A stretch of 64,000 nucleotides of DNA from Phycisphaerae bacterium (GTDB lineage Bacteria; Planctomycetota; Phycisphaerae; Sedimentisphaerales; Anaerohalosphaeraceae). The translations under genes and the position numbers were made by a program. Every line of letters starts with the position of its first letter. Within the stretch, counting starts at the first letter, position 1. The notes under the pieces were generated by a model. The model was not told the DNA's origin and did not search any database. It saw nothing but the letters and a program-made list of their open reading frames with translations. Below are positions 1 to 64,000 of this stretch, piece after piece. The stretch spans positions 41,916 through 105,915 of the forward strand of contig JAOUFG010000001.1 in NCBI GenBank assembly GCA_029858345.1, read 5' to 3'.

Positions 1-323
1 ATGATCTGACCGGCGTCTCCGTCCAGCAGGATTAAACGTGTAGAGGCGACATTTAAGGAAAGACGAAACAAGGTGGTAATCAGCAATAACGACGGAAAGG
101 TTGACAACTCCAGCGGTTCATTACTGCCCAGAACGATAATTAAAACAGCAATCGCCAGAGAAATACTGCACGCAATCCCGATGTCCAGAAGAAAGGTCGG
201 CAGCGGGATCAACAAAGTCGCCAAAATCACCACCAACCCGGCTGCAAAGATAATGTTGCTCTTGCCAGCCAATCGTGTCGCAACGGTGTTGGGGGCTGCC
301 ATTTTTTGTTCCGATTTACTCAT
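1..323 (-). CDS. flhA: Flagellar export gate protein FlhA, N-terminal part (3' end outside window)
   Basis: Reverse-strand translation MSKSEQKMAAPNTVATRLAGKSNIIFAAGLVV...PLPTFLLDIGIACSISLAI...NEPLELSTFPSLLLITTLFRLSLNVASTRLILLDGDAGQI is typical FlhA/FHIPEP; follows fliN. Confidence 0.93.
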   Translation of the reverse strand, partial: MSKSEQKMAAPNTVATRLAGKSNIIFAAGLVVILATLLIPLPTFLLDIGIACSISLAIAVLIIVLGSNEPLELSTFPSLLLITTLFRLSLNVASTRLILLDGDAGQI

Positions 324-348
324 TCATCCGTGCTTTCCGTTAGGTGTT

Positions 349-771
349 TTAAACGCTGGCCGCTTCTTCAGGGACTTTCATATCACGAACGGTTTTGGAC
401 CCGACCACCTCGCGGATCCGGATACCATAATGATCATTGACAACAACAATGTCCCCTGTCGCCAGCCGTATGTCCTGCACATACAAGTCCGCGGGTTGGC
501 CCACCAACCGGTCCAGTTCCAACACCGAGCCCGGCCCTAACTGCAACAACCGTTTGAAGGACACATTTGCGTTTCCAATCGCAACCGTAATCGGCATCTT
601 GATGTCCATCAGGACATCCATGTTTTCCCCGGAATCAGCGCCGGTGTCAACCGCCTCACTGAATTCCGCTGTTTTGGCCTGCATCGTATCGGAGGTCTGT
701 TCGTCCGTTTGTTCGGTTTTTACCTGTTCAGTATCTGCCATTGCTTTCTCTTTCATTCTATGATCAGTCAC
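349..771 (-). CDS. fliN: Flagellar motor switch protein FliN
   Basis: C-terminal SpoA domain (MDIKMPITVAIGNANVSFKRLLQLGPGSVLELDRLVGQPADLYV...); adjacent to fliM. Confidence 0.93.
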   Translation of the reverse strand: MTDHRMKEKAMADTEQVKTEQTDEQTSDTMQAKTAEFSEAVDTGADSGENMDVLMDIKMPITVAIGNANVSFKRLLQLGPGSVLELDRLVGQPADLYVQDIRLATGDIVVVNDHYGIRIREVVGSKTVRDMKVPEEAASV

Positions 772-1721
772 TAAGGATTCGTGTCTTGTCCGATCACCAC
801 AATCGCCCCGCGTCCGGCCGATTGTGCCGGCCAGGCCTTAAAACACACCTGCCCATTGACCTGGACATCAAGCGGCGTGGTAATGCTGTGATCCAATAAA
901 ACAAAATCACCTTTTTCTAACGTCAAAATATCCTGGAACGCCATCATCGACGGACAAAGCCAGACAGAGGTCTCCATCACGGCATCCGCCATACACTCAA
1001 TCACCTGTTCGGGCATTTTTTGGCGTTCCTGGGGGGTGGTTCGCACCGTCGGAACACCCGCGATCGAATCCACCACCTCGTCTAACAAGTACAGAGATAT
1101 GTCCAACCGCGTTTCCGTATCACCGGCCTGAAATGAAATTTGACACATGTCTTCAAGCTGCTGAAACGGCAGCGGCCACCGTCCATGAACCATCGTATCC
1201 GCTTTTTCAAGAACGATCTCGCCATAGACCGAAAACCCCTCGCACAACGAATCGGTCACAGCACTGAAAATGTCTTCCAGGATGGATTTCTCCAAAGCTG
1301 ACAACCGGTCTTCTTCACCGATTTGGCCTTCCGGGTCACGCAGCGTCTGGGCAATTAACCGCGTACAGGTTTCAAACGGAAGCCCGACAAAGCCCACGGG
1401 CTTTTTGCCCGGCATTAAAAGCGGCAGGAAGTAATGATTGCTGCTGTCGTGATCAATCTGTTCGGCTAAAACAGAGGCGTAATGCTCGGTCACCGCGGCG
1501 GGTTTGACCTCCACATCACTGCCACACAAGAAATGCAGAGTACGCTGCATAAACCCCGCCAGCACATCCGCGAAATCCGTCATGCGCTTCATGGCAGCGG
1601 CGCCAAACCGGTGGGGCACCGTCCATGACACCTCTGAACAGTCCGCCGCCGGTGGTTCCGGAGGAACCTGTGAACGCATCCGGTTCATTAAATTGATTAG
1701 TTTTTCACGACCTAAATCCAT
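771..1721 (-). CDS. fliM: Flagellar motor switch protein FliM
   Basis: FliM-like length and C-terminal SpoA region (FQDILTLEKGDFVLLDHSITTPLDVQVNGQVCFKAWPA); between fliL and fliN. Confidence 0.85.
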   Translation of the reverse strand: MDLGREKLINLMNRMRSQVPPEPPAADCSEVSWTVPHRFGAAAMKRMTDFADVLAGFMQRTLHFLCGSDVEVKPAAVTEHYASVLAEQIDHDSSNHYFLPLLMPGKKPVGFVGLPFETCTRLIAQTLRDPEGQIGEEDRLSALEKSILEDIFSAVTDSLCEGFSVYGEIVLEKADTMVHGRWPLPFQQLEDMCQISFQAGDTETRLDISLYLLDEVVDSIAGVPTVRTTPQERQKMPEQVIECMADAVMETSVWLCPSMMAFQDILTLEKGDFVLLDHSITTPLDVQVNGQVCFKAWPAQSAGRGAIVVIGQDTNP

Positions 1722-1736
1722 TCTTTTCCAATCGCC

Positions 1737-2327
1737 TTACTGGACAGCAAATTCTTTAAAGAAAACACGCTTGACAAAGGGTTGGCCCTTTGGAAACAAC
1801 AGTTCGTTGCATTGCTGGAGCACGTCTTTTTTGATCTGGTTTAAGTTTCGCGACCCGCGAACATCCTCCAGGCTAAGCCCCGCCAAATAGGTGGTCATCC
1901 AGTCACGCACCAGCATTTTCTTGACGGCCATAAATTCCCGGCCTTTGATTTCGTCCAGCTCCGGACTCATTTCCAGCGTTATCGTCAGACGGACATAGCG
2001 TGTCACGCCCGGTTCATCCAGGTTGGCCAGAACCGGTTCAAATTCTTCGATCCATACCCGCTGATCGGTCTGTTTGGTTAACATGGCGTTAATCGCGTTC
2101 TCCTGATTTGCCGCTTCATTGACGATTTCCAAATCAGTCGGGGTTGTTCCCCCCATCAGGTGCGACAGCGCAAATCCGCCGCCGGAGCCGGCTAAGGTCA
2201 CCGCCCCCAGGATCAGCCATGTATAAAGCATTGGTCCACTTCCGGACGAAGGGGTCTCTGTCTGCGGTTGTTCCGGTGTTTGTTCGGCCTCGGTCTCGGC
2301 CCTTGTCGTTTCTTTTTCTTCTGCCAT
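1737..2327 (-). CDS. fliL: Flagellar basal body-associated protein FliL
   Basis: Single TM segment, C-terminal FliL pattern (VRLTITLEMSPELDEIKGREFMAVKKMLVRDWMTTYLAGLSLEDVRGSRNLNQIKKDVLQQCNELLF...RVFFKEFAVQ). Confidence 0.88.
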   Translation of the reverse strand: MAEEKETTRAETEAEQTPEQPQTETPSSGSGPMLYTWLILGAVTLAGSGGGFALSHLMGGTTPTDLEIVNEAANQENAINAMLTKQTDQRVWIEEFEPVLANLDEPGVTRYVRLTITLEMSPELDEIKGREFMAVKKMLVRDWMTTYLAGLSLEDVRGSRNLNQIKKDVLQQCNELLFPKGQPFVKRVFFKEFAVQ

Positions 2328-2348
2328 ATTCGGATTCTTTCCAGGCGA

Positions 2349-3746
2349 TTACGCCATTGTAAATTCGTGTTGACGGTATTTTTTCACTTTCTCACGCAAG
2401 GTGCGGTCGCTAATGCCCAAAACCCTTGCCGCCTGCGCCTGATTGCCGTCGGCCCGGGTCAATGTCGCCAAAATGGCCTGACGCTCAATCTCCTGCAGAG
2501 GTGTTTGCCCCAGTTGGGCCGGGAACAAACCGTCTGCCTGCGGCATGTGTTTCATTTCTTCGACCAGCCACGGTACCTGTGTCACGCACAGGGTTGAGCC
2601 CCGTCCGAGGATCATGGCCGTTCGCACCATATTGCGTAACTGACGAATATTGCCCGGCCAATGATAGGCCTGAAATAACTGGAGTGTTTGCCGGCTGATC
2701 GCGGTAATCACGCGACCGGCTTCATGTGCGAACTGATTGACAAACCACCAGATCAAATCGGGCAGGTCCTCTCGGCGTTCAAGCAGTGAAGGAATTTGAA
2801 GCCGGACCGCCGCAAGTCGATAATACAGATCCGCCCGAAACCGGTCGCTCTGAACCAAGTGGTGGATGTCCTGATTGGTCGTGCTGATGATTCGGACATT
2901 GGTGTGGATATTTTCATGGCCGCCGACACGCTCAAAAGACATCTGCTCCAGCGCCCGCAGCAGTTTGGCCTGAAAAGCCGGCGGTGTTTCGGTAATCTCG
3001 TCCAGCAAAAGCGTTCCGCCGTGCGCTCGTTCCAATCGACCCTGATGGCACAAAACCGCACCGGTAAAGGCGCCTCGTTCATGTCCAAACAGTTCACTTT
3101 CCAACAGGGATTCATTCAGTGCCGCACAATTGACCTGGACAAACGGCCCGTCACAGCGACGACTGTGATTGTGGATCAACTGCGCAATCAGTTCTTTGCC
3201 GGTTCCGCTGGAACCGCTGATGAGAACCGGCGCCGCCGTCCGGGCAACGGACCGGGCCATTTGGACCGTTTCCCGGAGCACGGCGCTGGTGCCGATAATC
3301 GGAAGGGTCTTCCGGTCGTCGGAGTAAACCGTTTCCATCACATGGGTCGGATGGTTCGGCAAATACGTATCCAGCACGGTATGAATCGCATCGGACGTCA
3401 GCGGTTCGGTAAGAAAATCGACACAGCCAAACCGCATGGCCTTGAGGGCGTGTTCGGAAGAATCCGTCGGGCTGCTCATAACAATCGGCATCTCCGGATG
3501 CTCCTGACGAATGTGCCGGACAATCTCAAAACCATTGTTCCGGTCAGAAACCGCTCCAAACTCCGTGCTAAGAAAGATCAGGTTCCAGTGATGGCGATCC
3601 AGCAGCATTTTCGCCGACTTCAGTGTAACCGCAACGGTGCCGCGCAAATTCCGCTTGGCCAATACCTCCAACAGCGTACAGGCCCGCTTTGAATCCGCTG
3701 TCAAAATCAGCGCCTGATAAAATGTGTTATTATCTGTCTGCGTCAT
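2349..3746 (-). CDS. Sigma54-dependent transcriptional activator (FlbD/FlrC/FleQ-like) with degenerate receiver domain
   Basis: AAA+ domain with Walker A GSSGTGKE, GAFTGA, C-terminal Fis-type HTH (QAAR VLGISDRTLREKVKKY). ORF opens at 3773; the Met at 3746 is the more likely start. Confidence 0.88.
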   Translation of the reverse strand: MTQTDNNTFYQALILTADSKRACTLLEVLAKRNLRGTVAVTLKSAKMLLDRHHWNLIFLSTEFGAVSDRNNGFEIVRHIRQEHPEMPIVMSSPTDSSEHALKAMRFGCVDFLTEPLTSDAIHTVLDTYLPNHPTHVMETVYSDDRKTLPIIGTSAVLRETVQMARSVARTAAPVLISGSSGTGKELIAQLIHNHSRRCDGPFVQVNCAALNESLLESELFGHERGAFTGAVLCHQGRLERAHGGTLLLDEITETPPAFQAKLLRALEQMSFERVGGHENIHTNVRIISTTNQDIHHLVQSDRFRADLYYRLAAVRLQIPSLLERREDLPDLIWWFVNQFAHEAGRVITAISRQTLQLFQAYHWPGNIRQLRNMVRTAMILGRGSTLCVTQVPWLVEEMKHMPQADGLFPAQLGQTPLQEIERQAILATLTRADGNQAQAARVLGISDRTLREKVKKYRQHEFTMA

Positions 3747-4497
3747 TGGTTCCGATCCCAGGCAACCCCTCAACCGGGTTTGCCTGGCTCCACGCGATCA
3801 TTTTCAGCCGACTGCTTGCCACAGCGGCCCACTTTGAATTTGGAAAGGTGTTAATCAACTCACGATAAAGCCGTATTGCCTCGTCAAGGTCAATGCCGCG
3901 AAGACAATTGGCTTTTTGAAATAAAATCCACTGATGATCCGCGGTGTGGTTTTCATCCTCAGCAAACTGCCCTTCCGCCGTGCAGTAGCTCTTAAAGGCC
4001 AGTTCATAATAGTTCAGACGATAGAGAACATCTGCCAACTGGAGAGGACTGACAGCCGTATCAATTTTCTCAAGCGTGAGGACCTGTTCATTTTTCAGCG
4101 CCGTTTTTTCACTTTTCTCCCCTGCCAACGGCACTTCGGGCAACACAAAATCCGGTGCGGCGTCCGCGGCAGGCGGCACGGGCTCGTTTGGCTCCTGGGT
4201 TACTGGTTTTTGGGGGACTTCCAGCGATTGCAATTGGCGAATCAAGCCGTCCAACGTATCGTTTTTTGACGACGCCAAGGGCTCCTCAACCCATTCCACC
4301 TGATCCCACATCAATTGGCGACGCAGGTCGCGGTAGTCCGGCTTCGTCTGAACCGTTTCGCGCGAGATCGGTGCCTCAATCGGAGTTTCCTTTTGCAAAA
4401 CGTCGCCCGGATCCCCGGTGCCCTGTACCGCCGACGACGCACCGTAAAGACAGGCCACGATTCCTAAACAAAGTGTGATGGTTGCCTGAACCCTCAT
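3730..4497 (-). CDS. Exported TPR-type protein of unknown function
   Basis: N-terminal signal-like segment (MRVQATITLCLGIVACLYGASSA) and TPR-like helices (LADVLYRLNYYELAFKSYCTAE...DEAIRLYRELINTFPNSKWA). Confidence 0.65.
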   Translation of the reverse strand: MRVQATITLCLGIVACLYGASSAVQGTGDPGDVLQKETPIEAPISRETVQTKPDYRDLRRQLMWDQVEWVEEPLASSKNDTLDGLIRQLQSLEVPQKPVTQEPNEPVPPAADAAPDFVLPEVPLAGEKSEKTALKNEQVLTLEKIDTAVSPLQLADVLYRLNYYELAFKSYCTAEGQFAEDENHTADHQWILFQKANCLRGIDLDEAIRLYRELINTFPNSKWAAVASSRLKMIAWSQANPVEGLPGIGTNDADR

Positions 4498-6974
4498 TGC
4501 ACCGTATCCTGATCCAAGGCGCCCGCGAAAGCGAGCGCAGCATTGTCATAATCGTTCTGTTTCATATAGATCTTCCCCAACAGTTCAGAAACCTCTGTGC
4601 GAAGGGATTCGTCTTTAATCTGCGTCCGCAGTGTTCCAAGACACAGCTTTTGGGCCTTCTCATACTGACCCTGTTGAAATGCAATCGTTGCCAGCAAAAA
4701 ACCGCCGCACTGTGTATCATAGCCAAGCGGCAAATCACAGATGGCATCTTCCAGCTCTTTTTGAGCCACTCGAAGATCACCATTGAGCATATAACACTCG
4801 GCTAATTCAAGCGTTAATTTCGCACGCAAGCCGGCGTCAGCAATGAATTCAATACGCCGGCGTAGAAGCGTAATGGCCGTATCTATAAGGTCAATAGCCC
4901 GGTATATCGTTGACTTGGCAATCAGTATCTGACACGAATCTTCCTGATTTAAGTTTTCATCCGGGATGCTTTCCAAGATTGTCAGTGCCCGTAGATAATT
5001 TTCCTGCATACACTCGGCCTGAACCAGTTCAAGAACAATCTGCACATGGTCACGCCTGTCCAGGATACCGCCCAATGCCATCCGAAACGCGGCGGCGGCC
5101 TTTTCATATTGTTTCAGCTCAACAAACGACCGCCCCGCCATCAGATAGGTCTGCCCCAGACGGTCATCCGACGTGCCTGCCATGGCTTCAATGGCCTGAC
5201 CAAACCACTTGACCGACGCTTCGTGGTCTGCGGATTCAAACGCACATTGCCCAAGCCCCAACAACGCGGTCCGGCGGGATTCATCGTTGATATTCAGACG
5301 AATGATCTGTTCGTAAAAAGCTACCGCTTCCTGATAAAGGCCGCTGATGCGCGTCGTTTCAGCTAAACTCAGTAATGCCTTATCGGCCACCATGCAATCG
5401 GGATACCGGACCAGCAGTTCATTCAAATCCGCTCTGGCACCGGCGTAATCCTTCATCTGGGTTTTGATTTCGCTGGTACCGAGGAGAGCATAGGGAACCA
5501 ACGCACTGCTTTCAGACCGAGCCGTCAGCAGCTTATAAGAGCCAAGGGCCATCGGCGTCTCATCGGCCATGGCATAAAGCTGTCCTAAACAAAATTGCGC
5601 ATTCGGTATTCGTAAGTCGCTTCGATAATGCAGTTGAAACCGTTGCCACATGGCAATCGCTTCTTTAAGAAGAACCCCTTTCAAATCGCTGAAATCGCTA
5701 TAGCTGGCCGGATCGTAAATTATTCCCTTTTGGCCGTCGTATTGCCAAATCAGACCGGCGTTCGCGGAAATGACCTCGGCCACATACAATCGGTCGACAA
5801 AGGGAAGATAGATGGTGACAGGTTGAGTACGCAACTTAGAAGGCCCGTTGCCCCAACTGACTCCAAGGTCCGCCTCCGAAGCAAATCCCCAAAAAAGTTG
5901 CTCCAACTGAACATCCCGACAGAGAACAGACCACTGGACACCGGCCTTTCGGTTGGGAAAAAAGTCCACTTTGGGCATCAGTGCCGCTTCGTCCATTTGC
6001 TCCATACCAGCCATAAGCAATTCAGAAAGCTGCCTCTGGTCCGTGATCGGTAACACATACGGCTCCATCGAACCCGTCCAGGATGCCGTCGGCAATTCGG
6101 CGTTCAGATCGTTCATTTTCAGAACCTGACGGGTAAGGGCCTCCGCGGCGATAAAATAGCAATCCGCTTCCATAGCTGCCGGCATGTGTTTTTCAAACGA
6201 TTTCAGAAGAGCCAATGCCTGATAGGCCCGGTTCCGTGATTCATAGAATTGTTGATGGTGGTTTTGAATAAACGCCAGATGATAATGGGCCATCGCCCGC
6301 ACAACGAGCGACCGGCTTTGCAGGGCCTCTGTAAACAACGGCCCCATCAGGTCCTGATCTTTTGTCTTTTGAACAGACAACGCCATCTGAAGACCCAGCC
6401 AGTCTCTGAGGCACTGTTGTCTCAGTCCATTGCCGGTTACGTTAGCCCGGAGTTTATCATATACATAATAGGCTTCTTTATAGTCCTGCCGTTGGTACAG
6501 CAACCGGGCTGTTTGAATCGAAACCGCTTTGTCGAGGGTCTCTGCGGTCTGTGTGTCAATGCGGATATTCATCGATGCCCCTGGCGCCGGCAATGTCGGC
6601 GCCTCTTTCTGAAATGAACCATTGTACGCCGGTGCCGGCGGTTCTTGCGGTTGCCGGTCCGATTGTGCAGAAACCTCTGCAGGACCAATCGGACTGTAGA
6701 GATGATGTGTAATCTGAAAGAGAACAAAGCCGGCCAATATGATGCCAACCCCGACGAAAGCTCTCCGGGATGGACGATAGCCCCGGTTCAGCTTAGTCGC
6801 AGCGATAATAATTCGTCGCGTACTTTCAGACAATGAGCTGTCAGAAAAGCTTTGCCCCTGTGAAGGTTTCTGTTGGCACACCCCCGCCGCAAGCTTTTCA
6901 GCAACGGTTTCCGAATCGTCCGCTACCCGATTCAGCTCCGGTTCTTCGGCATTATTCTCTCTGTTTTCCGTCAT
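4494..6974 (-). CDS. Large single-TM TPR protein, mostly predicted extracytoplasmic
   Basis: One TM segment (AFVGVGIILAGFVLFQITHHLY) then many TPR repeats (YQRQDYKEAYYVYDKLR; YQEAVAFYEQIIRL; YEKAAAAFRMALGG). Start at 6974 preferred for its RBS. Confidence 0.7.
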   Translation of the reverse strand: MTENRENNAEEPELNRVADDSETVAEKLAAGVCQQKPSQGQSFSDSSLSESTRRIIIAATKLNRGYRPSRRAFVGVGIILAGFVLFQITHHLYSPIGPAEVSAQSDRQPQEPPAPAYNGSFQKEAPTLPAPGASMNIRIDTQTAETLDKAVSIQTARLLYQRQDYKEAYYVYDKLRANVTGNGLRQQCLRDWLGLQMALSVQKTKDQDLMGPLFTEALQSRSLVVRAMAHYHLAFIQNHHQQFYESRNRAYQALALLKSFEKHMPAAMEADCYFIAAEALTRQVLKMNDLNAELPTASWTGSMEPYVLPITDQRQLSELLMAGMEQMDEAALMPKVDFFPNRKAGVQWSVLCRDVQLEQLFWGFASEADLGVSWGNGPSKLRTQPVTIYLPFVDRLYVAEVISANAGLIWQYDGQKGIIYDPASYSDFSDLKGVLLKEAIAMWQRFQLHYRSDLRIPNAQFCLGQLYAMADETPMALGSYKLLTARSESSALVPYALLGTSEIKTQMKDYAGARADLNELLVRYPDCMVADKALLSLAETTRISGLYQEAVAFYEQIIRLNINDESRRTALLGLGQCAFESADHEASVKWFGQAIEAMAGTSDDRLGQTYLMAGRSFVELKQYEKAAAAFRMALGGILDRRDHVQIVLELVQAECMQENYLRALTILESIPDENLNQEDSCQILIAKSTIYRAIDLIDTAITLLRRRIEFIADAGLRAKLTLELAECYMLNGDLRVAQKELEDAICDLPLGYDTQCGGFLLATIAFQQGQYEKAQKLCLGTLRTQIKDESLRTEVSELLGKIYMKQNDYDNAALAFAGALDQDTVQ

Positions 6975-7044
6975 AATCCTGTCGCTTTGTCTCACATACC
7001 CAGCATACACGCAAGAGGCGCACTATTTCGACGGGTTTCAAGGG

Positions 7045-7060
7045 AGCAAAAAATGTGCCA
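7045..7060 (-). promoter_or_regulatory. Sigma54 promoter TGGCACATTTTTTGCT upstream of TPR-sigma54 activator-fliLMN-flhA operon
   Basis: Matches TGGCAC-N5-TTGC with GG/GC spacing of 10; about 35-70 bp upstream of candidate starts. Confidence 0.85.
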
Positions 7061-7270
7061 CAAGGAAAAAACGGGGATTTTCTGCCCAATAACACAGTTT
7101 GAAAAGGTTTATAATATCCCGATTATGTTCAGATGTCAGATTTTCACACATCCACGGGACACCGCGAAACAGGAAATGAAAGCTCCCCCGAAAATTGAAA
7201 AAATGTAAGGGCCTATCCTAATAACCGGGACGTGATGGGACCAAGCGAAAAGTCCGAGGCCAAGGCGGCA

Positions 7271-7324
7271 GGGCCAAAATCGCCGCAGGCGTAGCCAAAG
7301 CCACGTTGAGGGTGCTTTTGGCCC
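7271..7324. other. Inverted-repeat element upstream of the TPR operon promoter
   Basis: Perfect 9-bp arms GGGCCAAAA (7271-7279) / TTTTGGCCC (7316-7324) within a GC-rich tract. Confidence 0.6.
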
Positions 7325-7417
7325 GACAACGCATGCATTTTTCGACATTTTTAAGGGGTAATTTTACAAATTTTTGATTTTTGATATTTTAAACAGGCCA
7401 TCGGTCTGTTTGAGTGA

Positions 7418-7792
7418 TTAATCAGCAACAGCCTGCCAACCCTGCTTTAATTCCTGAAGAAGATTTATTACATCCTGAATCATCGCGGCATCTTTTTTGA
7501 GATTGGCCTGAGAGAGATGTCGGTGTATGAAATTATACAGAGAGCGAAGATTTTGTGCGATTTGTCCGCCCTTGTCCATATCCAGGACTGTATTGAGTTC
7601 AATAATAATATCCGTCGCCTTGGCAATGCGAATTCCCTTGGAGGCATAATCCTCTCGCTCCAGATCCGCAATGGCCTGCTTCAGAAAATTAATCGCACCG
7701 TCATAAAGCATCACGACCAGTCGCCCGCGATTTTGAGTGCAAACAGCCGTCTCTTGATAAACCTTGATTCCATTCATATCCTGATTCCCCAA
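7418..7792 (-). CDS. fliS: Flagellar export chaperone FliS (copy 1)
   Basis: FliS pattern: YQETAVCTQNRGRLVVMLYDGAINFLKQA...ELNTVLDMDKGGQIAQNLRSLYNFI. Confidence 0.92.
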   Translation of the reverse strand: MGNQDMNGIKVYQETAVCTQNRGRLVVMLYDGAINFLKQAIADLEREDYASKGIRIAKATDIIIELNTVLDMDKGGQIAQNLRSLYNFIHRHLSQANLKKDAAMIQDVINLLQELKQGWQAVAD

Positions 7793-7864
7793 AGTGAGAT
7801 AGCGTCATCCCCACTCTCATAAGGCCGGAAAACATCTGCTTCCGTGCGCCTCTTCAGAGACTTG

Positions 7865-7907
7865 ACAGAAGACAGTTACCGCCTTATTGACCGCAACTGT
7901 CTTCTGT
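7865..7907. other. Long stem-loop in flagellin 1 - fliS 1 gap
   Basis: Perfect 13-bp inverted repeat ACAGAAGACAGTT / AACTGTCTTCTGT, 17-nt loop. Confidence 0.85.
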
Positions 7908-7934
7908 TCATTTGTTCATCCCTGTCTTTACTGC

Positions 7935-8744
7935 TTATGCGAGAAGGTTCAGCGCCATCTGCGGCATTGCATTGGCCTGGCCCAGCATAGCAACGCCGGC
8001 CTGTGCCAACACCTGATTGCGTGTCATGGCAGCCATTTCGGTCGCAACATCCACATCCGAAACGCGCGATTCGGCAGCCATCATGTTTTCGGCCTGAATG
8101 TTCAGGACTTCATTGGTGCTTTCCAGACGGTTCATCATATAACCAAAGCTGGCGCGAGCACTGTCCTTAAGCTCGATCGCGGTATCAACCAAAGCCAGGG
8201 CAGCCGCAGCATTTGTCGTTGTGGTGACCGAAGCGCTGTCAAGACCCAGTGCCGAAGTCTGAACATCAACAGAGTTTACTGTGACGGATGATCCGACGCC
8301 GAAATGGATGGTGTTGGTGCCGGAAGCGCTGTTGAGCATGTTGACGCTGTTAAAATTGGCCGTTGTTGCAATACGATTGATCTCAGCGATCATCTGTGTG
8401 AATTCATTGTTCATAATGTTTCGCTGCTGATCAGAATAAGAACCCGTCGCGGCTTGTTCAGCCAGTTCTTTCATCCGAATCAGAATCGAGTCGATGGTGC
8501 CCATGGCGCCTTCCATCGTCTGCAGCATACTGATGGCGTCCATGGCATTGCGGGAGCCCTGCTGTGTCACAGCAATGTCCGCCCGCATGAGTTCACGAAC
8601 CGCCAACCCTGCGGCGTCGTCTTTGGCACTGTTGATCCGAAGACCGGAAGAGAGCCGTTCGATCGATTGAGCCAGACTGTCATAACTGTTGCCAAGATGC
8701 CGTGCTGCGTTTTGTGCCATAATGTTGTTCTTGATTACTAACAT
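7935..8744 (-). CDS. fliC: Flagellin (copy 1, 269 aa, D0/D1 domains only)
   Basis: Conserved flagellin N- and C-termini (SSGLRINSAKDDAAGLAV...; ...TEMAAMTRNQVLAQAGVAMLGQANAMPQMALNLLA). Confidence 0.95.
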   Translation of the reverse strand: MLVIKNNIMAQNAARHLGNSYDSLAQSIERLSSGLRINSAKDDAAGLAVRELMRADIAVTQQGSRNAMDAISMLQTMEGAMGTIDSILIRMKELAEQAATGSYSDQQRNIMNNEFTQMIAEINRIATTANFNSVNMLNSASGTNTIHFGVGSSVTVNSVDVQTSALGLDSASVTTTTNAAAALALVDTAIELKDSARASFGYMMNRLESTNEVLNIQAENMMAAESRVSDVDVATEMAAMTRNQVLAQAGVAMLGQANAMPQMALNLLA

Positions 8745-9175
8745 ACGCTGTGTCTCCTAAAAAAATAATGTTTTGAGTCCCCTGTCAGGGTCCTTTCTGC
8801 CAACAATCCGTTTTGACTACCTAACAAAACCTGTCTCCACGGGTTCACATGAAACTATTATCGAGGCAATTAAACAGGGGCTTAAGGCAATTAAAGCGGC
8901 TTAAAACGACGCTTTCATCAAGGACCGATAGTGAATGGGATAATGTTGGTAGTATCTGAAAACAACGAGGCAAAAAAAATTACCCGCTTTCCCAAAAAAA
9001 AACAGCTCTTTGGTAAGAGATAAAAAATGATGAATTTAGGGGTTATGCAGGATATGTGTCACCGTGTCAGCCAATCAATATTCCGCACCGTTTTATTATC
9101 GGGTGAGACAAGCAAAAAAGGGAAATGAACGACAATACTCCGGATATTCTGCGGATGAGTGAAGAAAGTTGTAAT

Positions 9176-9574
9176 CTACAGAGCCCGGCTCTTTGGCAAG
9201 CGGGTACTTTGAGTGTGTCGGGTAATTTCTTCCCATCCTTGTCTTAAGTTATCCAGAATGGCAATTATTTCTTTAAGCATCCGCGTATCGTTTTTAATAT
9301 TCGCATCCCCCAAATACCGCCAGATGAAATTGTAAAGGGACCGCAGATTCTGAGCGACGCTTCCACCCCGGTCAAGATCCAGTGTGCTGTTCAACTCGAA
9401 GATGATATTCCGCGCGCGGCCAATGTTCCGATTTCTGCCGGCAATATCCTCCTGACCAATGCATTGGCCGGCCTTTTTTAGAAAACAGATCGCTCCATCG
9501 TATAATAGTACGATCAATCCTCCTTTTGTTTGCGTTGTTACAGCCGTTTCCTGATAGGCGATTGCAGCATTCAT
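9176..9574 (-). CDS. fliS: Flagellar export chaperone FliS (copy 2)
   Basis: YQETAVTTQTKGGLIVLLYDGAICFLKKA...ELNSTLDLDRGGSVAQNLRSLYNFIWRYL. Confidence 0.92.
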   Translation of the reverse strand: MNAAIAYQETAVTTQTKGGLIVLLYDGAICFLKKAGQCIGQEDIAGRNRNIGRARNIIFELNSTLDLDRGGSVAQNLRSLYNFIWRYLGDANIKNDTRMLKEIIAILDNLRQGWEEITRHTQSTRLPKSRAL

Positions 9575-9640
9575 CCCGGAACTCCAGATTGTTAATCCCT
9601 ACTTTCAATTGATTCAAGAAGATGCCGGAAGGACAGGGCC

Positions 9641-9697
9641 CTTACCATTGGGGTGGCTGGCTATTACCATTACCAGACCACCCCGTATTATGGTAAG
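9641..9697. other. Long stem-loop in flagellin 2 - fliS 2 gap
   Basis: CTTACCAT...GGGGTGG.CTGG / CCAGACCACCCC...ATGGTAAG nested inverted repeats. Confidence 0.8.
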
Positions 9698-9709
9698 AAG
9701 TCTAAGATG

Positions 9710-10522
9710 TCATGCTCGTAAGAGGGTTAGTGCCATTTGAGGCATAGCATTGGCCTGTCCTAACATCGCAACGCCGGCCTGCGAAAGCACCTGGTTACGC
9801 GTCATGGCAGCCATTTCAGTCGCAACATCAACATCCGAAATGCGTGATTCAGCAGCCATCATATTTTCTGCCTGGATATTCAACACCTCATTGGTGCTTT
9901 CAAGACGGTTCATCATATAACCCAAGCTGGCCCGTGCGCTGTCCTTGAGTTGGATCGCGGTATCGACCAGACCCAGGGCAATCGCGGCATTTGCCGCCGT
10001 ACTGACAGTAGCACTGTCAAGACCCAGTGCCGAAGTCTGAACATCAACAGAGTTTACTGTGATGGATGATCCGACGCCAAAGTGAACACTAATGTTACCG
10101 GAAGCACTGTTGAGCATGTTGACGCTGTTAAAGCTTGACGTCGATGCAATACGATTGATCTCGGCGACCATCTGTGTGAATTCGTTGTTCATAATGTTTC
10201 GCTGCTGATCAGAATAAGACCCCGTCGCGGCCTGTTCGGCCAACTCGGCCAATCGAATCAGGATCGAGTCGATCGACCCCATAGCACCTTCCATGGTCTG
10301 AAGCATACTGATCGCATCCTGCGCGTTTCGCGAACCCTGCTGTGTCACAGCAACATCCGCCCGCATCAACTCGCGAACGGCCAGACCCGCAGCGTCATCC
10401 TTGGCGCTGTTAATCCTTAAACCGGAAGATAGCCGCTCTACCGATATAGCTAATGCATCGTAACTTCTCCCGAGATGCCTGGCAGCATTCTCGGCCATAA
10501 TGTTGTTCTTAATCGCTAACAT
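9710..10522 (-). CDS. fliC: Flagellin (copy 2, 270 aa)
   Basis: Highly similar to the 7935-8744 product along its whole length. Confidence 0.95.
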   Translation of the reverse strand: MLAIKNNIMAENAARHLGRSYDALAISVERLSSGLRINSAKDDAAGLAVRELMRADVAVTQQGSRNAQDAISMLQTMEGAMGSIDSILIRLAELAEQAATGSYSDQQRNIMNNEFTQMVAEINRIASTSSFNSVNMLNSASGNISVHFGVGSSITVNSVDVQTSALGLDSATVSTAANAAIALGLVDTAIQLKDSARASLGYMMNRLESTNEVLNIQAENMMAAESRISDVDVATEMAAMTRNQVLSQAGVAMLGQANAMPQMALTLLRA

Positions 10523-10813
10523 AATACAGTCTCCTTACCACAATTTACCATGATCCATTTTTTAACCGCTTATTTCGACCTGCTTTGGCAACCCGATAAA
10601 AACGGTGTTTTTCTTATCGGTTCTAACTCCATTATCGGAACACTTCAGGATCTCTTAAGTTATTTATCCGGACGAAGAAAAAAAGATGAAAATGCCCGTC
10701 TGACGCATCTCATTCAGCTTTTTTATCGGATCCAGAAAAGGACGCATTTAAGGTAACTCAAAAAAACACTGTCTGTCGTCCTGACAGAACATGTTAATAA
10801 TATCACTCCCAAC

Positions 10814-10900
10814 AAAAAACTGCGCTTGATACGCGGTTATGTAGTTTCACGGCAGCACTTTAGAGTTCAGCCCGCGGAAATTTATTACCCCAAAGGGTAT
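10814..10900. repeat. 87-bp dispersed repeat, type 1 copy a, ending TACCCCAAAGGGTAT
   Basis: Gapless alignment with 13168-13254; shared AAAAAACTGCGCT, TTTAGAG and CGCGGAAATTTATTACCC blocks. Confidence 0.85.
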
Positions 10901-11040
10901 AATATGCAGAAAATGAGTGTCCTTAAGGAGGGTGTTGGTCTCTTGCGTTCGAGGTCGCAACTCAGAGATTATGCGATACCGAGATTGATAGACACGGGGA
11001 TTGAATTGAATATCGGACCTGCACAGGCAAGGCGGTTGTT

Positions 11041-11355
11041 TTAGATACCAAACAAAAGAAGGTTTTCCGCCGCGGCTTCAATGGCTTCAGGTGTATCGAG
11101 CCGGCCTTCGGCGATCGCTTGCCTGGCCTGTTGGATCTTTTCAGAACGATCCACCTGATACTGCTCAAGAGAGCGATGAATAACCGAAGCTAATTCATGA
11201 CCCAGCTCATTGACAACCGCATCCATAGGAGCGATTTTTCGCTGCTGATTTTCCTGCGACAACTTTGTCGTATAAGCATTTGCTAAATTGTCCGATGGCT
11301 GAATCTGCATCATTGCTTTCTGATAAACAGAATCTATTTCAAACCTCAACATCAT
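11041..11355 (-). CDS. flgM: Probable anti-sigma28 factor FlgM
   Basis: FlgM-type C-terminus (DRSEKIQQARQAIAEGRLDTPEAIEAAAENLL); downstream of fliK. ORF extends to 11424; internal Met with upstream AGGAA preferred. Confidence 0.68.
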   Translation of the reverse strand: MMLRFEIDSVYQKAMMQIQPSDNLANAYTTKLSQENQQRKIAPMDAVVNELGHELASVIHRSLEQYQVDRSEKIQQARQAIAEGRLDTPEAIEAAAENLLLFGI

Positions 11356-11491
11356 TCTCGTCTGTTCCTGCCTGTTCTTAAGATAAAAATCAAAAAAGTT
11401 TCTCTTTTTTATAAAATTGAGCAATTTTTCCTAAAGTTTTTATCGTCATCAGCCGATTGATGGGCATTTTTCCATCGTCCTATAAGATATC

Positions 11492-13123
11492 TCAGATAAA
11501 CATATTTAAGCCATCCTCAGTAATACCGACATCATATATCCGACTTTCCCGGCCGGAAATATCTTCGAATTGTGACGATCTTGGGCCGCGTCCAAAAGAG
11601 CGGGGATTCCCGAACATCTCGGACTCGGACGAATGCGTCGACGATTCATCACGAAATTGGTCTGCCCCTGAATAATCCGGCCCATTGGCGGCCTCGTCCT
11701 CTATTATTCCGTCCCGGCCGGGATCCCACCGGACAATTTCAATTCTCCGCACTTGGACGCCGCTGTTTTGCATCGCCGAAATCAGTTGAGGAAGGGCCTG
11801 TTCAACCTCTCGGCGCGTCTGGTTTTTCTGAACTTCAAGAAGTCCAACAACCTCATCCTCTGTCCGGTTAAATGTAATGCGAACGGTCCCCAAATGTTCG
11901 GGGGTCAGTGTCAACTGGATTCGTTGCTGCGGACCGGACACACTGACCGAGCTTAAGTGCTGCAGTATCTGATCAATCGGCTTTGTTGTTTCCGCCTGTG
12001 GAACAACGGCATGAACCCCGGTACGGGCAGGGGCTTCCAATGCGGCAGGAGAGGCGTTTTCTGACGGGTCAGCGCTATGCAGCATGGATTGCACATTCCG
12101 TATTTCAAACCCTTTCGGAACCCCGTCGTGCTCGCCGGAGACAGGTGCCGCTTCAAGTGGAACCGTTTTGGACTCCTTAATGTCGTGTGTTTTCTCTTGA
12201 GATGGCCCCGCTGCTGTCGGGGTGTCTGATTGCAACTGGAAATCCCGCTGTTGTTCACCTCGAGGGCCCTGAACAGGAACAACAGCGCCAGGATGAATCG
12301 GTTTGTCCCGATTCACCTGATCCGATTGCGGAGTTTCTGACTCCGGGGTGCTGCTAAGCGGTTTTCGCGTCTGCGTCATCGCCTCCGGTGACGGGGGCTG
12401 CTTGCCCTCTGTATCATTATTATCCTGGGCCGCCGCCATATTTTCTGTCGTAGCCGGTTTCGGGATATGGGCCTGTTTTTCATCCACAGACACCTCTTTC
12501 CCGCCGGTGCTGCTCGCAGAGGCCGATTTTTCCTGACCTTCACTTTTCTGCGATTCCGGTAAAGGAACCGCCGCCCCCTGCGCCTGAGCAAGCGGCTGGG
12601 TGTTCGGCTGACTTTGAGAGGTCTCAGTTTCACCAACGACGCCTGCAATCGAAGCCGGAGGATTGCCCGCTTCGACAACAACACCCGTAATGGGAGCCGT
12701 TTGCGGGCTATCCGCATTTTCCGATGGATTGCTTATTTCGGCGACCGCATATTCAAATACGATCTGTTCATCCGTGTTCTCAAGTAGATTATTTTCAGAG
12801 ACGAGAACTGAAGAGTTTGTCTGTTCAGTCAGATTTTCTTCAACCGGTTCCGCCGCATCCGTCTTCTGCTGAGGACACTCATCGAGCGTTTGTTCGCATT
12901 GTCCGTCTATCTTCCGCGACAGAACCTTATCAAAATCGTCGCGCGCCCCTTCTTTTTTCTGGACAGACCGGCTCGGCTTTTCGGCGATCTCACCGTCTGT
13001 CATTAAATCAGCCCGGTTCGGCCGCGATTGACGCATTAAACCCTGAGATTCAAGGTTTCTGCCTGTTTCATGAGCCAAATTAACCGGCCCTAACATGTGT
13101 GCAAGCGAAGTTGCTTCCGGCAT
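11492..13123 (-). CDS. fliK: Flagellar hook-length control protein FliK
   Basis: Low-complexity P/Q/E-rich N-terminus and FliK C-terminal core (RIQLTLTPEHLGTVRITFNRTEDEVVGLLEVQKNQTRREVEQALPQLISAMQNSGVQV). Confidence 0.88.
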   Translation of the reverse strand: MPEATSLAHMLGPVNLAHETGRNLESQGLMRQSRPNRADLMTDGEIAEKPSRSVQKKEGARDDFDKVLSRKIDGQCEQTLDECPQQKTDAAEPVEENLTEQTNSSVLVSENNLLENTDEQIVFEYAVAEISNPSENADSPQTAPITGVVVEAGNPPASIAGVVGETETSQSQPNTQPLAQAQGAAVPLPESQKSEGQEKSASASSTGGKEVSVDEKQAHIPKPATTENMAAAQDNNDTEGKQPPSPEAMTQTRKPLSSTPESETPQSDQVNRDKPIHPGAVVPVQGPRGEQQRDFQLQSDTPTAAGPSQEKTHDIKESKTVPLEAAPVSGEHDGVPKGFEIRNVQSMLHSADPSENASPAALEAPARTGVHAVVPQAETTKPIDQILQHLSSVSVSGPQQRIQLTLTPEHLGTVRITFNRTEDEVVGLLEVQKNQTRREVEQALPQLISAMQNSGVQVRRIEIVRWDPGRDGIIEDEAANGPDYSGADQFRDESSTHSSESEMFGNPRSFGRGPRSSQFEDISGRESRIYDVGITEDGLNMFI

Positions 13124-13167
13124 ATCCTGTAAACTCCTATATATAATATTTATATACCAGCTCTACT

Positions 13168-13254
13168 AAAAAACTGCGCTCCCTGCGCAGCTATGTCTCT
13201 ATTTCAAAAGCCTTTAGAGCCGTCCTCGCGGAAATTTATTACCCTAAAGGGTAT
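13168..13254. repeat. 87-bp dispersed repeat, type 1 copy b, ending TACCCTAAAGGGTAT
   Basis: See copy a. Confidence 0.85.
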
Positions 13255-13285
13255 TATTCTTAATCTATAGTACCCAATTGAATGT

Positions 13286-13301
13286 AGCAAAAAATATGCC
13301 A
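13286..13301 (-). promoter_or_regulatory. Sigma54 promoter TGGCATATTTTTTGCT upstream of fliK-flgM
   Basis: -24/-12 consensus and spacing; about 165 bp upstream of fliK start. Confidence 0.82.
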
Positions 13302-13627
13302 TCCCTGCCCCCGCCTTTTCCACAAAGACTGTAACCTCATATTCATAATATAGTTATAAAATTAGCCGGCATTTTTCAGCCGCTCGTTCTTTTGGGGAAA
13401 TCTCACTTTTCATACGTACTTTTCCGGAAAAAATATCCGTTTGAGGGCTATATTTCGCGGATTTTGAGTAATCCTAATGATTTTTTAGTTTTTTAGACAC
13501 CTTTGGAGGGTCTGTCAAAAAAACAAACGTATTGAAAGACTTCTTTATTCTTCACTGTATGCCGCCAAAACCAAAAAAACACTGTTTTTGAATTAGAAAT
13601 CCGGTTTACATCGCCATTACACTATTT

Positions 13628-13643
13628 TGGCATAATTCTTGCT
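13628..13643 (+). promoter_or_regulatory. Sigma54 promoter TGGCATAATTCTTGCT upstream of flgB operon
   Basis: -24/-12 consensus and spacing; about 35 bp upstream of the flgB ORF. Confidence 0.85.
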
Positions 13644-13678
13644 GTCTTGAGGGAGTGTAGCTTTATCTAATCCGAACA

Positions 13679-14053
13679 ATGATTGGAGAAATAATCGTGA
13701 TTCATGATTCGACTGTGATGGACCTTCTGACCGCGGGAATGAGAGCCGAATCCCTGCGGCAGCAGACCATTGCAAATAATATCGCCAATATCAACACAGA
13801 CGGTTTTCGCCGGTCGGAAATCGACTTTGAAGAAGTTCTGGCAAAAGCGCTGGACAAACAGGGGCCGTTTGATCCGGACACCCTAAAACCCGAGATTTTT
13901 CAGCCCGAAGACACCCCTATCAACGAATTTGGAAGTGATGTGGGGCTGGATCACGAAGTCGGGGAAATGGCCAAAAACTCCCTGCGGCACAGGGCCTATA
14001 TGCTGGTTTTGAAAAAGAAATATCAGCAAATGGACGAGGCCATGAAGTTCTAA
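13679..14053 (+). CDS. flgB: Flagellar basal-body rod protein FlgB
   Basis: RQQTIANNIANINTDGFRRSEIDFEEVL; followed by flgC and fliE. Confidence 0.93.
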   Translation: MIGEIIVIHDSTVMDLLTAGMRAESLRQQTIANNIANINTDGFRRSEIDFEEVLAKALDKQGPFDPDTLKPEIFQPEDTPINEFGSDVGLDHEVGEMAKNSLRHRAYMLVLKKKYQQMDEAMKF

Positions 14054-14076
14054 ATTTATAGAAAGAACCCAAAACC

Positions 14077-14484
14077 ATGAAAGTTGACCCTAACTCATTC
14101 AGTACGATTGACATCGCGACGTCGGGCCTGCGTGCCTATGACCGTCAGATGAAGTTGATTGGTTCGAATATGGCTAACATTCAAACCACTGACGCCGGCA
14201 ATGGAGAGCCATACCGTCGGCTGATTGCTGAATTTGAGACGAATACCGATGATGGCGGCGGCGTTGACATCAAAGATATTGTCCAGGACCAAAGCCCGTT
14301 TCAGAAAGTATTCAACCCCGGTCATCCTGACGCAGATGAAGACGGCTATGTGTCCATGCCAAATGTAAATTGGGCATCTGAAATGGTCAATCTGAATGCG
14401 GCCAGCCGGGCATATCAGGCCAATGCGGCCATCTTGAGGCGTTATCAGAAAATGGTTGAAAGCAGTTTAGAGTTGTTAAGATAA
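14077..14484 (+). CDS. flgC: Flagellar basal-body rod protein FlgC
   Basis: IATSGLRAYDRQMKLIGSNMANIQTT...YVSMPNVNWASEMVNLNAASRAYQANAAIL. Confidence 0.95.
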   Translation: MKVDPNSFSTIDIATSGLRAYDRQMKLIGSNMANIQTTDAGNGEPYRRLIAEFETNTDDGGGVDIKDIVQDQSPFQKVFNPGHPDADEDGYVSMPNVNWASEMVNLNAASRAYQANAAILRRYQKMVESSLELLR

Positions 14485-14500
14485 AGACAGGAAGTCAAAA

Positions 14501-14815
14501 ATGTCCGTACAATTTAATCCCGCTATTGCAAATCTACAACAAACAGAGGCCCTTCGTCCCTCATTGCAAACCGTTCACGCACCACAGGGGACGAAGGTTG
14601 ATTTTGGAAACGCCGTCCAACAGTCCCTTGACAAGGTCAATGAGAAACAGGGACAAGCCAACCAGTCCATCGTCGACCTGCTCAGCGGCCGACAGCAGGA
14701 TATTAATTCAGTTGTGGCGGATGTGGCCAAGGCGGACATGAGCTTTAAGATGCTCGTGGGCGTTCGAAATAAACTCGTCGAAGCATACAAGGAAACGATG
14801 CGGATGCAAATCTGA
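14501..14815 (+). CDS. fliE: Flagellar hook-basal body protein FliE
   Basis: DVAKADMSFKMLVGVRNKLVEAYKETMRMQI C-terminus; position between flgC and fliF. Confidence 0.92.
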   Translation: MSVQFNPAIANLQQTEALRPSLQTVHAPQGTKVDFGNAVQQSLDKVNEKQGQANQSIVDLLSGRQQDINSVVADVAKADMSFKMLVGVRNKLVEAYKETMRMQI

Positions 14816-14866
14816 TACTTCGGCAGCAATAAGGGTATTGTGACTTAACAGATAGGTGGTATAGCA

Positions 14867-16426
14867 CTGTTTCAGCAGATAAATACAATTTGGAATAAGA
14901 TCGGTCTGGTTCAAAAGGCCTTGCTGGCGGCCATCGTCATCGCATGTGTACTGACCGGAACACTCCTGACCAAGTGGGCTACCCGGCCGGACATGCGGCT
15001 TTTGTTTGGAAATCTGAGCATCGAAGAAAGCGCCAAGATCACCGAAAAGATCAGCGAGAAAGATGTTCCTTATGAAATCCGCGGCAACGGTTCCAGTATT
15101 TACGCCCCCGCCGATCAAATCCATACCTTACGCGCGGCCCTGGCACGCGACGGCCTGATGCCCCGCAGCGGTGAGCCGGGCTATGAGATTTTTGACAACG
15201 AGAAACTCGGCGTCAGTCCGGTGGTTCAGAAAATGAACTATAACCGGGCCATCCAGGGGGAACTGGCCCGCACGATCCAGGTGTTTGAAGGTGTTGAATT
15301 CGCACGCGTCCACATCGTTCGCCCTGAACAGACGATGTTTGTTTCAGAAGGCGAATCGGCGACCGCCTCGGTCATGCTCCGCCTTAAACCCGGTTACCAA
15401 CTCAGCGCCGGTACCGTCACCGCGATTTCAAATCTGGTCGCCGGCGCCATTGAAGGCCTTCAGTCCGAACACGTAACCGTCACGGACAGCAACGGCCGGA
15501 TGTTGAGTTCACAAACACCGGACAACGGTTTGGTAGCCGGGGCCAATAATTATAAAGACTACAAATCCAGCGTCGAACAGGAAATGACCGGCAACATCTT
15601 ACGGTCGCTGGAGGCCGTCCTGGGATCTGGCCGGGCAACCGTCATCGCTCAGGCCACGCTTGACATGACCCAGGAAACCGTCGTTAAAACAACCTACGAA
15701 AAAGGGATTCCGGTCGAGGAATCAAGCGAGACAATAAAAAACGTCCAACCTGCTTCAGTGGATGCGGACGGCAATGAAACTCAGCCGGGCAATACGGAAT
15801 CAACCGAGACAACAACGACGAGCAATAAAATCCCGGAAACCACAACAACAACCGCCACGGTCCCCGGAAAAGTAACCGCCTGGTCCGTGGCTGTGATCGT
15901 CGATCTGGCCAAAGAAAAAGTCGCTGCAGCCGAGGGTGCAGAGTCCGATGGTCAGGCGGCCGCCGCTGAAGCGGGCCAGCCGGAACTGATTATGACAGTG
16001 GAGGATGTAAAAGAGATTGTCCGGGTTGCTGTTGGGCCCGATTTGATCGCTGATAACAATCTAAGCGTCAAACATGTGGAGTTTAACCGGCCGCAGGCGG
16101 TCCTCTTTAACGATGAACCCACCACATTTGAAAAGCTGGCTCCCTTCGCAGAGATTGCACGTCAGTCTTCGATGGGCATTTTTGCGATTTGCGGATTGCT
16201 CGTTTTGAAAATCTTCACCCATGCCGGGAAACAAGCAGCCGTCTCAATCTCGCAAGCAAGCGCCTCCAACTCGCCGCATGCCCTTTCGCTCTCCGGCAAC
16301 CCGATGTTGACCGGCAGCAGCAACGAAACCATGGCAACGGTGCGCAACCAGATTAACTACCAGCTGCGTGAAAACCCCGAGCAAATCCGCCAACTCTTTT
16401 CATCATGGCTTTCAGAGGACGCCTAG
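14867..16426 (+). CDS. fliF: Flagellar M-ring protein FliF
   Basis: FliF features (RGNGSSIYAPADQIHTLRAALARDGL...FDNEKLGVSPVVQKMNYNRAIQGELARTIQ). No ATG/GTG start between the upstream stop and 14921; CTG at 14867 proposed, track uses TTG at 14921. Confidence 0.9.
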   Translation: MFQQINTIWNKIGLVQKALLAAIVIACVLTGTLLTKWATRPDMRLLFGNLSIEESAKITEKISEKDVPYEIRGNGSSIYAPADQIHTLRAALARDGLMPRSGEPGYEIFDNEKLGVSPVVQKMNYNRAIQGELARTIQVFEGVEFARVHIVRPEQTMFVSEGESATASVMLRLKPGYQLSAGTVTAISNLVAGAIEGLQSEHVTVTDSNGRMLSSQTPDNGLVAGANNYKDYKSSVEQEMTGNILRSLEAVLGSGRATVIAQATLDMTQETVVKTTYEKGIPVEESSETIKNVQPASVDADGNETQPGNTESTETTTTSNKIPETTTTTATVPGKVTAWSVAVIVDLAKEKVAAAEGAESDGQAAAAEAGQPELIMTVEDVKEIVRVAVGPDLIADNNLSVKHVEFNRPQAVLFNDEPTTFEKLAPFAEIARQSSMGIFAICGLLVLKIFTHAGKQAAVSISQASASNSPHALSLSGNPMLTGSSNETMATVRNQINYQLRENPEQIRQLFSSWLSEDA

Positions 16427-16429
16427 CCC

Positions 16430-17446
16430 ATGACGTTAACAGGTATTCAAAAAGCGGCTTTGTTGCTGACGACGCTCGATGCATCCACCGCAATGGGACT
16501 CCTGAAGGGCCAATCGCAGAAAGTCATCCAGAAAATTGCTATGGAACTGTCCCAACTGGACCTCAAAGGGAAGGTGGACGCCGAGCAGGCTTCTGAGGTT
16601 GCGCAACAGTTTTATGTTGAGCTAACCCAACCGAAAAGCGAAGGATTGCATATTAAGCGTTTTGTAAGCTCCCTGCTGCAGGATACCGCAGGCAAGGAGA
16701 AAGCAACTGAACTGCAAAACAAAATGCAGCAGGCCGTGATCCAGCGTGATCCCTATGTCATCATTTCAGATGCGCCGGCGTTCCACCTGGCATCCATCCT
16801 CCAGAATGAATCGCCCCAGACGATTGCCATCGTTTTATCGGAAATTCCGCCTAAACTTGGCACAGAGGTGTTGTGTTACTTTGATGAGCCGAAAGCCCAG
16901 ATGGCTGTCTGGCGGATGACTCAATTAACAACCGTTTCCCGGCAAACCGTGATCCGGGTTGGTGAGATGGTTCATAAAAACCTCATTGAAATGCAGTCTC
17001 AGCAGGTCAGCACGAAACCGAAAGAAGAGACCGCCACCGCAAACCTCAGGCAAATCGCATTAGTTCTTGGCGGCATGAAAAAGGAAAAACGCGACGCTCT
17101 TTTGGAAACGATTGAGGGCAAAGACGATGTGGCTGCCAACATCGTTCGGGCACTGATGGTAACCTGGGAGGATATCCCGAAAATTGAAGATAAATGTCTG
17201 CAGGGAATTCTGCGAAAGATAGAAGTCAAGATCCTGGCCAAGGCACTGCATGGTGCCGATGCGGTCGTCGCCGAGAAGATCTACGGGAATATCTCCGAAC
17301 GCATGAAAGAGATGATCGAAGAAGAGGTCTCTCTCATGGGCAGCCCAAGGAAAAAGGACATTGCAGAGGCCCGCGAGGAAGTCGTCCGTCCGATGCACGA
17401 AGCTAACAAAGCCGGGGAATTGCTCTTTATTGAAGAGGAGGATTAA
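16430..17446 (+). CDS. fliG: Flagellar motor switch protein FliG
   Basis: ESPQTIAIVLSEIPPKLG...; C-terminal IYGNISERMKEMIEEEVSLMG. Confidence 0.92.
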   Translation: MTLTGIQKAALLLTTLDASTAMGLLKGQSQKVIQKIAMELSQLDLKGKVDAEQASEVAQQFYVELTQPKSEGLHIKRFVSSLLQDTAGKEKATELQNKMQQAVIQRDPYVIISDAPAFHLASILQNESPQTIAIVLSEIPPKLGTEVLCYFDEPKAQMAVWRMTQLTTVSRQTVIRVGEMVHKNLIEMQSQQVSTKPKEETATANLRQIALVLGGMKKEKRDALLETIEGKDDVAANIVRALMVTWEDIPKIEDKCLQGILRKIEVKILAKALHGADAVVAEKIYGNISERMKEMIEEEVSLMGSPRKKDIAEAREEVVRPMHEANKAGELLFIEEED

Positions 17447-17453
17447 AGAGGTT

Positions 17454-18020
17454 ATGGCCGCGATGAGTTTACAACTGAATATGCCGATTCAATCCGCCCG
17501 GATCATCCAAGAAAACACCGAACAGGACACGGACCCGGCAGCCCCCGCGGCAGAGACGCAGACCCGCGACACACAAGAAATGGATAGACTGTGCAATATC
17601 CTCCAGCAGGCCGCCGAAAAGCTTGAACGATACACCGAAGAACTGCTTCTTTCCCATAAGGAACAGATCGTGCGTCTCAGTATTGAAATTGCGTCTAAGA
17701 TTCTCGCCAAAGACAGAAACGAACAAAATTACGATATTGAAAAGATCGTCTTACAAGCATTACAGAAAGTGCCCGCATCCAAACAGGTTACGATTCGATT
17801 GAATCCGAATGACTTAAAAACGATGCAGCAACTGACCGACGCCAACCGGTTCACGACACCCGAAGGCGTTCGCTTTACCGACGATGCCTCGGTCGGCACT
17901 GCGGAATGTATTATCGAAACAGACCACGGCGTGATCGACTATCTGATTGAAGAACACCTCAAACAGGTCGCTGGCGCCCTTTTACAAACAAAAGACACCG
18001 TAACGAAAGAAGAGAAATGA
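17454..18020 (+). CDS. fliH: Flagellar assembly protein FliH
   Basis: FliH pattern (LLLSHKEQIVRLSIEIASKILAKDRNEQNYDIEKIVLQALQKVPASKQVTIRLNPNDL); between fliG and fliI. Confidence 0.85.
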   Translation: MAAMSLQLNMPIQSARIIQENTEQDTDPAAPAAETQTRDTQEMDRLCNILQQAAEKLERYTEELLLSHKEQIVRLSIEIASKILAKDRNEQNYDIEKIVLQALQKVPASKQVTIRLNPNDLKTMQQLTDANRFTTPEGVRFTDDASVGTAECIIETDHGVIDYLIEEHLKQVAGALLQTKDTVTKEEK

Positions 18021-19417
18021 CACTCTCATTAGACAACTCGCTTTCGGTGGACTTTGAACAGTTCCACTCGACATTGAACAGCGTCGACCTTGCCCCCCTC
18101 AAGGGCGCGGTGGTGCATGTCTCAGGATTGACCATTGAAAGCAGCGGCCCGCCGGATGTCGGGCTGGGACAACTGTGTCAAATTCGGATTCGCAATCAGC
18201 AGCACATCCAGGCCGAAGTCATTGGATTTCGTCCCGGCGGATTGATTCTGCTGCCCTTGGATTCCATCGAAGGAATCCGGCCCGGCGACGCGGTCACCGC
18301 ATTGAACCAATCACGTACCATCGCCCTGCATAAAAGCATTGTGGGCCGTGTATTAGATGGGCTTGGCCGCCCGATCGACGGCAAAGGCCCGCTGCAAGCC
18401 GCCGAACACCGGCCGATTGACAATATCAGCCCGCCGCCGCTGAGCCGTAAAATGATCCGCCAGCCCTTGCCCCTTGGTATTCGCGCCATTGACAGTGTTT
18501 TAACCTGCGGCAAGGGACAGCGTATCGGCGTGTTTTCCGGAAGCGGCGTCGGCAAAAGTGTACTTCTCGGCGAGATCGCCAATGGCAGCGAGGCGGATAT
18601 CAATATCGTAGCGCTGGTCGGTGAACGCGGCAGAGAGGTACGGGAGTTTCTCGAAAAAGACTTAGGTCCCGAAGGACTGGCACGAAGTGTCGTAGTCGTC
18701 GCCGCCTCGGACGCCGCCGCTACGCAGCGAGTGAAAGCCGGGGCCGTAGCCGCCACGATTGCCGAATACTTTCGGGACCAGGGCTGCGATGTCCTGTTTA
18801 TGATGGATTCGCTGACACGGCTTGCCCAGGCCCATCGTGAAATCGGACTGGCCGCCGGTGAACCGCCGGCCACCAAAGGATATTGCTCCAGCACGTTCGC
18901 AATGCTGCCGAAACTGGTCGAACGACTTGGCTGCAGTGAGCATGGCAGCATCACCGGTATCCTCACGGTGTTGGCCGAGGGCGATGACCTGAATGACCCG
19001 GTGGCTGATTGCGCCCGCTCCCTGCTGGATGGTCACATTGTGTTGAGCCGTAAGCTGGCTGATCGCGGCCATTACCCCGCAATCGACATCCTTCAAAGCA
19101 TCAGCCGTCTGATGAATACCGTGACCGATACCGAGCATCAAATGGGTGCCCGCAAACTCCGCGAAATCTATGCCACGTATACTGACGCCGAAGACCTCAT
19201 CAATATCGGGGCGTTTTCGCCGGGAGCCAATAAGCGGATCGACGGCTCGGTCGCGCTGATTAACCGGATTCAGGACTTCCTGATTCAGCCCGTCCGGCAG
19301 CTTAGCCCCTTTGACCAGACCGTCAAGCAGTTGCTGTCGATTACGCAGGCATGGGATCAGATGCTGGGAACAGGAAAGCCGCAGCAGAACACCGGTCCGA
19401 AAAGGATTTCAAAATAA
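18017..19417 (+). CDS. fliI: Flagellum-specific ATPase FliI
   Basis: Walker A FSGSGVGKSVLLGEIA, ATPase signature, FliI/SctN length. Confidence 0.96.
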   Translation: MTLSLDNSLSVDFEQFHSTLNSVDLAPLKGAVVHVSGLTIESSGPPDVGLGQLCQIRIRNQQHIQAEVIGFRPGGLILLPLDSIEGIRPGDAVTALNQSRTIALHKSIVGRVLDGLGRPIDGKGPLQAAEHRPIDNISPPPLSRKMIRQPLPLGIRAIDSVLTCGKGQRIGVFSGSGVGKSVLLGEIANGSEADINIVALVGERGREVREFLEKDLGPEGLARSVVVVAASDAAATQRVKAGAVAATIAEYFRDQGCDVLFMMDSLTRLAQAHREIGLAAGEPPATKGYCSSTFAMLPKLVERLGCSEHGSITGILTVLAEGDDLNDPVADCARSLLDGHIVLSRKLADRGHYPAIDILQSISRLMNTVTDTEHQMGARKLREIYATYTDAEDLINIGAFSPGANKRIDGSVALINRIQDFLIQPVRQLSPFDQTVKQLLSITQAWDQMLGTGKPQQNTGPKRISK

Positions 19418-19436
19418 TCTCTGACAGGAAACGTGC

Positions 19437-19889
19437 GTGAAAAAATTTATCTGGCCATTACAACGACTGCTGGACATCAAAAAAAAACAGGAAGATTTCG
19501 CGCGGATGGAACTGGTGGGCATCACGGAACAAATTGTCATGATTCGCGGACAGATCATGATGCAGAAAACCCTCCTGCGAGGGGTGTTCAGTGAACTGAA
19601 ACGGTTGGAACCTCAGCAGCGGACGCAGGGGCAGCAGGAATGTATGAAGTATGCCCATGTAACCGACGCAAAAATTAAAACGCTCGGCCAAACGCTTCAA
19701 CAGGTCGAACAGAAGCGAAAAAAGAAAATGGAAGCAATCATGACATTGCGAAAGCTTACAAAAAGTCTGGAACAACTCAGGATCAAGTCCCTGATCCGCT
19801 ATCATAAAGAACTTAATCAGGCGGAACAAAAACAGTTGGATGAATACATAACGACAGCATGTGCAAGAAAATGTTTAATACAGGCATAG
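19437..19889 (+). CDS. fliJ: Flagellar export protein FliJ
   Basis: Coiled coil, FliJ-like N-terminus (FIWPLQRLLDIKKKQEDFARMEL), directly after fliI. Confidence 0.8.
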   Translation: MKKFIWPLQRLLDIKKKQEDFARMELVGITEQIVMIRGQIMMQKTLLRGVFSELKRLEPQQRTQGQQECMKYAHVTDAKIKTLGQTLQQVEQKRKKKMEAIMTLRKLTKSLEQLRIKSLIRYHKELNQAEQKQLDEYITTACARKCLIQA

Positions 19890-19902
19890 AAAGGGGCGTC
19901 TT

Positions 19903-20592
19903 ATGAAAAAGGCACAACTCATTCTAATCGTGTTGGCGGGCCTGCTCAGCTTCGCCAGTACCTTTACCGTAAGCTGGGTCATTAAAAAAAACAAATCCAT
20001 TACGGCCGCCGCGCAACAGGCCAAACAAGCTGATTCCCAACAGACGGGATCCGAATCGCAGAGGGATTTCTTTGACACTATGTCGATGACCCCAACTGCG
20101 GCCAATCTGGACGAAGCGGGACTGAGCGAGCGCGAACTGCAGAGTCTGATCTACGATATTCGAAGCAAGCTCAAAGAGCATCGAGACCGCCAGAAAGCGA
20201 TGGACGCAGAAGCCGAACGCATTGAGATCTCCCGTCAGTCCCTCCAAGAGGATATCGACCGGCTCAACGAGCTCCAAAACAAGCTCAATCTGACTCTTGT
20301 GGAGATTCATCAAAAAGAAACGGCCCTCAAGAACACAATGACCGAAATCGACGCCCTTGAAAAAGACAACTTTCAGCGTCTGGCCAGTACATATGAAAAG
20401 ATGGATGCCACACAGGCCGGACGCATTATGACCACAATGGCCACCGGCAATCAACTTAAGGATTCCGTTAAGATTCTCTATTATATGAATGAACGCATGG
20501 CCGGCAAATTGCTCTCCGAGATCGCCGCTAATCAGCCGGAACTGGCCTCCGTAATGTGTGCGCATTTAAAACATGTCAAAGAAATGAACTAA
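19903..20592 (+). CDS. motE: MotE-like flagellar protein (MgtE N-domain-like C-terminus)
   Basis: TM plus coiled coil plus YEKMDATQAGRIMTTMATGNQLKDSVKILYYMNERMAGKLLSEIA. Confidence 0.7.
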   Translation: MKKAQLILIVLAGLLSFASTFTVSWVIKKNKSITAAAQQAKQADSQQTGSESQRDFFDTMSMTPTAANLDEAGLSERELQSLIYDIRSKLKEHRDRQKAMDAEAERIEISRQSLQEDIDRLNELQNKLNLTLVEIHQKETALKNTMTEIDALEKDNFQRLASTYEKMDATQAGRIMTTMATGNQLKDSVKILYYMNERMAGKLLSEIAANQPELASVMCAHLKHVKEMN

Positions 20593-20657
20593 AATGAAAA
20601 AAGCTGATCCCAAAGGATCATAAACAACAAACAGATGCTTCTGTTGGAAAGTAATAA

Positions 20658-21428
20658 ATGGACATAGCAACGATTATCGGGTTGTTCGTCGGAATGGCAA
20701 TCATCGCCGGGACCATTGTCGCCGGCGGCGGCGCTATGGTCTTTTTCCATATTCCGTCAATGTGCATTGTTCTGGGCGGGACACTGTGTTCGGTTTTGAT
20801 CCATTTTTCAATGGGGCAGTTTTTAGCCATTTTTAAAATCATAAAAAAAACGTTTCAGGTCAAACTCCCCGGTCCCAGCGAAATTATCCAGCAAATGGTC
20901 AATTTTGCCACGATCAGCCGGCGAGATGGCGCCTTGGCGCTGGAAGAGCAGATGCGCCGGGTCAGTTACGGTTTTATCAGCAAAGGACTGCAATTGCTGG
21001 TGGACGGCCAGGACGAAGAGAGCATTCGCGAGATATTGTCGCTGGAGGTTCAGTATCTCCAGGAGCGGCACTCCGCCGGAAAAAAGATTCTCGAATTCAT
21101 GGGAACCTCGGCGCCGGCATTCGGAATGATCGGAACCCTGATCGGCCTGGTACAGATGCTGCAAAATCTCGACAACCCCGAGCAGATTGGGTCGGGGATG
21201 GCCGTGGCTTTATTGACAACCTTCTACGGCGCGTGTCTGGCCAACCTGGTCTTTATTCCGCTGGCCGGAAAGCTCAGCGTTTATTCCAAAACTGAACGGC
21301 TCGCCATGGAAATGACGATTGAAGGCATCTGTACCATCAGTCAGGGAGGAAGCCCCTCAATGGTGCGCGAAAGAATACAGTCATTCGTCTCACCCGTCCA
21401 CCGGGAAGAAGTCAAGGCAACGCTCTGA
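20658..21428 (+). CDS. motA: Flagellar motor stator protein MotA
   Basis: APAFGMIGTLIGLVQMLQNLDNPEQIGSGMAVALLTTFYGACLANLVFIPLAGKL. Confidence 0.95.
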   Translation: MDIATIIGLFVGMAIIAGTIVAGGGAMVFFHIPSMCIVLGGTLCSVLIHFSMGQFLAIFKIIKKTFQVKLPGPSEIIQQMVNFATISRRDGALALEEQMRRVSYGFISKGLQLLVDGQDEESIREILSLEVQYLQERHSAGKKILEFMGTSAPAFGMIGTLIGLVQMLQNLDNPEQIGSGMAVALLTTFYGACLANLVFIPLAGKLSVYSKTERLAMEMTIEGICTISQGGSPSMVRERIQSFVSPVHREEVKATL

Positions 21429-22090
21429 TGTCGACAGGGAAAAGGAATATTTCGATTGAGGAGGAAGAGCCCGGCGGCGCTCCGGAATGGATGGTCACGT
21501 TCAGCGACTGCATGACCCTTCTGCTGACGTTTTTTGTCCTGCTGTTGAGTTTTTCCTCATTTAACGAACAAACACTTCCGGCGTTGGGGCAATCGTTCGC
21601 CAAAGCCTTCCCATCGATCAACCAGTCCGGAAAAAACAAACAAGATTCAATGTACGAAAAACAATCATCCAAGCAGGAAGTCAAACAGACAGAAGGAGCT
21701 GAAGCTCCCTCAAACGCCGTGGAACAGACGACGAATTTCATGAAAGAGAAAAAACCCCTCGACTTTCGGGACTTGAAGGTCTTCACTATCGAATCCAACG
21801 ATTTTTTCTGGGGGCAGGGATACGCAATCTCCAAAGGCGGGAGCGAGGTTCTTAATTCCCTGGCCAGCTACTTAAAACACCGGCCGGGACGCATTGTCAT
21901 CAGTGAAAATGGCCCGGATGGAAAGATGTCGCTGGGCCTGCAACGCAGTCTTGCCGTCATGGACTACCTGACAACCCAGCACGCTCTTGACAGGGCCCGG
22001 TTCAATATCAGTTGCGCCACTACCATGCGGCAACCGCCCCGCAAACGGCAACTGGAAATTACATTGCTGGACAGGAGTATTTACGAATGA
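21428..22090 (+). CDS. motB: MotB-like stator protein 1
   Basis: N-terminal APEWMVTFSDCMTLLLTFFVLLLSFSS; overlaps motA stop. Confidence 0.82.
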   Translation: MSTGKRNISIEEEEPGGAPEWMVTFSDCMTLLLTFFVLLLSFSSFNEQTLPALGQSFAKAFPSINQSGKNKQDSMYEKQSSKQEVKQTEGAEAPSNAVEQTTNFMKEKKPLDFRDLKVFTIESNDFFWGQGYAISKGGSEVLNSLASYLKHRPGRIVISENGPDGKMSLGLQRSLAVMDYLTTQHALDRARFNISCATTMRQPPRKRQLEITLLDRSIYE

Positions 22091-22818
22091 GCATAAAACC
22101 GGAGGAATCGAAATCACACGTCCCGTCTTATTTCGTTACATATTCGGATATGATCACACTGCTGTTGACCTTTTTCGTGATGCTGTTAAGCTTAGCCAGC
22201 ACTCAGGTTGAAGAACACAAATTTATGGCCGGCAATCATTCATTTAAAACAGCCATCGCCGATTTTGGTCTGTCCGGTTTTCTCATCAATCAAAACAGCG
22301 GACCGGAACTGGATCATCCCAAGCCAAAATACCGAATCGATGAGGGGCGGGATGAAGAAAATGACCGATCGATTGATGCGGAAACCGAAATGGTCCGGCG
22401 TGCCCTGCTGGACGTTGAACGCATGATGAAAATATCCCCCTCTCACATCTGCGGAATGGACAAGACCTTTCTGCAGTCGGGTATTGAATTTCAGCCGGGC
22501 AGTTGGGACATCGACGCCGACGACCGGAAAAAAATCGCCACGATGTGCGAACAACTCAAGGCCGATTACGTCCACCAGGAACCGATCCTCTATGTCTTGG
22601 GACTGGCCGCGGACGCCAAAAATGACAAACAGCAGTGGATTGTCTCCTCACAGCGTGCCAAAACGGTTGCCGATGCCATCCGCACACAAATCCCCGAAAA
22701 CCTGAAATGGCCCGTTTACTGTTGGGGGGCCGCAAACGGAGGGGAATGGGTCGGCCGCAACGGTCAAACGACAATGAACAACCACATTCTGATTGCCGTC
22801 TTAACCGAAACCAAATAG
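22087..22818 (+). CDS. motB: MotB-like stator protein 2
   Basis: N-terminal VPSYFVTYSDMITLLLTFFVMLLSLAST; OmpA-like segment (SSQRAKTVADAI). Start 22087 overlaps preceding stop (ATGA). Confidence 0.78.
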   Translation: MSIKPEESKSHVPSYFVTYSDMITLLLTFFVMLLSLASTQVEEHKFMAGNHSFKTAIADFGLSGFLINQNSGPELDHPKPKYRIDEGRDEENDRSIDAETEMVRRALLDVERMMKISPSHICGMDKTFLQSGIEFQPGSWDIDADDRKKIATMCEQLKADYVHQEPILYVLGLAADAKNDKQQWIVSSQRAKTVADAIRTQIPENLKWPVYCWGAANGGEWVGRNGQTTMNNHILIAVLTETK

Positions 22819-22989
22819 AACCAGATAATCCCGCTGTTAAACATTTCAACGGCGCCGGTAAGTAAATTGAACGATGCCGACAGCGGAAACCCTGCGCACG
22901 GACTCCAAAACGCATTTATCTCCTTTCGGCACAGTATTTGCACATACCTCATACACATAAGTTTAGTGTTTTTCGGAAAGACCCGGACT

Positions 22990-23457
22990 ATGAAAAAACG
23001 CATTGCACTCCTGTCAGGGCTGTTGCTGGTCAGTATTGTCGGACAACTCCTGTTGCGGCCGTGCTTAGGCAGTGAAACACGAAATGACGACCTGGCAACT
23101 TTGCCGGATCAGCCGAAAACGCCTGCGCTGATGGACACCAAAGATCTCTTTGAGGCAGAGGAAGAGGATTTCAAATCCGGGGACTTGCAAGGTGATCTTT
23201 ATAAGCAACTGGCAAAGATGATCGCATTTGTGGCGATAATCGGGGCGGGAGTCTGGTTTTACTGTAAAAAATTCTCAGGACGATGGAACCCGGCAAAAGG
23301 TAAAAATATCATCATAACGGAAACCGTCAATCTGGGCCCGCGAAAACACTTGCATATCGTCCAACTCGGCGCCAAACAATACCTGCTCAGCAGCACCCCT
23401 GACAGCATTCGATTATTGGCCGATGTCACCGAGTCGCTGGAGCACAGCCATGAATAA
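22990..23457 (+). CDS. fliO: Flagellar biosynthesis protein FliO
   Basis: Signal segment, TM and FliO core (ITETVNLGPRKHLHIVQLGAKQYLLSSTPDSIRLLADV); precedes fliP. Confidence 0.82.
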   Translation: MKKRIALLSGLLLVSIVGQLLLRPCLGSETRNDDLATLPDQPKTPALMDTKDLFEAEEEDFKSGDLQGDLYKQLAKMIAFVAIIGAGVWFYCKKFSGRWNPAKGKNIIITETVNLGPRKHLHIVQLGAKQYLLSSTPDSIRLLADVTESLEHSHE

Positions 23458-24259
23458 AACAACAAAAATATCCGCATTCCTGGTTATGGGCGGTTTGTTT
23501 TTTCTATCAATCCTGACAACTGCCGCATTCGCCCAAGACGAACCGGCCGGGACGAATACAATGCCCTCGGTACCGGACATTCTCCGGGTTGTGGACAAGG
23601 CCACCAGCGACACCGATACCCAGCAGCCCAACGACTGGAACACCCCTGTCAAACTGGTCGTGCTGTTTACCCTGCTGGCACTGCTGCCGAGCTTGATCGC
23701 GATGACGACGTCCTTTACACGGATCGTCATTGTCCTGGGCTTTGTGCGAAGGGCGCTGAGTACCCAGAATATCCCGCCGAATACGGCAATCCTCGGATTG
23801 GCAATCTTTCTGACACTCTATACCATGGCGCCCACGTTTTATCAAATCAACGAACAGGCGATACAGCCCTATCTGGACGATCAGATCCAGATGCAGGAAA
23901 GCATTGAGCAATCCACACAGATTCTGAAAGAGTTTATGGTCCGGCAGACACGAAAAAACGACCTGGCGCTGTTCGTCAAAATGGCCAAGGTCCCCGTGCC
24001 TGAGAAAGTCACCGACTTGGGGCTGCATATTGTCACACCGGCCTTCATCATTAGCGAATTCCGAACCGCTTTTGAAATCGGATGCCTGATGTTCATTCCC
24101 TTTTTGCTGTTGGATTTGGTCATCGCCAGCGTACTGCTCAGTGCGGGGATGATGATGCTGCCGCCGGTGATGATCTCGCTGCCGTTTAAGCTGATCCTGT
24201 TCATCCTTGTGGACGGTTGGGGGATTCTGTCGCAGGGGCTCAGTCTAAGTTTCAAATGA
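23450..24259 (+). CDS. fliP: Flagellar export apparatus protein FliP
   Basis: LLALLPSLIAMTTSFTRIVIVLGFVRRALSTQNIPPNTAILGLAIFLT... Confidence 0.97.
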   Translation: MNKTTKISAFLVMGGLFFLSILTTAAFAQDEPAGTNTMPSVPDILRVVDKATSDTDTQQPNDWNTPVKLVVLFTLLALLPSLIAMTTSFTRIVIVLGFVRRALSTQNIPPNTAILGLAIFLTLYTMAPTFYQINEQAIQPYLDDQIQMQESIEQSTQILKEFMVRQTRKNDLALFVKMAKVPVPEKVTDLGLHIVTPAFIISEFRTAFEIGCLMFIPFLLLDLVIASVLLSAGMMMLPPVMISLPFKLILFILVDGWGILSQGLSLSFK

Positions 24260-24292
24260 AATACAGTACATTGAACTAAAGAGGGCAAAATA

Positions 24293-24562
24293 ATGGATGT
24301 AGATTATATTATTTATCTCGGTCGGCACACAATGGAAACGGCGCTTCTCATCGCAGCACCCATCCTGATCGTATGCATGGCTTCCGGAATCATTGTTTCG
24401 CTGTTTCAGACCGTCACCCAAATCCGCGATATGACCCTGACAATGGCCCCCAAACTCGTAGGTGCCGGCCTGACGATATTGATTTTCGGAAACTGGATGC
24501 TGCAGGTGCTAATCCGGTTTACAACAGAAATCTTTTCGCAGGTCCAGTCCTACGGACAGTAA
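24293..24562 (+). CDS. fliQ: Flagellar export apparatus protein FliQ
   Basis: 89 aa; SLFQTVTQIRDMTLTMAPKLVGAGLTILIFGNWML. Confidence 0.95.
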   Translation: MDVDYIIYLGRHTMETALLIAAPILIVCMASGIIVSLFQTVTQIRDMTLTMAPKLVGAGLTILIFGNWMLQVLIRFTTEIFSQVQSYGQ

Positions 24563-24568
24563 CGGTCG

Positions 24569-25321
24569 ATGGAATTTCTCACCGGTAAAATGCTTGGCTT
24601 TGTGCTGATCCTGACACGGATTGGCGCTTTTTTTTCATCTTCACCGCTGTTTAGCTGGCAAGCGATCCCGGTTCGAAGCAAAGTCATCATGGCCCTGCTG
24701 ATCAGTGCGTTCTTTGCGGCAATCACCCCCTGTCAATTCACATCCGAAAATATGGCATTGATTGAAGTTATCCTGCTGATCGCCAATGAGTTCCTGTACG
24801 GACTGGCAATGGGCCTTGTCGCCTATTGCCTTTTCGCCGTCGTGCGTGTTTCCGGACAGATCATCGCACGGCAAATGGGGCTGACGATGGCCAATATTCT
24901 CGACCCGTTCAGCGGCGAACAAGGCCAGCCGCTCGGCATGTTGCTGGAAATCATCTTTATCTTTTTATTGTTTGCAACAGGCAGTCATCATCTTCTCATT
25001 CAGGTTCTCAGCCGCAGCTTCCAGGCGTTTGAGCCGGGACTCACGCCTGACGCCAAGGTGCTGGTCACAAGTGTTCTGAAAGCCAGTTCGTCCCTGCTGA
25101 TGCTGGCTCTGCAGATGTCCGCCCCGCTGCTGGCAGCGTTTTTGCTCTTGATGGTCGTACTGGCCTTTATGGCCCGCGTCGCACCGGAAGCCAATATCCT
25201 GTTTCTCAGTATGCCGTTGCGAGTCGGGTTGGGATTGGCAATGCTCGCCGTGTTTATCCCGTTTTTAACCAATTTCATCACCACATTTACGACTTGGCTA
25301 AACCGCTTAATTCCCCTATAA
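24569..25321 (+). CDS. fliR: Flagellar export apparatus protein FliR
   Basis: FliR/SpaR family pattern; fliQ-fliR-flhB order. Confidence 0.94.
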   Translation: MEFLTGKMLGFVLILTRIGAFFSSSPLFSWQAIPVRSKVIMALLISAFFAAITPCQFTSENMALIEVILLIANEFLYGLAMGLVAYCLFAVVRVSGQIIARQMGLTMANILDPFSGEQGQPLGMLLEIIFIFLLFATGSHHLLIQVLSRSFQAFEPGLTPDAKVLVTSVLKASSSLLMLALQMSAPLLAAFLLLMVVLAFMARVAPEANILFLSMPLRVGLGLAMLAVFIPFLTNFITTFTTWLNRLIPL

Positions 25322-25330
25322 GGAATATCG

Positions 25331-26389
25331 ATGCCCGCCAATGATAACAAAACTGAACAACCGACGCCGCGGCGGATAGAAAAAGCCCGTGAGGAGGGCC
25401 AGGTCCCGCAGAGCCAGGAAATGCTCTCCGCGGCGACACTGCTTGCATTGGTCGGTTCGACGGCGCTGCTGGGCCCGTGGTTTGTCAAGTGGAGCCAGAA
25501 TCAGATTCGCGACGGCCTGTCCTGTCAGACCGCGGTGCTGGAAAACAGCCAGGCATTTAACGCCTTTATTAACCAGAAAATCATCGACGTCCTCCTGGTC
25601 ATCAGTCCCTTTTTGCTTGTCCTGATGGTCGCCAGTATCGGGGCGAATGTTCTGGTCAGCGGCCTGAATTTCTCCACAAAGGCCCTGAAACTCAAAACCG
25701 AACAACTGAACCCCATGACCGGGCTGAAAAATCTCTTTTCCGGCGAAAATCTGGTCAAGCTGCTGTTTTCGATTCTCAAATTGATTCTCATCGGAACGAT
25801 TGTCTGGATTTATTTGAGAAAGAGGATTCCGACATTGGCCCATTTGCAATGGACACCAGCCGGCAGTCTGCTCGGCGAGATCGGCGGGCTGATTTTGGGG
25901 GTCGTCCTGCAGATCACCTTGGGGCTGGCCGTCATTGGCATCGGCGACTGGCTGTATCACAGATGGAAACATACAGAACGATTGAAGATGAGCAAGCAGG
26001 AGGTCAAGGACGAACACCGCGACACCGAAGGGGCGCCGGAAATCAAATCCAAGATCCGGCAAAAACAATATCAGGCCGCCATGCAGCGAATGCTGCAGGA
26101 TGTGCCCAAGGCCAACGTCGTACTGGTCAACCCGACCCATGTCGCCGTGGCGCTGCGCTATGAGCCGAAAACCATGCAAACGCCCATCGTCGTCGCCAAG
26201 GGCGGCGATCATATGTGTGAAAAGATCAAGGAGATTGCACGCTTCAACGGCGTCCCGATTATCCGCCGGCCCGCGCTGGCCCGCGAACTCCACGCCACCG
26301 TCAAACTGGGCGAGCCCATCCCGGAAAAACTCTTCACCGCCGTCGCCGAAGTCCTCGCCCTGCTCTACCGCATCCGCCACAGGGGCTAA
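25331..26389 (+). CDS. flhB: Flagellar export switch protein FlhB
   Basis: KTEQPTPRRIEKAREEGQVPQSQE; autocleavage motif VNPTHVAVALRY (NPTH). Confidence 0.97.
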   Translation: MPANDNKTEQPTPRRIEKAREEGQVPQSQEMLSAATLLALVGSTALLGPWFVKWSQNQIRDGLSCQTAVLENSQAFNAFINQKIIDVLLVISPFLLVLMVASIGANVLVSGLNFSTKALKLKTEQLNPMTGLKNLFSGENLVKLLFSILKLILIGTIVWIYLRKRIPTLAHLQWTPAGSLLGEIGGLILGVVLQITLGLAVIGIGDWLYHRWKHTERLKMSKQEVKDEHRDTEGAPEIKSKIRQKQYQAAMQRMLQDVPKANVVLVNPTHVAVALRYEPKTMQTPIVVAKGGDHMCEKIKEIARFNGVPIIRRPALARELHATVKLGEPIPEKLFTAVAEVLALLYRIRHRG

Positions 26390-26418
26390 TGCGGCCAAAG
26401 CTTCGAAACGGAATTTAC

Positions 26419-26456
26419 TGTTTTCTGCGTTTTCAGCATCGAAAAAACAGGTTTTT
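26419..26456 (+). terminator. Possible intrinsic terminator after flhB
   Basis: Inverted repeat CTGTTTT...AAAACAG (26419-26425/26444-26450) followed by GTTTTTCTT. Confidence 0.4.
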
Positions 26457-26499
26457 CTTGCCTAATCCGGAACACTGTCTATAATCGCCCAAAAGGAAC

Positions 26500-26588
26500 C
26501 TATTATAGTGATCGCGATTGAAAATCCCCGTTGGGTCGCGGCCATGGTGGGTCGTCCCGATACATCGGGATACTACCCTGAAGGGTAT
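26500..26588 (+). repeat. Dispersed repeat, type 2 copy a, just upstream of hisF-like gene, ending TACCCTGAAGGGTAT
   Basis: Similar to reverse complement of about 36705-36790 (TATAGTGATCGCGATTGAAAATCCCCGTTGGGTCGCG...). Confidence 0.75.
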
Positions 26589-26599
26589 AGAAAGGAAAA

Positions 26600-27367
26600 A
26601 TGAAAATGGATAAACAGATCAGTATCATGCCCTGCCTTGACATGCAAAATGGCCGGGTCGTTAAAGGGGTTCATTTTGTCGACATTCGTGATGCGGGCGA
26701 TCCCGTGGAGTGCGCGAAGGCCTATTGCGCCGCTGGTGCCGACGAGCTGGCGCTTCTGGATATCACCGCAACCGTTGAAAACCGGCCCACGATGCTCGAG
26801 GTGGTCAGCAATGTCGCTGAGGTTACGACCATTCCCTTTACTGTCGGAGGGGGCATTTCTGATGTCGCTTCGGCAGCAGCGGTTTTAAACGCAGGAGCCG
26901 ACAAGATATCAACCAGCAGCGCCGCCTTTCGCAAGCCCGAGATCATCAAAGACATGGTCGCCGAATTCGGCCCGGAAAAGGTGACCGTGGCGATTGATGT
27001 GGATGTGAATGAATCAATGCCGTCCGGCTATGAAGTCTATATTGACGGCGGCCGAACACCGACGGGGGCTGATGCCATCGAGTGGGCCAAAAAAGTCGAT
27101 GGCTTTGGGATTCCGGTCATACTGCCAACCAGCAAGGCCGGAGATGGCGCCCGGACGGGATACGATCTTCCCGTGATCAGGGCGATGGCCGCTGCCTGTT
27201 CGGCCCGGATCGTCGCCTCAGGAGGCGCCGGAAAAATGGAAGATTTCTATGACGCGGTGCAGGCCGGGGCAACAATTCTGCTCGCCGCATCCGTCTTTCA
27301 TTTCCACATGATTGATATACCCCAGTTAAAAAACTACCTGCGGGATAAGGGCTTAAACGTCAAGTAA
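26600..27367 (+). CDS. hisF: HisF-like imidazole glycerol phosphate synthase cyclase subunit
   Basis: PCLDMQNGRVVKG, LLDITAT, GGGI, VAIDVDVNES, DGARTGYD, ASGGAGKMEDF, AASVFHF; no hisH nearby. Confidence 0.85.
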   Translation: MKMDKQISIMPCLDMQNGRVVKGVHFVDIRDAGDPVECAKAYCAAGADELALLDITATVENRPTMLEVVSNVAEVTTIPFTVGGGISDVASAAAVLNAGADKISTSSAAFRKPEIIKDMVAEFGPEKVTVAIDVDVNESMPSGYEVYIDGGRTPTGADAIEWAKKVDGFGIPVILPTSKAGDGARTGYDLPVIRAMAAACSARIVASGGAGKMEDFYDAVQAGATILLAASVFHFHMIDIPQLKNYLRDKGLNVK

Positions 27368-27500
27368 AGCATTCGCGTCACGAATTAACAAAGCCGTGAC
27401 AGTGACGGCCTGTCCTGCCGGCCGGTCCGCCATAGCTGGCTTCTGCGTAGCTTTATGCGAAGCAAAATAACGAAGAAGGAAGCTCACAGAGCGAAACAGA

Positions 27501-27612
27501 ATAACTGCTAACTGCTAACTGATAACTGATAACTGCTAACTGCTAACTGATAACTGATAACTGCTAACTGCTAACTGCTAACTGATAACTGATAACTGCT
27601 AACTGATAACTG
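27501..27612. repeat. Heptanucleotide tandem array 1: 16 units of (A/C)TAACTG
   Basis: Read directly: exactly 16 contiguous 7-mers, only position 1 varies. Confidence 0.97.
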
Positions 27613-27818
27613 TCTATCCCATTAATCATTATTCATTTCAAAGCCCCTTCCAATCTCAAAGCCCCATCGGGGCGAAAGAAAAAATCCGCGTGGGCATGGT
27701 CCACCCTACAAGACTGGGGCCGAACACTATTGTGTCTGACCCCTTTTAGTTTTCCTTTCCCCTGTGCTTCCCGCCTCGCAACCCGCAGCACACCATTCTG
27801 AACACCTGCCTTTTAATC

Positions 27819-27930
27819 TACGAACTACGAACTACGAACCACGAACCACGAACCACGAACCACGAACTACGAACTACGAACCACGAACTGCGAACCACGA
27901 ACTATGAACTATGAACTATGAACTACGAAC
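27819..27930. repeat. Heptanucleotide tandem array 2: 16 units of (T/C)ACGAAC with TATGAAC/TGCGAAC variants
   Basis: Read directly: 16 contiguous 7-mers over 112 bp. Confidence 0.97.
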
Positions 27931-28014
27931 TAAAAGAAACCTTGCCAAAATGGATGTACTGCGGTTAGAGCACTTTAATCTTTTCTGTTCGCATTTAGGC
28001 CGTCGTGAGGACAA

Positions 28015-28077
28015 GGTCCACAAGGAAGAGAGCACAGCGATATTGGAATATCGCGAGCATCTCTGACACCGTGGACC
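28015..28077. other. Nested inverted-repeat element (possible structured RNA or repeat)
   Basis: GGTCCAC (28015-28021)/GTGGACC (28071-28077) encloses perfect GCGATATT-GG-AATATCGC (28037-28054). Confidence 0.6.
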
Positions 28078-28300
28078 GAAGCCGCAACAGGCATAAAGCG
28101 AACACGAAAAATTAAATTGCTCTTCCGTACGAGGGCTGCAACGCCCTTCCCTCTGGTCAAAAGCATGAGACCCTCTTTCACGATTGTATTTCCCGTGAAG
28201 AGTTGCAGATCGATCAATTAGAACCCAACCAGTAAAAGAAGACCACAACGGGGACCGCCGATGGCAGCCGCCATTTAAGTAACCGAACATTCAAATTGTC

Positions 28301-28342
28301 CCTCAAGCCTCAAGTCTCAAGTCTCAGGCCTCAGGACTAAGG
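28301..28342. repeat. Short heptanucleotide array 3: CCTCAAG CCTCAAG TCTCAAG TCTCAGG CCTCAGG (ACTAAGG)
   Basis: Read directly: 5-6 degenerate 7-mers. Confidence 0.85.
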
Positions 28343-28510
28343 TAAATGTTAAATCCCGGCGGGGATGGTAGTGTCGACTGGGGTCTGTCGCAAATGAGAC
28401 CCCCGGCCAAGCAAGTGAAGGTCGAACAAAAGGTGTAGGGATCGCGGAAATATCACCCGCATCCCCCGTGGCAAGCCACGTTAAAGATAAAACAAATAAA
28501 CTGTCACCAC

Positions 28511-28633
28511 AAAAAGGGTACATCCGTCTTCGCTCTTCGAGCTACTCCGGACAGGGGTACAACCCGGCTGTCGGCAGAATCCCGATTTATCGGGACAGGC
28601 CGTACCGGTCCCCCTTTTGCTCATGACGATGGC
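28511..28633 (+). repeat. 123-bp direct repeat, copy A
   Basis: Near identical (3 mismatches seen) to 31263-31385; contains CCCGATTTATCGGG hairpin. Confidence 0.95.
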
Positions 28634-28752
28634 GATTAAAATTTTTGGATACTTTTTGTTTTGTTCTTGACTTTTGGGGCAAATTCCAATTAAGAAAAGA
28701 CTGTATTATTTAACCGGTGATTATTGACAGGCGAACTTAAGGAGAGAACAAA

Positions 28753-29685
28753 ATGGACTACAAGGCATTTATCGAGGAGCAGGTTAATGAACTCAAAGAA
28801 ACCGTCGGCGATGCGACGGCGATCAATGCATTGAGCGGCGGGGTTGACAGTTCCGTTGTGACCGTATTGGCACACCGGGCGTTGGGCCGGCAGCTCAAAA
28901 CGTACTTTATTGACAGCGCATTAATGCGTCAAGGCGAACCGCAGCGGGTTGTCGATATGTTCGCCAAGATGGGAATTCCGGTGGGCCTGGTTGACGCGAA
29001 GGCCGAATTCCTGGCCGCCCTTAAGGGATTGACCGATCCGGAGGAAAAACGTCACGCCGTGACCGATACCTTTTACGCCAGGGTGTTCGGCAGGCTGGTC
29101 AAAGAGACCGACGCTACATTTCTGCTTCACGGGACAATATTGACTGATATTGAAGAAACCGTGGCCGGAATCAAGCGTCAGCATAATATTCTTGAGCAGC
29201 TCGGCATTGATCCGAAAGAGGCGTACGGCTACGCGGTCCTTGAGCCCTTGAAAACGCTTCGCAAAGACGGTGTTCGCGAGGTGGCAAGGGTTTTAAATCT
29301 GCCGCCTGATATCACCGAACGGATACCCTTTCCGGGACCCGCACTGGCGGCCAGAATTGTGGGAGAGGTGACCGAGGAGCGGCTGAAAACCGTGCGGTCG
29401 GCTACCGCTATTGTGGAAGAGGAACTGGGCAACAGCGGAGCGTTTCAATACCTGGCCGTTTTGCTGAACGATAAGGCGACGGGAATCCGCGACGGGAAAC
29501 GGCAGTTCGGTGAGATTGTTGTGGTGCGGTGTATTGAAAGCACGGATGCCCGCACGGCGACCGTTACGGAGCTGCCGTGGACGAAACTGCACCGGCTTTG
29601 TGAACGCATTACGCAGATCGACGGCGTCAACCGCTGCCTCTATGATTTAACGCCGAAACCTCCGGCAACCGTTGAATATATCTGA
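28753..29685 (+). CDS. Stand-alone GMP synthase-type ATP-pyrophosphatase (GuaA C-terminal half, no GATase domain)
   Basis: PP-loop LSGGVDSS; GTILTDIEET; FPGPALAARIVGEVTEE; C-terminus YDLTPKPPATVEYI (cf. KPPATIEWE of GuaA). Confidence 0.85.
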   Translation: MDYKAFIEEQVNELKETVGDATAINALSGGVDSSVVTVLAHRALGRQLKTYFIDSALMRQGEPQRVVDMFAKMGIPVGLVDAKAEFLAALKGLTDPEEKRHAVTDTFYARVFGRLVKETDATFLLHGTILTDIEETVAGIKRQHNILEQLGIDPKEAYGYAVLEPLKTLRKDGVREVARVLNLPPDITERIPFPGPALAARIVGEVTEERLKTVRSATAIVEEELGNSGAFQYLAVLLNDKATGIRDGKRQFGEIVVVRCIESTDARTATVTELPWTKLHRLCERITQIDGVNRCLYDLTPKPPATVEYI

Positions 29686-30029
29686 GATCAGTTCTTGCCG
29701 AAGTTGGCCCGTTTTTCCTGCCGGGTAAGTGTATTGCTGATGGGGATTCGCCGCTCCATGCCGGTGCGATGTTTTGTGCGGGGTTGGGAGCGAAGAGGAA
29801 ACTATAGATAGCCGGGTTCCGCGCCTTCGGAAAAGTTCTTGACATTTGGGGGCGAATCCCATTGATTAATATCCACTAATTGTAGTTTTAAGTTGTGGAG
29901 ACGGATTATATTGTACGCCTCCACCCTTCCTCCTATGCTCTCTGAGCTGCTGAGGACAGGTCGGCTCCCTCCCTTGGCAGGGCAGGAGCTTTTAGGTGAT
30001 GTTAACTTTAAGTATAAGGAGAATTTAGC

Positions 30030-31160
30030 ATGTCTGAGAAGAAACAGGATTTGGCGGGCCCGGGGATCGGGGATTACAACGAACTGGAAAAGATACTTCC
30101 GGCCGATTACACGTCGGCGCTGACACCCAAAGAAACACAGATTGCGACGTATGCGGTCAAGGACTACATCGAGGAGCACATGTGCAGGGAGCTGAACCTG
30201 ATACGGGTGACGGTACCGTTGATCGTGGACATAGAAAGCGGGGTCAATGACATGTTGGACCGGGACGGGTCGCGGACGCCGATACAGTTTCATATCAGCA
30301 ACGACCATGACAAGCACCCGGTCGATGCGCAGGTTGTGCAGGCGGCGACGAAGTGGAAACGGATGGCGCTGAAGCAATTTGGGATGCAGGTCGGAGAGGG
30401 GCTTTTGACGGATATGCGGGCGGTGCGGAAAGATTATTTCCTGGACCATGACCACAGCGCGTACGTGGACCAGTGGGACTGGGAGCTGGCGATTACAAAG
30501 GAGCAGCGGAACCTGGGATTTTTGAAGGAAGTTGTACAGAAGCTGTGGAAGGTGCTGAAGGGGGCGGAGCGGCACGTGCAGGGACTGTTCCCTCAGTTGA
30601 AGACGGACTCGTACCCGGACCTGCCGGAAGAACTGACGTTTATTCATGCGGAGGATATTTTGGCGAAGTTTCCCGACCTGCCGCGGAAGCAACGGGAGAC
30701 GGCGATTTTGCAGGAGTATCCGGCGGTCTTTATCTACGGGATCGGCTGGGTGCTGGAGGACGGGTATCCGCATGAGATGCGGGCGGCCGATTATGATGAC
30801 TGGGTGACGGAGACGACGAGCGAGGACGGACGGCCAATGCACGGGCTCAACGGTGATATTCTGGTGTGGAACCCGGTGACAAAACGGCGGCATGAACTGA
30901 CGTCGATGGGGATTCGGGTGACATCGGAGACGCTGCGGCAGCAGCTTGAGATTAGCGGGCAACTTGACTTTTTGAAGCTGCCGTATCATCAGGCGATCGT
31001 CAATAATGAGATCCCGCTGAGTATTGGTGGGGGGATTGGGCAATCGCGGACGTTTATGACAATTTTAAAGAAGGCTCATATTGGAGAGGTCAGTGCGACG
31101 GTGTGGCCAAAGGTGCTCAAGGACATGTGCAGGAAGAAGAATATCCATGTGATCGAATAA
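30030..31160 (+). CDS. asnA: Aspartate--ammonia ligase (asparagine synthetase A)
   Basis: AsnA blocks: KWKRMALKQFGMQVGEGLLTDMRAVR, SAYVDQWDWE, DYDDW, HGLNGDILVWNPV, ELTSMGIRV, SIGGGIGQSR. Confidence 0.95.
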   Translation: MSEKKQDLAGPGIGDYNELEKILPADYTSALTPKETQIATYAVKDYIEEHMCRELNLIRVTVPLIVDIESGVNDMLDRDGSRTPIQFHISNDHDKHPVDAQVVQAATKWKRMALKQFGMQVGEGLLTDMRAVRKDYFLDHDHSAYVDQWDWELAITKEQRNLGFLKEVVQKLWKVLKGAERHVQGLFPQLKTDSYPDLPEELTFIHAEDILAKFPDLPRKQRETAILQEYPAVFIYGIGWVLEDGYPHEMRAADYDDWVTETTSEDGRPMHGLNGDILVWNPVTKRRHELTSMGIRVTSETLRQQLEISGQLDFLKLPYHQAIVNNEIPLSIGGGIGQSRTFMTILKKAHIGEVSATVWPKVLKDMCRKKNIHVIE

Positions 31161-31262
31161 GTCGGATGGTGATTTTGTTTTTACTGTTTTTTCTGGTTTG
31201 AAGCATGGCGAGGTTGCCTTTTTGGCAGAGTACCTCGAGGAAAAACTAGAAAACTTAGGCGC

Positions 31263-31385
31263 AAAAAGAGTACATCCGTCTTCGCTCTTCGAGCTACGCC
31301 GGACAGGGGTACAACCCAGCTGTCGGCAGAATCCCGATTTATCGGGACAGGCCGTACCGGTCCCCCTTTTGCTCATGACGATGGC
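31263..31385 (+). repeat. 123-bp direct repeat, copy B
   Basis: Near identical to 28511-28633. Confidence 0.95.
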
Positions 31386-31402
31386 CGACTGAAAAAGGGG
31401 GG

Positions 31403-32902
31403 TTACCACAATTGCTTTTGGCCGGCGGGTTCTTCTTTGTGCTTGCGGGTTCCTGAGGACACGATTTCCTTAATCCTGAATTTTGATTTTTTTCTGCAGG
31501 TCCCGGGACACTCGCCGGTCCAGCAATACAGACACAGTTTTTCTCTCGGCAGGCCGACGGCCTCAACCATGTCCTCAACCGTTTGATAGCGCAGGGTCGT
31601 TACGCCGATATCCTGCGCGATCCATTCAATCATACGTTTGTATTTTGCGGAACGGTGATCGATGTATTCAGAAACATCCTCCAGGTCGTGACCCTCAAGA
31701 CTGCGAATCGCTTTTCGCGCCGCCAGTTCATGAATCGAGCGGGTGGACAGGTTGAATCGGCACGGGAACATCAGCGGCGGACAGGCCGGTCTGACATGAA
31801 TCTGCTTGGCGCCGCAATCCCACAGTTTCTTGATCGTGAAGTTCTTCAACTGCGTCCCCCTCACGATGGAATCCTCGCACACGACAATGCTGTTGTCTTT
31901 GATGACCTCTTTGACGGGGATCAGCTTCATTTTTGCGATATGGTCGCGCGTCTGCTGAGACGGCGGCGTATAGCTCCTGCCGTATCCCGGCGTATATTTG
32001 ACAAGCGGCCTTCGGAACGGCTTGTTGGAGGCCATGGCATACCCCAGACCGTGAGCAAGCCCCGAATCCGGGATCCCGGAAACGACGTCGACCTCGATAT
32101 CCGCGTCGTGCCTGGCCAGCGCCCGGCCGCATTTTTCCCTGACGATCTCGGCGTTGACGCCTTCATAGTTCGATGCGGGAAAGCCCGTATAAATCCACAG
32201 GAACGTGCAAATCTGATTCGTTCTGGGGGTGCCCGGTTTTCGCTGCACGACACCGTCTTCGTTGATGAGAACGATTTCTCCCGGATCCAGATATTTCACG
32301 ATTTCAAATCCAATGTTATGAAAGGCGGCTGTCTCGCTGGTGACCGCCCAGGCGTCATCTTTTTTTCCAATCACCAGCGGGGTATAGCCAAAACGGTCCC
32401 TGGCGGCAAAGATGCCCGTTCGATTTAACAGCAGCAACGAGCATGAACCGTCGATCATATCAAACACTTTCTCGATGCCGTGCACCAGGTCCGTTCCCTG
32501 GTTGATGAGTTTGGCAACGAGCTCGGTTGTGTTCACAATGTGTTTGCCGACTTCACTGAACGAGATCCCTTTTTTCAGCAGGGTCGCGACCAGCGCTTCG
32601 TTGTTTTCGATAATGCCGTTGGTGGCCAGGCAGAAAGGCCCGAATTTCGAATTGAGATAGATCGGCTGCTCATCCAGGGCGCTGATGACGCCGATTCCTT
32701 TGTTGCCCCGCATGCGTTGATAATCATCGAAGAATTTCGACTTGAACTGACTTTGACTGAGCGCGTGAATTTGACGTGTAAACTCGGTTCCCAGAACAGC
32801 CATGCCGCCGTATTCCGTGCCCAGATGCGAGTGATAGTCGGTGCCGTACAGCAGGGTTTCGGCACAGTCGTTCTTTGACACAATTCCAAAAATACCGCTC
32901 AT
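31403..32902 (-). CDS. PurF-like amidophosphoribosyltransferase with substituted glutaminase site
   Basis: PRPP motif VVCEDSIVRGTQLKN, SFC-like C-terminal Cys cluster (EKLCLYCWTGECPGTC), N-terminus MSGIFGIV in place of MCGIFGI; RBS AGGAGG. Confidence 0.88.
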   Translation of the reverse strand: MSGIFGIVSKNDCAETLLYGTDYHSHLGTEYGGMAVLGTEFTRQIHALSQSQFKSKFFDDYQRMRGNKGIGVISALDEQPIYLNSKFGPFCLATNGIIENNEALVATLLKKGISFSEVGKHIVNTTELVAKLINQGTDLVHGIEKVFDMIDGSCSLLLLNRTGIFAARDRFGYTPLVIGKKDDAWAVTSETAAFHNIGFEIVKYLDPGEIVLINEDGVVQRKPGTPRTNQICTFLWIYTGFPASNYEGVNAEIVREKCGRALARHDADIEVDVVSGIPDSGLAHGLGYAMASNKPFRRPLVKYTPGYGRSYTPPSQQTRDHIAKMKLIPVKEVIKDNSIVVCEDSIVRGTQLKNFTIKKLWDCGAKQIHVRPACPPLMFPCRFNLSTRSIHELAARKAIRSLEGHDLEDVSEYIDHRSAKYKRMIEWIAQDIGVTTLRYQTVEDMVEAVGLPREKLCLYCWTGECPGTCRKKSKFRIKEIVSSGTRKHKEEPAGQKQLW

Positions 32903-33132
32903 AGTTATGCCTCCTGACGAAATGGTTGGCTGGAATAAAGCCCGTTTTTCACAAAAACCCGGCTTTCGGCGGTGATTATATCAGATGAACGGTGAAAATG
33001 CAAAGAAAACTAGGAAAACCAGGAACAGCCCTATTCAATTGATTATCGATTATTGTTGATTGGTGATTGGCCCTGGCCGAGGGAGATTTGAAATTCTTGA
33101 AGTTTTGGGGGATTTGTGTATAGTAGGCGTCG

Positions 33133-34593
33133 ATGAACAGACAGATACCAACCAATCCAGGTGCTCCGGTGCTGTCCCGGCCGGAGGCGGTTTTTATCGC
33201 CGCGGCGGTGACGCTGCTGGTCGGGCTGCTGACGGGGGTCCATGAGAATCTGCTCGATATCCTGTGGGTGTGTGCGTTTTGCCTGGCCGGAGCGGCGACG
33301 CTGATCTGTGTCGCCGCGAAAAACTCCGTCGATCTGGTCGGGTTTGTGCCGATCGTCTGGGTGCTGACGCTGCTGCGGATTGCGCTGCAGGCAATGACCG
33401 CCCGTAAAATCATCGGACACCACTCAACCGGAATCCTGATCGGCTCCGTCGGCAAGGTCCTGACGACACCGGCGCCGCTGGGAGCGGTCCTGACGGGGTT
33501 GGCGTTGGTCGCAGTGCTGGCCATCCTTATCTTCGGGGCGTGTCAGCGTATGACGAGCGCCGCCAACAGCTATATCCGGCAGGTTCTGCCCCTAAAACGG
33601 ATCGGCATCGAAACCGATCTTCGGATGGGGCTGATCGATGAAAGCAACGCCCAAACACTGGCCCGAAAAATCGCGACGGAAGTTCGCTTTTTTTTCGGGA
33701 TGACCGGCGTCAGCATGTTGATGCGCGGCGAAGCGGCCATTTCTGTTTTCACCCTGCTGGGGTGCCTGGTCACGTTAGCATCGGGGAATTCTTTTGAAAC
33801 CATCTCCCGGGAAGGGCTGCTTGGGCCGGTCATGGCATTCGGGGCCTTTTCACTGGTTCCTGCGGTGATCGTAGCTGTTTCCTGCGGCGGCCTGATGAGC
33901 AAGGAAACACTGGCACTGACGCCCGAAGAGGCCGGGCAGGAACCGGTGGCAACGAAGAAAATCACGCTCATCAGCCAGGAAACCGGGGACGCCGAGGAGA
34001 TCGAGCTGCTGAACCCGGACTTTGTGAACCATGCAGGGGTCGATGAACGGATCGTTGAGTTTGAGCCGCCGCGTGAAGCGGCCGCCGCAACCGCATTCCC
34101 GGCGTGCGGCAGTCCGGCGGAATACTATAAACAACTCGGGCACATGATCACCGCGGTGAAAACCCAGCCCCGCGCGGCCGTGCTCGGTTCCAAAGACATT
34201 CGTTCGCTGCCGGTGACCGTGGCGGTGAATATCGCAATCGGTCTGGCCCAGCAAAAACAGAAAGTGCTTATGGTGGATACGGACACGACGCGAAATGCGA
34301 TGGCACAGGTCTTTGAACTCGATCCGGTATTGATGCAGAAAAAGATACAATCCAGCTGCCTGGAAAATCTTTCGGCATGCAGCGTTGGAATCGATAAGAT
34401 TGACCTGCTGCTGAAAAAGAAAAAGATCACCGAGCGCTTTGATACGCTGCTGATTTATGCCCCGGAGGCCGATGCGGCTTGCCTGACTGAAAAAGCAGGC
34501 GGTTCGTGGGAGGTCTTTTTCTTCGGCGATGCGGCCCCGGCCCAAAGCGGGGGCATGCATGTCATCCCGCAGATTCAATCGATTCTAAAGTGA
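33133..34593 (+). CDS. Chimeric protein: FlhA/FHIPEP-like membrane domain fused to degenerate BY-kinase/MinD-like P-loop domain
   Basis: QRMTSAANSYIRQVLPLKRIGIETDLRMGLIDESNA aligns with the FHIPEP signature region of FlhA; C-terminal AEYYKQLGHMITAVKTQPRAAVLGSKDIRSLPVTVAVNIAIGLAQQKQKVLMVDTD resembles BY-kinase/CpsD without the GKS/T. Confidence 0.72.
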   Translation: MNRQIPTNPGAPVLSRPEAVFIAAAVTLLVGLLTGVHENLLDILWVCAFCLAGAATLICVAAKNSVDLVGFVPIVWVLTLLRIALQAMTARKIIGHHSTGILIGSVGKVLTTPAPLGAVLTGLALVAVLAILIFGACQRMTSAANSYIRQVLPLKRIGIETDLRMGLIDESNAQTLARKIATEVRFFFGMTGVSMLMRGEAAISVFTLLGCLVTLASGNSFETISREGLLGPVMAFGAFSLVPAVIVAVSCGGLMSKETLALTPEEAGQEPVATKKITLISQETGDAEEIELLNPDFVNHAGVDERIVEFEPPREAAAATAFPACGSPAEYYKQLGHMITAVKTQPRAAVLGSKDIRSLPVTVAVNIAIGLAQQKQKVLMVDTDTTRNAMAQVFELDPVLMQKKIQSSCLENLSACSVGIDKIDLLLKKKKITERFDTLLIYAPEADAACLTEKAGGSWEVFFFGDAAPAQSGGMHVIPQIQSILK

Positions 34594-34600
34594 TGGGGGT

Positions 34601-36679
34601 TTACAGCATTGCGATGCCGGCAAATTGCTGCTGGATCATCGACAGCATTTTTTCGAGCCGTGCGTACTTTTCGATCATTCTTTGTTCGACTCTTTGGAGC
34701 CGGCGCTCTTCGTCCTCGATACGCCGTTCCATCGAGGTGATCCGATCCTCAATACTCTCAATCGAGATGGGAACCCGGCCGCTGCCTGTTTTGAGCAAAT
34801 CATCGACCTGCTCATAAAGATTACCGGCAAAGCCCTGACGAATATTTACCGTCACTTCCATCGTCCGACCGGTCTGGCTCGTATCCACCACTAATTGCAA
34901 ATCAAACTCAGGATACAAGGGCTTGTATGAAGAATCCAATTCATCGTTACCATAGATATAGTTGCCGTCAATTATGGCACTGCGTGCATCTTCCCAGTCC
35001 TCATCGGCTTGCTTAATGAGCGCCGAAGTAATGACACCGCCGCCGTCAACGGTCACCTGAACATCAAATGCCCCCGCCGTGGTATAGCGGCTGGCACCAT
35101 AGAATTTGACATAAGCCGAATCGACACCACTTGTCGAACCGGTCTTTTGCGCTCCCATCAACAACAGTACCCCAAGGTAATCGTCCACGACCGCTTCATC
35201 AAATGTATTCTCATCCAATTCCAGCATGCCGTCGGCACCGACACTCAGCCCAATATCCCGCGGATTGAGAAAGCTGTCCGATGCGGTAAAGCCCACTGCG
35301 TTTGTGATCAGGGGCGTTTGTAAAAGAGAGCGGATACTGGTCAGCGTATATTCGGATGAGAGAATTCCGGCCGTGTTCGTTTGTTCATCATAGGTCGTCT
35401 TTTCATCGACATACATAATAACCGTATTGTACGCTTCGATCATCGCGTTCATTTTTTCTTTGAGCTGTTCGGTGTTGCGGGTCAGGTTGATCTCAACGGA
35501 CTCATACGTACCGGGATTGTCCGGGTCTTCGGTGTTCCCGTGCAGGCTCAACGTAACGCCCGCGATGACATCATCAACCGTGTTTGTGCTGCGGCTGATC
35601 CAATCATCCGCTCCCGGCGGATAATCATCCACCTTGAAAAGCGAATCCTGAGCCGATTGTGTTTCACTGAAGGTCGCCGCAGCCAGTGACGCAATATCGG
35701 CCGTGACTGCGCCGCCGACGGTGGATTGGTTGAATGTCAGCGAGGCCGTCTGGGTAGCGGTTTCAAAATCCAAGTTCAATGTCATCGAGCTGGCGCCGAC
35801 GGTTTTGTCGATTATTTTAAACTGGCCATCCTCAAATGTTACCTTGGCGGTATCGGCGTAAGCGGTTTCGATTTCACCAATCAAATCCTCCAGTGTTGAA
35901 TGCTCGTTGATCACAAAAACCGTATTTACGGGAGTTCCGTCATGCTGATTGCCGCTGATCGTAACCTGTGTTACATCAGCGAAATCAATGCTCTGTCCGG
36001 AAAAGTCATCCAATTCAGAGATTTTTGTGGTACCGCCGGCGTTTTCACCATTGGTTTGCAGTATTGAAGCAGCGGTGTGGACCTCGGCGCTGCTGGTATC
36101 GATGGTAATCTGATAGTCCGAACCGCTGTTTCGACCGCTGAGCACCAAGTGGTAGATACCATCCGCCCCGTCGTCATATTTCAGGATACTGGCGGTAACG
36201 CCGGGATTTTCGGAATCGTTATTGATCAGACCGACTAAGTCCTCCAAGGTGGTGTCCGCAGTCGTCTGAATCGTCATCTGCTGATGGTCATACGAGAAAA
36301 GAAACGTCCCTTCACCCACATAGGACGTTGCATATTTGAAGCCGTCGTGCACCCAGCGATCTGCCGTTGCCAATTGTTTAATCTGGACGGTATGGCTCCC
36401 TTCGTAGGCCTGGGAATTGGCCGAAACCGTCAAGGCACTCTCGTCATTGCTGCTTGCCTGAAACGACCGAAGCTGACTGGCGTCGGCCAGATCGTCTAAC
36501 GATGATTTATAGGTAAACAGCTTGCTTTGAAGCTCTGTAACCGCTGTTTTCTTTTCGTCGAATTTAGTAACATTGGTTGTGTAAGCAGCCAGACGACGGC
36601 GTTCGACAGCCATCAACTGATCGATCAATGCCTTTGTATCTATTCCGGTTGACAGCCCCGGCAGTTGCAATGAACTCAT
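34601..36679 (-). CDS. fliD: Flagellar hook-associated protein 2 / filament cap FliD
   Basis: N-terminal LQLPGLSTGIDTKALIDQLMAVERRRL; C-terminal coiled coil SIEDRITSMERRIEDEERRLQRVEQRMIEKYARLEKMLSMIQQQ. Confidence 0.93.
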   Translation of the reverse strand: MSSLQLPGLSTGIDTKALIDQLMAVERRRLAAYTTNVTKFDEKKTAVTELQSKLFTYKSSLDDLADASQLRSFQASSNDESALTVSANSQAYEGSHTVQIKQLATADRWVHDGFKYATSYVGEGTFLFSYDHQQMTIQTTADTTLEDLVGLINNDSENPGVTASILKYDDGADGIYHLVLSGRNSGSDYQITIDTSSAEVHTAASILQTNGENAGGTTKISELDDFSGQSIDFADVTQVTISGNQHDGTPVNTVFVINEHSTLEDLIGEIETAYADTAKVTFEDGQFKIIDKTVGASSMTLNLDFETATQTASLTFNQSTVGGAVTADIASLAAATFSETQSAQDSLFKVDDYPPGADDWISRSTNTVDDVIAGVTLSLHGNTEDPDNPGTYESVEINLTRNTEQLKEKMNAMIEAYNTVIMYVDEKTTYDEQTNTAGILSSEYTLTSIRSLLQTPLITNAVGFTASDSFLNPRDIGLSVGADGMLELDENTFDEAVVDDYLGVLLLMGAQKTGSTSGVDSAYVKFYGASRYTTAGAFDVQVTVDGGGVITSALIKQADEDWEDARSAIIDGNYIYGNDELDSSYKPLYPEFDLQLVVDTSQTGRTMEVTVNIRQGFAGNLYEQVDDLLKTGSGRVPISIESIEDRITSMERRIEDEERRLQRVEQRMIEKYARLEKMLSMIQQQFAGIAML

Positions 36680-36704
36680 TTTTCACCTCTAAGTTTATTT
36701 TGCA

Positions 36705-36790
36705 TAATACCCTTCAGGGTAGTCGTAACTTACGGTCACTACTCTACATCGGCGCGACCTAACGGGAATTTTCCATCGTGACCACTATAG
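36705..36790 (-). repeat. Dispersed repeat, type 2 copy b, just upstream of fliD
   Basis: Reverse strand TATAGTGGTCACGATGGAAAATTCCCGTTAGGTCGCG...CTACCCTGAAGGGTAT. Confidence 0.75.
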
Positions 36791-36854
36791 ACAGCGCCTT
36801 ATTCTTATTATCGTCCGCTTTTATGAACGAAAAAACTGAAATATTAATAAAGAA

Positions 36855-39800
36855 TTATTTTCCACTGGCGGCAACGTTCAATTCGGTCGGTGAAAAAGCT
36901 TGGGATGTTTTCGCCAAACGAATCCCTTCGACCAATTCCCTGATCTTTTCCTGAAGTTCAATATGCCCTGCCAGTATATTATCGGACAATAGGTCCTGAT
37001 ACACTCTTAATGCCTCTTCGGATTGCCCGCCGAACAGGTACTGTTGGCCCAGTGCCAACTTTTCTTTCAGAGCAGATGAAGGATCCGTTAATTGTCCCTG
37101 CGGCATTATTTCAGGTCTATCCGCCACTGATTTCAAGCCCGGAGCATCCAACAATTCCCCCTTCAACTTGTCGGCATATTGCCGAAAGATGTCCCCATGA
37201 CAGTCATGATAGGTTTTGGCATGTTTATTAAAAACCGCCACAACATACTCATTGAATCGCTGTTTTCGCAGCAGCGGATCGGCGATTTGGACCAGCTGCG
37301 AACACAAGACGGTATCGGGGTATTGTCGAATCATTCGTTCCAATGCCTGAGCGGTTATGCGGTTCCGCTGGTCGAAGCGAACCGTATTAGTATTCGACAT
37401 CCGACGATAAAAATAACCCGCCGCATCGGGTACCCTGCAAAAGCGAATCTGCATGGCATTTCGCGTGAGGAAGTCAAAATCCTCAACATTATTCAGATTA
37501 CTGAACAGACCTGTCTTTTCGAACATCGTTCTGCGTTTAAGCGAGCCGGAATTAGCAACGGGCGAAAAGGCGTTGTAAAACAAAAACGCCGGAAGTTGTG
37601 AGCTGTCACTGAAATCGTGATAGTCCCACTCAACACCGGTCCGTTTGCCTTCTGCATTCACCAGTGTTATTTTGGAGGGATAGTAGTAATCATACTGCGG
37701 ATTGGTTTGGGCAAAACGGATAAACTGTTCGAGATAATCCGAGGCGATAAAATCATCCGAATCCACTCCCATCACAAATTCACCTCGGGCCTCCTGAATC
37801 GCCCGATTCATGCCAGTTGCAAAGTTACGATGTGTCTGTGAAATAAAACGAATCCTCGGATCATTGTAAGATTTCGCAATCTCTGCGGTTCGATCCGTGC
37901 TGCCGTCGTCCACAAAGATCAATTCAAAATTCTTGAATGTTTGAGACAGAACTGATTCGATGGCATCAGAGACAAAAGCTTCAGTATTGTAAGCAACCAT
38001 GTAAACGGACACAGCAACAGGCGAGTAAGCATCTGGGCGATCTTGGCTCTCGGGGGAATTTTGATCCGCCGGAACAATGGGGTTCGTTATATCAGATTCG
38101 CAGCATTCCACTACAAAAAGAACATTCCTTGCCAGATCCATCTCGCCAGCAATGGTGTGAGCGGATGTGATTGAAGCCTGATTGTCTTTAGCGATTGAAG
38201 ATAGTAATTGCTGTGTTTGTTCAATACTTAAAAAATTCGCTGCTTTTTCGTCAGTCCAATCGGCCGAGTTCTGGTTGTGTTCCATCACTAAAACGCGTTT
38301 ACTTTGCCGGAGTGCTCTTTCAAAAACTGATTTTAAAATATCAAGTGACAATCCTTCACCTACGAGAATATGCAGAATCGTTGTGTCGGCCGGATGGTCT
38401 TGATCCAAATATTCGCTGTAGAGAATATTTTCCGGCTTAAATTCGTGGAAGCCCCACGGTGTTTTATGTGTTACCTCAACCACTTTACCATAGACATAGG
38501 GTGAAATGGAAATATAGGCCTTGGCATGCGTATCCATATTGGATTTAACCACGCCTCCGTTTGTCGTAATGATGTGAAGGGCACCTTGTTGCTGAACGGA
38601 TCGCTGAAAAACGGTATTGAGCCGCTCCTTCCAATCATCCTTGAACCAGTCGTCGATATTAGAGGCATGAATCACCACTCTGCCTGTGAAATCGGACAGA
38701 ATATCCAGATCGCCGCTCATTAAATTAAAAGGCAAATAATAAATCGGGCATTTGCTTAAAATGTTTTGCACACGTAAAAAAGTGTCTTTTGACTGAAGCC
38801 ACCCGTGCCCATAGAAAAAACTGTTGGTATTTGGCACCAGTTGTTTTTGCTCATTATAGCCGCAATCCTGACCGCCGCCGACAGGAACGCGCTCGTTCGT
38901 TCTATAACAGGGCAGCAGACATCGGCAGTTTCGTACGCCTTCCAACAGTTGTGCGTCATGGAACGGCTGAATGTAAGTTTGATACAGTAAGGCACCAAAC
39001 GCAGACAGCCGAGTTATTGTATCCTGCACGATGTGCGGATCGATCGGCATCGACAGATATAAATGCTGATTTTCAAGAGTCAGTTCTGTTTGCTCGAACC
39101 GGGCCGTAAATGTCTCAACGGAACGCCCAAACACACGACTGATAAAATCGCGATGATCAGTTGAAAACGAGATCAATTCAAGGATCAGTTTGGCATATTC
39201 CAATGCGTGAGTATTCAGATCGTAAAAAGTGATTTTTTCCGGATCGACGGAAAGTAGATAGTTCAAACCAGACAACCCCCCCACAACACTAACATAATGG
39301 TCCACCTTTTTAGTCAGCGTCTTTTTCAGTGCAGCGACATTGGCCAGAACACGATCCATCCGATCTGCACTGGCGATGTAGACCTGACCGCGCGATTGAA
39401 ACAGATTTTCCTGACGGTCGGCCCTTGCAAGTATAGCATCAAACATCATCCTAAAATTATGGGCCTTGTGTTTCCAGTCCCATGCCTGAATGGAACGCAA
39501 AATACCCGTTCGCATTTGAGCCAGTATGTCCCTGCGGTTTTTGAGTAAGTCAAGCATATCTGCGATATCATCAACATCGCGTTCAATAAAATATCCGTTC
39601 ACACCCGGAATGATCAGTTCGGGCATATTGCCAACGGACGTTGTTAATATCGGCACGGCACAGGCAGCTGCTTCCAAGCACGGATTGGGGGTTCCCTCTG
39701 TTTGGCTGGCACAAATATACACATCGAGCTGCTGATAAAATTTTCGCATTTGTTCCGGGGTTCGCCATTTATCCTCACGGGCGGCGACTCTCAGTTCAAC

Positions 39801-41195
39801 TCCTGAAAGCCGTTGTACCGCGGGAACGATATAATCGTGATAACCCCGTATATTGCCGTTATTTTTGATACTGCCAGCCCAACCGACAACCAGCGACTCC
39901 GAATCGAGCCGTTTTTGTGGAGTAAAGAAGGTGGTATCCACACCATTGGGCGTATAAAAAACCGGAACCTTAAAATCAGTGGCAAGTTCTTCAAACAGCA
40001 ATTTACTATTGACGAAAACCGCTCCGGCTATTTGTTCAATGACCTGCATCCCGGTTTGCCGCCATTGGCCCTCCATTTCACAATGGGAACAAAGTCCCAT
40101 CATTACCTTATGCCGCTGCTGTTGCAACAGAGGGATAAGCGCCTTCATGTTCGGGTCTAAAAATTGCCGCCAGTAATAGATAACAACCAAATCCGCGGCC
40201 TTGATGTCATCGGCAGTTACAGTACCACTGAATTTTTTAGTGCAGTGATGCGTTTGTTTGAGCGAACGCATCAGATTATCCGTCTTGAAATCGTGCGCCC
40301 AATTTGGCACATCCACAACAAATAGAACATTCGGCTTGTTTTGCCCGGACAAGTCAGGTAAGCTACTTTGAATCACGGCCGGTTTCAACGTTTTCTGAGA
40401 ATCACCGCATGGAAGACCCTGCGGGACCGTACTTTTATCCTGTGCCACAACTAGCAGCATGGGACTGTATAGCTTTGAGCTTGGAAGATGCTCACCAGCC
40501 GCAACATTAATCGTTTTCAAATATTCCACCAACCACCGCATTTCCGGTTTGATGTCATCAGAAGCGGGATCAAGCCAGATATTGTTGCCCATCACAAAGT
40601 CAGCAAAACACAATTGGGCTTCATATTTACGGAAAACACGCTTCAGTTCATCAAGATTCATAATTCGACGATTGTGCGTCGACAGCACCTGCCGCATTTT
40701 CTCCTCTTTATACACAAGCCGGCGAAGTAAGCCCTGATAGTTATCCAGATAGGGACAGCCAATAACGACATAACCGCCGGGTTTCACTAATTGAAAATGG
40801 CGATCAATCACCGCTTCGTAATTTTCAAAATGTTCCACAAATCCAAATGAAGTCACAACATCATATTTCTGTTGAATGGGAGCAAAGAAATCCTGCTGAA
40901 GGATCTGAACCTGATTGATGCCATTATGACGCAAGAGCTTTTCGATGTGCTCACAATGTTCGCTAAGCTCAATCGCCACGGGCTTGTACTCAAATCGCTT
41001 CGCCAGATAACATAAATGTCCACCCGGATAGGCCCCAATCTCGACACAGGTAAAGTTCGGGTTAACAGGCAAGTGTTTTTCGAGAACTGGTGCAAATTCA
41101 TTGCTGTTCACCAGCCATGGCTTAAAGGGCTTATCGCGACCGCAGTCCCAGTATTTCCGATCGGTTAAGTTTTCCGGAACCATTTGTTCAGCCAT
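36855..41195 (-). CDS. 1446-aa multidomain protein: SAM methyltransferase, GT4-type glycosyltransferase, unknown central domains, GT2 glycosyltransferase, C-terminal helical repeat
   Basis: FTCVEIGAYPGGHLCYLA (MT-like); TPNGVDTTFFTPQ...CASQTEGTPNPCLEAAACAVPILTT (GT4); VSVYMVAYNTEAFVSDAIESVLSQTFKNFELIFVDDGSTDRTAEIA...GVDSDD (GT2). Confidence 0.82.
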   Translation of the reverse strand: MAEQMVPENLTDRKYWDCGRDKPFKPWLVNSNEFAPVLEKHLPVNPNFTCVEIGAYPGGHLCYLAKRFEYKPVAIELSEHCEHIEKLLRHNGINQVQILQQDFFAPIQQKYDVVTSFGFVEHFENYEAVIDRHFQLVKPGGYVVIGCPYLDNYQGLLRRLVYKEEKMRQVLSTHNRRIMNLDELKRVFRKYEAQLCFADFVMGNNIWLDPASDDIKPEMRWLVEYLKTINVAAGEHLPSSKLYSPMLLVVAQDKSTVPQGLPCGDSQKTLKPAVIQSSLPDLSGQNKPNVLFVVDVPNWAHDFKTDNLMRSLKQTHHCTKKFSGTVTADDIKAADLVVIYYWRQFLDPNMKALIPLLQQQRHKVMMGLCSHCEMEGQWRQTGMQVIEQIAGAVFVNSKLLFEELATDFKVPVFYTPNGVDTTFFTPQKRLDSESLVVGWAGSIKNNGNIRGYHDYIVPAVQRLSGVELRVAAREDKWRTPEQMRKFYQQLDVYICASQTEGTPNPCLEAAACAVPILTTSVGNMPELIIPGVNGYFIERDVDDIADMLDLLKNRRDILAQMRTGILRSIQAWDWKHKAHNFRMMFDAILARADRQENLFQSRGQVYIASADRMDRVLANVAALKKTLTKKVDHYVSVVGGLSGLNYLLSVDPEKITFYDLNTHALEYAKLILELISFSTDHRDFISRVFGRSVETFTARFEQTELTLENQHLYLSMPIDPHIVQDTITRLSAFGALLYQTYIQPFHDAQLLEGVRNCRCLLPCYRTNERVPVGGGQDCGYNEQKQLVPNTNSFFYGHGWLQSKDTFLRVQNILSKCPIYYLPFNLMSGDLDILSDFTGRVVIHASNIDDWFKDDWKERLNTVFQRSVQQQGALHIITTNGGVVKSNMDTHAKAYISISPYVYGKVVEVTHKTPWGFHEFKPENILYSEYLDQDHPADTTILHILVGEGLSLDILKSVFERALRQSKRVLVMEHNQNSADWTDEKAANFLSIEQTQQLLSSIAKDNQASITSAHTIAGEMDLARNVLFVVECCESDITNPIVPADQNSPESQDRPDAYSPVAVSVYMVAYNTEAFVSDAIESVLSQTFKNFELIFVDDGSTDRTAEIAKSYNDPRIRFISQTHRNFATGMNRAIQEARGEFVMGVDSDDFIASDYLEQFIRFAQTNPQYDYYYPSKITLVNAEGKRTGVEWDYHDFSDSSQLPAFLFYNAFSPVANSGSLKRRTMFEKTGLFSNLNNVEDFDFLTRNAMQIRFCRVPDAAGYFYRRMSNTNTVRFDQRNRITAQALERMIRQYPDTVLCSQLVQIADPLLRKQRFNEYVVAVFNKHAKTYHDCHGDIFRQYADKLKGELLDAPGLKSVADRPEIMPQGQLTDPSSALKEKLALGQQYLFGGQSEEALRVYQDLLSDNILAGHIELQEKIRELVEGIRLAKTSQAFSPTELNVAASGK

Positions 41196-41240
41196 TTGCG
41201 TACTCTTTTTGGTAACTTTTTTTCCATTCTGTTCTTGATC

Positions 41241-43946
41241 CTATATCCGGGGCTGCTCGATGCTGATTTTTTGCCGTGTCAGACTATTGGGACCATGCCC
41301 GGCATCCTGTGTTCGGATGCGATCCAGATGTGTCGCTTCCACTTGAACAATGGCAATTTTATATGCTGAGGGCGTAAATTCAACAGCCTGAAAACCGGCG
41401 CCCATCTCTGAGCAGATATCCAAAACCGCTTTTTGAATGCCCACAAATCGTTCATCACAATCATCAAAAACAATCACACTGTGCGGATGTAAAAATCGTT
41501 TAAGGTTTTCAAAATCAGAACGCACAGACGGCTCATCATGCATACCGTCGATATACACCATGTCCACCGGCCGATCAATGGCTTGAGCCATGACAGATGA
41601 ATCACCATCTATAAAACAGACCCTGCTTGATTCGGGGGTTCCATTCCATAATTCGCGACGGGTAAAAATGAGATTTCTGCTCATCGGCGTTTTATAATAC
41701 CGTTGATCATGCGGCGTAATATCACAGGTAAATATTCTGCCGTCATCAATCCCTTTCTCCACCAGATATCTCGCCCACATAAATGACTGAAATCCTCGTG
41801 CTGTCCCCACCTCGGCAAAGGTTTTTGCTCCGAGTTGTTCGGCCAACTGCCTGAGTAAGACACCGCGAAGCATGACCAGTTCCGGAAACGCTGTCACCAC
41901 CGGCGGATTTTCATGCGGCCGCTGATTAGAACCATATTGATACCATATCGCATAAACGGATGGATTCGTCACGCGGGCGATTTCTGTGATGTGATAAGAT
42001 TGAGTCGGTTTCATCAAATCCCTTGTTTTGTCTGTTGGGGTTGCAATTGACACCGTTACCGACTCGTGCGACACAGGAGAAAGCTCGGCCCAATGCCCCG
42101 GTGAACGACCATCGACAATCGCGTTCAGAATTGAAACAAACTCATCGGCTCGAATATCAACAGTGTGTTTTTGCTCGAACAGCGAACGACCATTTTGGGC
42201 AATGTCCTGAAGCATTGGGGCGTCTAGAAGATAAGAACGAGCCGTTTCCAGAAAATTATCCATTGTAACCGGCAGATAGTTTTCGAAAGGCTTAAGGCCC
42301 AGATACTCGCCCCCCTGAGGTATATCGCACAGTAAACCCGCTCCGGAAGCCAAGGCTTCATACAATTTGATAAAGGGAATATGATATTTTCCGGTGCAAC
42401 TGGCGAATAGTTTGCTTTGTTGAAGACACTGAGCATAGCGTTGACCCGTTAACACCTGATTATCGGAAAAATATTGATACCCCGGATGCTGTTGATGAAA
42501 ATATTGAAGACCCGGCTGTTGAGAGAACACCTGGTGCATCTTTGTCCGAAGAGGATAAAAAACAGGGTTCACTGCACCCAACAATGTAACATCGTGAATT
42601 CTTTCAAGGCCGTCATCTCGAAATATCTCCGGGTTAATCGACCGGGGCCACGGGATAAAGCGAACACGCTCTTGTACCTGTCGGCTAAAAAACGAATCAA
42701 ATACCTCGCGTCTGACAAATGGAGGGCAATAGGTGGAAAACGCATAGTCAAATCCATTGCCCAAAAGAATGCGATCCCAGTCCTGTCGACCACAATGCCA
42801 GAAATCGTTGATCCAGGCGATTTTCGGAATATCTTTAATTTTGTCAAGTCCCGTTGGGAAAACCCGCATTGGACCGGTCAACCCGTACTTCTGACAAACA
42901 GCATCCGGCAAAGGCATACCTGTCAGACGCCGCTCGTCCACGTAACAGAAAATGACATCCGGCCTGTCGTTTCCAAAATATTTTCGGACAATCTCAGGCA
43001 CCAAATTTGTCTCATAATCAAAACCTGGTCCATAGATAACGCTATCAGGCAATTGTTTCAAAATCGCCTGCTGTTCGTAATAAACCGTTGGAGCCACCCA
43101 CCCTTCGAAGTTTACTGAAAGAAAGAGGATTTTCATACTGCCGGAAGAACACGGCTTCTTAATCGCAGGCATTGATGCCGGAAGAGACGACATGATTTTT
43201 TTCGTTTTAGGTCGAAAAACAACATTGATGCTGACCCCCGGATTACCGGTCGCTTCCAAAATCAGTTCTTGATAATCAAAACGTTGCCCCTGTTCGGAAA
43301 AGGGAAGGTATTCTAATTGCTCGAAATAATCGAGCAACTGCTGAACAGAAGCCCCGGCATCTCGTAAAGCGTCTTCATAAAGCTCGATGATTACAATGGG
43401 TTTATCCCTTTTCAGGCATTCTGCAGCTCCCCGTAAGACCTGCATTTCATGGCCATCCACATCAATTTTAATCAAATCAATTTGTTTCAGGTTATCTTTT
43501 GCATAGTCATCCAACCGGACACATTGAACCTCGACCTGATCATGAATCTCTTGAAAGACCGGATCATCATGTGTCCACTTTTGCATTCGTGCGCTGGCAA
43601 GCCCTTTGTAAAGCTGATGCCTTTCGACTTTATCCGAAAGCGCAAAAGGATTTATCCTGATCTGGCCAAAGCAATTGCACTTCAGGCTCTGTTCGAATCG
43701 CTCACGATAGCCCGGATACGGCTCAAAAGCATGAACCTCTCCTTGCGGACCAACCAAAGATGCAGATAATAAAGAAAAATAACCAATATTCGCACCCACA
43801 TCAACAATGCTCATTCCCGGTTTTACCAGTTCACGAAATACTCGTGTTGTCGCCGGTTCCCAACAACCGGTCTTTACAATTTTTTCCTCCAGATAATTAT
43901 CACCATGAAGGAGCATTGTAAACCCACTCATTTCCACTTTATACAT
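41241..43946 (-). CDS. 901-aa multidomain protein: FkbM-like methyltransferase, CgeB-like glycosyltransferase, second class I methyltransferase
   Basis: VKPGMSIVDVGANIGYFSLLSASLVGPQGEVHAFEPYPG (FkbM-type); FASCTGKYHIPFIKLYEALASGAGLLCD (GT); FAEVGTARGFQSFMWARYLV...MVYIDGMHDEPSVRSDFENLKRFLHPHSVIVFDDC (MT). Confidence 0.8.
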   Translation of the reverse strand: MYKVEMSGFTMLLHGDNYLEEKIVKTGCWEPATTRVFRELVKPGMSIVDVGANIGYFSLLSASLVGPQGEVHAFEPYPGYRERFEQSLKCNCFGQIRINPFALSDKVERHQLYKGLASARMQKWTHDDPVFQEIHDQVEVQCVRLDDYAKDNLKQIDLIKIDVDGHEMQVLRGAAECLKRDKPIVIIELYEDALRDAGASVQQLLDYFEQLEYLPFSEQGQRFDYQELILEATGNPGVSINVVFRPKTKKIMSSLPASMPAIKKPCSSGSMKILFLSVNFEGWVAPTVYYEQQAILKQLPDSVIYGPGFDYETNLVPEIVRKYFGNDRPDVIFCYVDERRLTGMPLPDAVCQKYGLTGPMRVFPTGLDKIKDIPKIAWINDFWHCGRQDWDRILLGNGFDYAFSTYCPPFVRREVFDSFFSRQVQERVRFIPWPRSINPEIFRDDGLERIHDVTLLGAVNPVFYPLRTKMHQVFSQQPGLQYFHQQHPGYQYFSDNQVLTGQRYAQCLQQSKLFASCTGKYHIPFIKLYEALASGAGLLCDIPQGGEYLGLKPFENYLPVTMDNFLETARSYLLDAPMLQDIAQNGRSLFEQKHTVDIRADEFVSILNAIVDGRSPGHWAELSPVSHESVTVSIATPTDKTRDLMKPTQSYHITEIARVTNPSVYAIWYQYGSNQRPHENPPVVTAFPELVMLRGVLLRQLAEQLGAKTFAEVGTARGFQSFMWARYLVEKGIDDGRIFTCDITPHDQRYYKTPMSRNLIFTRRELWNGTPESSRVCFIDGDSSVMAQAIDRPVDMVYIDGMHDEPSVRSDFENLKRFLHPHSVIVFDDCDERFVGIQKAVLDICSEMGAGFQAVEFTPSAYKIAIVQVEATHLDRIRTQDAGHGPNSLTRQKISIEQPRI

Positions 43947-43999
43947 AGTTCGTCCCTATATGATCATCGGGCGGCAGAAACCCATTCGTCCCTGTCACC

Positions 44000-44341
44000 T
44001 CATTGTGTCTTCCCCGCGTATTTACCCAACGTTCGTAATCCGGTGCGAATCTGTCCGAGTTTGTCCTGTACTTCCTGCCGCTGCGAAGCAATGGTCAGGC
44101 ACAGTTCCCGATACAATTTTTGTATCCGATCCCGCTGCTGCTCAAACCCGGGCCGCGACAATACGGCATTCTGTGTAATTTGTTCGGAAAGCTGCTGTGA
44201 CTCTTCGGCGATTTTCATTGCGGCCTCCAGGTCATACTGCCGAAGCTTTTGGATCTGGCGGTCCATTAATTCCTCCAAATAGGCCGTCATTTGCCGAGCC
44301 GTTTCGTCCGTCATCCCGTTGACTGTCGTATTTTCCTGCAT
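44000..44341 (-). CDS. Small coiled-coil protein, possibly FliT-like flagellar chaperone
   Basis: 113 aa, helical; lies among flagellar/glycosylation genes; family identity not certain. Confidence 0.5.
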   Translation of the reverse strand: MQENTTVNGMTDETARQMTAYLEELMDRQIQKLRQYDLEAAMKIAEESQQLSEQITQNAVLSRPGFEQQRDRIQKLYRELCLTIASQRQEVQDKLGQIRTGLRTLGKYAGKTQ

Positions 44342-44343
44342 CT

Positions 44344-44970
44344 TTACCTCCTGTTCGTATTCTGTGCCAGAATATGCTCTGCTTCTTCCAGCAAATCCTG
44401 AGCATCCGTGTTCTGCGGTTCCAATTCCAAAATATCCCTGAGCAATTGCCCGGCCGCAGCGACCTGCTGATCTTTCATGTAGAGTGTCGCCAGACAGAAC
44501 ATCACCGAAACGTCTCCCGGGTGCATCTTCAGATATATATTGAGATATTCAATAACTCTGCCGAAAGACCCCATCTGGTAAGAAACCTGAAACAATCCCA
44601 GCAGGGCCGTCATATTATCGCTGTCGATATCGAGACATCGAAGGTATAAATCAAACGCTTCCTGCATCCGCCCTTTTTGCTGCTGGATCATGGCTTGTCC
44701 CGCAAGGGCGCGGCTGCTGCACGGGTCCAATCGCAACGCGACACGGAAGGCGATCTCCGCATCGTCCAGTTTGCCCTGCTGCAACGCGATAACGCCCGTG
44801 CCCACATAGGGACCGGCCTCGTCAGGTTCCAGGTGTGCGGCCTGCTCATAACAGGCAAGGGCCTGATCGTACTCGCCCAATTGCGTATGGCAATCCCCCA
44901 GTTCCTGAACGATCTCAAAATGCTGCTGCCAGCCGTGATCCGGCAGCTTTGTCTGACCCAGTCTGTCCAT
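44344..44970 (-). CDS. TPR-repeat protein
   Basis: LGEYDQALACYEQAAHLEPDEAGPYVGTGVIALQQGKLDDAEIAFRVALRLDPCSSRA. Confidence 0.85.
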   Translation of the reverse strand: MDRLGQTKLPDHGWQQHFEIVQELGDCHTQLGEYDQALACYEQAAHLEPDEAGPYVGTGVIALQQGKLDDAEIAFRVALRLDPCSSRALAGQAMIQQQKGRMQEAFDLYLRCLDIDSDNMTALLGLFQVSYQMGSFGRVIEYLNIYLKMHPGDVSVMFCLATLYMKDQQVAAAGQLLRDILELEPQNTDAQDLLEEAEHILAQNTNRR

Positions 44971-46647
44971 TCAATTATCTCCTGTTGTTACGTAGCTGTT
45001 CTGAGTTCGGAACCCAATATCATCCGATGTTGTATTTGCTCTGTTTGGCACGGGGGAATCGCCTTTATCCAAGATCACTTTGGCGTGCTGATACAAACGA
45101 ATCGCATCCGACCAATTCTCTTTTTTACGATGAATCCGTGATTCGATGATCAATCGTGCAGGCGTTGGATGAGTCTGATTTAACTCCCGTATCATCGTTT
45201 CGGCCTCCTGTAGCGAACCGGCCTGAAATAGTGCATTTGCACGAAGTGTCTGCATCCACAAAACATTGCCGTGCCGCTGGGCCATCAATTCATACACCTG
45301 AGCCGCATCCTGCCACCGACCCTGCCGCTGGTATTCTCCGGCCACGGTCAGCAAATTATCAAACTGGAACGGATAATCCGAAAATACGGGCTTTCGGATG
45401 GTGATCCCAGAGGCCAATGCTGCCTCCCGAACCGGTTGATCGGGACAGGTATTCCGAAGGTGGACAACGTCAGCCCAGCGAAAGACCGCCCCCCAGCGAT
45501 GTTGATCGGCTTCGACGATTTCATAGGCCACATCCGGTTCATCATTTTGAATGAGCGGATACAGTGATCGCTCCAGAAAGGAGACCTGGTCATGTTCAAC
45601 CGGCAACCCCGTCGGCACAAGGGCCAGGTAGTCGCCCTCGGCAACCGCCAGAACGGCATCAATCTTCTGACCCTCGGCGGCGGCCTCCGAAACAGGCACT
45701 CTGACGATATTGGGCACGGCCGTTTGCAGTCTGTCAAGTTCCGAAGCCGGCAGCGGAATATATATCCGGCAGGGATAATACCCATGCGACCAAAGATCGG
45801 CGAGGGACTTTGTCAAAACTTCGTCACAACGATCGTGTAGGACGATGACAGCCATCTCTTTGGCACACGGCCAGGGTTTTGGCGGCCGCGTGCTGCGGAT
45901 CGTCAATAAATTGCGAAGATAGCTGCCTGTGTCTTTTCGCTGCTGAACAGAAATCCGGTCACATTCGCCCACGGACGCATAGTATTCACCTGTCACCGAC
46001 GGGATGTGCAGAAAGTCGGTGTAAAAGCAAAGCCGCCGGGTCAAGTCCCAATCTATCAGCACCTTTAAATCTTCATTATACGGTCCGGCCTGATCCAGCA
46101 AATTCCTGCGGTGCATCAAACTGACATGCAGGACGTGATTAAACTGAAACATCAGCATCCGGTCAAAATCGCGGCTGATCTCCAGATTTTTCGCTAAAAT
46201 CTGCCGACGGCCGCCGGGCAACGGACGATAGTGAACCTTATACAAATCCGAATACGCCAAGCCATAGTCGGCATTTTTTTCCAACGCATGGACCAGTGTC
46301 TGAATATGATGTGAGTACCATCGGTCGTCATCATCAAGATAGCAGATATATTTACCTTCGGCCTGATGCAGCGCCTCGTTCAGCGAAGCGGCCTTGCCGC
46401 GGTTTTCATCACGGTCAATCAGACAGATTCGCGAATCATCGTAGTTTTGCATGATTGAGGCAATCGGCTCGCCTCCATCACGAACGACGATCAATTGAAA
46501 TTCCGAATGGCTTTGGGCCAATACACTGTCAATCGCAGCCGATACACTCTCCGGCCGATTGTAGGTCGGCAACAGTACGGTTACCAACGGACTTGTTTTT
46601 GTACGCTTTTTCCGCATGGCGATTAAATTGTGTGCTTCCTGAGACAC
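44971..46647 (-). CDS. GT2 family glycosyltransferase with C-terminal TPR-like region
   Basis: VTVLLPTYNRPESVSAAIDSVLAQSHSEFQLIVVRDGG...YICYLDDDDRW; later LAQRHGNVLWMQTLRANALFQAGSLQEAETMIREL. Confidence 0.85.
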   Translation of the reverse strand: MSQEAHNLIAMRKKRTKTSPLVTVLLPTYNRPESVSAAIDSVLAQSHSEFQLIVVRDGGEPIASIMQNYDDSRICLIDRDENRGKAASLNEALHQAEGKYICYLDDDDRWYSHHIQTLVHALEKNADYGLAYSDLYKVHYRPLPGGRRQILAKNLEISRDFDRMLMFQFNHVLHVSLMHRRNLLDQAGPYNEDLKVLIDWDLTRRLCFYTDFLHIPSVTGEYYASVGECDRISVQQRKDTGSYLRNLLTIRSTRPPKPWPCAKEMAVIVLHDRCDEVLTKSLADLWSHGYYPCRIYIPLPASELDRLQTAVPNIVRVPVSEAAAEGQKIDAVLAVAEGDYLALVPTGLPVEHDQVSFLERSLYPLIQNDEPDVAYEIVEADQHRWGAVFRWADVVHLRNTCPDQPVREAALASGITIRKPVFSDYPFQFDNLLTVAGEYQRQGRWQDAAQVYELMAQRHGNVLWMQTLRANALFQAGSLQEAETMIRELNQTHPTPARLIIESRIHRKKENWSDAIRLYQHAKVILDKGDSPVPNRANTTSDDIGFRTQNSYVTTGDN

Positions 46648-46651
46648 TTTT

Positions 46652-48226
46652 TTAGTTCGTCCTGCAAAATGAGGGTGCTCCGGACGGATCCATCGCTTCG
46701 ATGGACAAGCCCTGTTCCCGCATCATGTACTGGCGCGGGTCTGTTTGTTTGACCGGAATTCCCACGGATCGGCTTGAGGGTCCTGTTGTTTCCAAGGGTG
46801 CCGCAGCAGGGTCCACGCCCATTGAGGGAATCTGCTTTGCCATCCGAGTTTCCATTTCACATAGGAGCGTGTGGACGGCTACCGCCAGTCCGTTTTGATT
46901 AAAGCGTTCCTGTGCGATCCGGCGATACCGCTTCGGGTCATACCGGCCGTTATGAATCAGGCGGAAAAAGTCCTCCGCCAAATCAAATACAAATTCGCTA
47001 TCGAACATTTCGTCTACGGCGGCGAATCGATGCACAAGCGGCATCAAACCACAGGCCGCCCCAGTCCAAACCCCGCCCAGCGCACTGGCGTCAATAGCCG
47101 TGGAAACAACATAATGTTTATCTTTCAGCCACCGGGGCAGGTTCCTGACGGGCCCGTCCAAAAAGACGACATTGTCCAATTCCATGGCTTCAATCATCCG
47201 GGTCATGTATCGCTCCAGCGTCGGGTCTTCAAAGCCCCCAGCCAGATACAAGCGGGTATCCGCATCCAAATAATGCAGCTTCTGGAAACACTGTAACAAA
47301 AACATTGGGTTGGTTCGGGTACTCCACGGACCGACAGCGGCAATCCGTTTGCCCTCTTTCTTGTCATATAACGGCAGTGTTTCCGGATCCGGTACGGTGT
47401 CGGCCCGGATCACCGTAAGCAAAGGGGCCTGCTGCCTTAAATGTTCAACCCATTCGGCGTCCGTGCAGGCCACCACAGCGTCAATTTCAGAGAAATCGAC
47501 CTGTCCCAAAAAGGAACTGGATAAATCCTGCTCATTGAGGATAAGGATTTTCTTTCCGGAGCCGCCCCGCTGCAGACAGGCAAGCAGGGTGTTTCCGATG
47601 CCGACAAATATCGAAAAGCCACCATCCCGTACGGCCTCAGACAATATGTCACATTGGTCGCCGACCCACCGCCGGGTTGGCATGAGTGAATCCAAAGACG
47701 CCGCAAGCGATTGAGTGATGAACGAATCACTGTCGGAAATCACCAGCGCCGTTTGCCGATTGCCTCGAATGGCCTCTATCATCGGCCCAAGCACCTGCTG
47801 ACCCGGAGCCAATTTTAATGAACATTTTAACACCTCGATCGCCCTGCCCAACTGGTTCTTTTGTAAAAAGATATTCGCCGTGCGGTTGAAGGTGTCGATA
47901 TTCAGTATTTCATTTTGGTGCATGACAGCAAACAGCTCGACCGCTTTTTCAGGATACCCTTCCTGGAGATAGGCCTCGCAAAGGTTCCAATAGACCTGCG
48001 CGCGGTCATCGCCCTGGCAAAACTGCAATGCTTTTTCAAAAAAAGCGATCGCCTCTCGTCCTCGCCGCAGACAAAACAACAGTGTTCCGGCATCATTAAA
48101 TGCCTTGCCGTCGCTTGGCACGGTCTGCAGATGGTTGATTATCTGTTCAAGGGCCTGCTCGTGCTGACCCGCTTCGGCCATGGTCAGGGCCTGTTCGTAC
48201 CGGTTTTCGGTTGAATCCGAATGCAT
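46652..48226 (-). CDS. TPR protein with GT4-like domain lacking the EX7E pair
   Basis: N-terminal TPRs; YVVSTAIDASALGGVWTGAACGLMPLVHRF aligns with the EX7E region of the neighbouring paralogue. Confidence 0.7.
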   Translation of the reverse strand: MHSDSTENRYEQALTMAEAGQHEQALEQIINHLQTVPSDGKAFNDAGTLLFCLRRGREAIAFFEKALQFCQGDDRAQVYWNLCEAYLQEGYPEKAVELFAVMHQNEILNIDTFNRTANIFLQKNQLGRAIEVLKCSLKLAPGQQVLGPMIEAIRGNRQTALVISDSDSFITQSLAASLDSLMPTRRWVGDQCDILSEAVRDGGFSIFVGIGNTLLACLQRGGSGKKILILNEQDLSSSFLGQVDFSEIDAVVACTDAEWVEHLRQQAPLLTVIRADTVPDPETLPLYDKKEGKRIAAVGPWSTRTNPMFLLQCFQKLHYLDADTRLYLAGGFEDPTLERYMTRMIEAMELDNVVFLDGPVRNLPRWLKDKHYVVSTAIDASALGGVWTGAACGLMPLVHRFAAVDEMFDSEFVFDLAEDFFRLIHNGRYDPKRYRRIAQERFNQNGLAVAVHTLLCEMETRMAKQIPSMGVDPAAAPLETTGPSSRSVGIPVKQTDPRQYMMREQGLSIEAMDPSGAPSFCRTN

Positions 48227-48363
48227 CGTATTGTCTCCTGTTAAGTCTAAAAAACGTCCCGTTCCTTAGGAAAGTGCAAATTGCATACCGAAACAAAAAA
48301 AGATGCAATATTAGCTTGAAATCAGCTTTTCTGCCCTACCTTTCCGGCTCGGCTGTCTAAATA

Positions 48364-49794
48364 TCAGACAGCTGACTGATATTCTGAATGAAGCGGGGTA
48401 TTCGCAGAAACGGGGCCTTTTTCAAATTTGGCGAAAATCTCATTGACCCGCAGAAGCTGCTGTCTTAATGGATACCGCTGCTCAACAAATTGTCGGTACT
48501 GGTGTGAATGATACGAGGTGTCGAGTATCTTTTGGCAAAACTGCTCAGGGGTATTGAACAGCGGCGCAGCCCCAAAGATGCCGCGGGCGCCTGGGAAATT
48601 GTATACGACCGGCTTGATGCCCGCCGCCATCGCCTCCAGAATGCCCATTCCCTGACTTTCAATCACACTGGTCGAAACGATGAAATTTTTATCGTTCAGC
48701 CAGCCAAGAATATCGTCCTGAAAATCATCATAAATAAAGGCATGCGAAATACCCAGTTCGTTGGCTGCATATTCCAAATAGTGCCGCAAAAGCAAATCAT
48801 GTCGCTCGCCGGCCATATAGAGTTTGTACTCAGGGTCGATTTTCAAAAGCTGCGCCATACATTGAACCAGCAACATCGGATTTTTAACCATCCGCAGTTT
48901 TGCTACAAACGCGATCTTTTTGCCGGGCTGACGCGGTTTATAATCAATCGCGTCCACGTCCACGCCATTGGGAACTGTTACCAGCATCGTTCGCCGGTCG
49001 ATATCGCTGACCCAATGACGGATCGCGTGCATCACCCATTCATTGCCCACGGTCATCAACATATCTGCGTTGTCCCAGTTGATTAACTGAGGCCAGTTGA
49101 TATGGGCTTCATATCGATGCAAACGGATAATCGTGCGGCATACTTTCGGCATATTGGTCCCGATCCGCGCCAGTTCTGTACACCACTCAAACCATGAAAT
49201 ATCGCTCCACTGCATCAGGTCAAACACATCCTGTGCGGTTTTGCCTTCAAAAAACCGAACCGGATAGCGGCGGCGTGTATACTCCATAATATCCTTGAGA
49301 AAGCCGGGGCCGTCGGCTCCGCAAAAAAAGGCGATTTTCGCGCGTTTTGACTTCAACGCCTCAATATGCTGATCCAATATCCGGGCCGGATCACAATGCT
49401 CTTTGCCGCGATACAAGACGTCCATCGCCGAGGCGGCATCGCCGGCCTGTTCAAGGCACGTGGCCATCTTTGAAAAAACGGCGTGGTCTAATTGTGCTTC
49501 AAGACACGCTGATTTAAGCCAGCGAACAGCCGAGGCGGGCTGATTTAAGGACATGTAGCCGGCGATAAGATTACCATATACCTGCGGCGGATGGTTTGGC
49601 AAGCCCACTGAACGCAAAAAATATCGGACAGCCTCTTCACTGCGCGCCAGGCGCAACAGAGCCGTCCCCGCGTCGTTCCAGCCGCGGCTGTGCATCGGAT
49701 GCTGCTTCAAAAACACATCCAGACAGCAGAGGCCCTCTTCTAAGCGACCCGACTGAATCAGCTGGAGGCCTTGTTGATAATACGTATCAATCAT
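48364..49794 (-). CDS. TPR protein fused to GT4 family glycosyltransferase
   Basis: TPR N-terminus; VPNGVDVDAIDY, KIAFVAKLRMVKNPMLLVQCM, FIVSTSVIESQGMGILEAMAAGIKPVVYNFPG. Confidence 0.85.
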   Translation of the reverse strand: MIDTYYQQGLQLIQSGRLEEGLCCLDVFLKQHPMHSRGWNDAGTALLRLARSEEAVRYFLRSVGLPNHPPQVYGNLIAGYMSLNQPASAVRWLKSACLEAQLDHAVFSKMATCLEQAGDAASAMDVLYRGKEHCDPARILDQHIEALKSKRAKIAFFCGADGPGFLKDIMEYTRRRYPVRFFEGKTAQDVFDLMQWSDISWFEWCTELARIGTNMPKVCRTIIRLHRYEAHINWPQLINWDNADMLMTVGNEWVMHAIRHWVSDIDRRTMLVTVPNGVDVDAIDYKPRQPGKKIAFVAKLRMVKNPMLLVQCMAQLLKIDPEYKLYMAGERHDLLLRHYLEYAANELGISHAFIYDDFQDDILGWLNDKNFIVSTSVIESQGMGILEAMAAGIKPVVYNFPGARGIFGAAPLFNTPEQFCQKILDTSYHSHQYRQFVEQRYPLRQQLLRVNEIFAKFEKGPVSANTPLHSEYQSAV

Positions 49795-49819
49795 TGATAG
49801 ACTTCATCAGACGAAAATT

Positions 49820-51007
49820 TTATTGCATAAAATCCAACAGAGACATGCTGAACATCCGAGATGCAACGCTTAACGACATCTGATATAACATCTCGTAACG
49901 GGCCAGATCGATCGCGACTTGGGTAATATCGGTATCCTGAATCCGGCTGATGTTCTCATCGGTGGCCAGTTTCATGTCTTCGATGCTTTCCTTAAAATTC
50001 GTCAATACCTGAAGCCGCCCTCCAACCACAGGAAAGGCCTGCACGAGACGCTGGTTGACCTCGTCCATCGATTGAACTGTATCGGACAGCATTGACCGTA
50101 ATTGAGCTTCCGAATAATTTTGATCATTCTTCAGCAGATCGCGGGTGCTGATCAGTACATTAAACAGATCGTACGTTCCGGGGATACGCACCGGCTCGGC
50201 ACCGGCCTGCTGAATTCCCGTCGCGTCCACATACAATACCTTGCCTGTTTCTGAATGAACAACCGCAACATTGCTTTCTGTCCCATTGACGTTGACGACA
50301 TTGACCCCGCCATCAATGGATAATTGCCAATTGCCCGCACTGCCTGTCACGGTGAGCTGCACATCACCGCGAATGCTGCTGGTGCCGGTCCCTGCCGCGG
50401 CTCCGGTCTGGCCGTAGAAGACGGGTTCGCCCCGCTGCTGGGAACTGAATAACGCGGGACCCGTTAACACCCCTGACACCTCAAGCCCCTCTGTTATTTT
50501 GACGTTTCGTTCTTCCAAACTACCCTGATAGTTCACGCGTGTAATATGGCCCTGTTCGTCGCGTTCGACCGTGTACGGCAACGCTTCTGAATCGGCGCCG
50601 GCAAATAAACTCTGTCCCATCCGCTGGGTATTTACCAGCGAGACCATCTCCTCCAGTATATTATCCAAACCTGCCGCCAGTGTTTGTCTGAGTTCCACAT
50701 TCAACGTCCCCGACATGGTCGATGTCAGAGAGGTCCGAGCTCTTCCGAATTCGCTGGTAATACTCTGAATGACCGACGCGCTTAAATCCAGTGTGCTGAT
50801 CATTTCATCCATTGTCTTGAGTGTTTGTTCTTTGGTCCGGCTGTCGGTCAATAGCGACAAAATCTGGTTGGAATCCGTCGGATTATCTGAGACGCGATTG
50901 ACTTCCTGTCCCGTAGCGGCCTTTTGCTGGAGGGCGGCTAGGATAGAGGCGTTTTGACCAATCGCCCAGCGACTGTTCTTGTAAATGGCGTCCAGCGAAT
51001 ATGTCAT
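49820..51007 (-). CDS. flgL: Flagellar hook-associated protein 3 FlgL
   Basis: Flagellin-like ends (KAATGQEVNRVSDNPTDSNQILSL; DITQVAIDLARYEMLYQMSLSVASRMFSMSLLDFM). Confidence 0.92.
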   Translation of the reverse strand: MTYSLDAIYKNSRWAIGQNASILAALQQKAATGQEVNRVSDNPTDSNQILSLLTDSRTKEQTLKTMDEMISTLDLSASVIQSITSEFGRARTSLTSTMSGTLNVELRQTLAAGLDNILEEMVSLVNTQRMGQSLFAGADSEALPYTVERDEQGHITRVNYQGSLEERNVKITEGLEVSGVLTGPALFSSQQRGEPVFYGQTGAAAGTGTSSIRGDVQLTVTGSAGNWQLSIDGGVNVVNVNGTESNVAVVHSETGKVLYVDATGIQQAGAEPVRIPGTYDLFNVLISTRDLLKNDQNYSEAQLRSMLSDTVQSMDEVNQRLVQAFPVVGGRLQVLTNFKESIEDMKLATDENISRIQDTDITQVAIDLARYEMLYQMSLSVASRMFSMSLLDFMQ

Positions 51008-51026
51008 CGATTTTCCCCTAAGCGTC

Positions 51027-53054
51027 TTATTGAATAATTGTTAAAACCGTTTCATAAGTATCATTAATGGTGTTCATGTAACGTGCCATCGCCTGGAACA
51101 TTCGCTCATACAGCATCATCAAGCTGGCCTGTTCATTGATATCCACACCGCTGATCTCGTCACGCTGCTGGTCCAGACTGCGATGGATGCTCTGGGCGTT
51201 ATTATGCTGCATTTGGGCGATGGACACTTCGTTGCCCAAATCGACGACTAATTTCCGATAGAATTGTTTAGGCGACAGGTTTCCCAAGGCATTCTGAGCC
51301 GAATCCCCCAAAGCGGCAATCGCGCTGGCATTAAGATTATCCGTCATTTCAACGGTTCTTGAAAAGGCAATATTGGCCCCGTTGTTTCTGACAAAATCGG
51401 AAATCCCGATACTATCGGCATCTGTTCCGGAAAAGAAACTGTTGATTCCAACAGTTGCGAGAAAACCTGATGTGTCTGAACTGGCCAGTGCCTCAATGGT
51501 AAACTGCTCTGCGTCATTGAAGTAGCCGGGACTAATGCCATTGGCTTCGAGGCGGATTTTAACGCCGTTATCCAGAATAACATTTGTGCCTGCAACATAT
51601 CCTTCACCAATATTGACTGTCCTGAGAACTGCGTCAGCGGCGTTCTTAACTTCCAGTTCCATCGTCCCGGTTCCAATCGCATATGTCTGCCCCGGCGGCG
51701 TTGTTTTGACGGTACAGGTATAGGTTTCGTCCACTGTGCCGGTATAGCCGCCCGAGACCGCTATCACCGGCGGCAACTGCGCGGGACCGGCCCCGGCTCC
51801 GGCCAACGGATCAGGAATCGTGGTATTGGGTACCGAAAGGGTTCCACTGAGAAAATCGAATGAGTATCCTGCATTGGCAATGATCTGCAAACGCCCTGCA
51901 TTGACACTGGTATTCTGATCCAGACCTGGAATTGCCGCGATATCGGCCGTAATCGACGACAGCGTACTGGATGCGGTTACATCAATCTTATACCGAACCA
52001 CCTGACCGGTTGGATCCGTCACTCGAATATAGATTTGACCGTCGGTTACCGGCGGCTGCATTTTCGCAACCTCTGTTTCGATCATGGCCCAGCCCGACAG
52101 CATCGTGAAAGCGCCGTCGGTTCCAACGCCTTGGACATGTAATTGATTGGTTTGAGAGATCAGGGTTTGCGCCAAAACATTCAATTGTGTTTTTACGCCG
52201 TCAATCAAGTCGTTTCTCAGCTTCAACAGTCCGCCCAGAACACCCCCGGAAACATTCGTATCATATTCCTGAGTTTCCTTGGGCCGCAGACCCAGTTGAT
52301 ACTGCTGCCCATTCAAAATAAGCCCGGTCTCCAGTTTCGTCGCGGTCGAACCGACCACCAGCGAAACATCCGAAGCGATGATATCGACCATGCCCGTATC
52401 TCGGACGACGGTACGAATGCCAATCAATTCGCTGAGTTCGGCAATCAGCATGTCCCGCTGATCCATCGTGTTATTGGCATCGTCGCTGAGCGTTTGCTGA
52501 GCGTATACTTCGGTGTTCATTTTGGAGATCTGTTCAGTAAGAAGATTGATCCGCTCCACCGTCGAACCGGCCTCGTTGTACAGCATATCTTCGATGTTTT
52601 CAATGACGGTTCCTAAATTGCGAAAATGATTGGCAACTGTTTCGGCTGAGGAAAGGACCGCACTTTGCAGGTTGACGTCATTGGGCTGTACTGACAAATC
52701 ATTGAAGGCCGCAAAGAAATTATCAAGGGCAACGCTCAGCCCTTCGCTTGACAACTCGCCAAAGGCATTTTCAATCGTTTGGAGCGTATCCAGACGTTTT
52801 TCAATATCCGCCAGAGTGGACCGCTGCCGAAGCAATTCACTTTCAAGAATCTGGTTGACCAACCGCCGAACACCGGCGTATTCAACGCCCTGCCCCACCA
52901 TCTGTCCGTTGGTATAAACTTCATCCGCCGGACGAAGCTCGATCTCCTGGCGGTGATAGCCCTCTGTCGCGGAATTGGCGATATTATTACCAATTATATC
53001 GAGGGCTTTCTGTGCCGCCTGCAACCCACTGATTCCAATTTCGTATCCGGCCAT
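51027..53054 (-). CDS. flgK: Flagellar hook-associated protein 1 FlgK
   Basis: EIGISGLQAAQKALDIIGNNIANSATEGYHRQEIEL; C-terminal GVDINEQASLMMLYERMFQAMARYMNTI. Confidence 0.95.
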   Translation of the reverse strand: MAGYEIGISGLQAAQKALDIIGNNIANSATEGYHRQEIELRPADEVYTNGQMVGQGVEYAGVRRLVNQILESELLRQRSTLADIEKRLDTLQTIENAFGELSSEGLSVALDNFFAAFNDLSVQPNDVNLQSAVLSSAETVANHFRNLGTVIENIEDMLYNEAGSTVERINLLTEQISKMNTEVYAQQTLSDDANNTMDQRDMLIAELSELIGIRTVVRDTGMVDIIASDVSLVVGSTATKLETGLILNGQQYQLGLRPKETQEYDTNVSGGVLGGLLKLRNDLIDGVKTQLNVLAQTLISQTNQLHVQGVGTDGAFTMLSGWAMIETEVAKMQPPVTDGQIYIRVTDPTGQVVRYKIDVTASSTLSSITADIAAIPGLDQNTSVNAGRLQIIANAGYSFDFLSGTLSVPNTTIPDPLAGAGAGPAQLPPVIAVSGGYTGTVDETYTCTVKTTPPGQTYAIGTGTMELEVKNAADAVLRTVNIGEGYVAGTNVILDNGVKIRLEANGISPGYFNDAEQFTIEALASSDTSGFLATVGINSFFSGTDADSIGISDFVRNNGANIAFSRTVEMTDNLNASAIAALGDSAQNALGNLSPKQFYRKLVVDLGNEVSIAQMQHNNAQSIHRSLDQQRDEISGVDINEQASLMMLYERMFQAMARYMNTINDTYETVLTIIQ

Positions 53055-53072
53055 GAATGACCTCTCCTGATT

Positions 53073-53582
53073 TTACATTTTGATATTCATTTGGCCGCAA
53101 TGAACATTCCATTGCTCCCGGCCCCGAGCGGTATAGGTCCGTGTCTGATTCCCAGCGCCAACCATACTGCTCAACAGCAGCCGTGTAAATCTGGCACACT
53201 CTCGAAGCAGTAATTCTGTCCCCTGACGTTCATTCGCCAATTCACGGGTCAATTGCTGCAAGGTTGCCTGTTTTTCCTGAATGATCCGGCGTTCCTGACC
53301 GGTCAGCTGCTCACACAGTCGCGTCATATTGACTTGACGCGGAGGACATCCCAAAACCGAAGCCAGTTTCATCTGCCATCGCTGCATCTCCAAGTCCATC
53401 TGTTTTTTTTGCCGGGTCTCATGCCGAACTTCTTCCATCAATTGTTCCAGCGACCCTTCGTCCCGCCGAACCACGGCGGCGCGAAGCCGGTCCAGTCTAT
53501 GCAGCGTTTGCTTTATATCCACGATCTGGTTGTCCAGATAATCGATCAATCCGTCCGGTATCTGTGTCTGTGAGGCAACCAT
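53073..53582 (-). CDS. flgN: FlgN-like flagellar chaperone
   Basis: Helical 169 aa protein immediately upstream of flgK in operon order. Confidence 0.65.
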   Translation of the reverse strand: MVASQTQIPDGLIDYLDNQIVDIKQTLHRLDRLRAAVVRRDEGSLEQLMEEVRHETRQKKQMDLEMQRWQMKLASVLGCPPRQVNMTRLCEQLTGQERRIIQEKQATLQQLTRELANERQGTELLLRECARFTRLLLSSMVGAGNQTRTYTARGREQWNVHCGQMNIKM

Positions 53583-53613
53583 TCCATTCCTTTAATCATT
53601 TCCCGATAAACGA

Positions 53614-54003
53614 CTATGCTTTCCGGTCCAACTGGCTTATCGCCATCTGCGAGCCGGAATCCAATCCTGCCGCATCAGCCATTTGCTCATAGATTTTTCC
53701 CCACAATCCAAACCCGCCGTTTTGAGATACCGAGTCGGCCAAAAATGTACAATACAGATCATGAACCTGCTCATTCGAACTGTCGTCGGGGTCAAACGAC
53801 GCATTTTTGATTGTTTCCTGCATCTGCTTAAGAATCTGATTGATAAAGATAGACTCAAACCCTTTCGCAACTGTCTTGAGCTGCTCGGCTCCTGCGGCGG
53901 CACCATTACCTTTTGCCGCAGATTGCAAGCCGTCTATCGGATCGAGATCGTTCATTAAGGTGAAACCGGTTCGTAAAGGATCTATTTTTATCATACGATT
54001 CAA
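53614..54003 (-). CDS. flgJ: Rod-binding protein (FlgJ N-terminal domain only)
   Basis: QLKTVAKGFESIFINQILKQMQETI...QVHDLYCTFLADSVSQNGGFGLWGKIYEQM; no muramidase domain. Confidence 0.85.
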   Translation of the reverse strand: MNRMIKIDPLRTGFTLMNDLDPIDGLQSAAKGNGAAAGAEQLKTVAKGFESIFINQILKQMQETIKNASFDPDDSSNEQVHDLYCTFLADSVSQNGGFGLWGKIYEQMADAAGLDSGSQMAISQLDRKA

Positions 54004-54121
54004 TTATTCAAAAAACGCAACATTTCAGCCCAATGGCAGCACGGGTCCGGCAGTCTGTAAGAACACGGCCAGGATGGCCGTGCCACATAAAATTTACCAC
54101 CGGTTTGATCCTTTCCATTGG

Positions 54122-55249
54122 CTACATCATCTCCAGTTTGGCCTGCAACGCACCGGCCTTGCTTAAGGCATCAAAAATCGCGATCAGGTCTCGCGGCGAA
54201 GCGCCGATTGCGTTCAATGCGTTGGCTAATTGCTCTACCGTTACCGTTGTCGGAACCGTAATCAGGTGGCCCTGACCTTCTGTGACCGCAACGGTCGAAT
54301 CCGGCACCACGGCCGTTGTCGCGCTCCGGGTAAAGGGTGCGATCGGCTGAGATACCAACTGCTCCTCTTTGATCTTCACCACCAGCGAACCCTGAGCCAC
54401 CGCGGTCTCTGTGATGGTCACATTGCCGCCGACCACAATTGTCCCTGTCCGCTCATTGATCACAACAACTGCCGGTATATGCGGTTCCACCTCAAGCTGC
54501 ATAATCGAATCAACAAACCCCAGCACGTTCCCCGCAGAAACTTGTTCCGGAATCTGTACCTGAACAGATCCCGGATCCTGGGCATAACTTGCGTTAGGAT
54601 ATTTTGTATCAATGGCCTGCCGGATTCGCTCGGCCGTCGTAAAATCACCGTTGCGGAGGGTCAGCGTTAAATAGCGGTGTTGGCCGATCACATCAAAGAA
54701 TTGGGATAATTCTGATCGTTCCACATGAGCCCCGTCGGGAACCCGCGCAACAGTAGGATGATTCTTGGCTACTTTCGAACCGGTATTTCCTTCAACGGTC
54801 CAGGAAGTCGTCGAAATCGCCGCGACACGCGCTACAGCATACACCACCCCATCAAGCCCTTTCAGCTCCGTCGCCAGAAGCATCCCACCCTGTAAACTCG
54901 CCGCATCCTGAAGTGTAGAAATATTGACATCAATCAACGATCCCTCGCGATCCCAGGGGCCCAATTCCGTTGTCACCATCACAACGGCAATGTTCGCCGA
55001 CTGCAGCATCGGCGCCAGAAACGTTATGTCTGCCTCACGTCTCAACAGACTGGTTAGCATCTGTGCACTCGGCAAGGAATTGTCGCCGGTGCCGTTTAAA
55101 CCAACGACCAACCCGGTTCCCATCAGAGGATTGCTACGAATTCCCTGAACATCACTAATGTCTCCGATTTTCGCCGCAGAGCCATTTGTCTGGAACATCA
55201 GGATTATCCATAACAAGAAATATAGTTTTTTCATCGATTTTGCCCACAC
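54122..55249 (-). CDS. flgI: Flagellar P-ring protein FlgI
   Basis: IGDISDVQGIRSNPLMGTGLVVGLNGTGD...AIGASPRDLIAIFDALSKAGALQAKLEMM. Confidence 0.96.
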   Translation of the reverse strand: MWAKSMKKLYFLLWIILMFQTNGSAAKIGDISDVQGIRSNPLMGTGLVVGLNGTGDNSLPSAQMLTSLLRREADITFLAPMLQSANIAVVMVTTELGPWDREGSLIDVNISTLQDAASLQGGMLLATELKGLDGVVYAVARVAAISTTSWTVEGNTGSKVAKNHPTVARVPDGAHVERSELSQFFDVIGQHRYLTLTLRNGDFTTAERIRQAIDTKYPNASYAQDPGSVQVQIPEQVSAGNVLGFVDSIMQLEVEPHIPAVVVINERTGTIVVGGNVTITETAVAQGSLVVKIKEEQLVSQPIAPFTRSATTAVVPDSTVAVTEGQGHLITVPTTVTVEQLANALNAIGASPRDLIAIFDALSKAGALQAKLEMM

Positions 55250-55274
55250 TGTTGTATCAGTCGTTTTCTGTTAT

Positions 55275-55916
55275 TTAGAAAGGCCAGATAAAGTCTAAAA
55301 TTTTACCCAACCATCCCGGATTATTATAGCTTTCACTCACGCCTTCGCTAATCGATGCAAGTTGAAAATTCGCAACCTGTTCACTGCGAATGCTGTTTTC
55401 ATACGAAATGTCACTGGGTCGAACAATCCCGCTGACCTGAATCACTTGTTTATCGCCGTTGACATCCCGTGTCCGGCTTCCAATGACAACAAGATTGCCA
55501 TTGGGGTGAATATCCTGCACAATCACGGAAATCCGGTCTTCAATTGTACGCTCATCTTTGTAGTCACTTTTGCCGTCGAGTTTTTTATTGGAACCGGTCC
55601 CGACGGCTACATCAGGAATCGGATGAATGCTGCCGATCGAAATATCTTCGCTATCGAACGATAGCGACCGTTCGCTGTCCCGCTCCAGTGTGCGTTTGGT
55701 CTTGGTATCGGTCTTATGTGCTTCAGAAATAACGATGGTCAGCACATCACCAATCTGGTTGGCCTTGTCGTCGGCATACTGATCCCTGGCATCCGGTCCG
55801 CGCTTACTCCAGACAGATCCCGCTTTGGCTCCGGAGCCATATCCCACCAGAAAAATCACAACAATAATGAACCCATAGTTAATCTTTTTGCGATGCTTCA
55901 TCCTGCTTCCTTTCAA
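55275..55916 (-). CDS. flgH: Flagellar L-ring protein FlgH
   Basis: YADDKANQIGDVLTIVISE...NGNLVVIGSRTRDVNGDKQVIQVSGIVRPSDIS. Confidence 0.94.
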   Translation of the reverse strand: MKGSRMKHRKKINYGFIIVVIFLVGYGSGAKAGSVWSKRGPDARDQYADDKANQIGDVLTIVISEAHKTDTKTKRTLERDSERSLSFDSEDISIGSIHPIPDVAVGTGSNKKLDGKSDYKDERTIEDRISVIVQDIHPNGNLVVIGSRTRDVNGDKQVIQVSGIVRPSDISYENSIRSEQVANFQLASISEGVSESYNNPGWLGKILDFIWPF

Positions 55917-56914
55917 AGAACCGGTTTAACCGTTCCATCCGGCATCACTTCACCTAAAACTATTTTCAGATCCCTCGTTTGGCGCGAGCCGCGCTGAACC
56001 GAGATGATATCTCCCAACCGCCCATCTTGAGTCGCCTCTCCGGGCGCAGACACAAGAAGCCCTCCTGTGTCCAACTTCAGGATAACTTTCTGATGCTTTT
56101 TGATCAGAACAGGAGATTTCTTATATTCTGCCATTGTCTCCGTTATCGTTGCTCCGCAAGGAATATCGCGTTTGGCTATCATTCCATAAACCAATGAGTC
56201 GGACGCTGGGGACGGCGTATTGGACATGTATTTTTCAACCACCGCATTCTCCGGAGTAATCAGTGTCCCAGCCGGTAAAACCTGCGTTGCAACCAGTCGA
56301 TGGCAAGGATATTGCACTGAAAAAACAACCTCCCGCCGGCCCAATTCAACACCCTCGCGCATAACCCGCACCATCACAGCCCGAGTGCGGTCGCTCCGGC
56401 GGTCTGACATCAGGGGGGTCAATGTGACCGATTCGTTCGCGCCGTCAAGAGGATAGTCTTTGACAGGGCGAATCAGTTTCAGGGTTTCAATCTGCTCGCC
56501 TGAAAGCTCCCGTCGTAAGTAATCACGGGCCGTATTCACAAAACGGTCCGCCGCAACAATATCTTCATTACGTCGAACGCTGATTATTTCAGCGCCATAA
56601 AAGGCAACAGAGGATGACTTTATCCCGGAACTGGCCAGGCGACTGAGAATCGTCTTGCGATCAATCATGATCTCCTGCCCATGCACTGAAAACTGTCCCA
56701 ACCGCACCCCATTGACAAGCGGCACAAGCGCCTTGTCGCCCAAAACAACGGCGATCTGTCTCAGTTCGATTACTTCAGAAGCCAGGATTTTGTCTTTCGG
56801 CAAATAGATACGGATTTTATTGGGATCTCCTGTCTCAGTGCCACAGGCAACAGCACAGATTCCGATAACCCAAGCAAAAATGAAACATCTTTTATGGTTC
56901 ATCATTCTATCCAC
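55913..56914 (-). CDS. flgA: Flagellar P-ring assembly chaperone FlgA
   Basis: C-terminal SAF-like region (VATQVLPAGTLITPENAVVEKY...KRDIPCGATITETM...VSAPGEATQDGRLGDIISVQ). Confidence 0.87.
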   Translation of the reverse strand: MDRMMNHKRCFIFAWVIGICAVACGTETGDPNKIRIYLPKDKILASEVIELRQIAVVLGDKALVPLVNGVRLGQFSVHGQEIMIDRKTILSRLASSGIKSSSVAFYGAEIISVRRNEDIVAADRFVNTARDYLRRELSGEQIETLKLIRPVKDYPLDGANESVTLTPLMSDRRSDRTRAVMVRVMREGVELGRREVVFSVQYPCHRLVATQVLPAGTLITPENAVVEKYMSNTPSPASDSLVYGMIAKRDIPCGATITETMAEYKKSPVLIKKHQKVILKLDTGGLLVSAPGEATQDGRLGDIISVQRGSRQTRDLKIVLGEVMPDGTVKPVL

Positions 56915-56919
56915 CTGTA

Positions 56920-57702
56920 TTAACGGACAAGTTGATTCAGTTCTCGCAGCATCTCATCTCCCACTTTAATACTGCGAGAGTTAATTTCATACGCTCGTTG
57001 AGCCGTAATCAGATTCACCAATTCGTTGACCATCTGCACATTTCCCTTTTCAAGATATTGGGCCAAAATCGTCCCGTATCCATTTTCACCCGCATTGCCG
57101 GCAGTCGCTGTGCCGCTGGCTTCCGTTTCCTTGTATAAATTCCCACCCTCCGAACTCAGGCCCCCGTTATTTGAAAACCGGTACAACTGAATCTGACCCA
57201 GTGATTGGACACCTGACGGCGTATCAATCGTAACGGTCCCGTCCAGCGATATATCGATTGACATCGCCTCATCAGGGATCGAGAACCCCGGGCTAAGCTC
57301 ATACCCACTGCCGGTGACAATACGCCCCTCGGAATCTTTTTGGAAAGCCCCGTCCCGTGTGTAACGATATTCTCCATTCGGAAGCGTCACCTGAAAAAAG
57401 CCATCTCCCTGAATAGCGCAGTCCAACTGGTTGCCGGTCCCCTGAAACTCTCCTTGCGTAAACACCCGGGTTGTCGAGGCCGTCTTGACGCCGCTGCCAA
57501 TTTCCAACCCGCTCGGCGCCGTAACCCCGGAGGAAATCTCACGACCGGCCTCCTGAAGCTTGATATACAAAAGATCCTGAAAGTTCACCTGCGTACGTTT
57601 GTAGCCATTGGTATTGACATTTGCAAGATTATTCGCAATCGTATCGACCATCATTTGCTGCGCGTCCATCCCTGTCGCAGCCGTGGAAAAAGCTCTTAGC
57701 AT
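56920..57702 (-). CDS. flgG: Flagellar distal rod protein FlgG
   Basis: MLRAFSTAATGMDAQQMMVDTIANNLANVNTNGYKRTQVNFQDLLY; ~260 aa. Confidence 0.96.
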   Translation of the reverse strand: MLRAFSTAATGMDAQQMMVDTIANNLANVNTNGYKRTQVNFQDLLYIKLQEAGREISSGVTAPSGLEIGSGVKTASTTRVFTQGEFQGTGNQLDCAIQGDGFFQVTLPNGEYRYTRDGAFQKDSEGRIVTGSGYELSPGFSIPDEAMSIDISLDGTVTIDTPSGVQSLGQIQLYRFSNNGGLSSEGGNLYKETEASGTATAGNAGENGYGTILAQYLEKGNVQMVNELVNLITAQRAYEINSRSIKVGDEMLRELNQLVR

Positions 57703-57753
57703 TTCCGAACTCCTGTATTAAAATCCATTATTGGGTTCATCGCTTCTTTCAAA

Positions 57754-58482
57754 TCAACCATTTGCTACACCGAGGATTGTGTTGCTGTTTTCACTCTGCT
57801 TTTTCAAAAAATTTGAGTTGGCTTCGAAGAGGCGAGAAATCGTCAACAGACGTGTCAGTTCTCCAACCGCCTGCACATTTGAATTCTCGCAATACCCCTG
57901 GCGAGCATGGGTGTTTTCTGCGGGCTTAAAAACAATATCCTCCGGTCCGCGAAAGCAATTATTGCCGGCCGCTTCCAGTTGGTCGATGTTTTCGAACTCC
58001 ACAATTTGAAGCTGTCCTAATTCGGTCTGACCGGCACGAATAATCCCGGATCCGTCAATTTGAATATCACTGTCGCTGATGGAACGGGGAATTGTAATGG
58101 GACCGTTTTTGCCGGAAACCAAATATCCGTTCAAATCGGTAAGCTGCCCCAGGATGTTAATCTGAAGTGAACCGTCCCGCGTGTACAGTCGACCCTCGGG
58201 GCTTTCCAGCATCAAAAAGCCTTTGCCCTCCATCGCCACATCCAGCGGACGATCCGTTCTTTTTAGGGGGCCTTGTGAAAAATCGATCTTCGTTTCCCAA
58301 TCAATCGAACAGGCTAGAGGATTAAAATTTTCATCCGTGACATTCTGCGACTCGATGCTGAATGAACTGAGCTGTTTTTTAAATCCGGGAGTGTTGCTGT
58401 TGGCGATATTATGCGAAACAGCATCATACTCATTCATCAATGCATTCAGATTCGAAGCAATTCCATTGATCACATCAGACAT
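57754..58482 (-). CDS. flgF: Flagellar proximal rod protein FlgF
   Basis: NALMNEYDAVSHNIANSNTPGFKKQ; FlgG-type core; adjacent to flgG. Confidence 0.88.
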   Translation of the reverse strand: MSDVINGIASNLNALMNEYDAVSHNIANSNTPGFKKQLSSFSIESQNVTDENFNPLACSIDWETKIDFSQGPLKRTDRPLDVAMEGKGFLMLESPEGRLYTRDGSLQINILGQLTDLNGYLVSGKNGPITIPRSISDSDIQIDGSGIIRAGQTELGQLQIVEFENIDQLEAAGNNCFRGPEDIVFKPAENTHARQGYCENSNVQAVGELTRLLTISRLFEANSNFLKKQSENSNTILGVANG

Positions 58483-59684
58483 CAGGTAGCCACCTCCATC
58501 TTTTCCTGCGGCGTCGACTCCGCCACCTCACCGGCCTCATTATGGGCAATTTGGTTCGCCACGCGAACCAGTTCCCCAATGGCCTTTGCGTGGAGTCCGA
58601 TTAATTCTATAATAATCACTTCTTCTGTATCACCTTTACGAATATCACGCACTTCGCCCACATCCTGTAAGAGGCGGCCTTTTTCTAAGTCAAAAACAAG
58701 GAGGACACGCTGGTGAATTTGAACTGGCAGACCTGTCCTGACCCGGAGACAGGGACCTGCAATCTCGGTAATCACAGCAGGCACAAAGGACAACTCCATC
58801 TCTTTTGACTCACTCATATGACTGAAAACGGGAAATAATGCGATCTTTGCCGGCTTTTCCGTTGGTACACGCGTAAACCTGCGGCGGTTGACGTACCAGA
58901 TACGCTCCGAATGGCTGAGCGAAAAATCGTCCTGAGAGCAAGCCGTTGTAATGGCCTCAAATTCCCATATCATCGCACCATTATTGTACCGAACTGTCCA
59001 GACATCCCCAAGTTGACAGGTAATCGGCACTTCCGGACGCAGAGAAAACTCAAGGTCGTCATTTCGGATTACCTCGGCGATGAACCTCTCGCCTGCATCA
59101 TTATCCGATGGCGAAAGCCAGACTTCTGTTCCCACTGAGATTTGCCGAGTGGTTCGTTCCTTTCCGCCACGGATGGTAAACCGATTTTGTAATTGACTGC
59201 TGACAAATCCCAGCTTGGTCTTAATTGACAAAACAGCCTCGTGGAATTTTTTACGGTCGGCCGAATCCTGACCCGCCGCAAAAACATCGCGCATTAACCG
59301 GCGAAGCCCCACGTCAAATGCGGGGCGAAGCGTAAAAATCGATTCCCTCTGCTTGATCCCGGAAAGGGTGGCAATCGCAGCTACAATGTCCTGCTCCTCA
59401 CGACTGAGCTGCAGACGATTGGCGCTTTTATAAAAGCTGCTGTCCGACCTGAGTCTGCTGTCTCTCGTCCGCCTTTTGTAACGAATTATCAGTACAACGA
59501 TTAACAATGCAATTATCAGCCATCCGGCCAGTTCGAGCCATCTGCCAGTCAGAAAACCGAGACCTAATCCATTGGCATCAATCCGCTGCATGGCGCGAAA
59601 GCGTTCATGGGGCGTCATCGCCGTGCTGAGCATTAAAAACAGATTATTCAAACTCAAAAACATGCCTGTATAAACCAAACTCAC
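58482..59684 (-). CDS. Membrane-anchored PilZ-domain (YcgR-like) protein
   Basis: TM helix WLELAGWLIIALLIVVLIIRY; YcgR-like region; RRRFTRVP containing RxxxR. Confidence 0.72.
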   Translation of the reverse strand: MSLVYTGMFLSLNNLFLMLSTAMTPHERFRAMQRIDANGLGLGFLTGRWLELAGWLIIALLIVVLIIRYKRRTRDSRLRSDSSFYKSANRLQLSREEQDIVAAIATLSGIKQRESIFTLRPAFDVGLRRLMRDVFAAGQDSADRKKFHEAVLSIKTKLGFVSSQLQNRFTIRGGKERTTRQISVGTEVWLSPSDNDAGERFIAEVIRNDDLEFSLRPEVPITCQLGDVWTVRYNNGAMIWEFEAITTACSQDDFSLSHSERIWYVNRRRFTRVPTEKPAKIALFPVFSHMSESKEMELSFVPAVITEIAGPCLRVRTGLPVQIHQRVLLVFDLEKGRLLQDVGEVRDIRKGDTEEVIIIELIGLHAKAIGELVRVANQIAHNEAGEVAESTPQEKMEVAT

Positions 59685-61411
59685 TATCGAATTAAATTTG
59701 TCAGTTCACGCAAAATGTCATTGGCCACGGTAATCGTTCTCGCATTGGCCTGATAGCCGTTTTGAGCCATCATCAAATTGACAAACTCCGTGGCAATGTC
59801 CACATTAGACTTTTCAAGACTCTGGCCTCGAATCGCCCCGGCGCCGCCGGTCGTTGCCATCGAAGCGATCGGCTCACCGGAGTTGGCGGTTGGCACAAAC
59901 GCTCCGCCTCCGGCAGATTCCAACCCTTCCGGATTCTGGAACAGGCCGATTTGCAACGCCGCAACATCGACTTTAATGCCATTCGAAAAGGTACCGACAA
60001 CCATTCCCGTATTCTCAATGCTGATGCCGGTCAGGGACCCGGCCTCATAGCCGTCCTGTGTCAGGGCCGCGGCGGAAGACTGCTGACTGGAAAATTGCGT
60101 CAGCCCCGTAAATTCTCCCGGCGTCCCGAGATCAAGGGTGACGGTCTGTATCACGGAAGGGTTGTTCTCAAATTGAACAGAAAATTCAGCCCGTTCCGTC
60201 AACGAATTCAGTCCTTTGAAGGAACCGTCCGTATTGAACTCAATGCCGCTGATACGCCGATTCAGACTGCTGGAATTGTGGATGTCATAGACACCCCATT
60301 CACCGGCCCGTTCACCGGTAATCGAATCAATCACCAGGTCCCATGTGTTGGTTGTATCGGTCTTGACAAAGGTTCCGCTCAATATATGCTGTTCGCCCAT
60401 ATTATCAAAAATGGTAATTTTAAAGGTCTTCTCGTCATTGCTCCCGATTTTTATGTAATTAAAATACGTCGGTATCGTCAGCGAATCCCCTGCCGCGGGA
60501 ACATACGACATCCCCGTCACCTGAGCATGGTTGTAGCCGGCCGTATTGGCTGTTAAAACGATCTTGCCGTCGGTATTCAGGATGGCAGTGCTGTCATCGT
60601 AGAGTGCCGTTATCTGATCCAGGATATCCTGCATCGTTTCGCCTGTCCCGGCCGCCGCACCCGTCCAGGTTATCGGCTGATCGGTAAAGACCGTGCCATC
60701 CTCTTTGATCCCCGAAAACAAAATGGTTCCTGTACTGCCAATGCCCAGCGGCACTGTCCACTGGTCCAGATCAGAAAGATAGGTAGCAGACGTCGCCGGA
60801 TTATCGCCGCTATTACTCGTAAAGGAAAGATTCGATATCAATGTGTGTGTTTCGGCATCATCGGCTTCTGCCGAAGAACGCAGATTGCCGTTCATCACCA
60901 ACAGGCCTGTTGAATTGGCAGGCATCGACGCATCCCATGGAATATGGATGCTCCCGTCCCCCAATGTCTGAAATCCTTCCGTCTCTCCAAAACTCCCAAT
61001 ACGCTGGACCTTAAAACCGCTATTCGGGTCTACCAAGGTGTTGTTTTCATCAATGCCAAAGGATCCGACCCGCGTGTAAATATCCTGTTTTCCATTGCTC
61101 AGCACAAAATAACCGTTTCCATCAATCGCCACATCCAAATCCTGGCCGGTCGAAACAATATTGCCCTGAGTCATGTTCTTCCGCACGCCGGAAACCTCAA
61201 CACCGCTGCCGACCTGCTGAGGATTGGTACCGCCGAGGTTTTCTGAAGAACCACTGGCGCCTTTAAGGGTCTGGCTCAACAGTTCTGAAAAAGTAACTGA
61301 ACTGCTTTTGAATCCTGTGGTATTCACATTGGCCAGATTACTACCCGCCACATCCAGCATCGACTGATGTGCCTTCAAACCCGAAACTCCCGCTGATAAA
61401 GCAGAACCCAT
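59684..61411 (-). CDS. flgE: Flagellar hook protein FlgE
   Basis: SGVSGLKAHQSMLDVAGSNLANVNTTGFKSSSVTFSELL...; C-terminal EFVNLMMAQNGYQANARTITVANDILRELTNLIR. Confidence 0.95.
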   Translation of the reverse strand: MGSALSAGVSGLKAHQSMLDVAGSNLANVNTTGFKSSSVTFSELLSQTLKGASGSSENLGGTNPQQVGSGVEVSGVRKNMTQGNIVSTGQDLDVAIDGNGYFVLSNGKQDIYTRVGSFGIDENNTLVDPNSGFKVQRIGSFGETEGFQTLGDGSIHIPWDASMPANSTGLLVMNGNLRSSAEADDAETHTLISNLSFTSNSGDNPATSATYLSDLDQWTVPLGIGSTGTILFSGIKEDGTVFTDQPITWTGAAAGTGETMQDILDQITALYDDSTAILNTDGKIVLTANTAGYNHAQVTGMSYVPAAGDSLTIPTYFNYIKIGSNDEKTFKITIFDNMGEQHILSGTFVKTDTTNTWDLVIDSITGERAGEWGVYDIHNSSSLNRRISGIEFNTDGSFKGLNSLTERAEFSVQFENNPSVIQTVTLDLGTPGEFTGLTQFSSQQSSAAALTQDGYEAGSLTGISIENTGMVVGTFSNGIKVDVAALQIGLFQNPEGLESAGGGAFVPTANSGEPIASMATTGGAGAIRGQSLEKSNVDIATEFVNLMMAQNGYQANARTITVANDILRELTNLIR

Positions 61412-61474
61412 AATCGACTCCTTAAAATCTTAAAAACCGTCTTTACTGTTTTATGATCACATAAAAAACAGAAC

Positions 61475-61906
61475 TTAAAGCTGGACCCCTTTGACCTGAT
61501 CCAGTTTCACATTAAACATCGTCTGGTTGACTCCATCGGCACTGACAACGGTATCCAGAACCAACTGGCCATCTGAAAAAGAAACCCTTTGAACATGCCC
61601 GACAAGATTGCCCCCGGACTGTTCATCATAAAACTGAATATCTTTGCCCAGCATCGACCTGGCATAATCCCACTTGGCCATCACCATGGCGCCGGCGAAA
61701 CTGGTGTTCATCGATTCCATCGTCTCATTCATGGTACTGATATTGCCGTTCATCTCCTCAGTCAGTTCCAGTTGTGAAAACTGGGCAAGCTGGGCGGCCA
61801 TATCTTTTTGCTCCATCGGCTCCAGCGGATTCTGATTTTGAAGCTCTGTTACCAGCAGTTTCAGATAGTCCAGCTTTTGATCCACAGCACTTGTCATCGT
61901 TGACAT
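61475..61906 (-). CDS. flgD: Flagellar hook cap/scaffolding protein FlgD
   Basis: DYLKLLVTELQNQNPLEPMEQKDMAAQLAQFSQLELTEEMN. Confidence 0.94.
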   Translation of the reverse strand: MSTMTSAVDQKLDYLKLLVTELQNQNPLEPMEQKDMAAQLAQFSQLELTEEMNGNISTMNETMESMNTSFAGAMVMAKWDYARSMLGKDIQFYDEQSGGNLVGHVQRVSFSDGQLVLDTVVSADGVNQTMFNVKLDQVKGVQL

Positions 61907-62003
61907 TTTTGAAAACCCTTAATTTGTACTTGCCAATACGTTCGTTTCCACTTTCCTTTCAATTCATCCCGTCCCTAATGGGACTACTCCAAGGATTTTA
62001 ATG

Positions 62004-62019
62004 AGCAATTTTTATGCCA
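62004..62019 (-). promoter_or_regulatory. Sigma54 promoter TGGCATAAAAATTGCT upstream of flgD operon
   Basis: -24/-12 consensus and spacing; about 100 bp upstream of flgD. Confidence 0.83.
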
Positions 62020-62427
62020 TCGCAACCCAAAAACCCGGCAATTGACGTGTAACCCGTTTCTTATAAAAGAGTTAAGTTAAATTCGAATAGAATAAAGGTG
62101 GAGTGCAATCTATTCAAAAAACGAACAGGTGTATGATTATTCCCTTCCGGACAGAAATTTTTTCCGGCGTAAGATCAATATCCGAAGCCCACAAACACAG
62201 GCCCAAAAGCAAGTCCGATAATTTTTCCTCGCCCCAAAAAAACTTCGCGAAAAAGTCCGATAATTCCCTGTTTCCGATAAGAGCAACCCTGCAGATTATT
62301 AATTCATCGATTTTATCGAACCGTCCAATAATTCACTAAAGTTTTAATGAGTTGTTGTCGATTTGTAATGTAATCTTATCCGAATGTAAAACAAAAGAAA
62401 TAACTTGATACTCGAGAGCCACAGCTT

Positions 62428-63819
62428 ATGCTTGAAAAGATTTTGGTCGTTGGCAAACAATCCCAAGCACAGCAATTAGCAAGAAAGTTCACACAAAGGT
62501 TATACGCCGCAGATGACGCCTGCGATATTTGGGCGTCAATTGAAAGCACCGAACCTGATCTGGTTTTTTTCGATGACGGAATCCCTCACGATGCGATCCA
62601 TCTGTCGTTGGATATATTTCGAAAGAGAAAAATTAATATCCCCGTCGTTGTCATCTGTCCCGAAAAACACTCTGATCGTATGAATAAGCTTCTTGACATG
62701 GGCGTGTTTGATGTTCTCCATGATTACAAAGATATCAGCCGTATGGGACAGGTCATTGACAAATTGAAAAACTCTAAAATCGCAACCGAGTCTGAGTTTT
62801 TTCTGGAAGACTGTCCCTCCTCGGTTCCCATTGTTGGAAAAAGCCCGGCCATGCAGAAGACACTCCGTATGATTCACATGGTGGCCTCAAGTTCTTGTAA
62901 TCCGGTGCTCATCATAGGCCAGACCGGAACGGGGAAAGAAATGGCTGCACAAGCTGTGCATGACCTTCGACATGGATCTGATCAAAAATTCGTCGCTATT
63001 AACTGTGCCGCACTCACCGCCAACCTGCTCGAAAGCGAACTCTTCGGCCATGTTAAGGGCTCCTTCACCAGTGCCGACCGTGAAAAAACAGGGCTACTCG
63101 AACTCGCTCAGGACGGAACCGTTTTCCTGGACGAAATCAGCGAGATGCCGATGGATCTACAGGCAAAGCTGCTGCGTGTTCTGCAGGAAAAAACCTTTCG
63201 AAAGGTCGGCGGTACAGAGGAGATTACATGCAACGCCACGATCATCGCCTCAAGTAACCGGAACCTGTTTGAAGAAGCTCAAAAGGGGCGTTTTCGCCAG
63301 GATCTATACTATCGATTGTGCGTTTTCCCTATCCAGATTTGCCCACTAAACCACAGCAAGCGCCGCGACGACATCTTATTGCTTGCAAAGTACTTCCTGC
63401 AAAATTCGGGTATCTGCCCTGAAAAGAAGGGCCAAATCAAAGGGCTGACAAAGCTCGCCGCTGAAAAATTGATCCGCCATCACTGGCCAGGAAATGTTCG
63501 AGAGTTGCGAAATGTCATTGATCGAGCGATTTTACTCGAACAAAGTGATCGTATCGGCACGACTAATATCATACTTCATAATGATTGCTTCGATCTGGAT
63601 GACGCCTCGTGCAGTTTCGCTCCTGTGGCGGAAAGAGATTTTTCGCTGGAACGAGCCGAAAAAGAGCTGATTGCCAAGGCACTCGATGAATCCGGCTGGC
63701 AAAAGACACAGGCCGCTGCCCTGCTCGGTATCACTCGAACAACTCTCTACGCCAAGGTCAAACAATACAACATCCGGAAAGCAGAAAAAACAACCCAAAA
63801 AAATCTTCAGCCCGCATAG
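62428..63819 (+). CDS. Sigma54-type AAA+ transcriptional regulator with GSFTSA in place of GAFTGA
   Basis: Walker A GQTGTGKE, NCAALTANLLESELFGHVKGSFTSADREKTG, Walker B GTVFLDEI, Fis-type HTH. Confidence 0.88.
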   Translation: MLEKILVVGKQSQAQQLARKFTQRLYAADDACDIWASIESTEPDLVFFDDGIPHDAIHLSLDIFRKRKINIPVVVICPEKHSDRMNKLLDMGVFDVLHDYKDISRMGQVIDKLKNSKIATESEFFLEDCPSSVPIVGKSPAMQKTLRMIHMVASSSCNPVLIIGQTGTGKEMAAQAVHDLRHGSDQKFVAINCAALTANLLESELFGHVKGSFTSADREKTGLLELAQDGTVFLDEISEMPMDLQAKLLRVLQEKTFRKVGGTEEITCNATIIASSNRNLFEEAQKGRFRQDLYYRLCVFPIQICPLNHSKRRDDILLLAKYFLQNSGICPEKKGQIKGLTKLAAEKLIRHHWPGNVRELRNVIDRAILLEQSDRIGTTNIILHNDCFDLDDASCSFAPVAERDFSLERAEKELIAKALDESGWQKTQAAALLGITRTTLYAKVKQYNIRKAEKTTQKNLQPA

Positions 63820-63943
63820 AGTTGCCGATCAAATATCTCAAGTCGCCAATTAGTTTCTATCAGATGGTTGGCCGTGGAACGCGGATAGACCCTGCAACTA
63901 TAGCAATTGAAGTTTTCGTATATCGTCAGCCGATAGATGTTAT

Positions 63944-64000
63944 ATGAATCCTTATCCAATTGAATTACGCCAACGTGTGCTTGATGCAGTGGACAATAAA
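63944..64000 (+). mobile_element. 5' end of IS630-like transposase gene (truncated by window)
   Basis: MNPYPIELRQRVLDAVDNK resembles the N-terminal HTH start of IS630-family transposases (xPYSxDLRxRVxxAVxxG). Confidence 0.65.

Follow-up and report, generated by a model that had tools for sequence, protein, structure and literature searches.

Purine synthesis normally depends on glutamine for its first step. Cys-less paralogues of PurF in Crenarchaeota (PurF') were put forward in 2011, as a proposal only, as ammonia-dependent PRPP aminotransferases (Brown et al., PMC3261824). Replacement of Cys1 of E. coli PurF by Ala or Ser was described to abolish the activity with glutamine while that with ammonia was kept (Mei and Zalkin, 1989, as cited in PMC3261824). 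The PurF homologue considered here, which together with its clade is called PurFx, is encoded in the window, the whole stretch of 64,000 nucleotides that was analysed. Compared by description, it is like crenarchaeal PurF' a Cys-less paralogue beside purF or other purine genes, and it shows what defines the archaeal type: absence of Cys1, similarity to PurF over the whole length and proximity to purine genes (PMC3261824). However, PurFx forms a bacterial clade, its first position is mostly Ser where the archaeal proteins often have Ala or Val, and in one subclade it apparently takes the place of PurF, which PurF' accompanies (PMC3261824). By analogy, crenarchaeal PurF' is the closest precedent and PurFx is best regarded as a variant of this already proposed type of Cys-less PurF. 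With the E. coli Cys1 mutants, as far as they are cited in the same paper, PurFx shares a dead glutaminase; the ammonia-dependent synthase that is alive in the mutants would be active in PurFx as well. Whereas the mutants carry a single laboratory substitution, in PurFx a whole clade has naturally lost four or more residues of the glutamine site. No description of a bacterial Cys-less PurF family was found in openly licensed papers, and the PurFx family is apparently undescribed.

PurFx lacks the glutaminase site and retains the PRPP loop of PurF

The gene and its domains are positioned in the window as follows.

31403..32902, minus strand: purFx, PurF homologue with a dead glutaminase domain, 499 aa (ORF, TIGR01134 profile, phmmer, alignment)
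32219..32902, minus strand: former Ntn glutaminase domain, residues 1-228 (alignment, family conservation, dN/dS)
31511..32218, minus strand: phosphoribosyltransferase domain, residues 229-464 (alignment, phmmer)
31850..31885, minus strand: PRPP loop VVCEDSIVRGTQ, residues 340-351 (alignment)

The minus-strand ORF starts with ATG, and plus-strand frame 1 over 31403-32902 is interrupted by stops. By phmmer, residues 3-395 aligned with B. subtilis PurF (1ao0) with an E-value of 1e-54. The NCBIfam purF profile TIGR01134 gave 207.4 bits, which is below the equivalog cut-off of 350. An AF2 model (mean pLDDT 81) had 1ao0 as the best PDB match of its predicted fold, with a TM-score of 0.83 normalised by target.

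The preliminary description of this DNA had reported a protein starting with MSGIFGIVS, with Ser for Cys1, and changes in three further glutamine-site blocks. Alignment confirmed these losses. Relative to E. coli PurF, Cys1 is replaced by Ser, Arg26 by Leu (HRGQ to HLGT) and Asp127 by Thr (SSDTE to VNTTE). The RYxTxG block, described as replaced, has indeed lost its glutamine-binding Arg73, but through an 8-residue deletion that removes the loop and not through a replacement. Arg73 and Asp127 are glutamine-binding residues of PurF. An alternative upstream start that would restore the Cys was rejected, because the in-frame stretch immediately preceding the ATG (KRALFQPTISSGGIT) shows none. The NG motif and the PRPP loop persist, as had been stated: Asn101, the oxyanion-hole position of the PurF glutaminase, is present with Gly102 in the window copy, and the loop reads EDSIVRGTQ. 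Four Fe-S ligand positions (C232, C381, C457 and C460) were found in the transferase domain, and the former glutaminase domain contains the conserved GTDYHSHLGTEYGG. As the residues lost are those required for glutamine hydrolysis and the loop kept is the PRPP-binding one, PurFx has a dead glutaminase half and a retained transferase half.

With PurF of the B. subtilis type (1gph, 1ao0) PurFx thus has in common the overall fold, the PRPP loop, the purine-operon context and, in most members, the four Fe-S cysteines. It differs in the absence of Cys1, Arg26, the Arg73 loop and Asp127, in its score below the TIGR01134 cut-off and in about 29 extra residues after residue 395. Of the marks of a glutamine-dependent PurF (EC 2.4.2.14), the fold and the loop [DE]DSIVRGT are present in PurFx; Cys1, Arg73/Asp127 and the TIGR01134 score are not. 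Consequently, these proteins would be misannotated as 'amidophosphoribosyltransferase (glutamine)'.

PurFx is a clade shared by several phyla

A scan of GTDB species genomes revealed 27 relatives of about 45-87% identity, from Planctomycetota, Krumholzibacteriota, Omnitrophota, Latescibacterota (a partial copy) and Prevotellaceae. Whole-genome searches detected PurFx in 10 of 40 genomes comprising the window's own and its near relatives. It was present in 7 of the 156 sampled Planctomycetota (the window's own genome included), in 2/118 Bacteroidota genomes and, among the matches listed, in at least 32 of 146 from Omnitrophota. A maximum-likelihood tree of 75 proteins showed PurFx as a single clade with 100/100 support and a long stem branch, separate from the canonical PurFs of the genomes that hold it and of related ones, and with members from Planctomycetota, Omnitrophota, Krumholzibacteriota and Bacteroidota. 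The preliminary description had presented the protein as one odd paralogue and had called for a phylogeny; judged by the tree and the alignments, PurFx is instead a conserved multi-phylum bacterial family and no isolated degenerate copy.

The sister of the clade is a protein of genome G064 (locus L109) in which Cys1 and Arg26 persist but the Arg73 loop and Asp127 are already gone. It stands on a long branch and its position in the tree is uncertain in detail; its residues make it likely to represent a step on the way to PurFx. A separate PurF homologue outside the clade, with Ser for Cys1 and Leu for Arg73, was encountered in genome G069 (L093, 3699-5057), where it stands between glmS and hisF. 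Canonical PurF was not found in the G069 genome.

The former glutaminase domain is under purifying selection

Sixty members were aligned. Position 1 is Ser in 53, Gly in four, Asp in two, Ala in one and Cys in none. Leu replaces Arg26, the Arg73 loop is missing and Asp127 is lost in all 60, and Asn101 is retained by only 20. The PRPP loop [DE]DSIVRGTQ is present in 60/60. All six residues C, R, R, N, G and D are kept by the canonical PurFs of PurFx-bearing and related genomes (23/23). Chance or an assembly error behind the losses was ruled out, as the pattern is common to 60 members. The combination proposed in the preliminary description, a phosphoribosyltransferase that is kept and a glutaminase that is dead, is well supported by the family-wide loss of Cys1, Arg26, Arg73 and Asp127, the invariant PRPP loop and the occurrence in purine operons. 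Most members have the four Fe-S cysteines; the copies of L021, L022 and L023 lack three of them at once. Clade-specific substitutions are found near the active site, with TGFPAS where canonical PurF has FARPDS and Gln for T374 in all members. These conserved replacements could reflect an altered specificity.

Between the window copy and its two nearest relatives dN/dS was 0.04-0.07 for the former glutaminase domain and 0.05-0.07 for the transferase domain, values that are rough at a dS of 1.0-1.4. The mean identity of the Ntn domain in six genomes with both proteins was 80% for PurFx versus 82% for PurF. On these measures the dead domain is not decaying and is under strong purifying selection, a constraint which suggests more than passive scaffolding.

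purFx occurs in purine operons, in part apparently as the sole purF

The Omnitrophota locus L023 shows the operon purB-purL-purFx-purM-purD-purE, in which purFx begins two bases after the end of purL and is directly followed by the start of purM. The same operon with an additional TIGR00730 (LOG-type) gene was found in L073, L078 and L085 of the same phylum, in L073 and L085 also with purQ. At five Phycisphaerae loci from the GTDB scan purF, purM and purFx follow each other in a row. A purine gene lies within 9 kb of purFx in 20/58 loci, a figure affected by short flanks at many loci and by double counting of a few genomes. No gene is a constant neighbour across the family. A DUF1846 gene is near purFx in eight loci (L021, L022, L024, L030, L081, L086, L096 and L097). 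DUF1846/UPF0371 repeatedly adjoins PurF-like, CarB and HisF genes, namely in these eight loci and in L109 and L093; it has no assigned pathway and is essential in C. difficile (PMC12548448). The TIGR00730 gene, of the LOG-type nucleotide phosphoribohydrolase family, is near purFx in six loci of two phyla (L004, L005, L073, L078, L085 and L100).

Canonical PurF is present throughout the sampled Phycisphaerae with PurFx. It was not found in G057, G055, G056, G144 and G103, all of them MAGs. These genomes supply five of the seven proteins in the Omnitrophota subclade that holds L023, L073 and L078; the remaining two genomes, G162 and G107, each have it. As far as MAGs allow, PurFx is thus likely to be the sole PurF in this subclade. 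The stronger statement that a complete genome has PurFx as its only PurF was dropped for CP070684.1 (G057, L116-L179), because this entry, titled 'chromosome', is actually a scaffold interrupted by 62 gaps, each of 100 N, in which PyrG and GlmS were not found either. PurL is present in CP070684.1, and PurQ and PurS were not detected there. Three further candidates for PurFx-only genomes were rejected: G075 and G166 carry fragments of canonical PurF, and the Cys-less PurF of G069 is the different, separate one.

PurFx is probably an ammonia-dependent PRPP aminotransferase

The residue pattern, the ammonia activity of the E. coli Cys1 mutants and the operon context are most simply accounted for if PurFx is a glutamine-independent, ammonia-using PRPP aminotransferase, a reading to which we assign a probability of about 0.6. 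Its C-terminal phosphoribosyltransferase domain would convert PRPP and free ammonia to 5-phosphoribosylamine (PRA), the first purine step, and the N-terminal Ntn domain would have lost glutamine hydrolysis and been kept as a structural or regulatory domain. Phycisphaerae, including that of the window, would possess in PurFx an alternative pathway entry alongside glutamine-dependent PurF; in the one Omnitrophota subclade PurFx, whose gene occupies the position of purF among the purine genes of the operon, appears to have taken the step over. The lost glutaminase site, the intact PRPP loop, monophyly, purifying selection and the operon position are seen in the sequences themselves; the use of ammonia, PRA as the product and a functional link to neighbouring ammonia-using enzymes are what we infer. 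The single clade, the low dN/dS, the five genomes in which PurFx but no canonical PurF was found and the GATase-less guaA near purFx also favour this reading. The presence of canonical PurF in Phycisphaerae counts against it, and PurFx may act otherwise there; so do the MAG status of the genomes in which canonical PurF was not found, the constraint on the Ntn domain and the conserved replacements TGFPAS and Gln for T374. That a family conserved across several phyla lacks the glutaminase site yet holds the place of purF in operons suggests that natural purine synthesis can begin with ammonia; the family also lends itself to a direct test of the 2011 proposal for archaea.

Given the strong purifying selection on the Ntn domain, the old pocket may serve a new purpose other than catalysis, and such constraint would be expected if the domain were a docking site through which ammonia is supplied in trans, by a separate glutaminase or by the DUF1846/UPF0371 or TIGR00730 LOG-type neighbours. 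The recurrence of these two genes beside purFx, in eight and six loci, fits such a partner. Neither protein, though, is known as a glutaminase, no neighbour is constant across the family and free ammonia is simpler, which makes a partner-fed enzyme unlikely. The possibility that the pocket was re-tasked as an Ntn hydrolase with a Ser nucleophile, raised in the preliminary description because Ser acts as an Ntn nucleophile in other families, agrees with the Ser of 53/60 members but is extremely improbable because position 1 varies. A Ser-type enzyme would have an invariant Ser1 and an oxyanion-hole Asn; PurFx has Gly, Asp or Ala at position 1 in the other seven, of which the Gly and Ala members largely refute the idea, Asn101 is variable and all glutamine-binding residues are gone.

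The substitutions near the active site (TGFPAS and Gln for T374) and the long stem branch would agree with a phosphoribosyltransferase of changed acceptor that serves a side pathway instead of purine synthesis, but the position of purFx between purL and purM in purine operons renders this distinctly unlikely. A role of PurFx as a regulatory pseudo-subunit without catalysis, which would associate with canonical PurF and adjust its activity, would suit the coexistence of both in all sampled Phycisphaerae positives and the purF-purM-purFx order of the five loci; it is nevertheless very unlikely, in view of the PRPP loop invariant in 60/60 and of the five genomes of one subclade in which PurFx and no PurF was found.

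Other amination genes near purFx

Three further amination genes and a direct repeat are located close to purFx in the window.

26600..27367, plus strand: hisF2, orphan HisF without hisH (profile)
28753..29685, plus strand: guaAC, ATP-PPase part only of GMP synthetase, without GATase domain (profile; paralogue of the full-length guaA at C140)
30030..31160, plus strand: asnA, ammonia-dependent asparagine synthetase (TIGR00669, 303.7 bits, cut-off 292.8)
28510..28633, no strand: 124-nt direct repeat, left copy (98% identical to the right copy)
31262..31385, no strand: 124-nt direct repeat, right copy (98% identical to the left copy)

Since the genome also holds canonical purF (C90), hisF beside hisH (C145) and the full-length guaA, purFx, hisF2, guaAC and asnA are all versions without a working glutaminase. 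The repeat encloses the guaAC-asnA pair, and guaA and asnA are not shown beside purFx in the nearest relatives' loci (L004 and L005); the pair may therefore have been inserted. GATase-less guaA is near purFx in the window, L009 (an incomplete match), L074 (in the order PurFx-carB-guaA) and L087, and near the sister in L109. Among relatives, hisF2 co-occurs with PurFx in 8/10 positives versus 7/20 negatives and guaAC in 4/10 versus 4/20. An obligate gene set was rejected on the basis of this weak co-occurrence.

The L109 cluster (5002-18698, G064) runs on one strand as DUF1846, hisF, GATase-less guaA, glutamate dehydrogenase, purF, carA, carB, purL and nagB, where profiles identified hisF, guaA, glutamate dehydrogenase, purF and nagB, and similarity the remaining genes. 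As class I GATases, only one of the PabA/TrpG type and CarA were found in G064; HisH and a GuaA GATase were not seen in this MAG, an absence that is provisional. It is conceivable, though doubtful, that PurFx is part of a wider glutamine-independent amination programme, in which nucleotide synthesis would run on free ammonia and the old pocket would be remodelled for another ligand or partner. Its members would, equally tentatively, be PurFx, the GATase-less GMP synthetase, orphan HisF and AsnA, and in Omnitrophota also CarB, glutamate dehydrogenase, NagB and DUF1846.

The 1.4-kb non-coding stretch between hisF2 and guaAC contains two arrays of 7-nt units (27473-27950), of the TAACTGC/TAACTGA and GAACTAC/GAACCAC types. 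An RNA family search gave no match and a tRNA search none. An ORF at 33133-34593 (plus strand) encodes an FlhA/FHIPEP-like N-terminal membrane part, the FlhA profile matching its first part only, and a C-terminal part with a weak match to AAA_31 (ParA/MinD-like).

Follow-up and report, generated by a model that had tools for sequence, protein, structure and literature searches.

The gene at 33133..34593 (+) of the window, by which we mean the whole 64,000-nucleotide stretch of Phycisphaerae DNA that was analysed, encodes a protein of 486 aa in which an FlhA-like transmembrane (TM) half is fused to a BY-kinase fold that lacks the catalytic motifs. The explanation that we favour, and to which we give an even chance, is that this fusion is a non-conducting FlhA paralogue acting as an accessory subunit of the export apparatus, where it would hold a non-catalytic BY-kinase scaffold at the gate. 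No paper describing such a fusion was found in open-access full texts.

The reading frame is unbroken, with no frameshift, and the extent of the gene is supported by the open reading frame itself, by profile matches and by homologues. Just 5' of its ATG there is a sigma-70-like TTGAAG-16-TATAGT (33097..33124, +), which is a consensus match only. The FlhA-like half (aa 13-256; 33169..33900, +) has six TM segments corresponding to TM1-TM6 of FlhA, as indicated by Pfam/NCBIfam, hhalign and structure models, and its TM4 is joined to TM5 by a cytoplasmic loop of the FHIPEP type (aa 137-205; 33541..33747, +). It is followed by a low-confidence linker (33901..34113, +), in which a short beta hairpin is predicted (aa 276-291) and the motif ELLNPDF (aa 291-297) is nearly invariant across the fusion family, and then by the BY-kinase-fold domain (aa 328-465; 34114..34527, +), which was recognized by motif alignment, family profiles and a structure model. 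In a model of the whole protein built from a 16-row alignment (mean pLDDT 79), TM-like helices were placed at residues 17-33, 38-61, 71-94, 115 to ~140, ~201-218 and 230-255; the long FHIPEP helices separate the fourth from the fifth, and a disordered linker and the BY-kinase-like domain follow. An assembly or frameshift artefact was also considered and ruled out, as the same frame and locus occur in many genomes. The host genome (3.0 Mb in 198 contigs, 99.5% complete) contains further matches to the fusion, namely the canonical FlhA and a 236-aa protein with the same C-terminal domain.

A preliminary description of this gene had proposed an FHIPEP-like N-terminal half, and profile searches bore this out. 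The Pfam FHIPEP profile matched aa 32-208 (E 4.4e-15; 55.7 bits against a cut-off of 29.1 bits) and the FlhA profile TIGR01398 matched aa 19-257 (E 4.5e-15), this last match stopping near position 252 of 678 and giving 55 bits, below the equivalog cut-off of 772 bits. When the fusion profile was compared with the canonical FlhA of the order using hhalign, a probability of 99.9% over 256 columns was obtained. Moreover, the best PDB sequence relative of the fusion was FlhA (7amy, 6.7e-12), and the family profile matched PDB FlhA/SctV sequences at 4e-32 to 3e-44. The FlhA/SctV models match the fusion as far as aa 257, with TM1-6 and the FHIPEP loop homologous end to end. The fusion differs from FlhA/SctV in that TM7-8 and the entire cytoplasmic domain (D1-D4), responsible for the docking of substrates and chaperones, are absent from its 486 aa; the earlier observation that the cytoplasmic domain is missing was therefore correct, and the BY-kinase fold stands in its place. 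Structure prediction of the two halves, which had also been proposed, returned this fold for the C-terminal half. For the TM half (pTM 0.80 when modelled alone) it gave six TM-like segments, for which Foldseek found no PDB match, the library apparently being without FlhA TM coordinates, which seem to be too recent for it.

In flagellar secretion the role of proton motor is ascribed to FlhA, whose TM7-8 lie against the neighbouring subunit. The sites of the proton path and charge rings considered here were R85, R94, N137, R147, R154, D158, D199, D208, D249 and Q254, numbered as in Salmonella FlhA, where the proton-path sites are essential (PMC13308203, PMC3139655), and they were mapped on 31 fusions and 11 canonical FlhA of the order. 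All mapped sites are invariant in the 11 canonical proteins, where the N137 site is occupied by Q. None of the 31 fusions has kept D199, D249 or the N137 site; Q254 and R154 are kept in 5/31 each and D158 in 6/31; an acidic residue at 208 is found in 19/31, R85 in 21/31 and R or K at 94 in 28/31. The loop residues P161 and K163 are kept in 27/31 and 26/31, respectively. The fusion of the window (P0001) has kept R85, R94 and R147 and has E for D208, and its loop retains the equivalents of PxK and R147, those of R154, D158, D199 and K203 being altered. Essential proton-path residues of FlhA have thus mostly been lost and, judging from these residues, the proton route and the inner charge rings are broken, with the residues that shape the loop retained.

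FlhA mutants that are dead at R94, D208 or D249 still join the apparatus and are dominant or dominant-negative (PMC3139655), which means that a dead TM subunit can dock. Since the ring core of FlhA is formed by TM2-6 (PMC13308203), we infer that the fusion would dock at the FlhA/FlhB gate, although TM7-8 are gone and its entry into the ring may differ. It had been suggested that the protein is a regulator or decoy of the gate; this fits the degenerate proton path and is so far unproven. Another explanation is that of a dominant brake. The fusion would be a dead protomer that becomes part of the FlhA nonamer and reduces the flow of protons or the rate of export; the timing or the number of completed flagella would depend on its level, and the pseudokinase would serve as a regulatory handle only. 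The lost proton path, the retained docking core and the dominant-negative behaviour of incorporated dead mutants all agree with it. Nevertheless we consider it rather unlikely, because with TM7-8 and the FlhA C ring absent a stable mixing into the nonamer is unproven, and because conservation in the family is highest not in the TM core alone but also in LPVTVAVN, the RNALA.VF stretch and ELLNPDF, from which it follows that the pseudokinase is not just a handle.

Single-sequence matches of the C-terminal half were weak (eps_fam 2e-5; AAA_31 1.6e-4, under the AAA_31 cut-off). Family profiles matched CapB at 5e-11 when built with the standalone relatives described below and BceF at 2.8e-6 when built with the fusions, and Foldseek of the domain model retrieved Wzc, BceF, CapB, VpsO and Etk with probability 1.00, a BY-kinase fold being present in the structure model. 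The fusion shares with these proteins the fold, a weak sequence similarity and a Walker A'-like strand (VLMVDTDTTR in the window, VLLxDxD in the family), but its Walker A glycines and lysine are replaced and it has no polysaccharide co-polymerase part. The loss of the Walker A GKS/T had already been noticed in this protein and proved to be general: LPVT (aa 359-362) stands at the GKST place in the window fusion, LPVT or LPVS is found there in most homologues and LGVQ also occurs among the members examined, and GK[ST] is present in the C-terminal domain of 0 homologues. The Walker B Asp is replaced by Tyr442 and the C-terminal Tyr cluster is absent, the last 30 residues containing at most one Tyr. 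The domain falls under the definition of BY pseudokinases, which have the fold without the catalytic motifs or the Tyr tail (PMC12004946). In this it resembles EcpK of Myxococcus and HfsB of Caulobacter, which lack the catalytic Walker motifs and the Tyr-rich tail and have been proposed as scaffolds for membrane partners (PMC12004946). These two proteins, however, are standalone and serve polysaccharide co-polymerases, whereas in the fusion the domain is attached to the TM part of FlhA, is encoded in a flagellar operon and carries an LPVT signature of its own.

The degenerate domain had been described as BY-kinase/MinD-like, with a link to FlhG/MinD. The first part of this description is upheld by the family profiles and the fold; the link to FlhG/MinD is not supported by descent, as MinD/ParA matches to the domain are weaker than those to BY-kinases. 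Neither the deviant Walker A P-loop of FlhG/MinD nor FlhG-type sequence was found in the fusion domain. With the MinD-type ATPases FlhG/FleN/YlxH the fusion has in common the broad P-loop superfamily and the flagellar context; it differs from them in its marginal sequence similarity (FleN, E 0.2), in being without an ATP site and in belonging to a separate family. That the C-terminal half descends from FlhG, as might be guessed from the gene order flhB-flhA-flhF-flhG in family f5 of the order, was rejected on the grounds that BY-kinase profiles and folds win and that a standalone LPVT relative exists.

This relative, the closest to the C-terminal domain of the fusion, is a standalone pseudokinase of ~200-280 aa with one TM segment, for which we found no description. 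It is conserved in f1, the family to which the window belongs, and occurs in a few genomes of the order beyond that; G001 and G025 carry it although they have no FlhA. The standalone and the fusion C-terminal groups gave a profile match of 99.9%, and the nearest C-terminal matches elsewhere in the phylum are mostly ordinary Wzc-type frames of 700-800 aa. From this standalone relative and these Wzc-type matches we conclude, on sequence and model grounds, that the pseudokinase half stems from the BY-kinase lineage and not from FlhG. The standalone gene adjoins a coiled-coil gene and, at several loci, also two M16 peptidase genes and an SMC gene; at G000:C134:9025-9729 (L003 1360-2067 -; L036 4032-4739 -) its start coincides with the end of a long coiled-coil gene or is close to it.

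The presence of the same domain in a one-TM protein of non-flagellated relatives, in such company, together with the fact that BY pseudokinases act in exopolysaccharide export (PMC12004946), could mean that the fusion serves above all to anchor the pseudokinase in the membrane for a role in the cell envelope or with polysaccharide, its flagellar address being a leftover of its origin. We regard this as quite improbable, since the flhB/fliD address and the company of FlhA are kept across genera and no polysaccharide genes directly flank the fusion, although glycosyltransferases lie beyond fliD.

At most of the loci examined the fusion comes directly after fliO-fliP-fliQ-fliR-flhB, in many cases only a few bases from flhB, and is convergent to fliD. 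The place beside flhB is the classical flhA slot, and it is the position that flhA itself has in the export-gate operon of f5. Proximity to fliD had been pointed out before and is real, fliD (34601..36679, -) being convergent, 7 bp from the fusion stop and kept as a neighbour in relatives; the more telling neighbour, however, is flhB. In the window fliO-fliP-fliQ-fliR-flhB (22867..26389, +) end 6.7 kb from the fusion, with non-flagellar genes in between (26600..32902) that encode HisA-like, GMP synthase C-terminal half, AsnA and PurF-like proteins. This block does not separate flhB from the fusion in the relatives examined.

The canonical FlhA of the host genome, recognized earlier as a second FlhA, has 709 aa and straddles the left edge of the window (match C109:41441-42187 -), and a canonical FlhA is present in most fusion-carrying genomes. 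Family f5 is without the fusion and has retained flhB-flhA-flhF-flhG-sigma factor in the old arrangement (L105). Among the remaining genomes of the order, those examined have the canonical flhA elsewhere, and at annotated loci it adjoins fliN-type and sigma-factor genes. FlhF (TIGR03499, over the cut-off) was found in 7/7 f5 genomes versus 0/73 in f1-f4, f6 and f7, and the fusion is confined to the FlhF-less clade. In the single f5 locus examined (L105) FlhG adjoins FlhF; given this adjacency and the absence of FlhF, FlhG also seems to be absent from the fusion-carrying clade. It would seem, then, that in a large clade of the order flhA was relocated and FlhF, and by position FlhG, were lost.

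Since the entire fusion-carrying clade lacks FlhF and, judging by position, FlhG, the protein may still be linked to FlhG/MinD in function. The fusion might replace FlhG/FlhF as a membrane-anchored, nucleotide-free positioning factor for the nascent gate, the FlhA half being its address label. This would account for the distribution of FlhF and for the restriction of the fusion to the clade without it, but it is unlikely in view of the domain, which is BY-kinase-like and not FlhG-like, and of the FlhF-less genomes of f2 and f7, most of which are also without the fusion.

The search for the same fusion in related genomes, another proposal of the preliminary description, yielded ~34 homologues in one Planctomycetota order and none elsewhere in the class sample (398 genomes), where the remaining matches fell on ordinary FlhA, over its TM half, or on BY-kinase-like frames. 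The fusions have ~480-660 aa and occur in most flagellated f1 genomes and in some of f3, f4 and f7, with a shorter variant in f2 (G283). When 85,462 species genomes were scanned for the pattern with an 8-row alignment, 15 loci were obtained, all in Planctomycetota as judged by their Planctomycetes-type or Phycisphaerae names, the genomes being mostly drafts; a contig scan with a single fusion protein as query gave no matches. The conservation of the architecture exceeds chance, as the ~34 homologues keep it and mostly keep the locus too. All of the tested TM halves (31/31) form one group with a support of 93/100, whose neighbour in a tree drawn with a single f5 row as root is the order's canonical FlhA; the details of this tree are unsure owing to long branches.

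In close pairs dN/dS was 0.13-0.32 for the whole gene, and the fusion is thus kept by purifying selection; for either half the values were 0.09-0.48. Fast divergence, repeated loss and truncated variants are what would be expected of a decaying flhA copy or of a random functionless fusion. Such an origin is hardly credible here, because the frame is open in intact copies, dN/dS is well below 1 in both halves and the new motifs LPVT and ELLNPDF are kept across genera.

Among f1 genomes at least 90% complete, the fusion was found in 17/18 with FlhA and in 0/2 without it. Flagellated relatives without the fusion comprise most of f7 and f2 as well as G004, G021 and G029, and in fusion-less relatives flhB is mostly followed directly by fliD, otherwise by other genes. 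The fusion is therefore not essential for building a flagellum in those relatives and is an accessory part.

The location and the degeneracy of the fusion are observed, and it is its partners and its effect that we infer. As an accessory subunit, the fusion could use its TM2-6 core and loop to enter, or to lie against, the FlhA/FlhB basket below the MS ring, and the pseudokinase would then hang beneath it as a binding platform, by analogy with the proposals for EcpK and HfsB. Such a scaffold might help to place, count or time the assembly of the export apparatus in cells without FlhF/FlhG. The fusion arose once in the order, presumably after the duplication or move of flhA and the loss of flhF-flhG. 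Somewhat more tentatively, it may be an undescribed structural component of the bacterial flagellar export apparatus, in which a proton-dead FlhA paralogue in the gate carries a nucleotide-free BY-pseudokinase scaffold and replaces the FlhF/FlhG control of assembly or placement in this one order. A conserved FlhA copy without the proton path and the docking domain, but with the membrane core and the operon slot retained, offers a natural test of which parts of FlhA assemble and which energize. Moreover, a single polypeptide here connects the fields of flagellar export and of BY-kinase scaffolds, and the fusion is a marker of a clade whose flagella are made with no FlhF.

Some variants of the fusion were observed in relatives. 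G358 retains only the TM half, without the pseudokinase, and G283 and G037 have lost the FHIPEP loop (variant loci L153 1137-2144; L162 4824-6071 (-); L027 644-2080 (-)).

The neighbourhood of the gene has features of its own. At 28753-32902 the window encodes the C-terminal half of a GMP synthase without the glutaminase domain, the ammonia-using AsnA and the PurF-like protein, which starts with MSGIFG and so is without the usual N-terminal Cys nucleophile; these three glutaminase-poor genes are possibly an ammonia-dependent set. Between fliD and a flgL-like gene, at 36855-48226, there are very large glycosyltransferase/methyltransferase and TPR proteins, and this block is perhaps a flagellin glycosylation island. 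Glycosyltransferase-type genes are found beyond fliD in relatives too.
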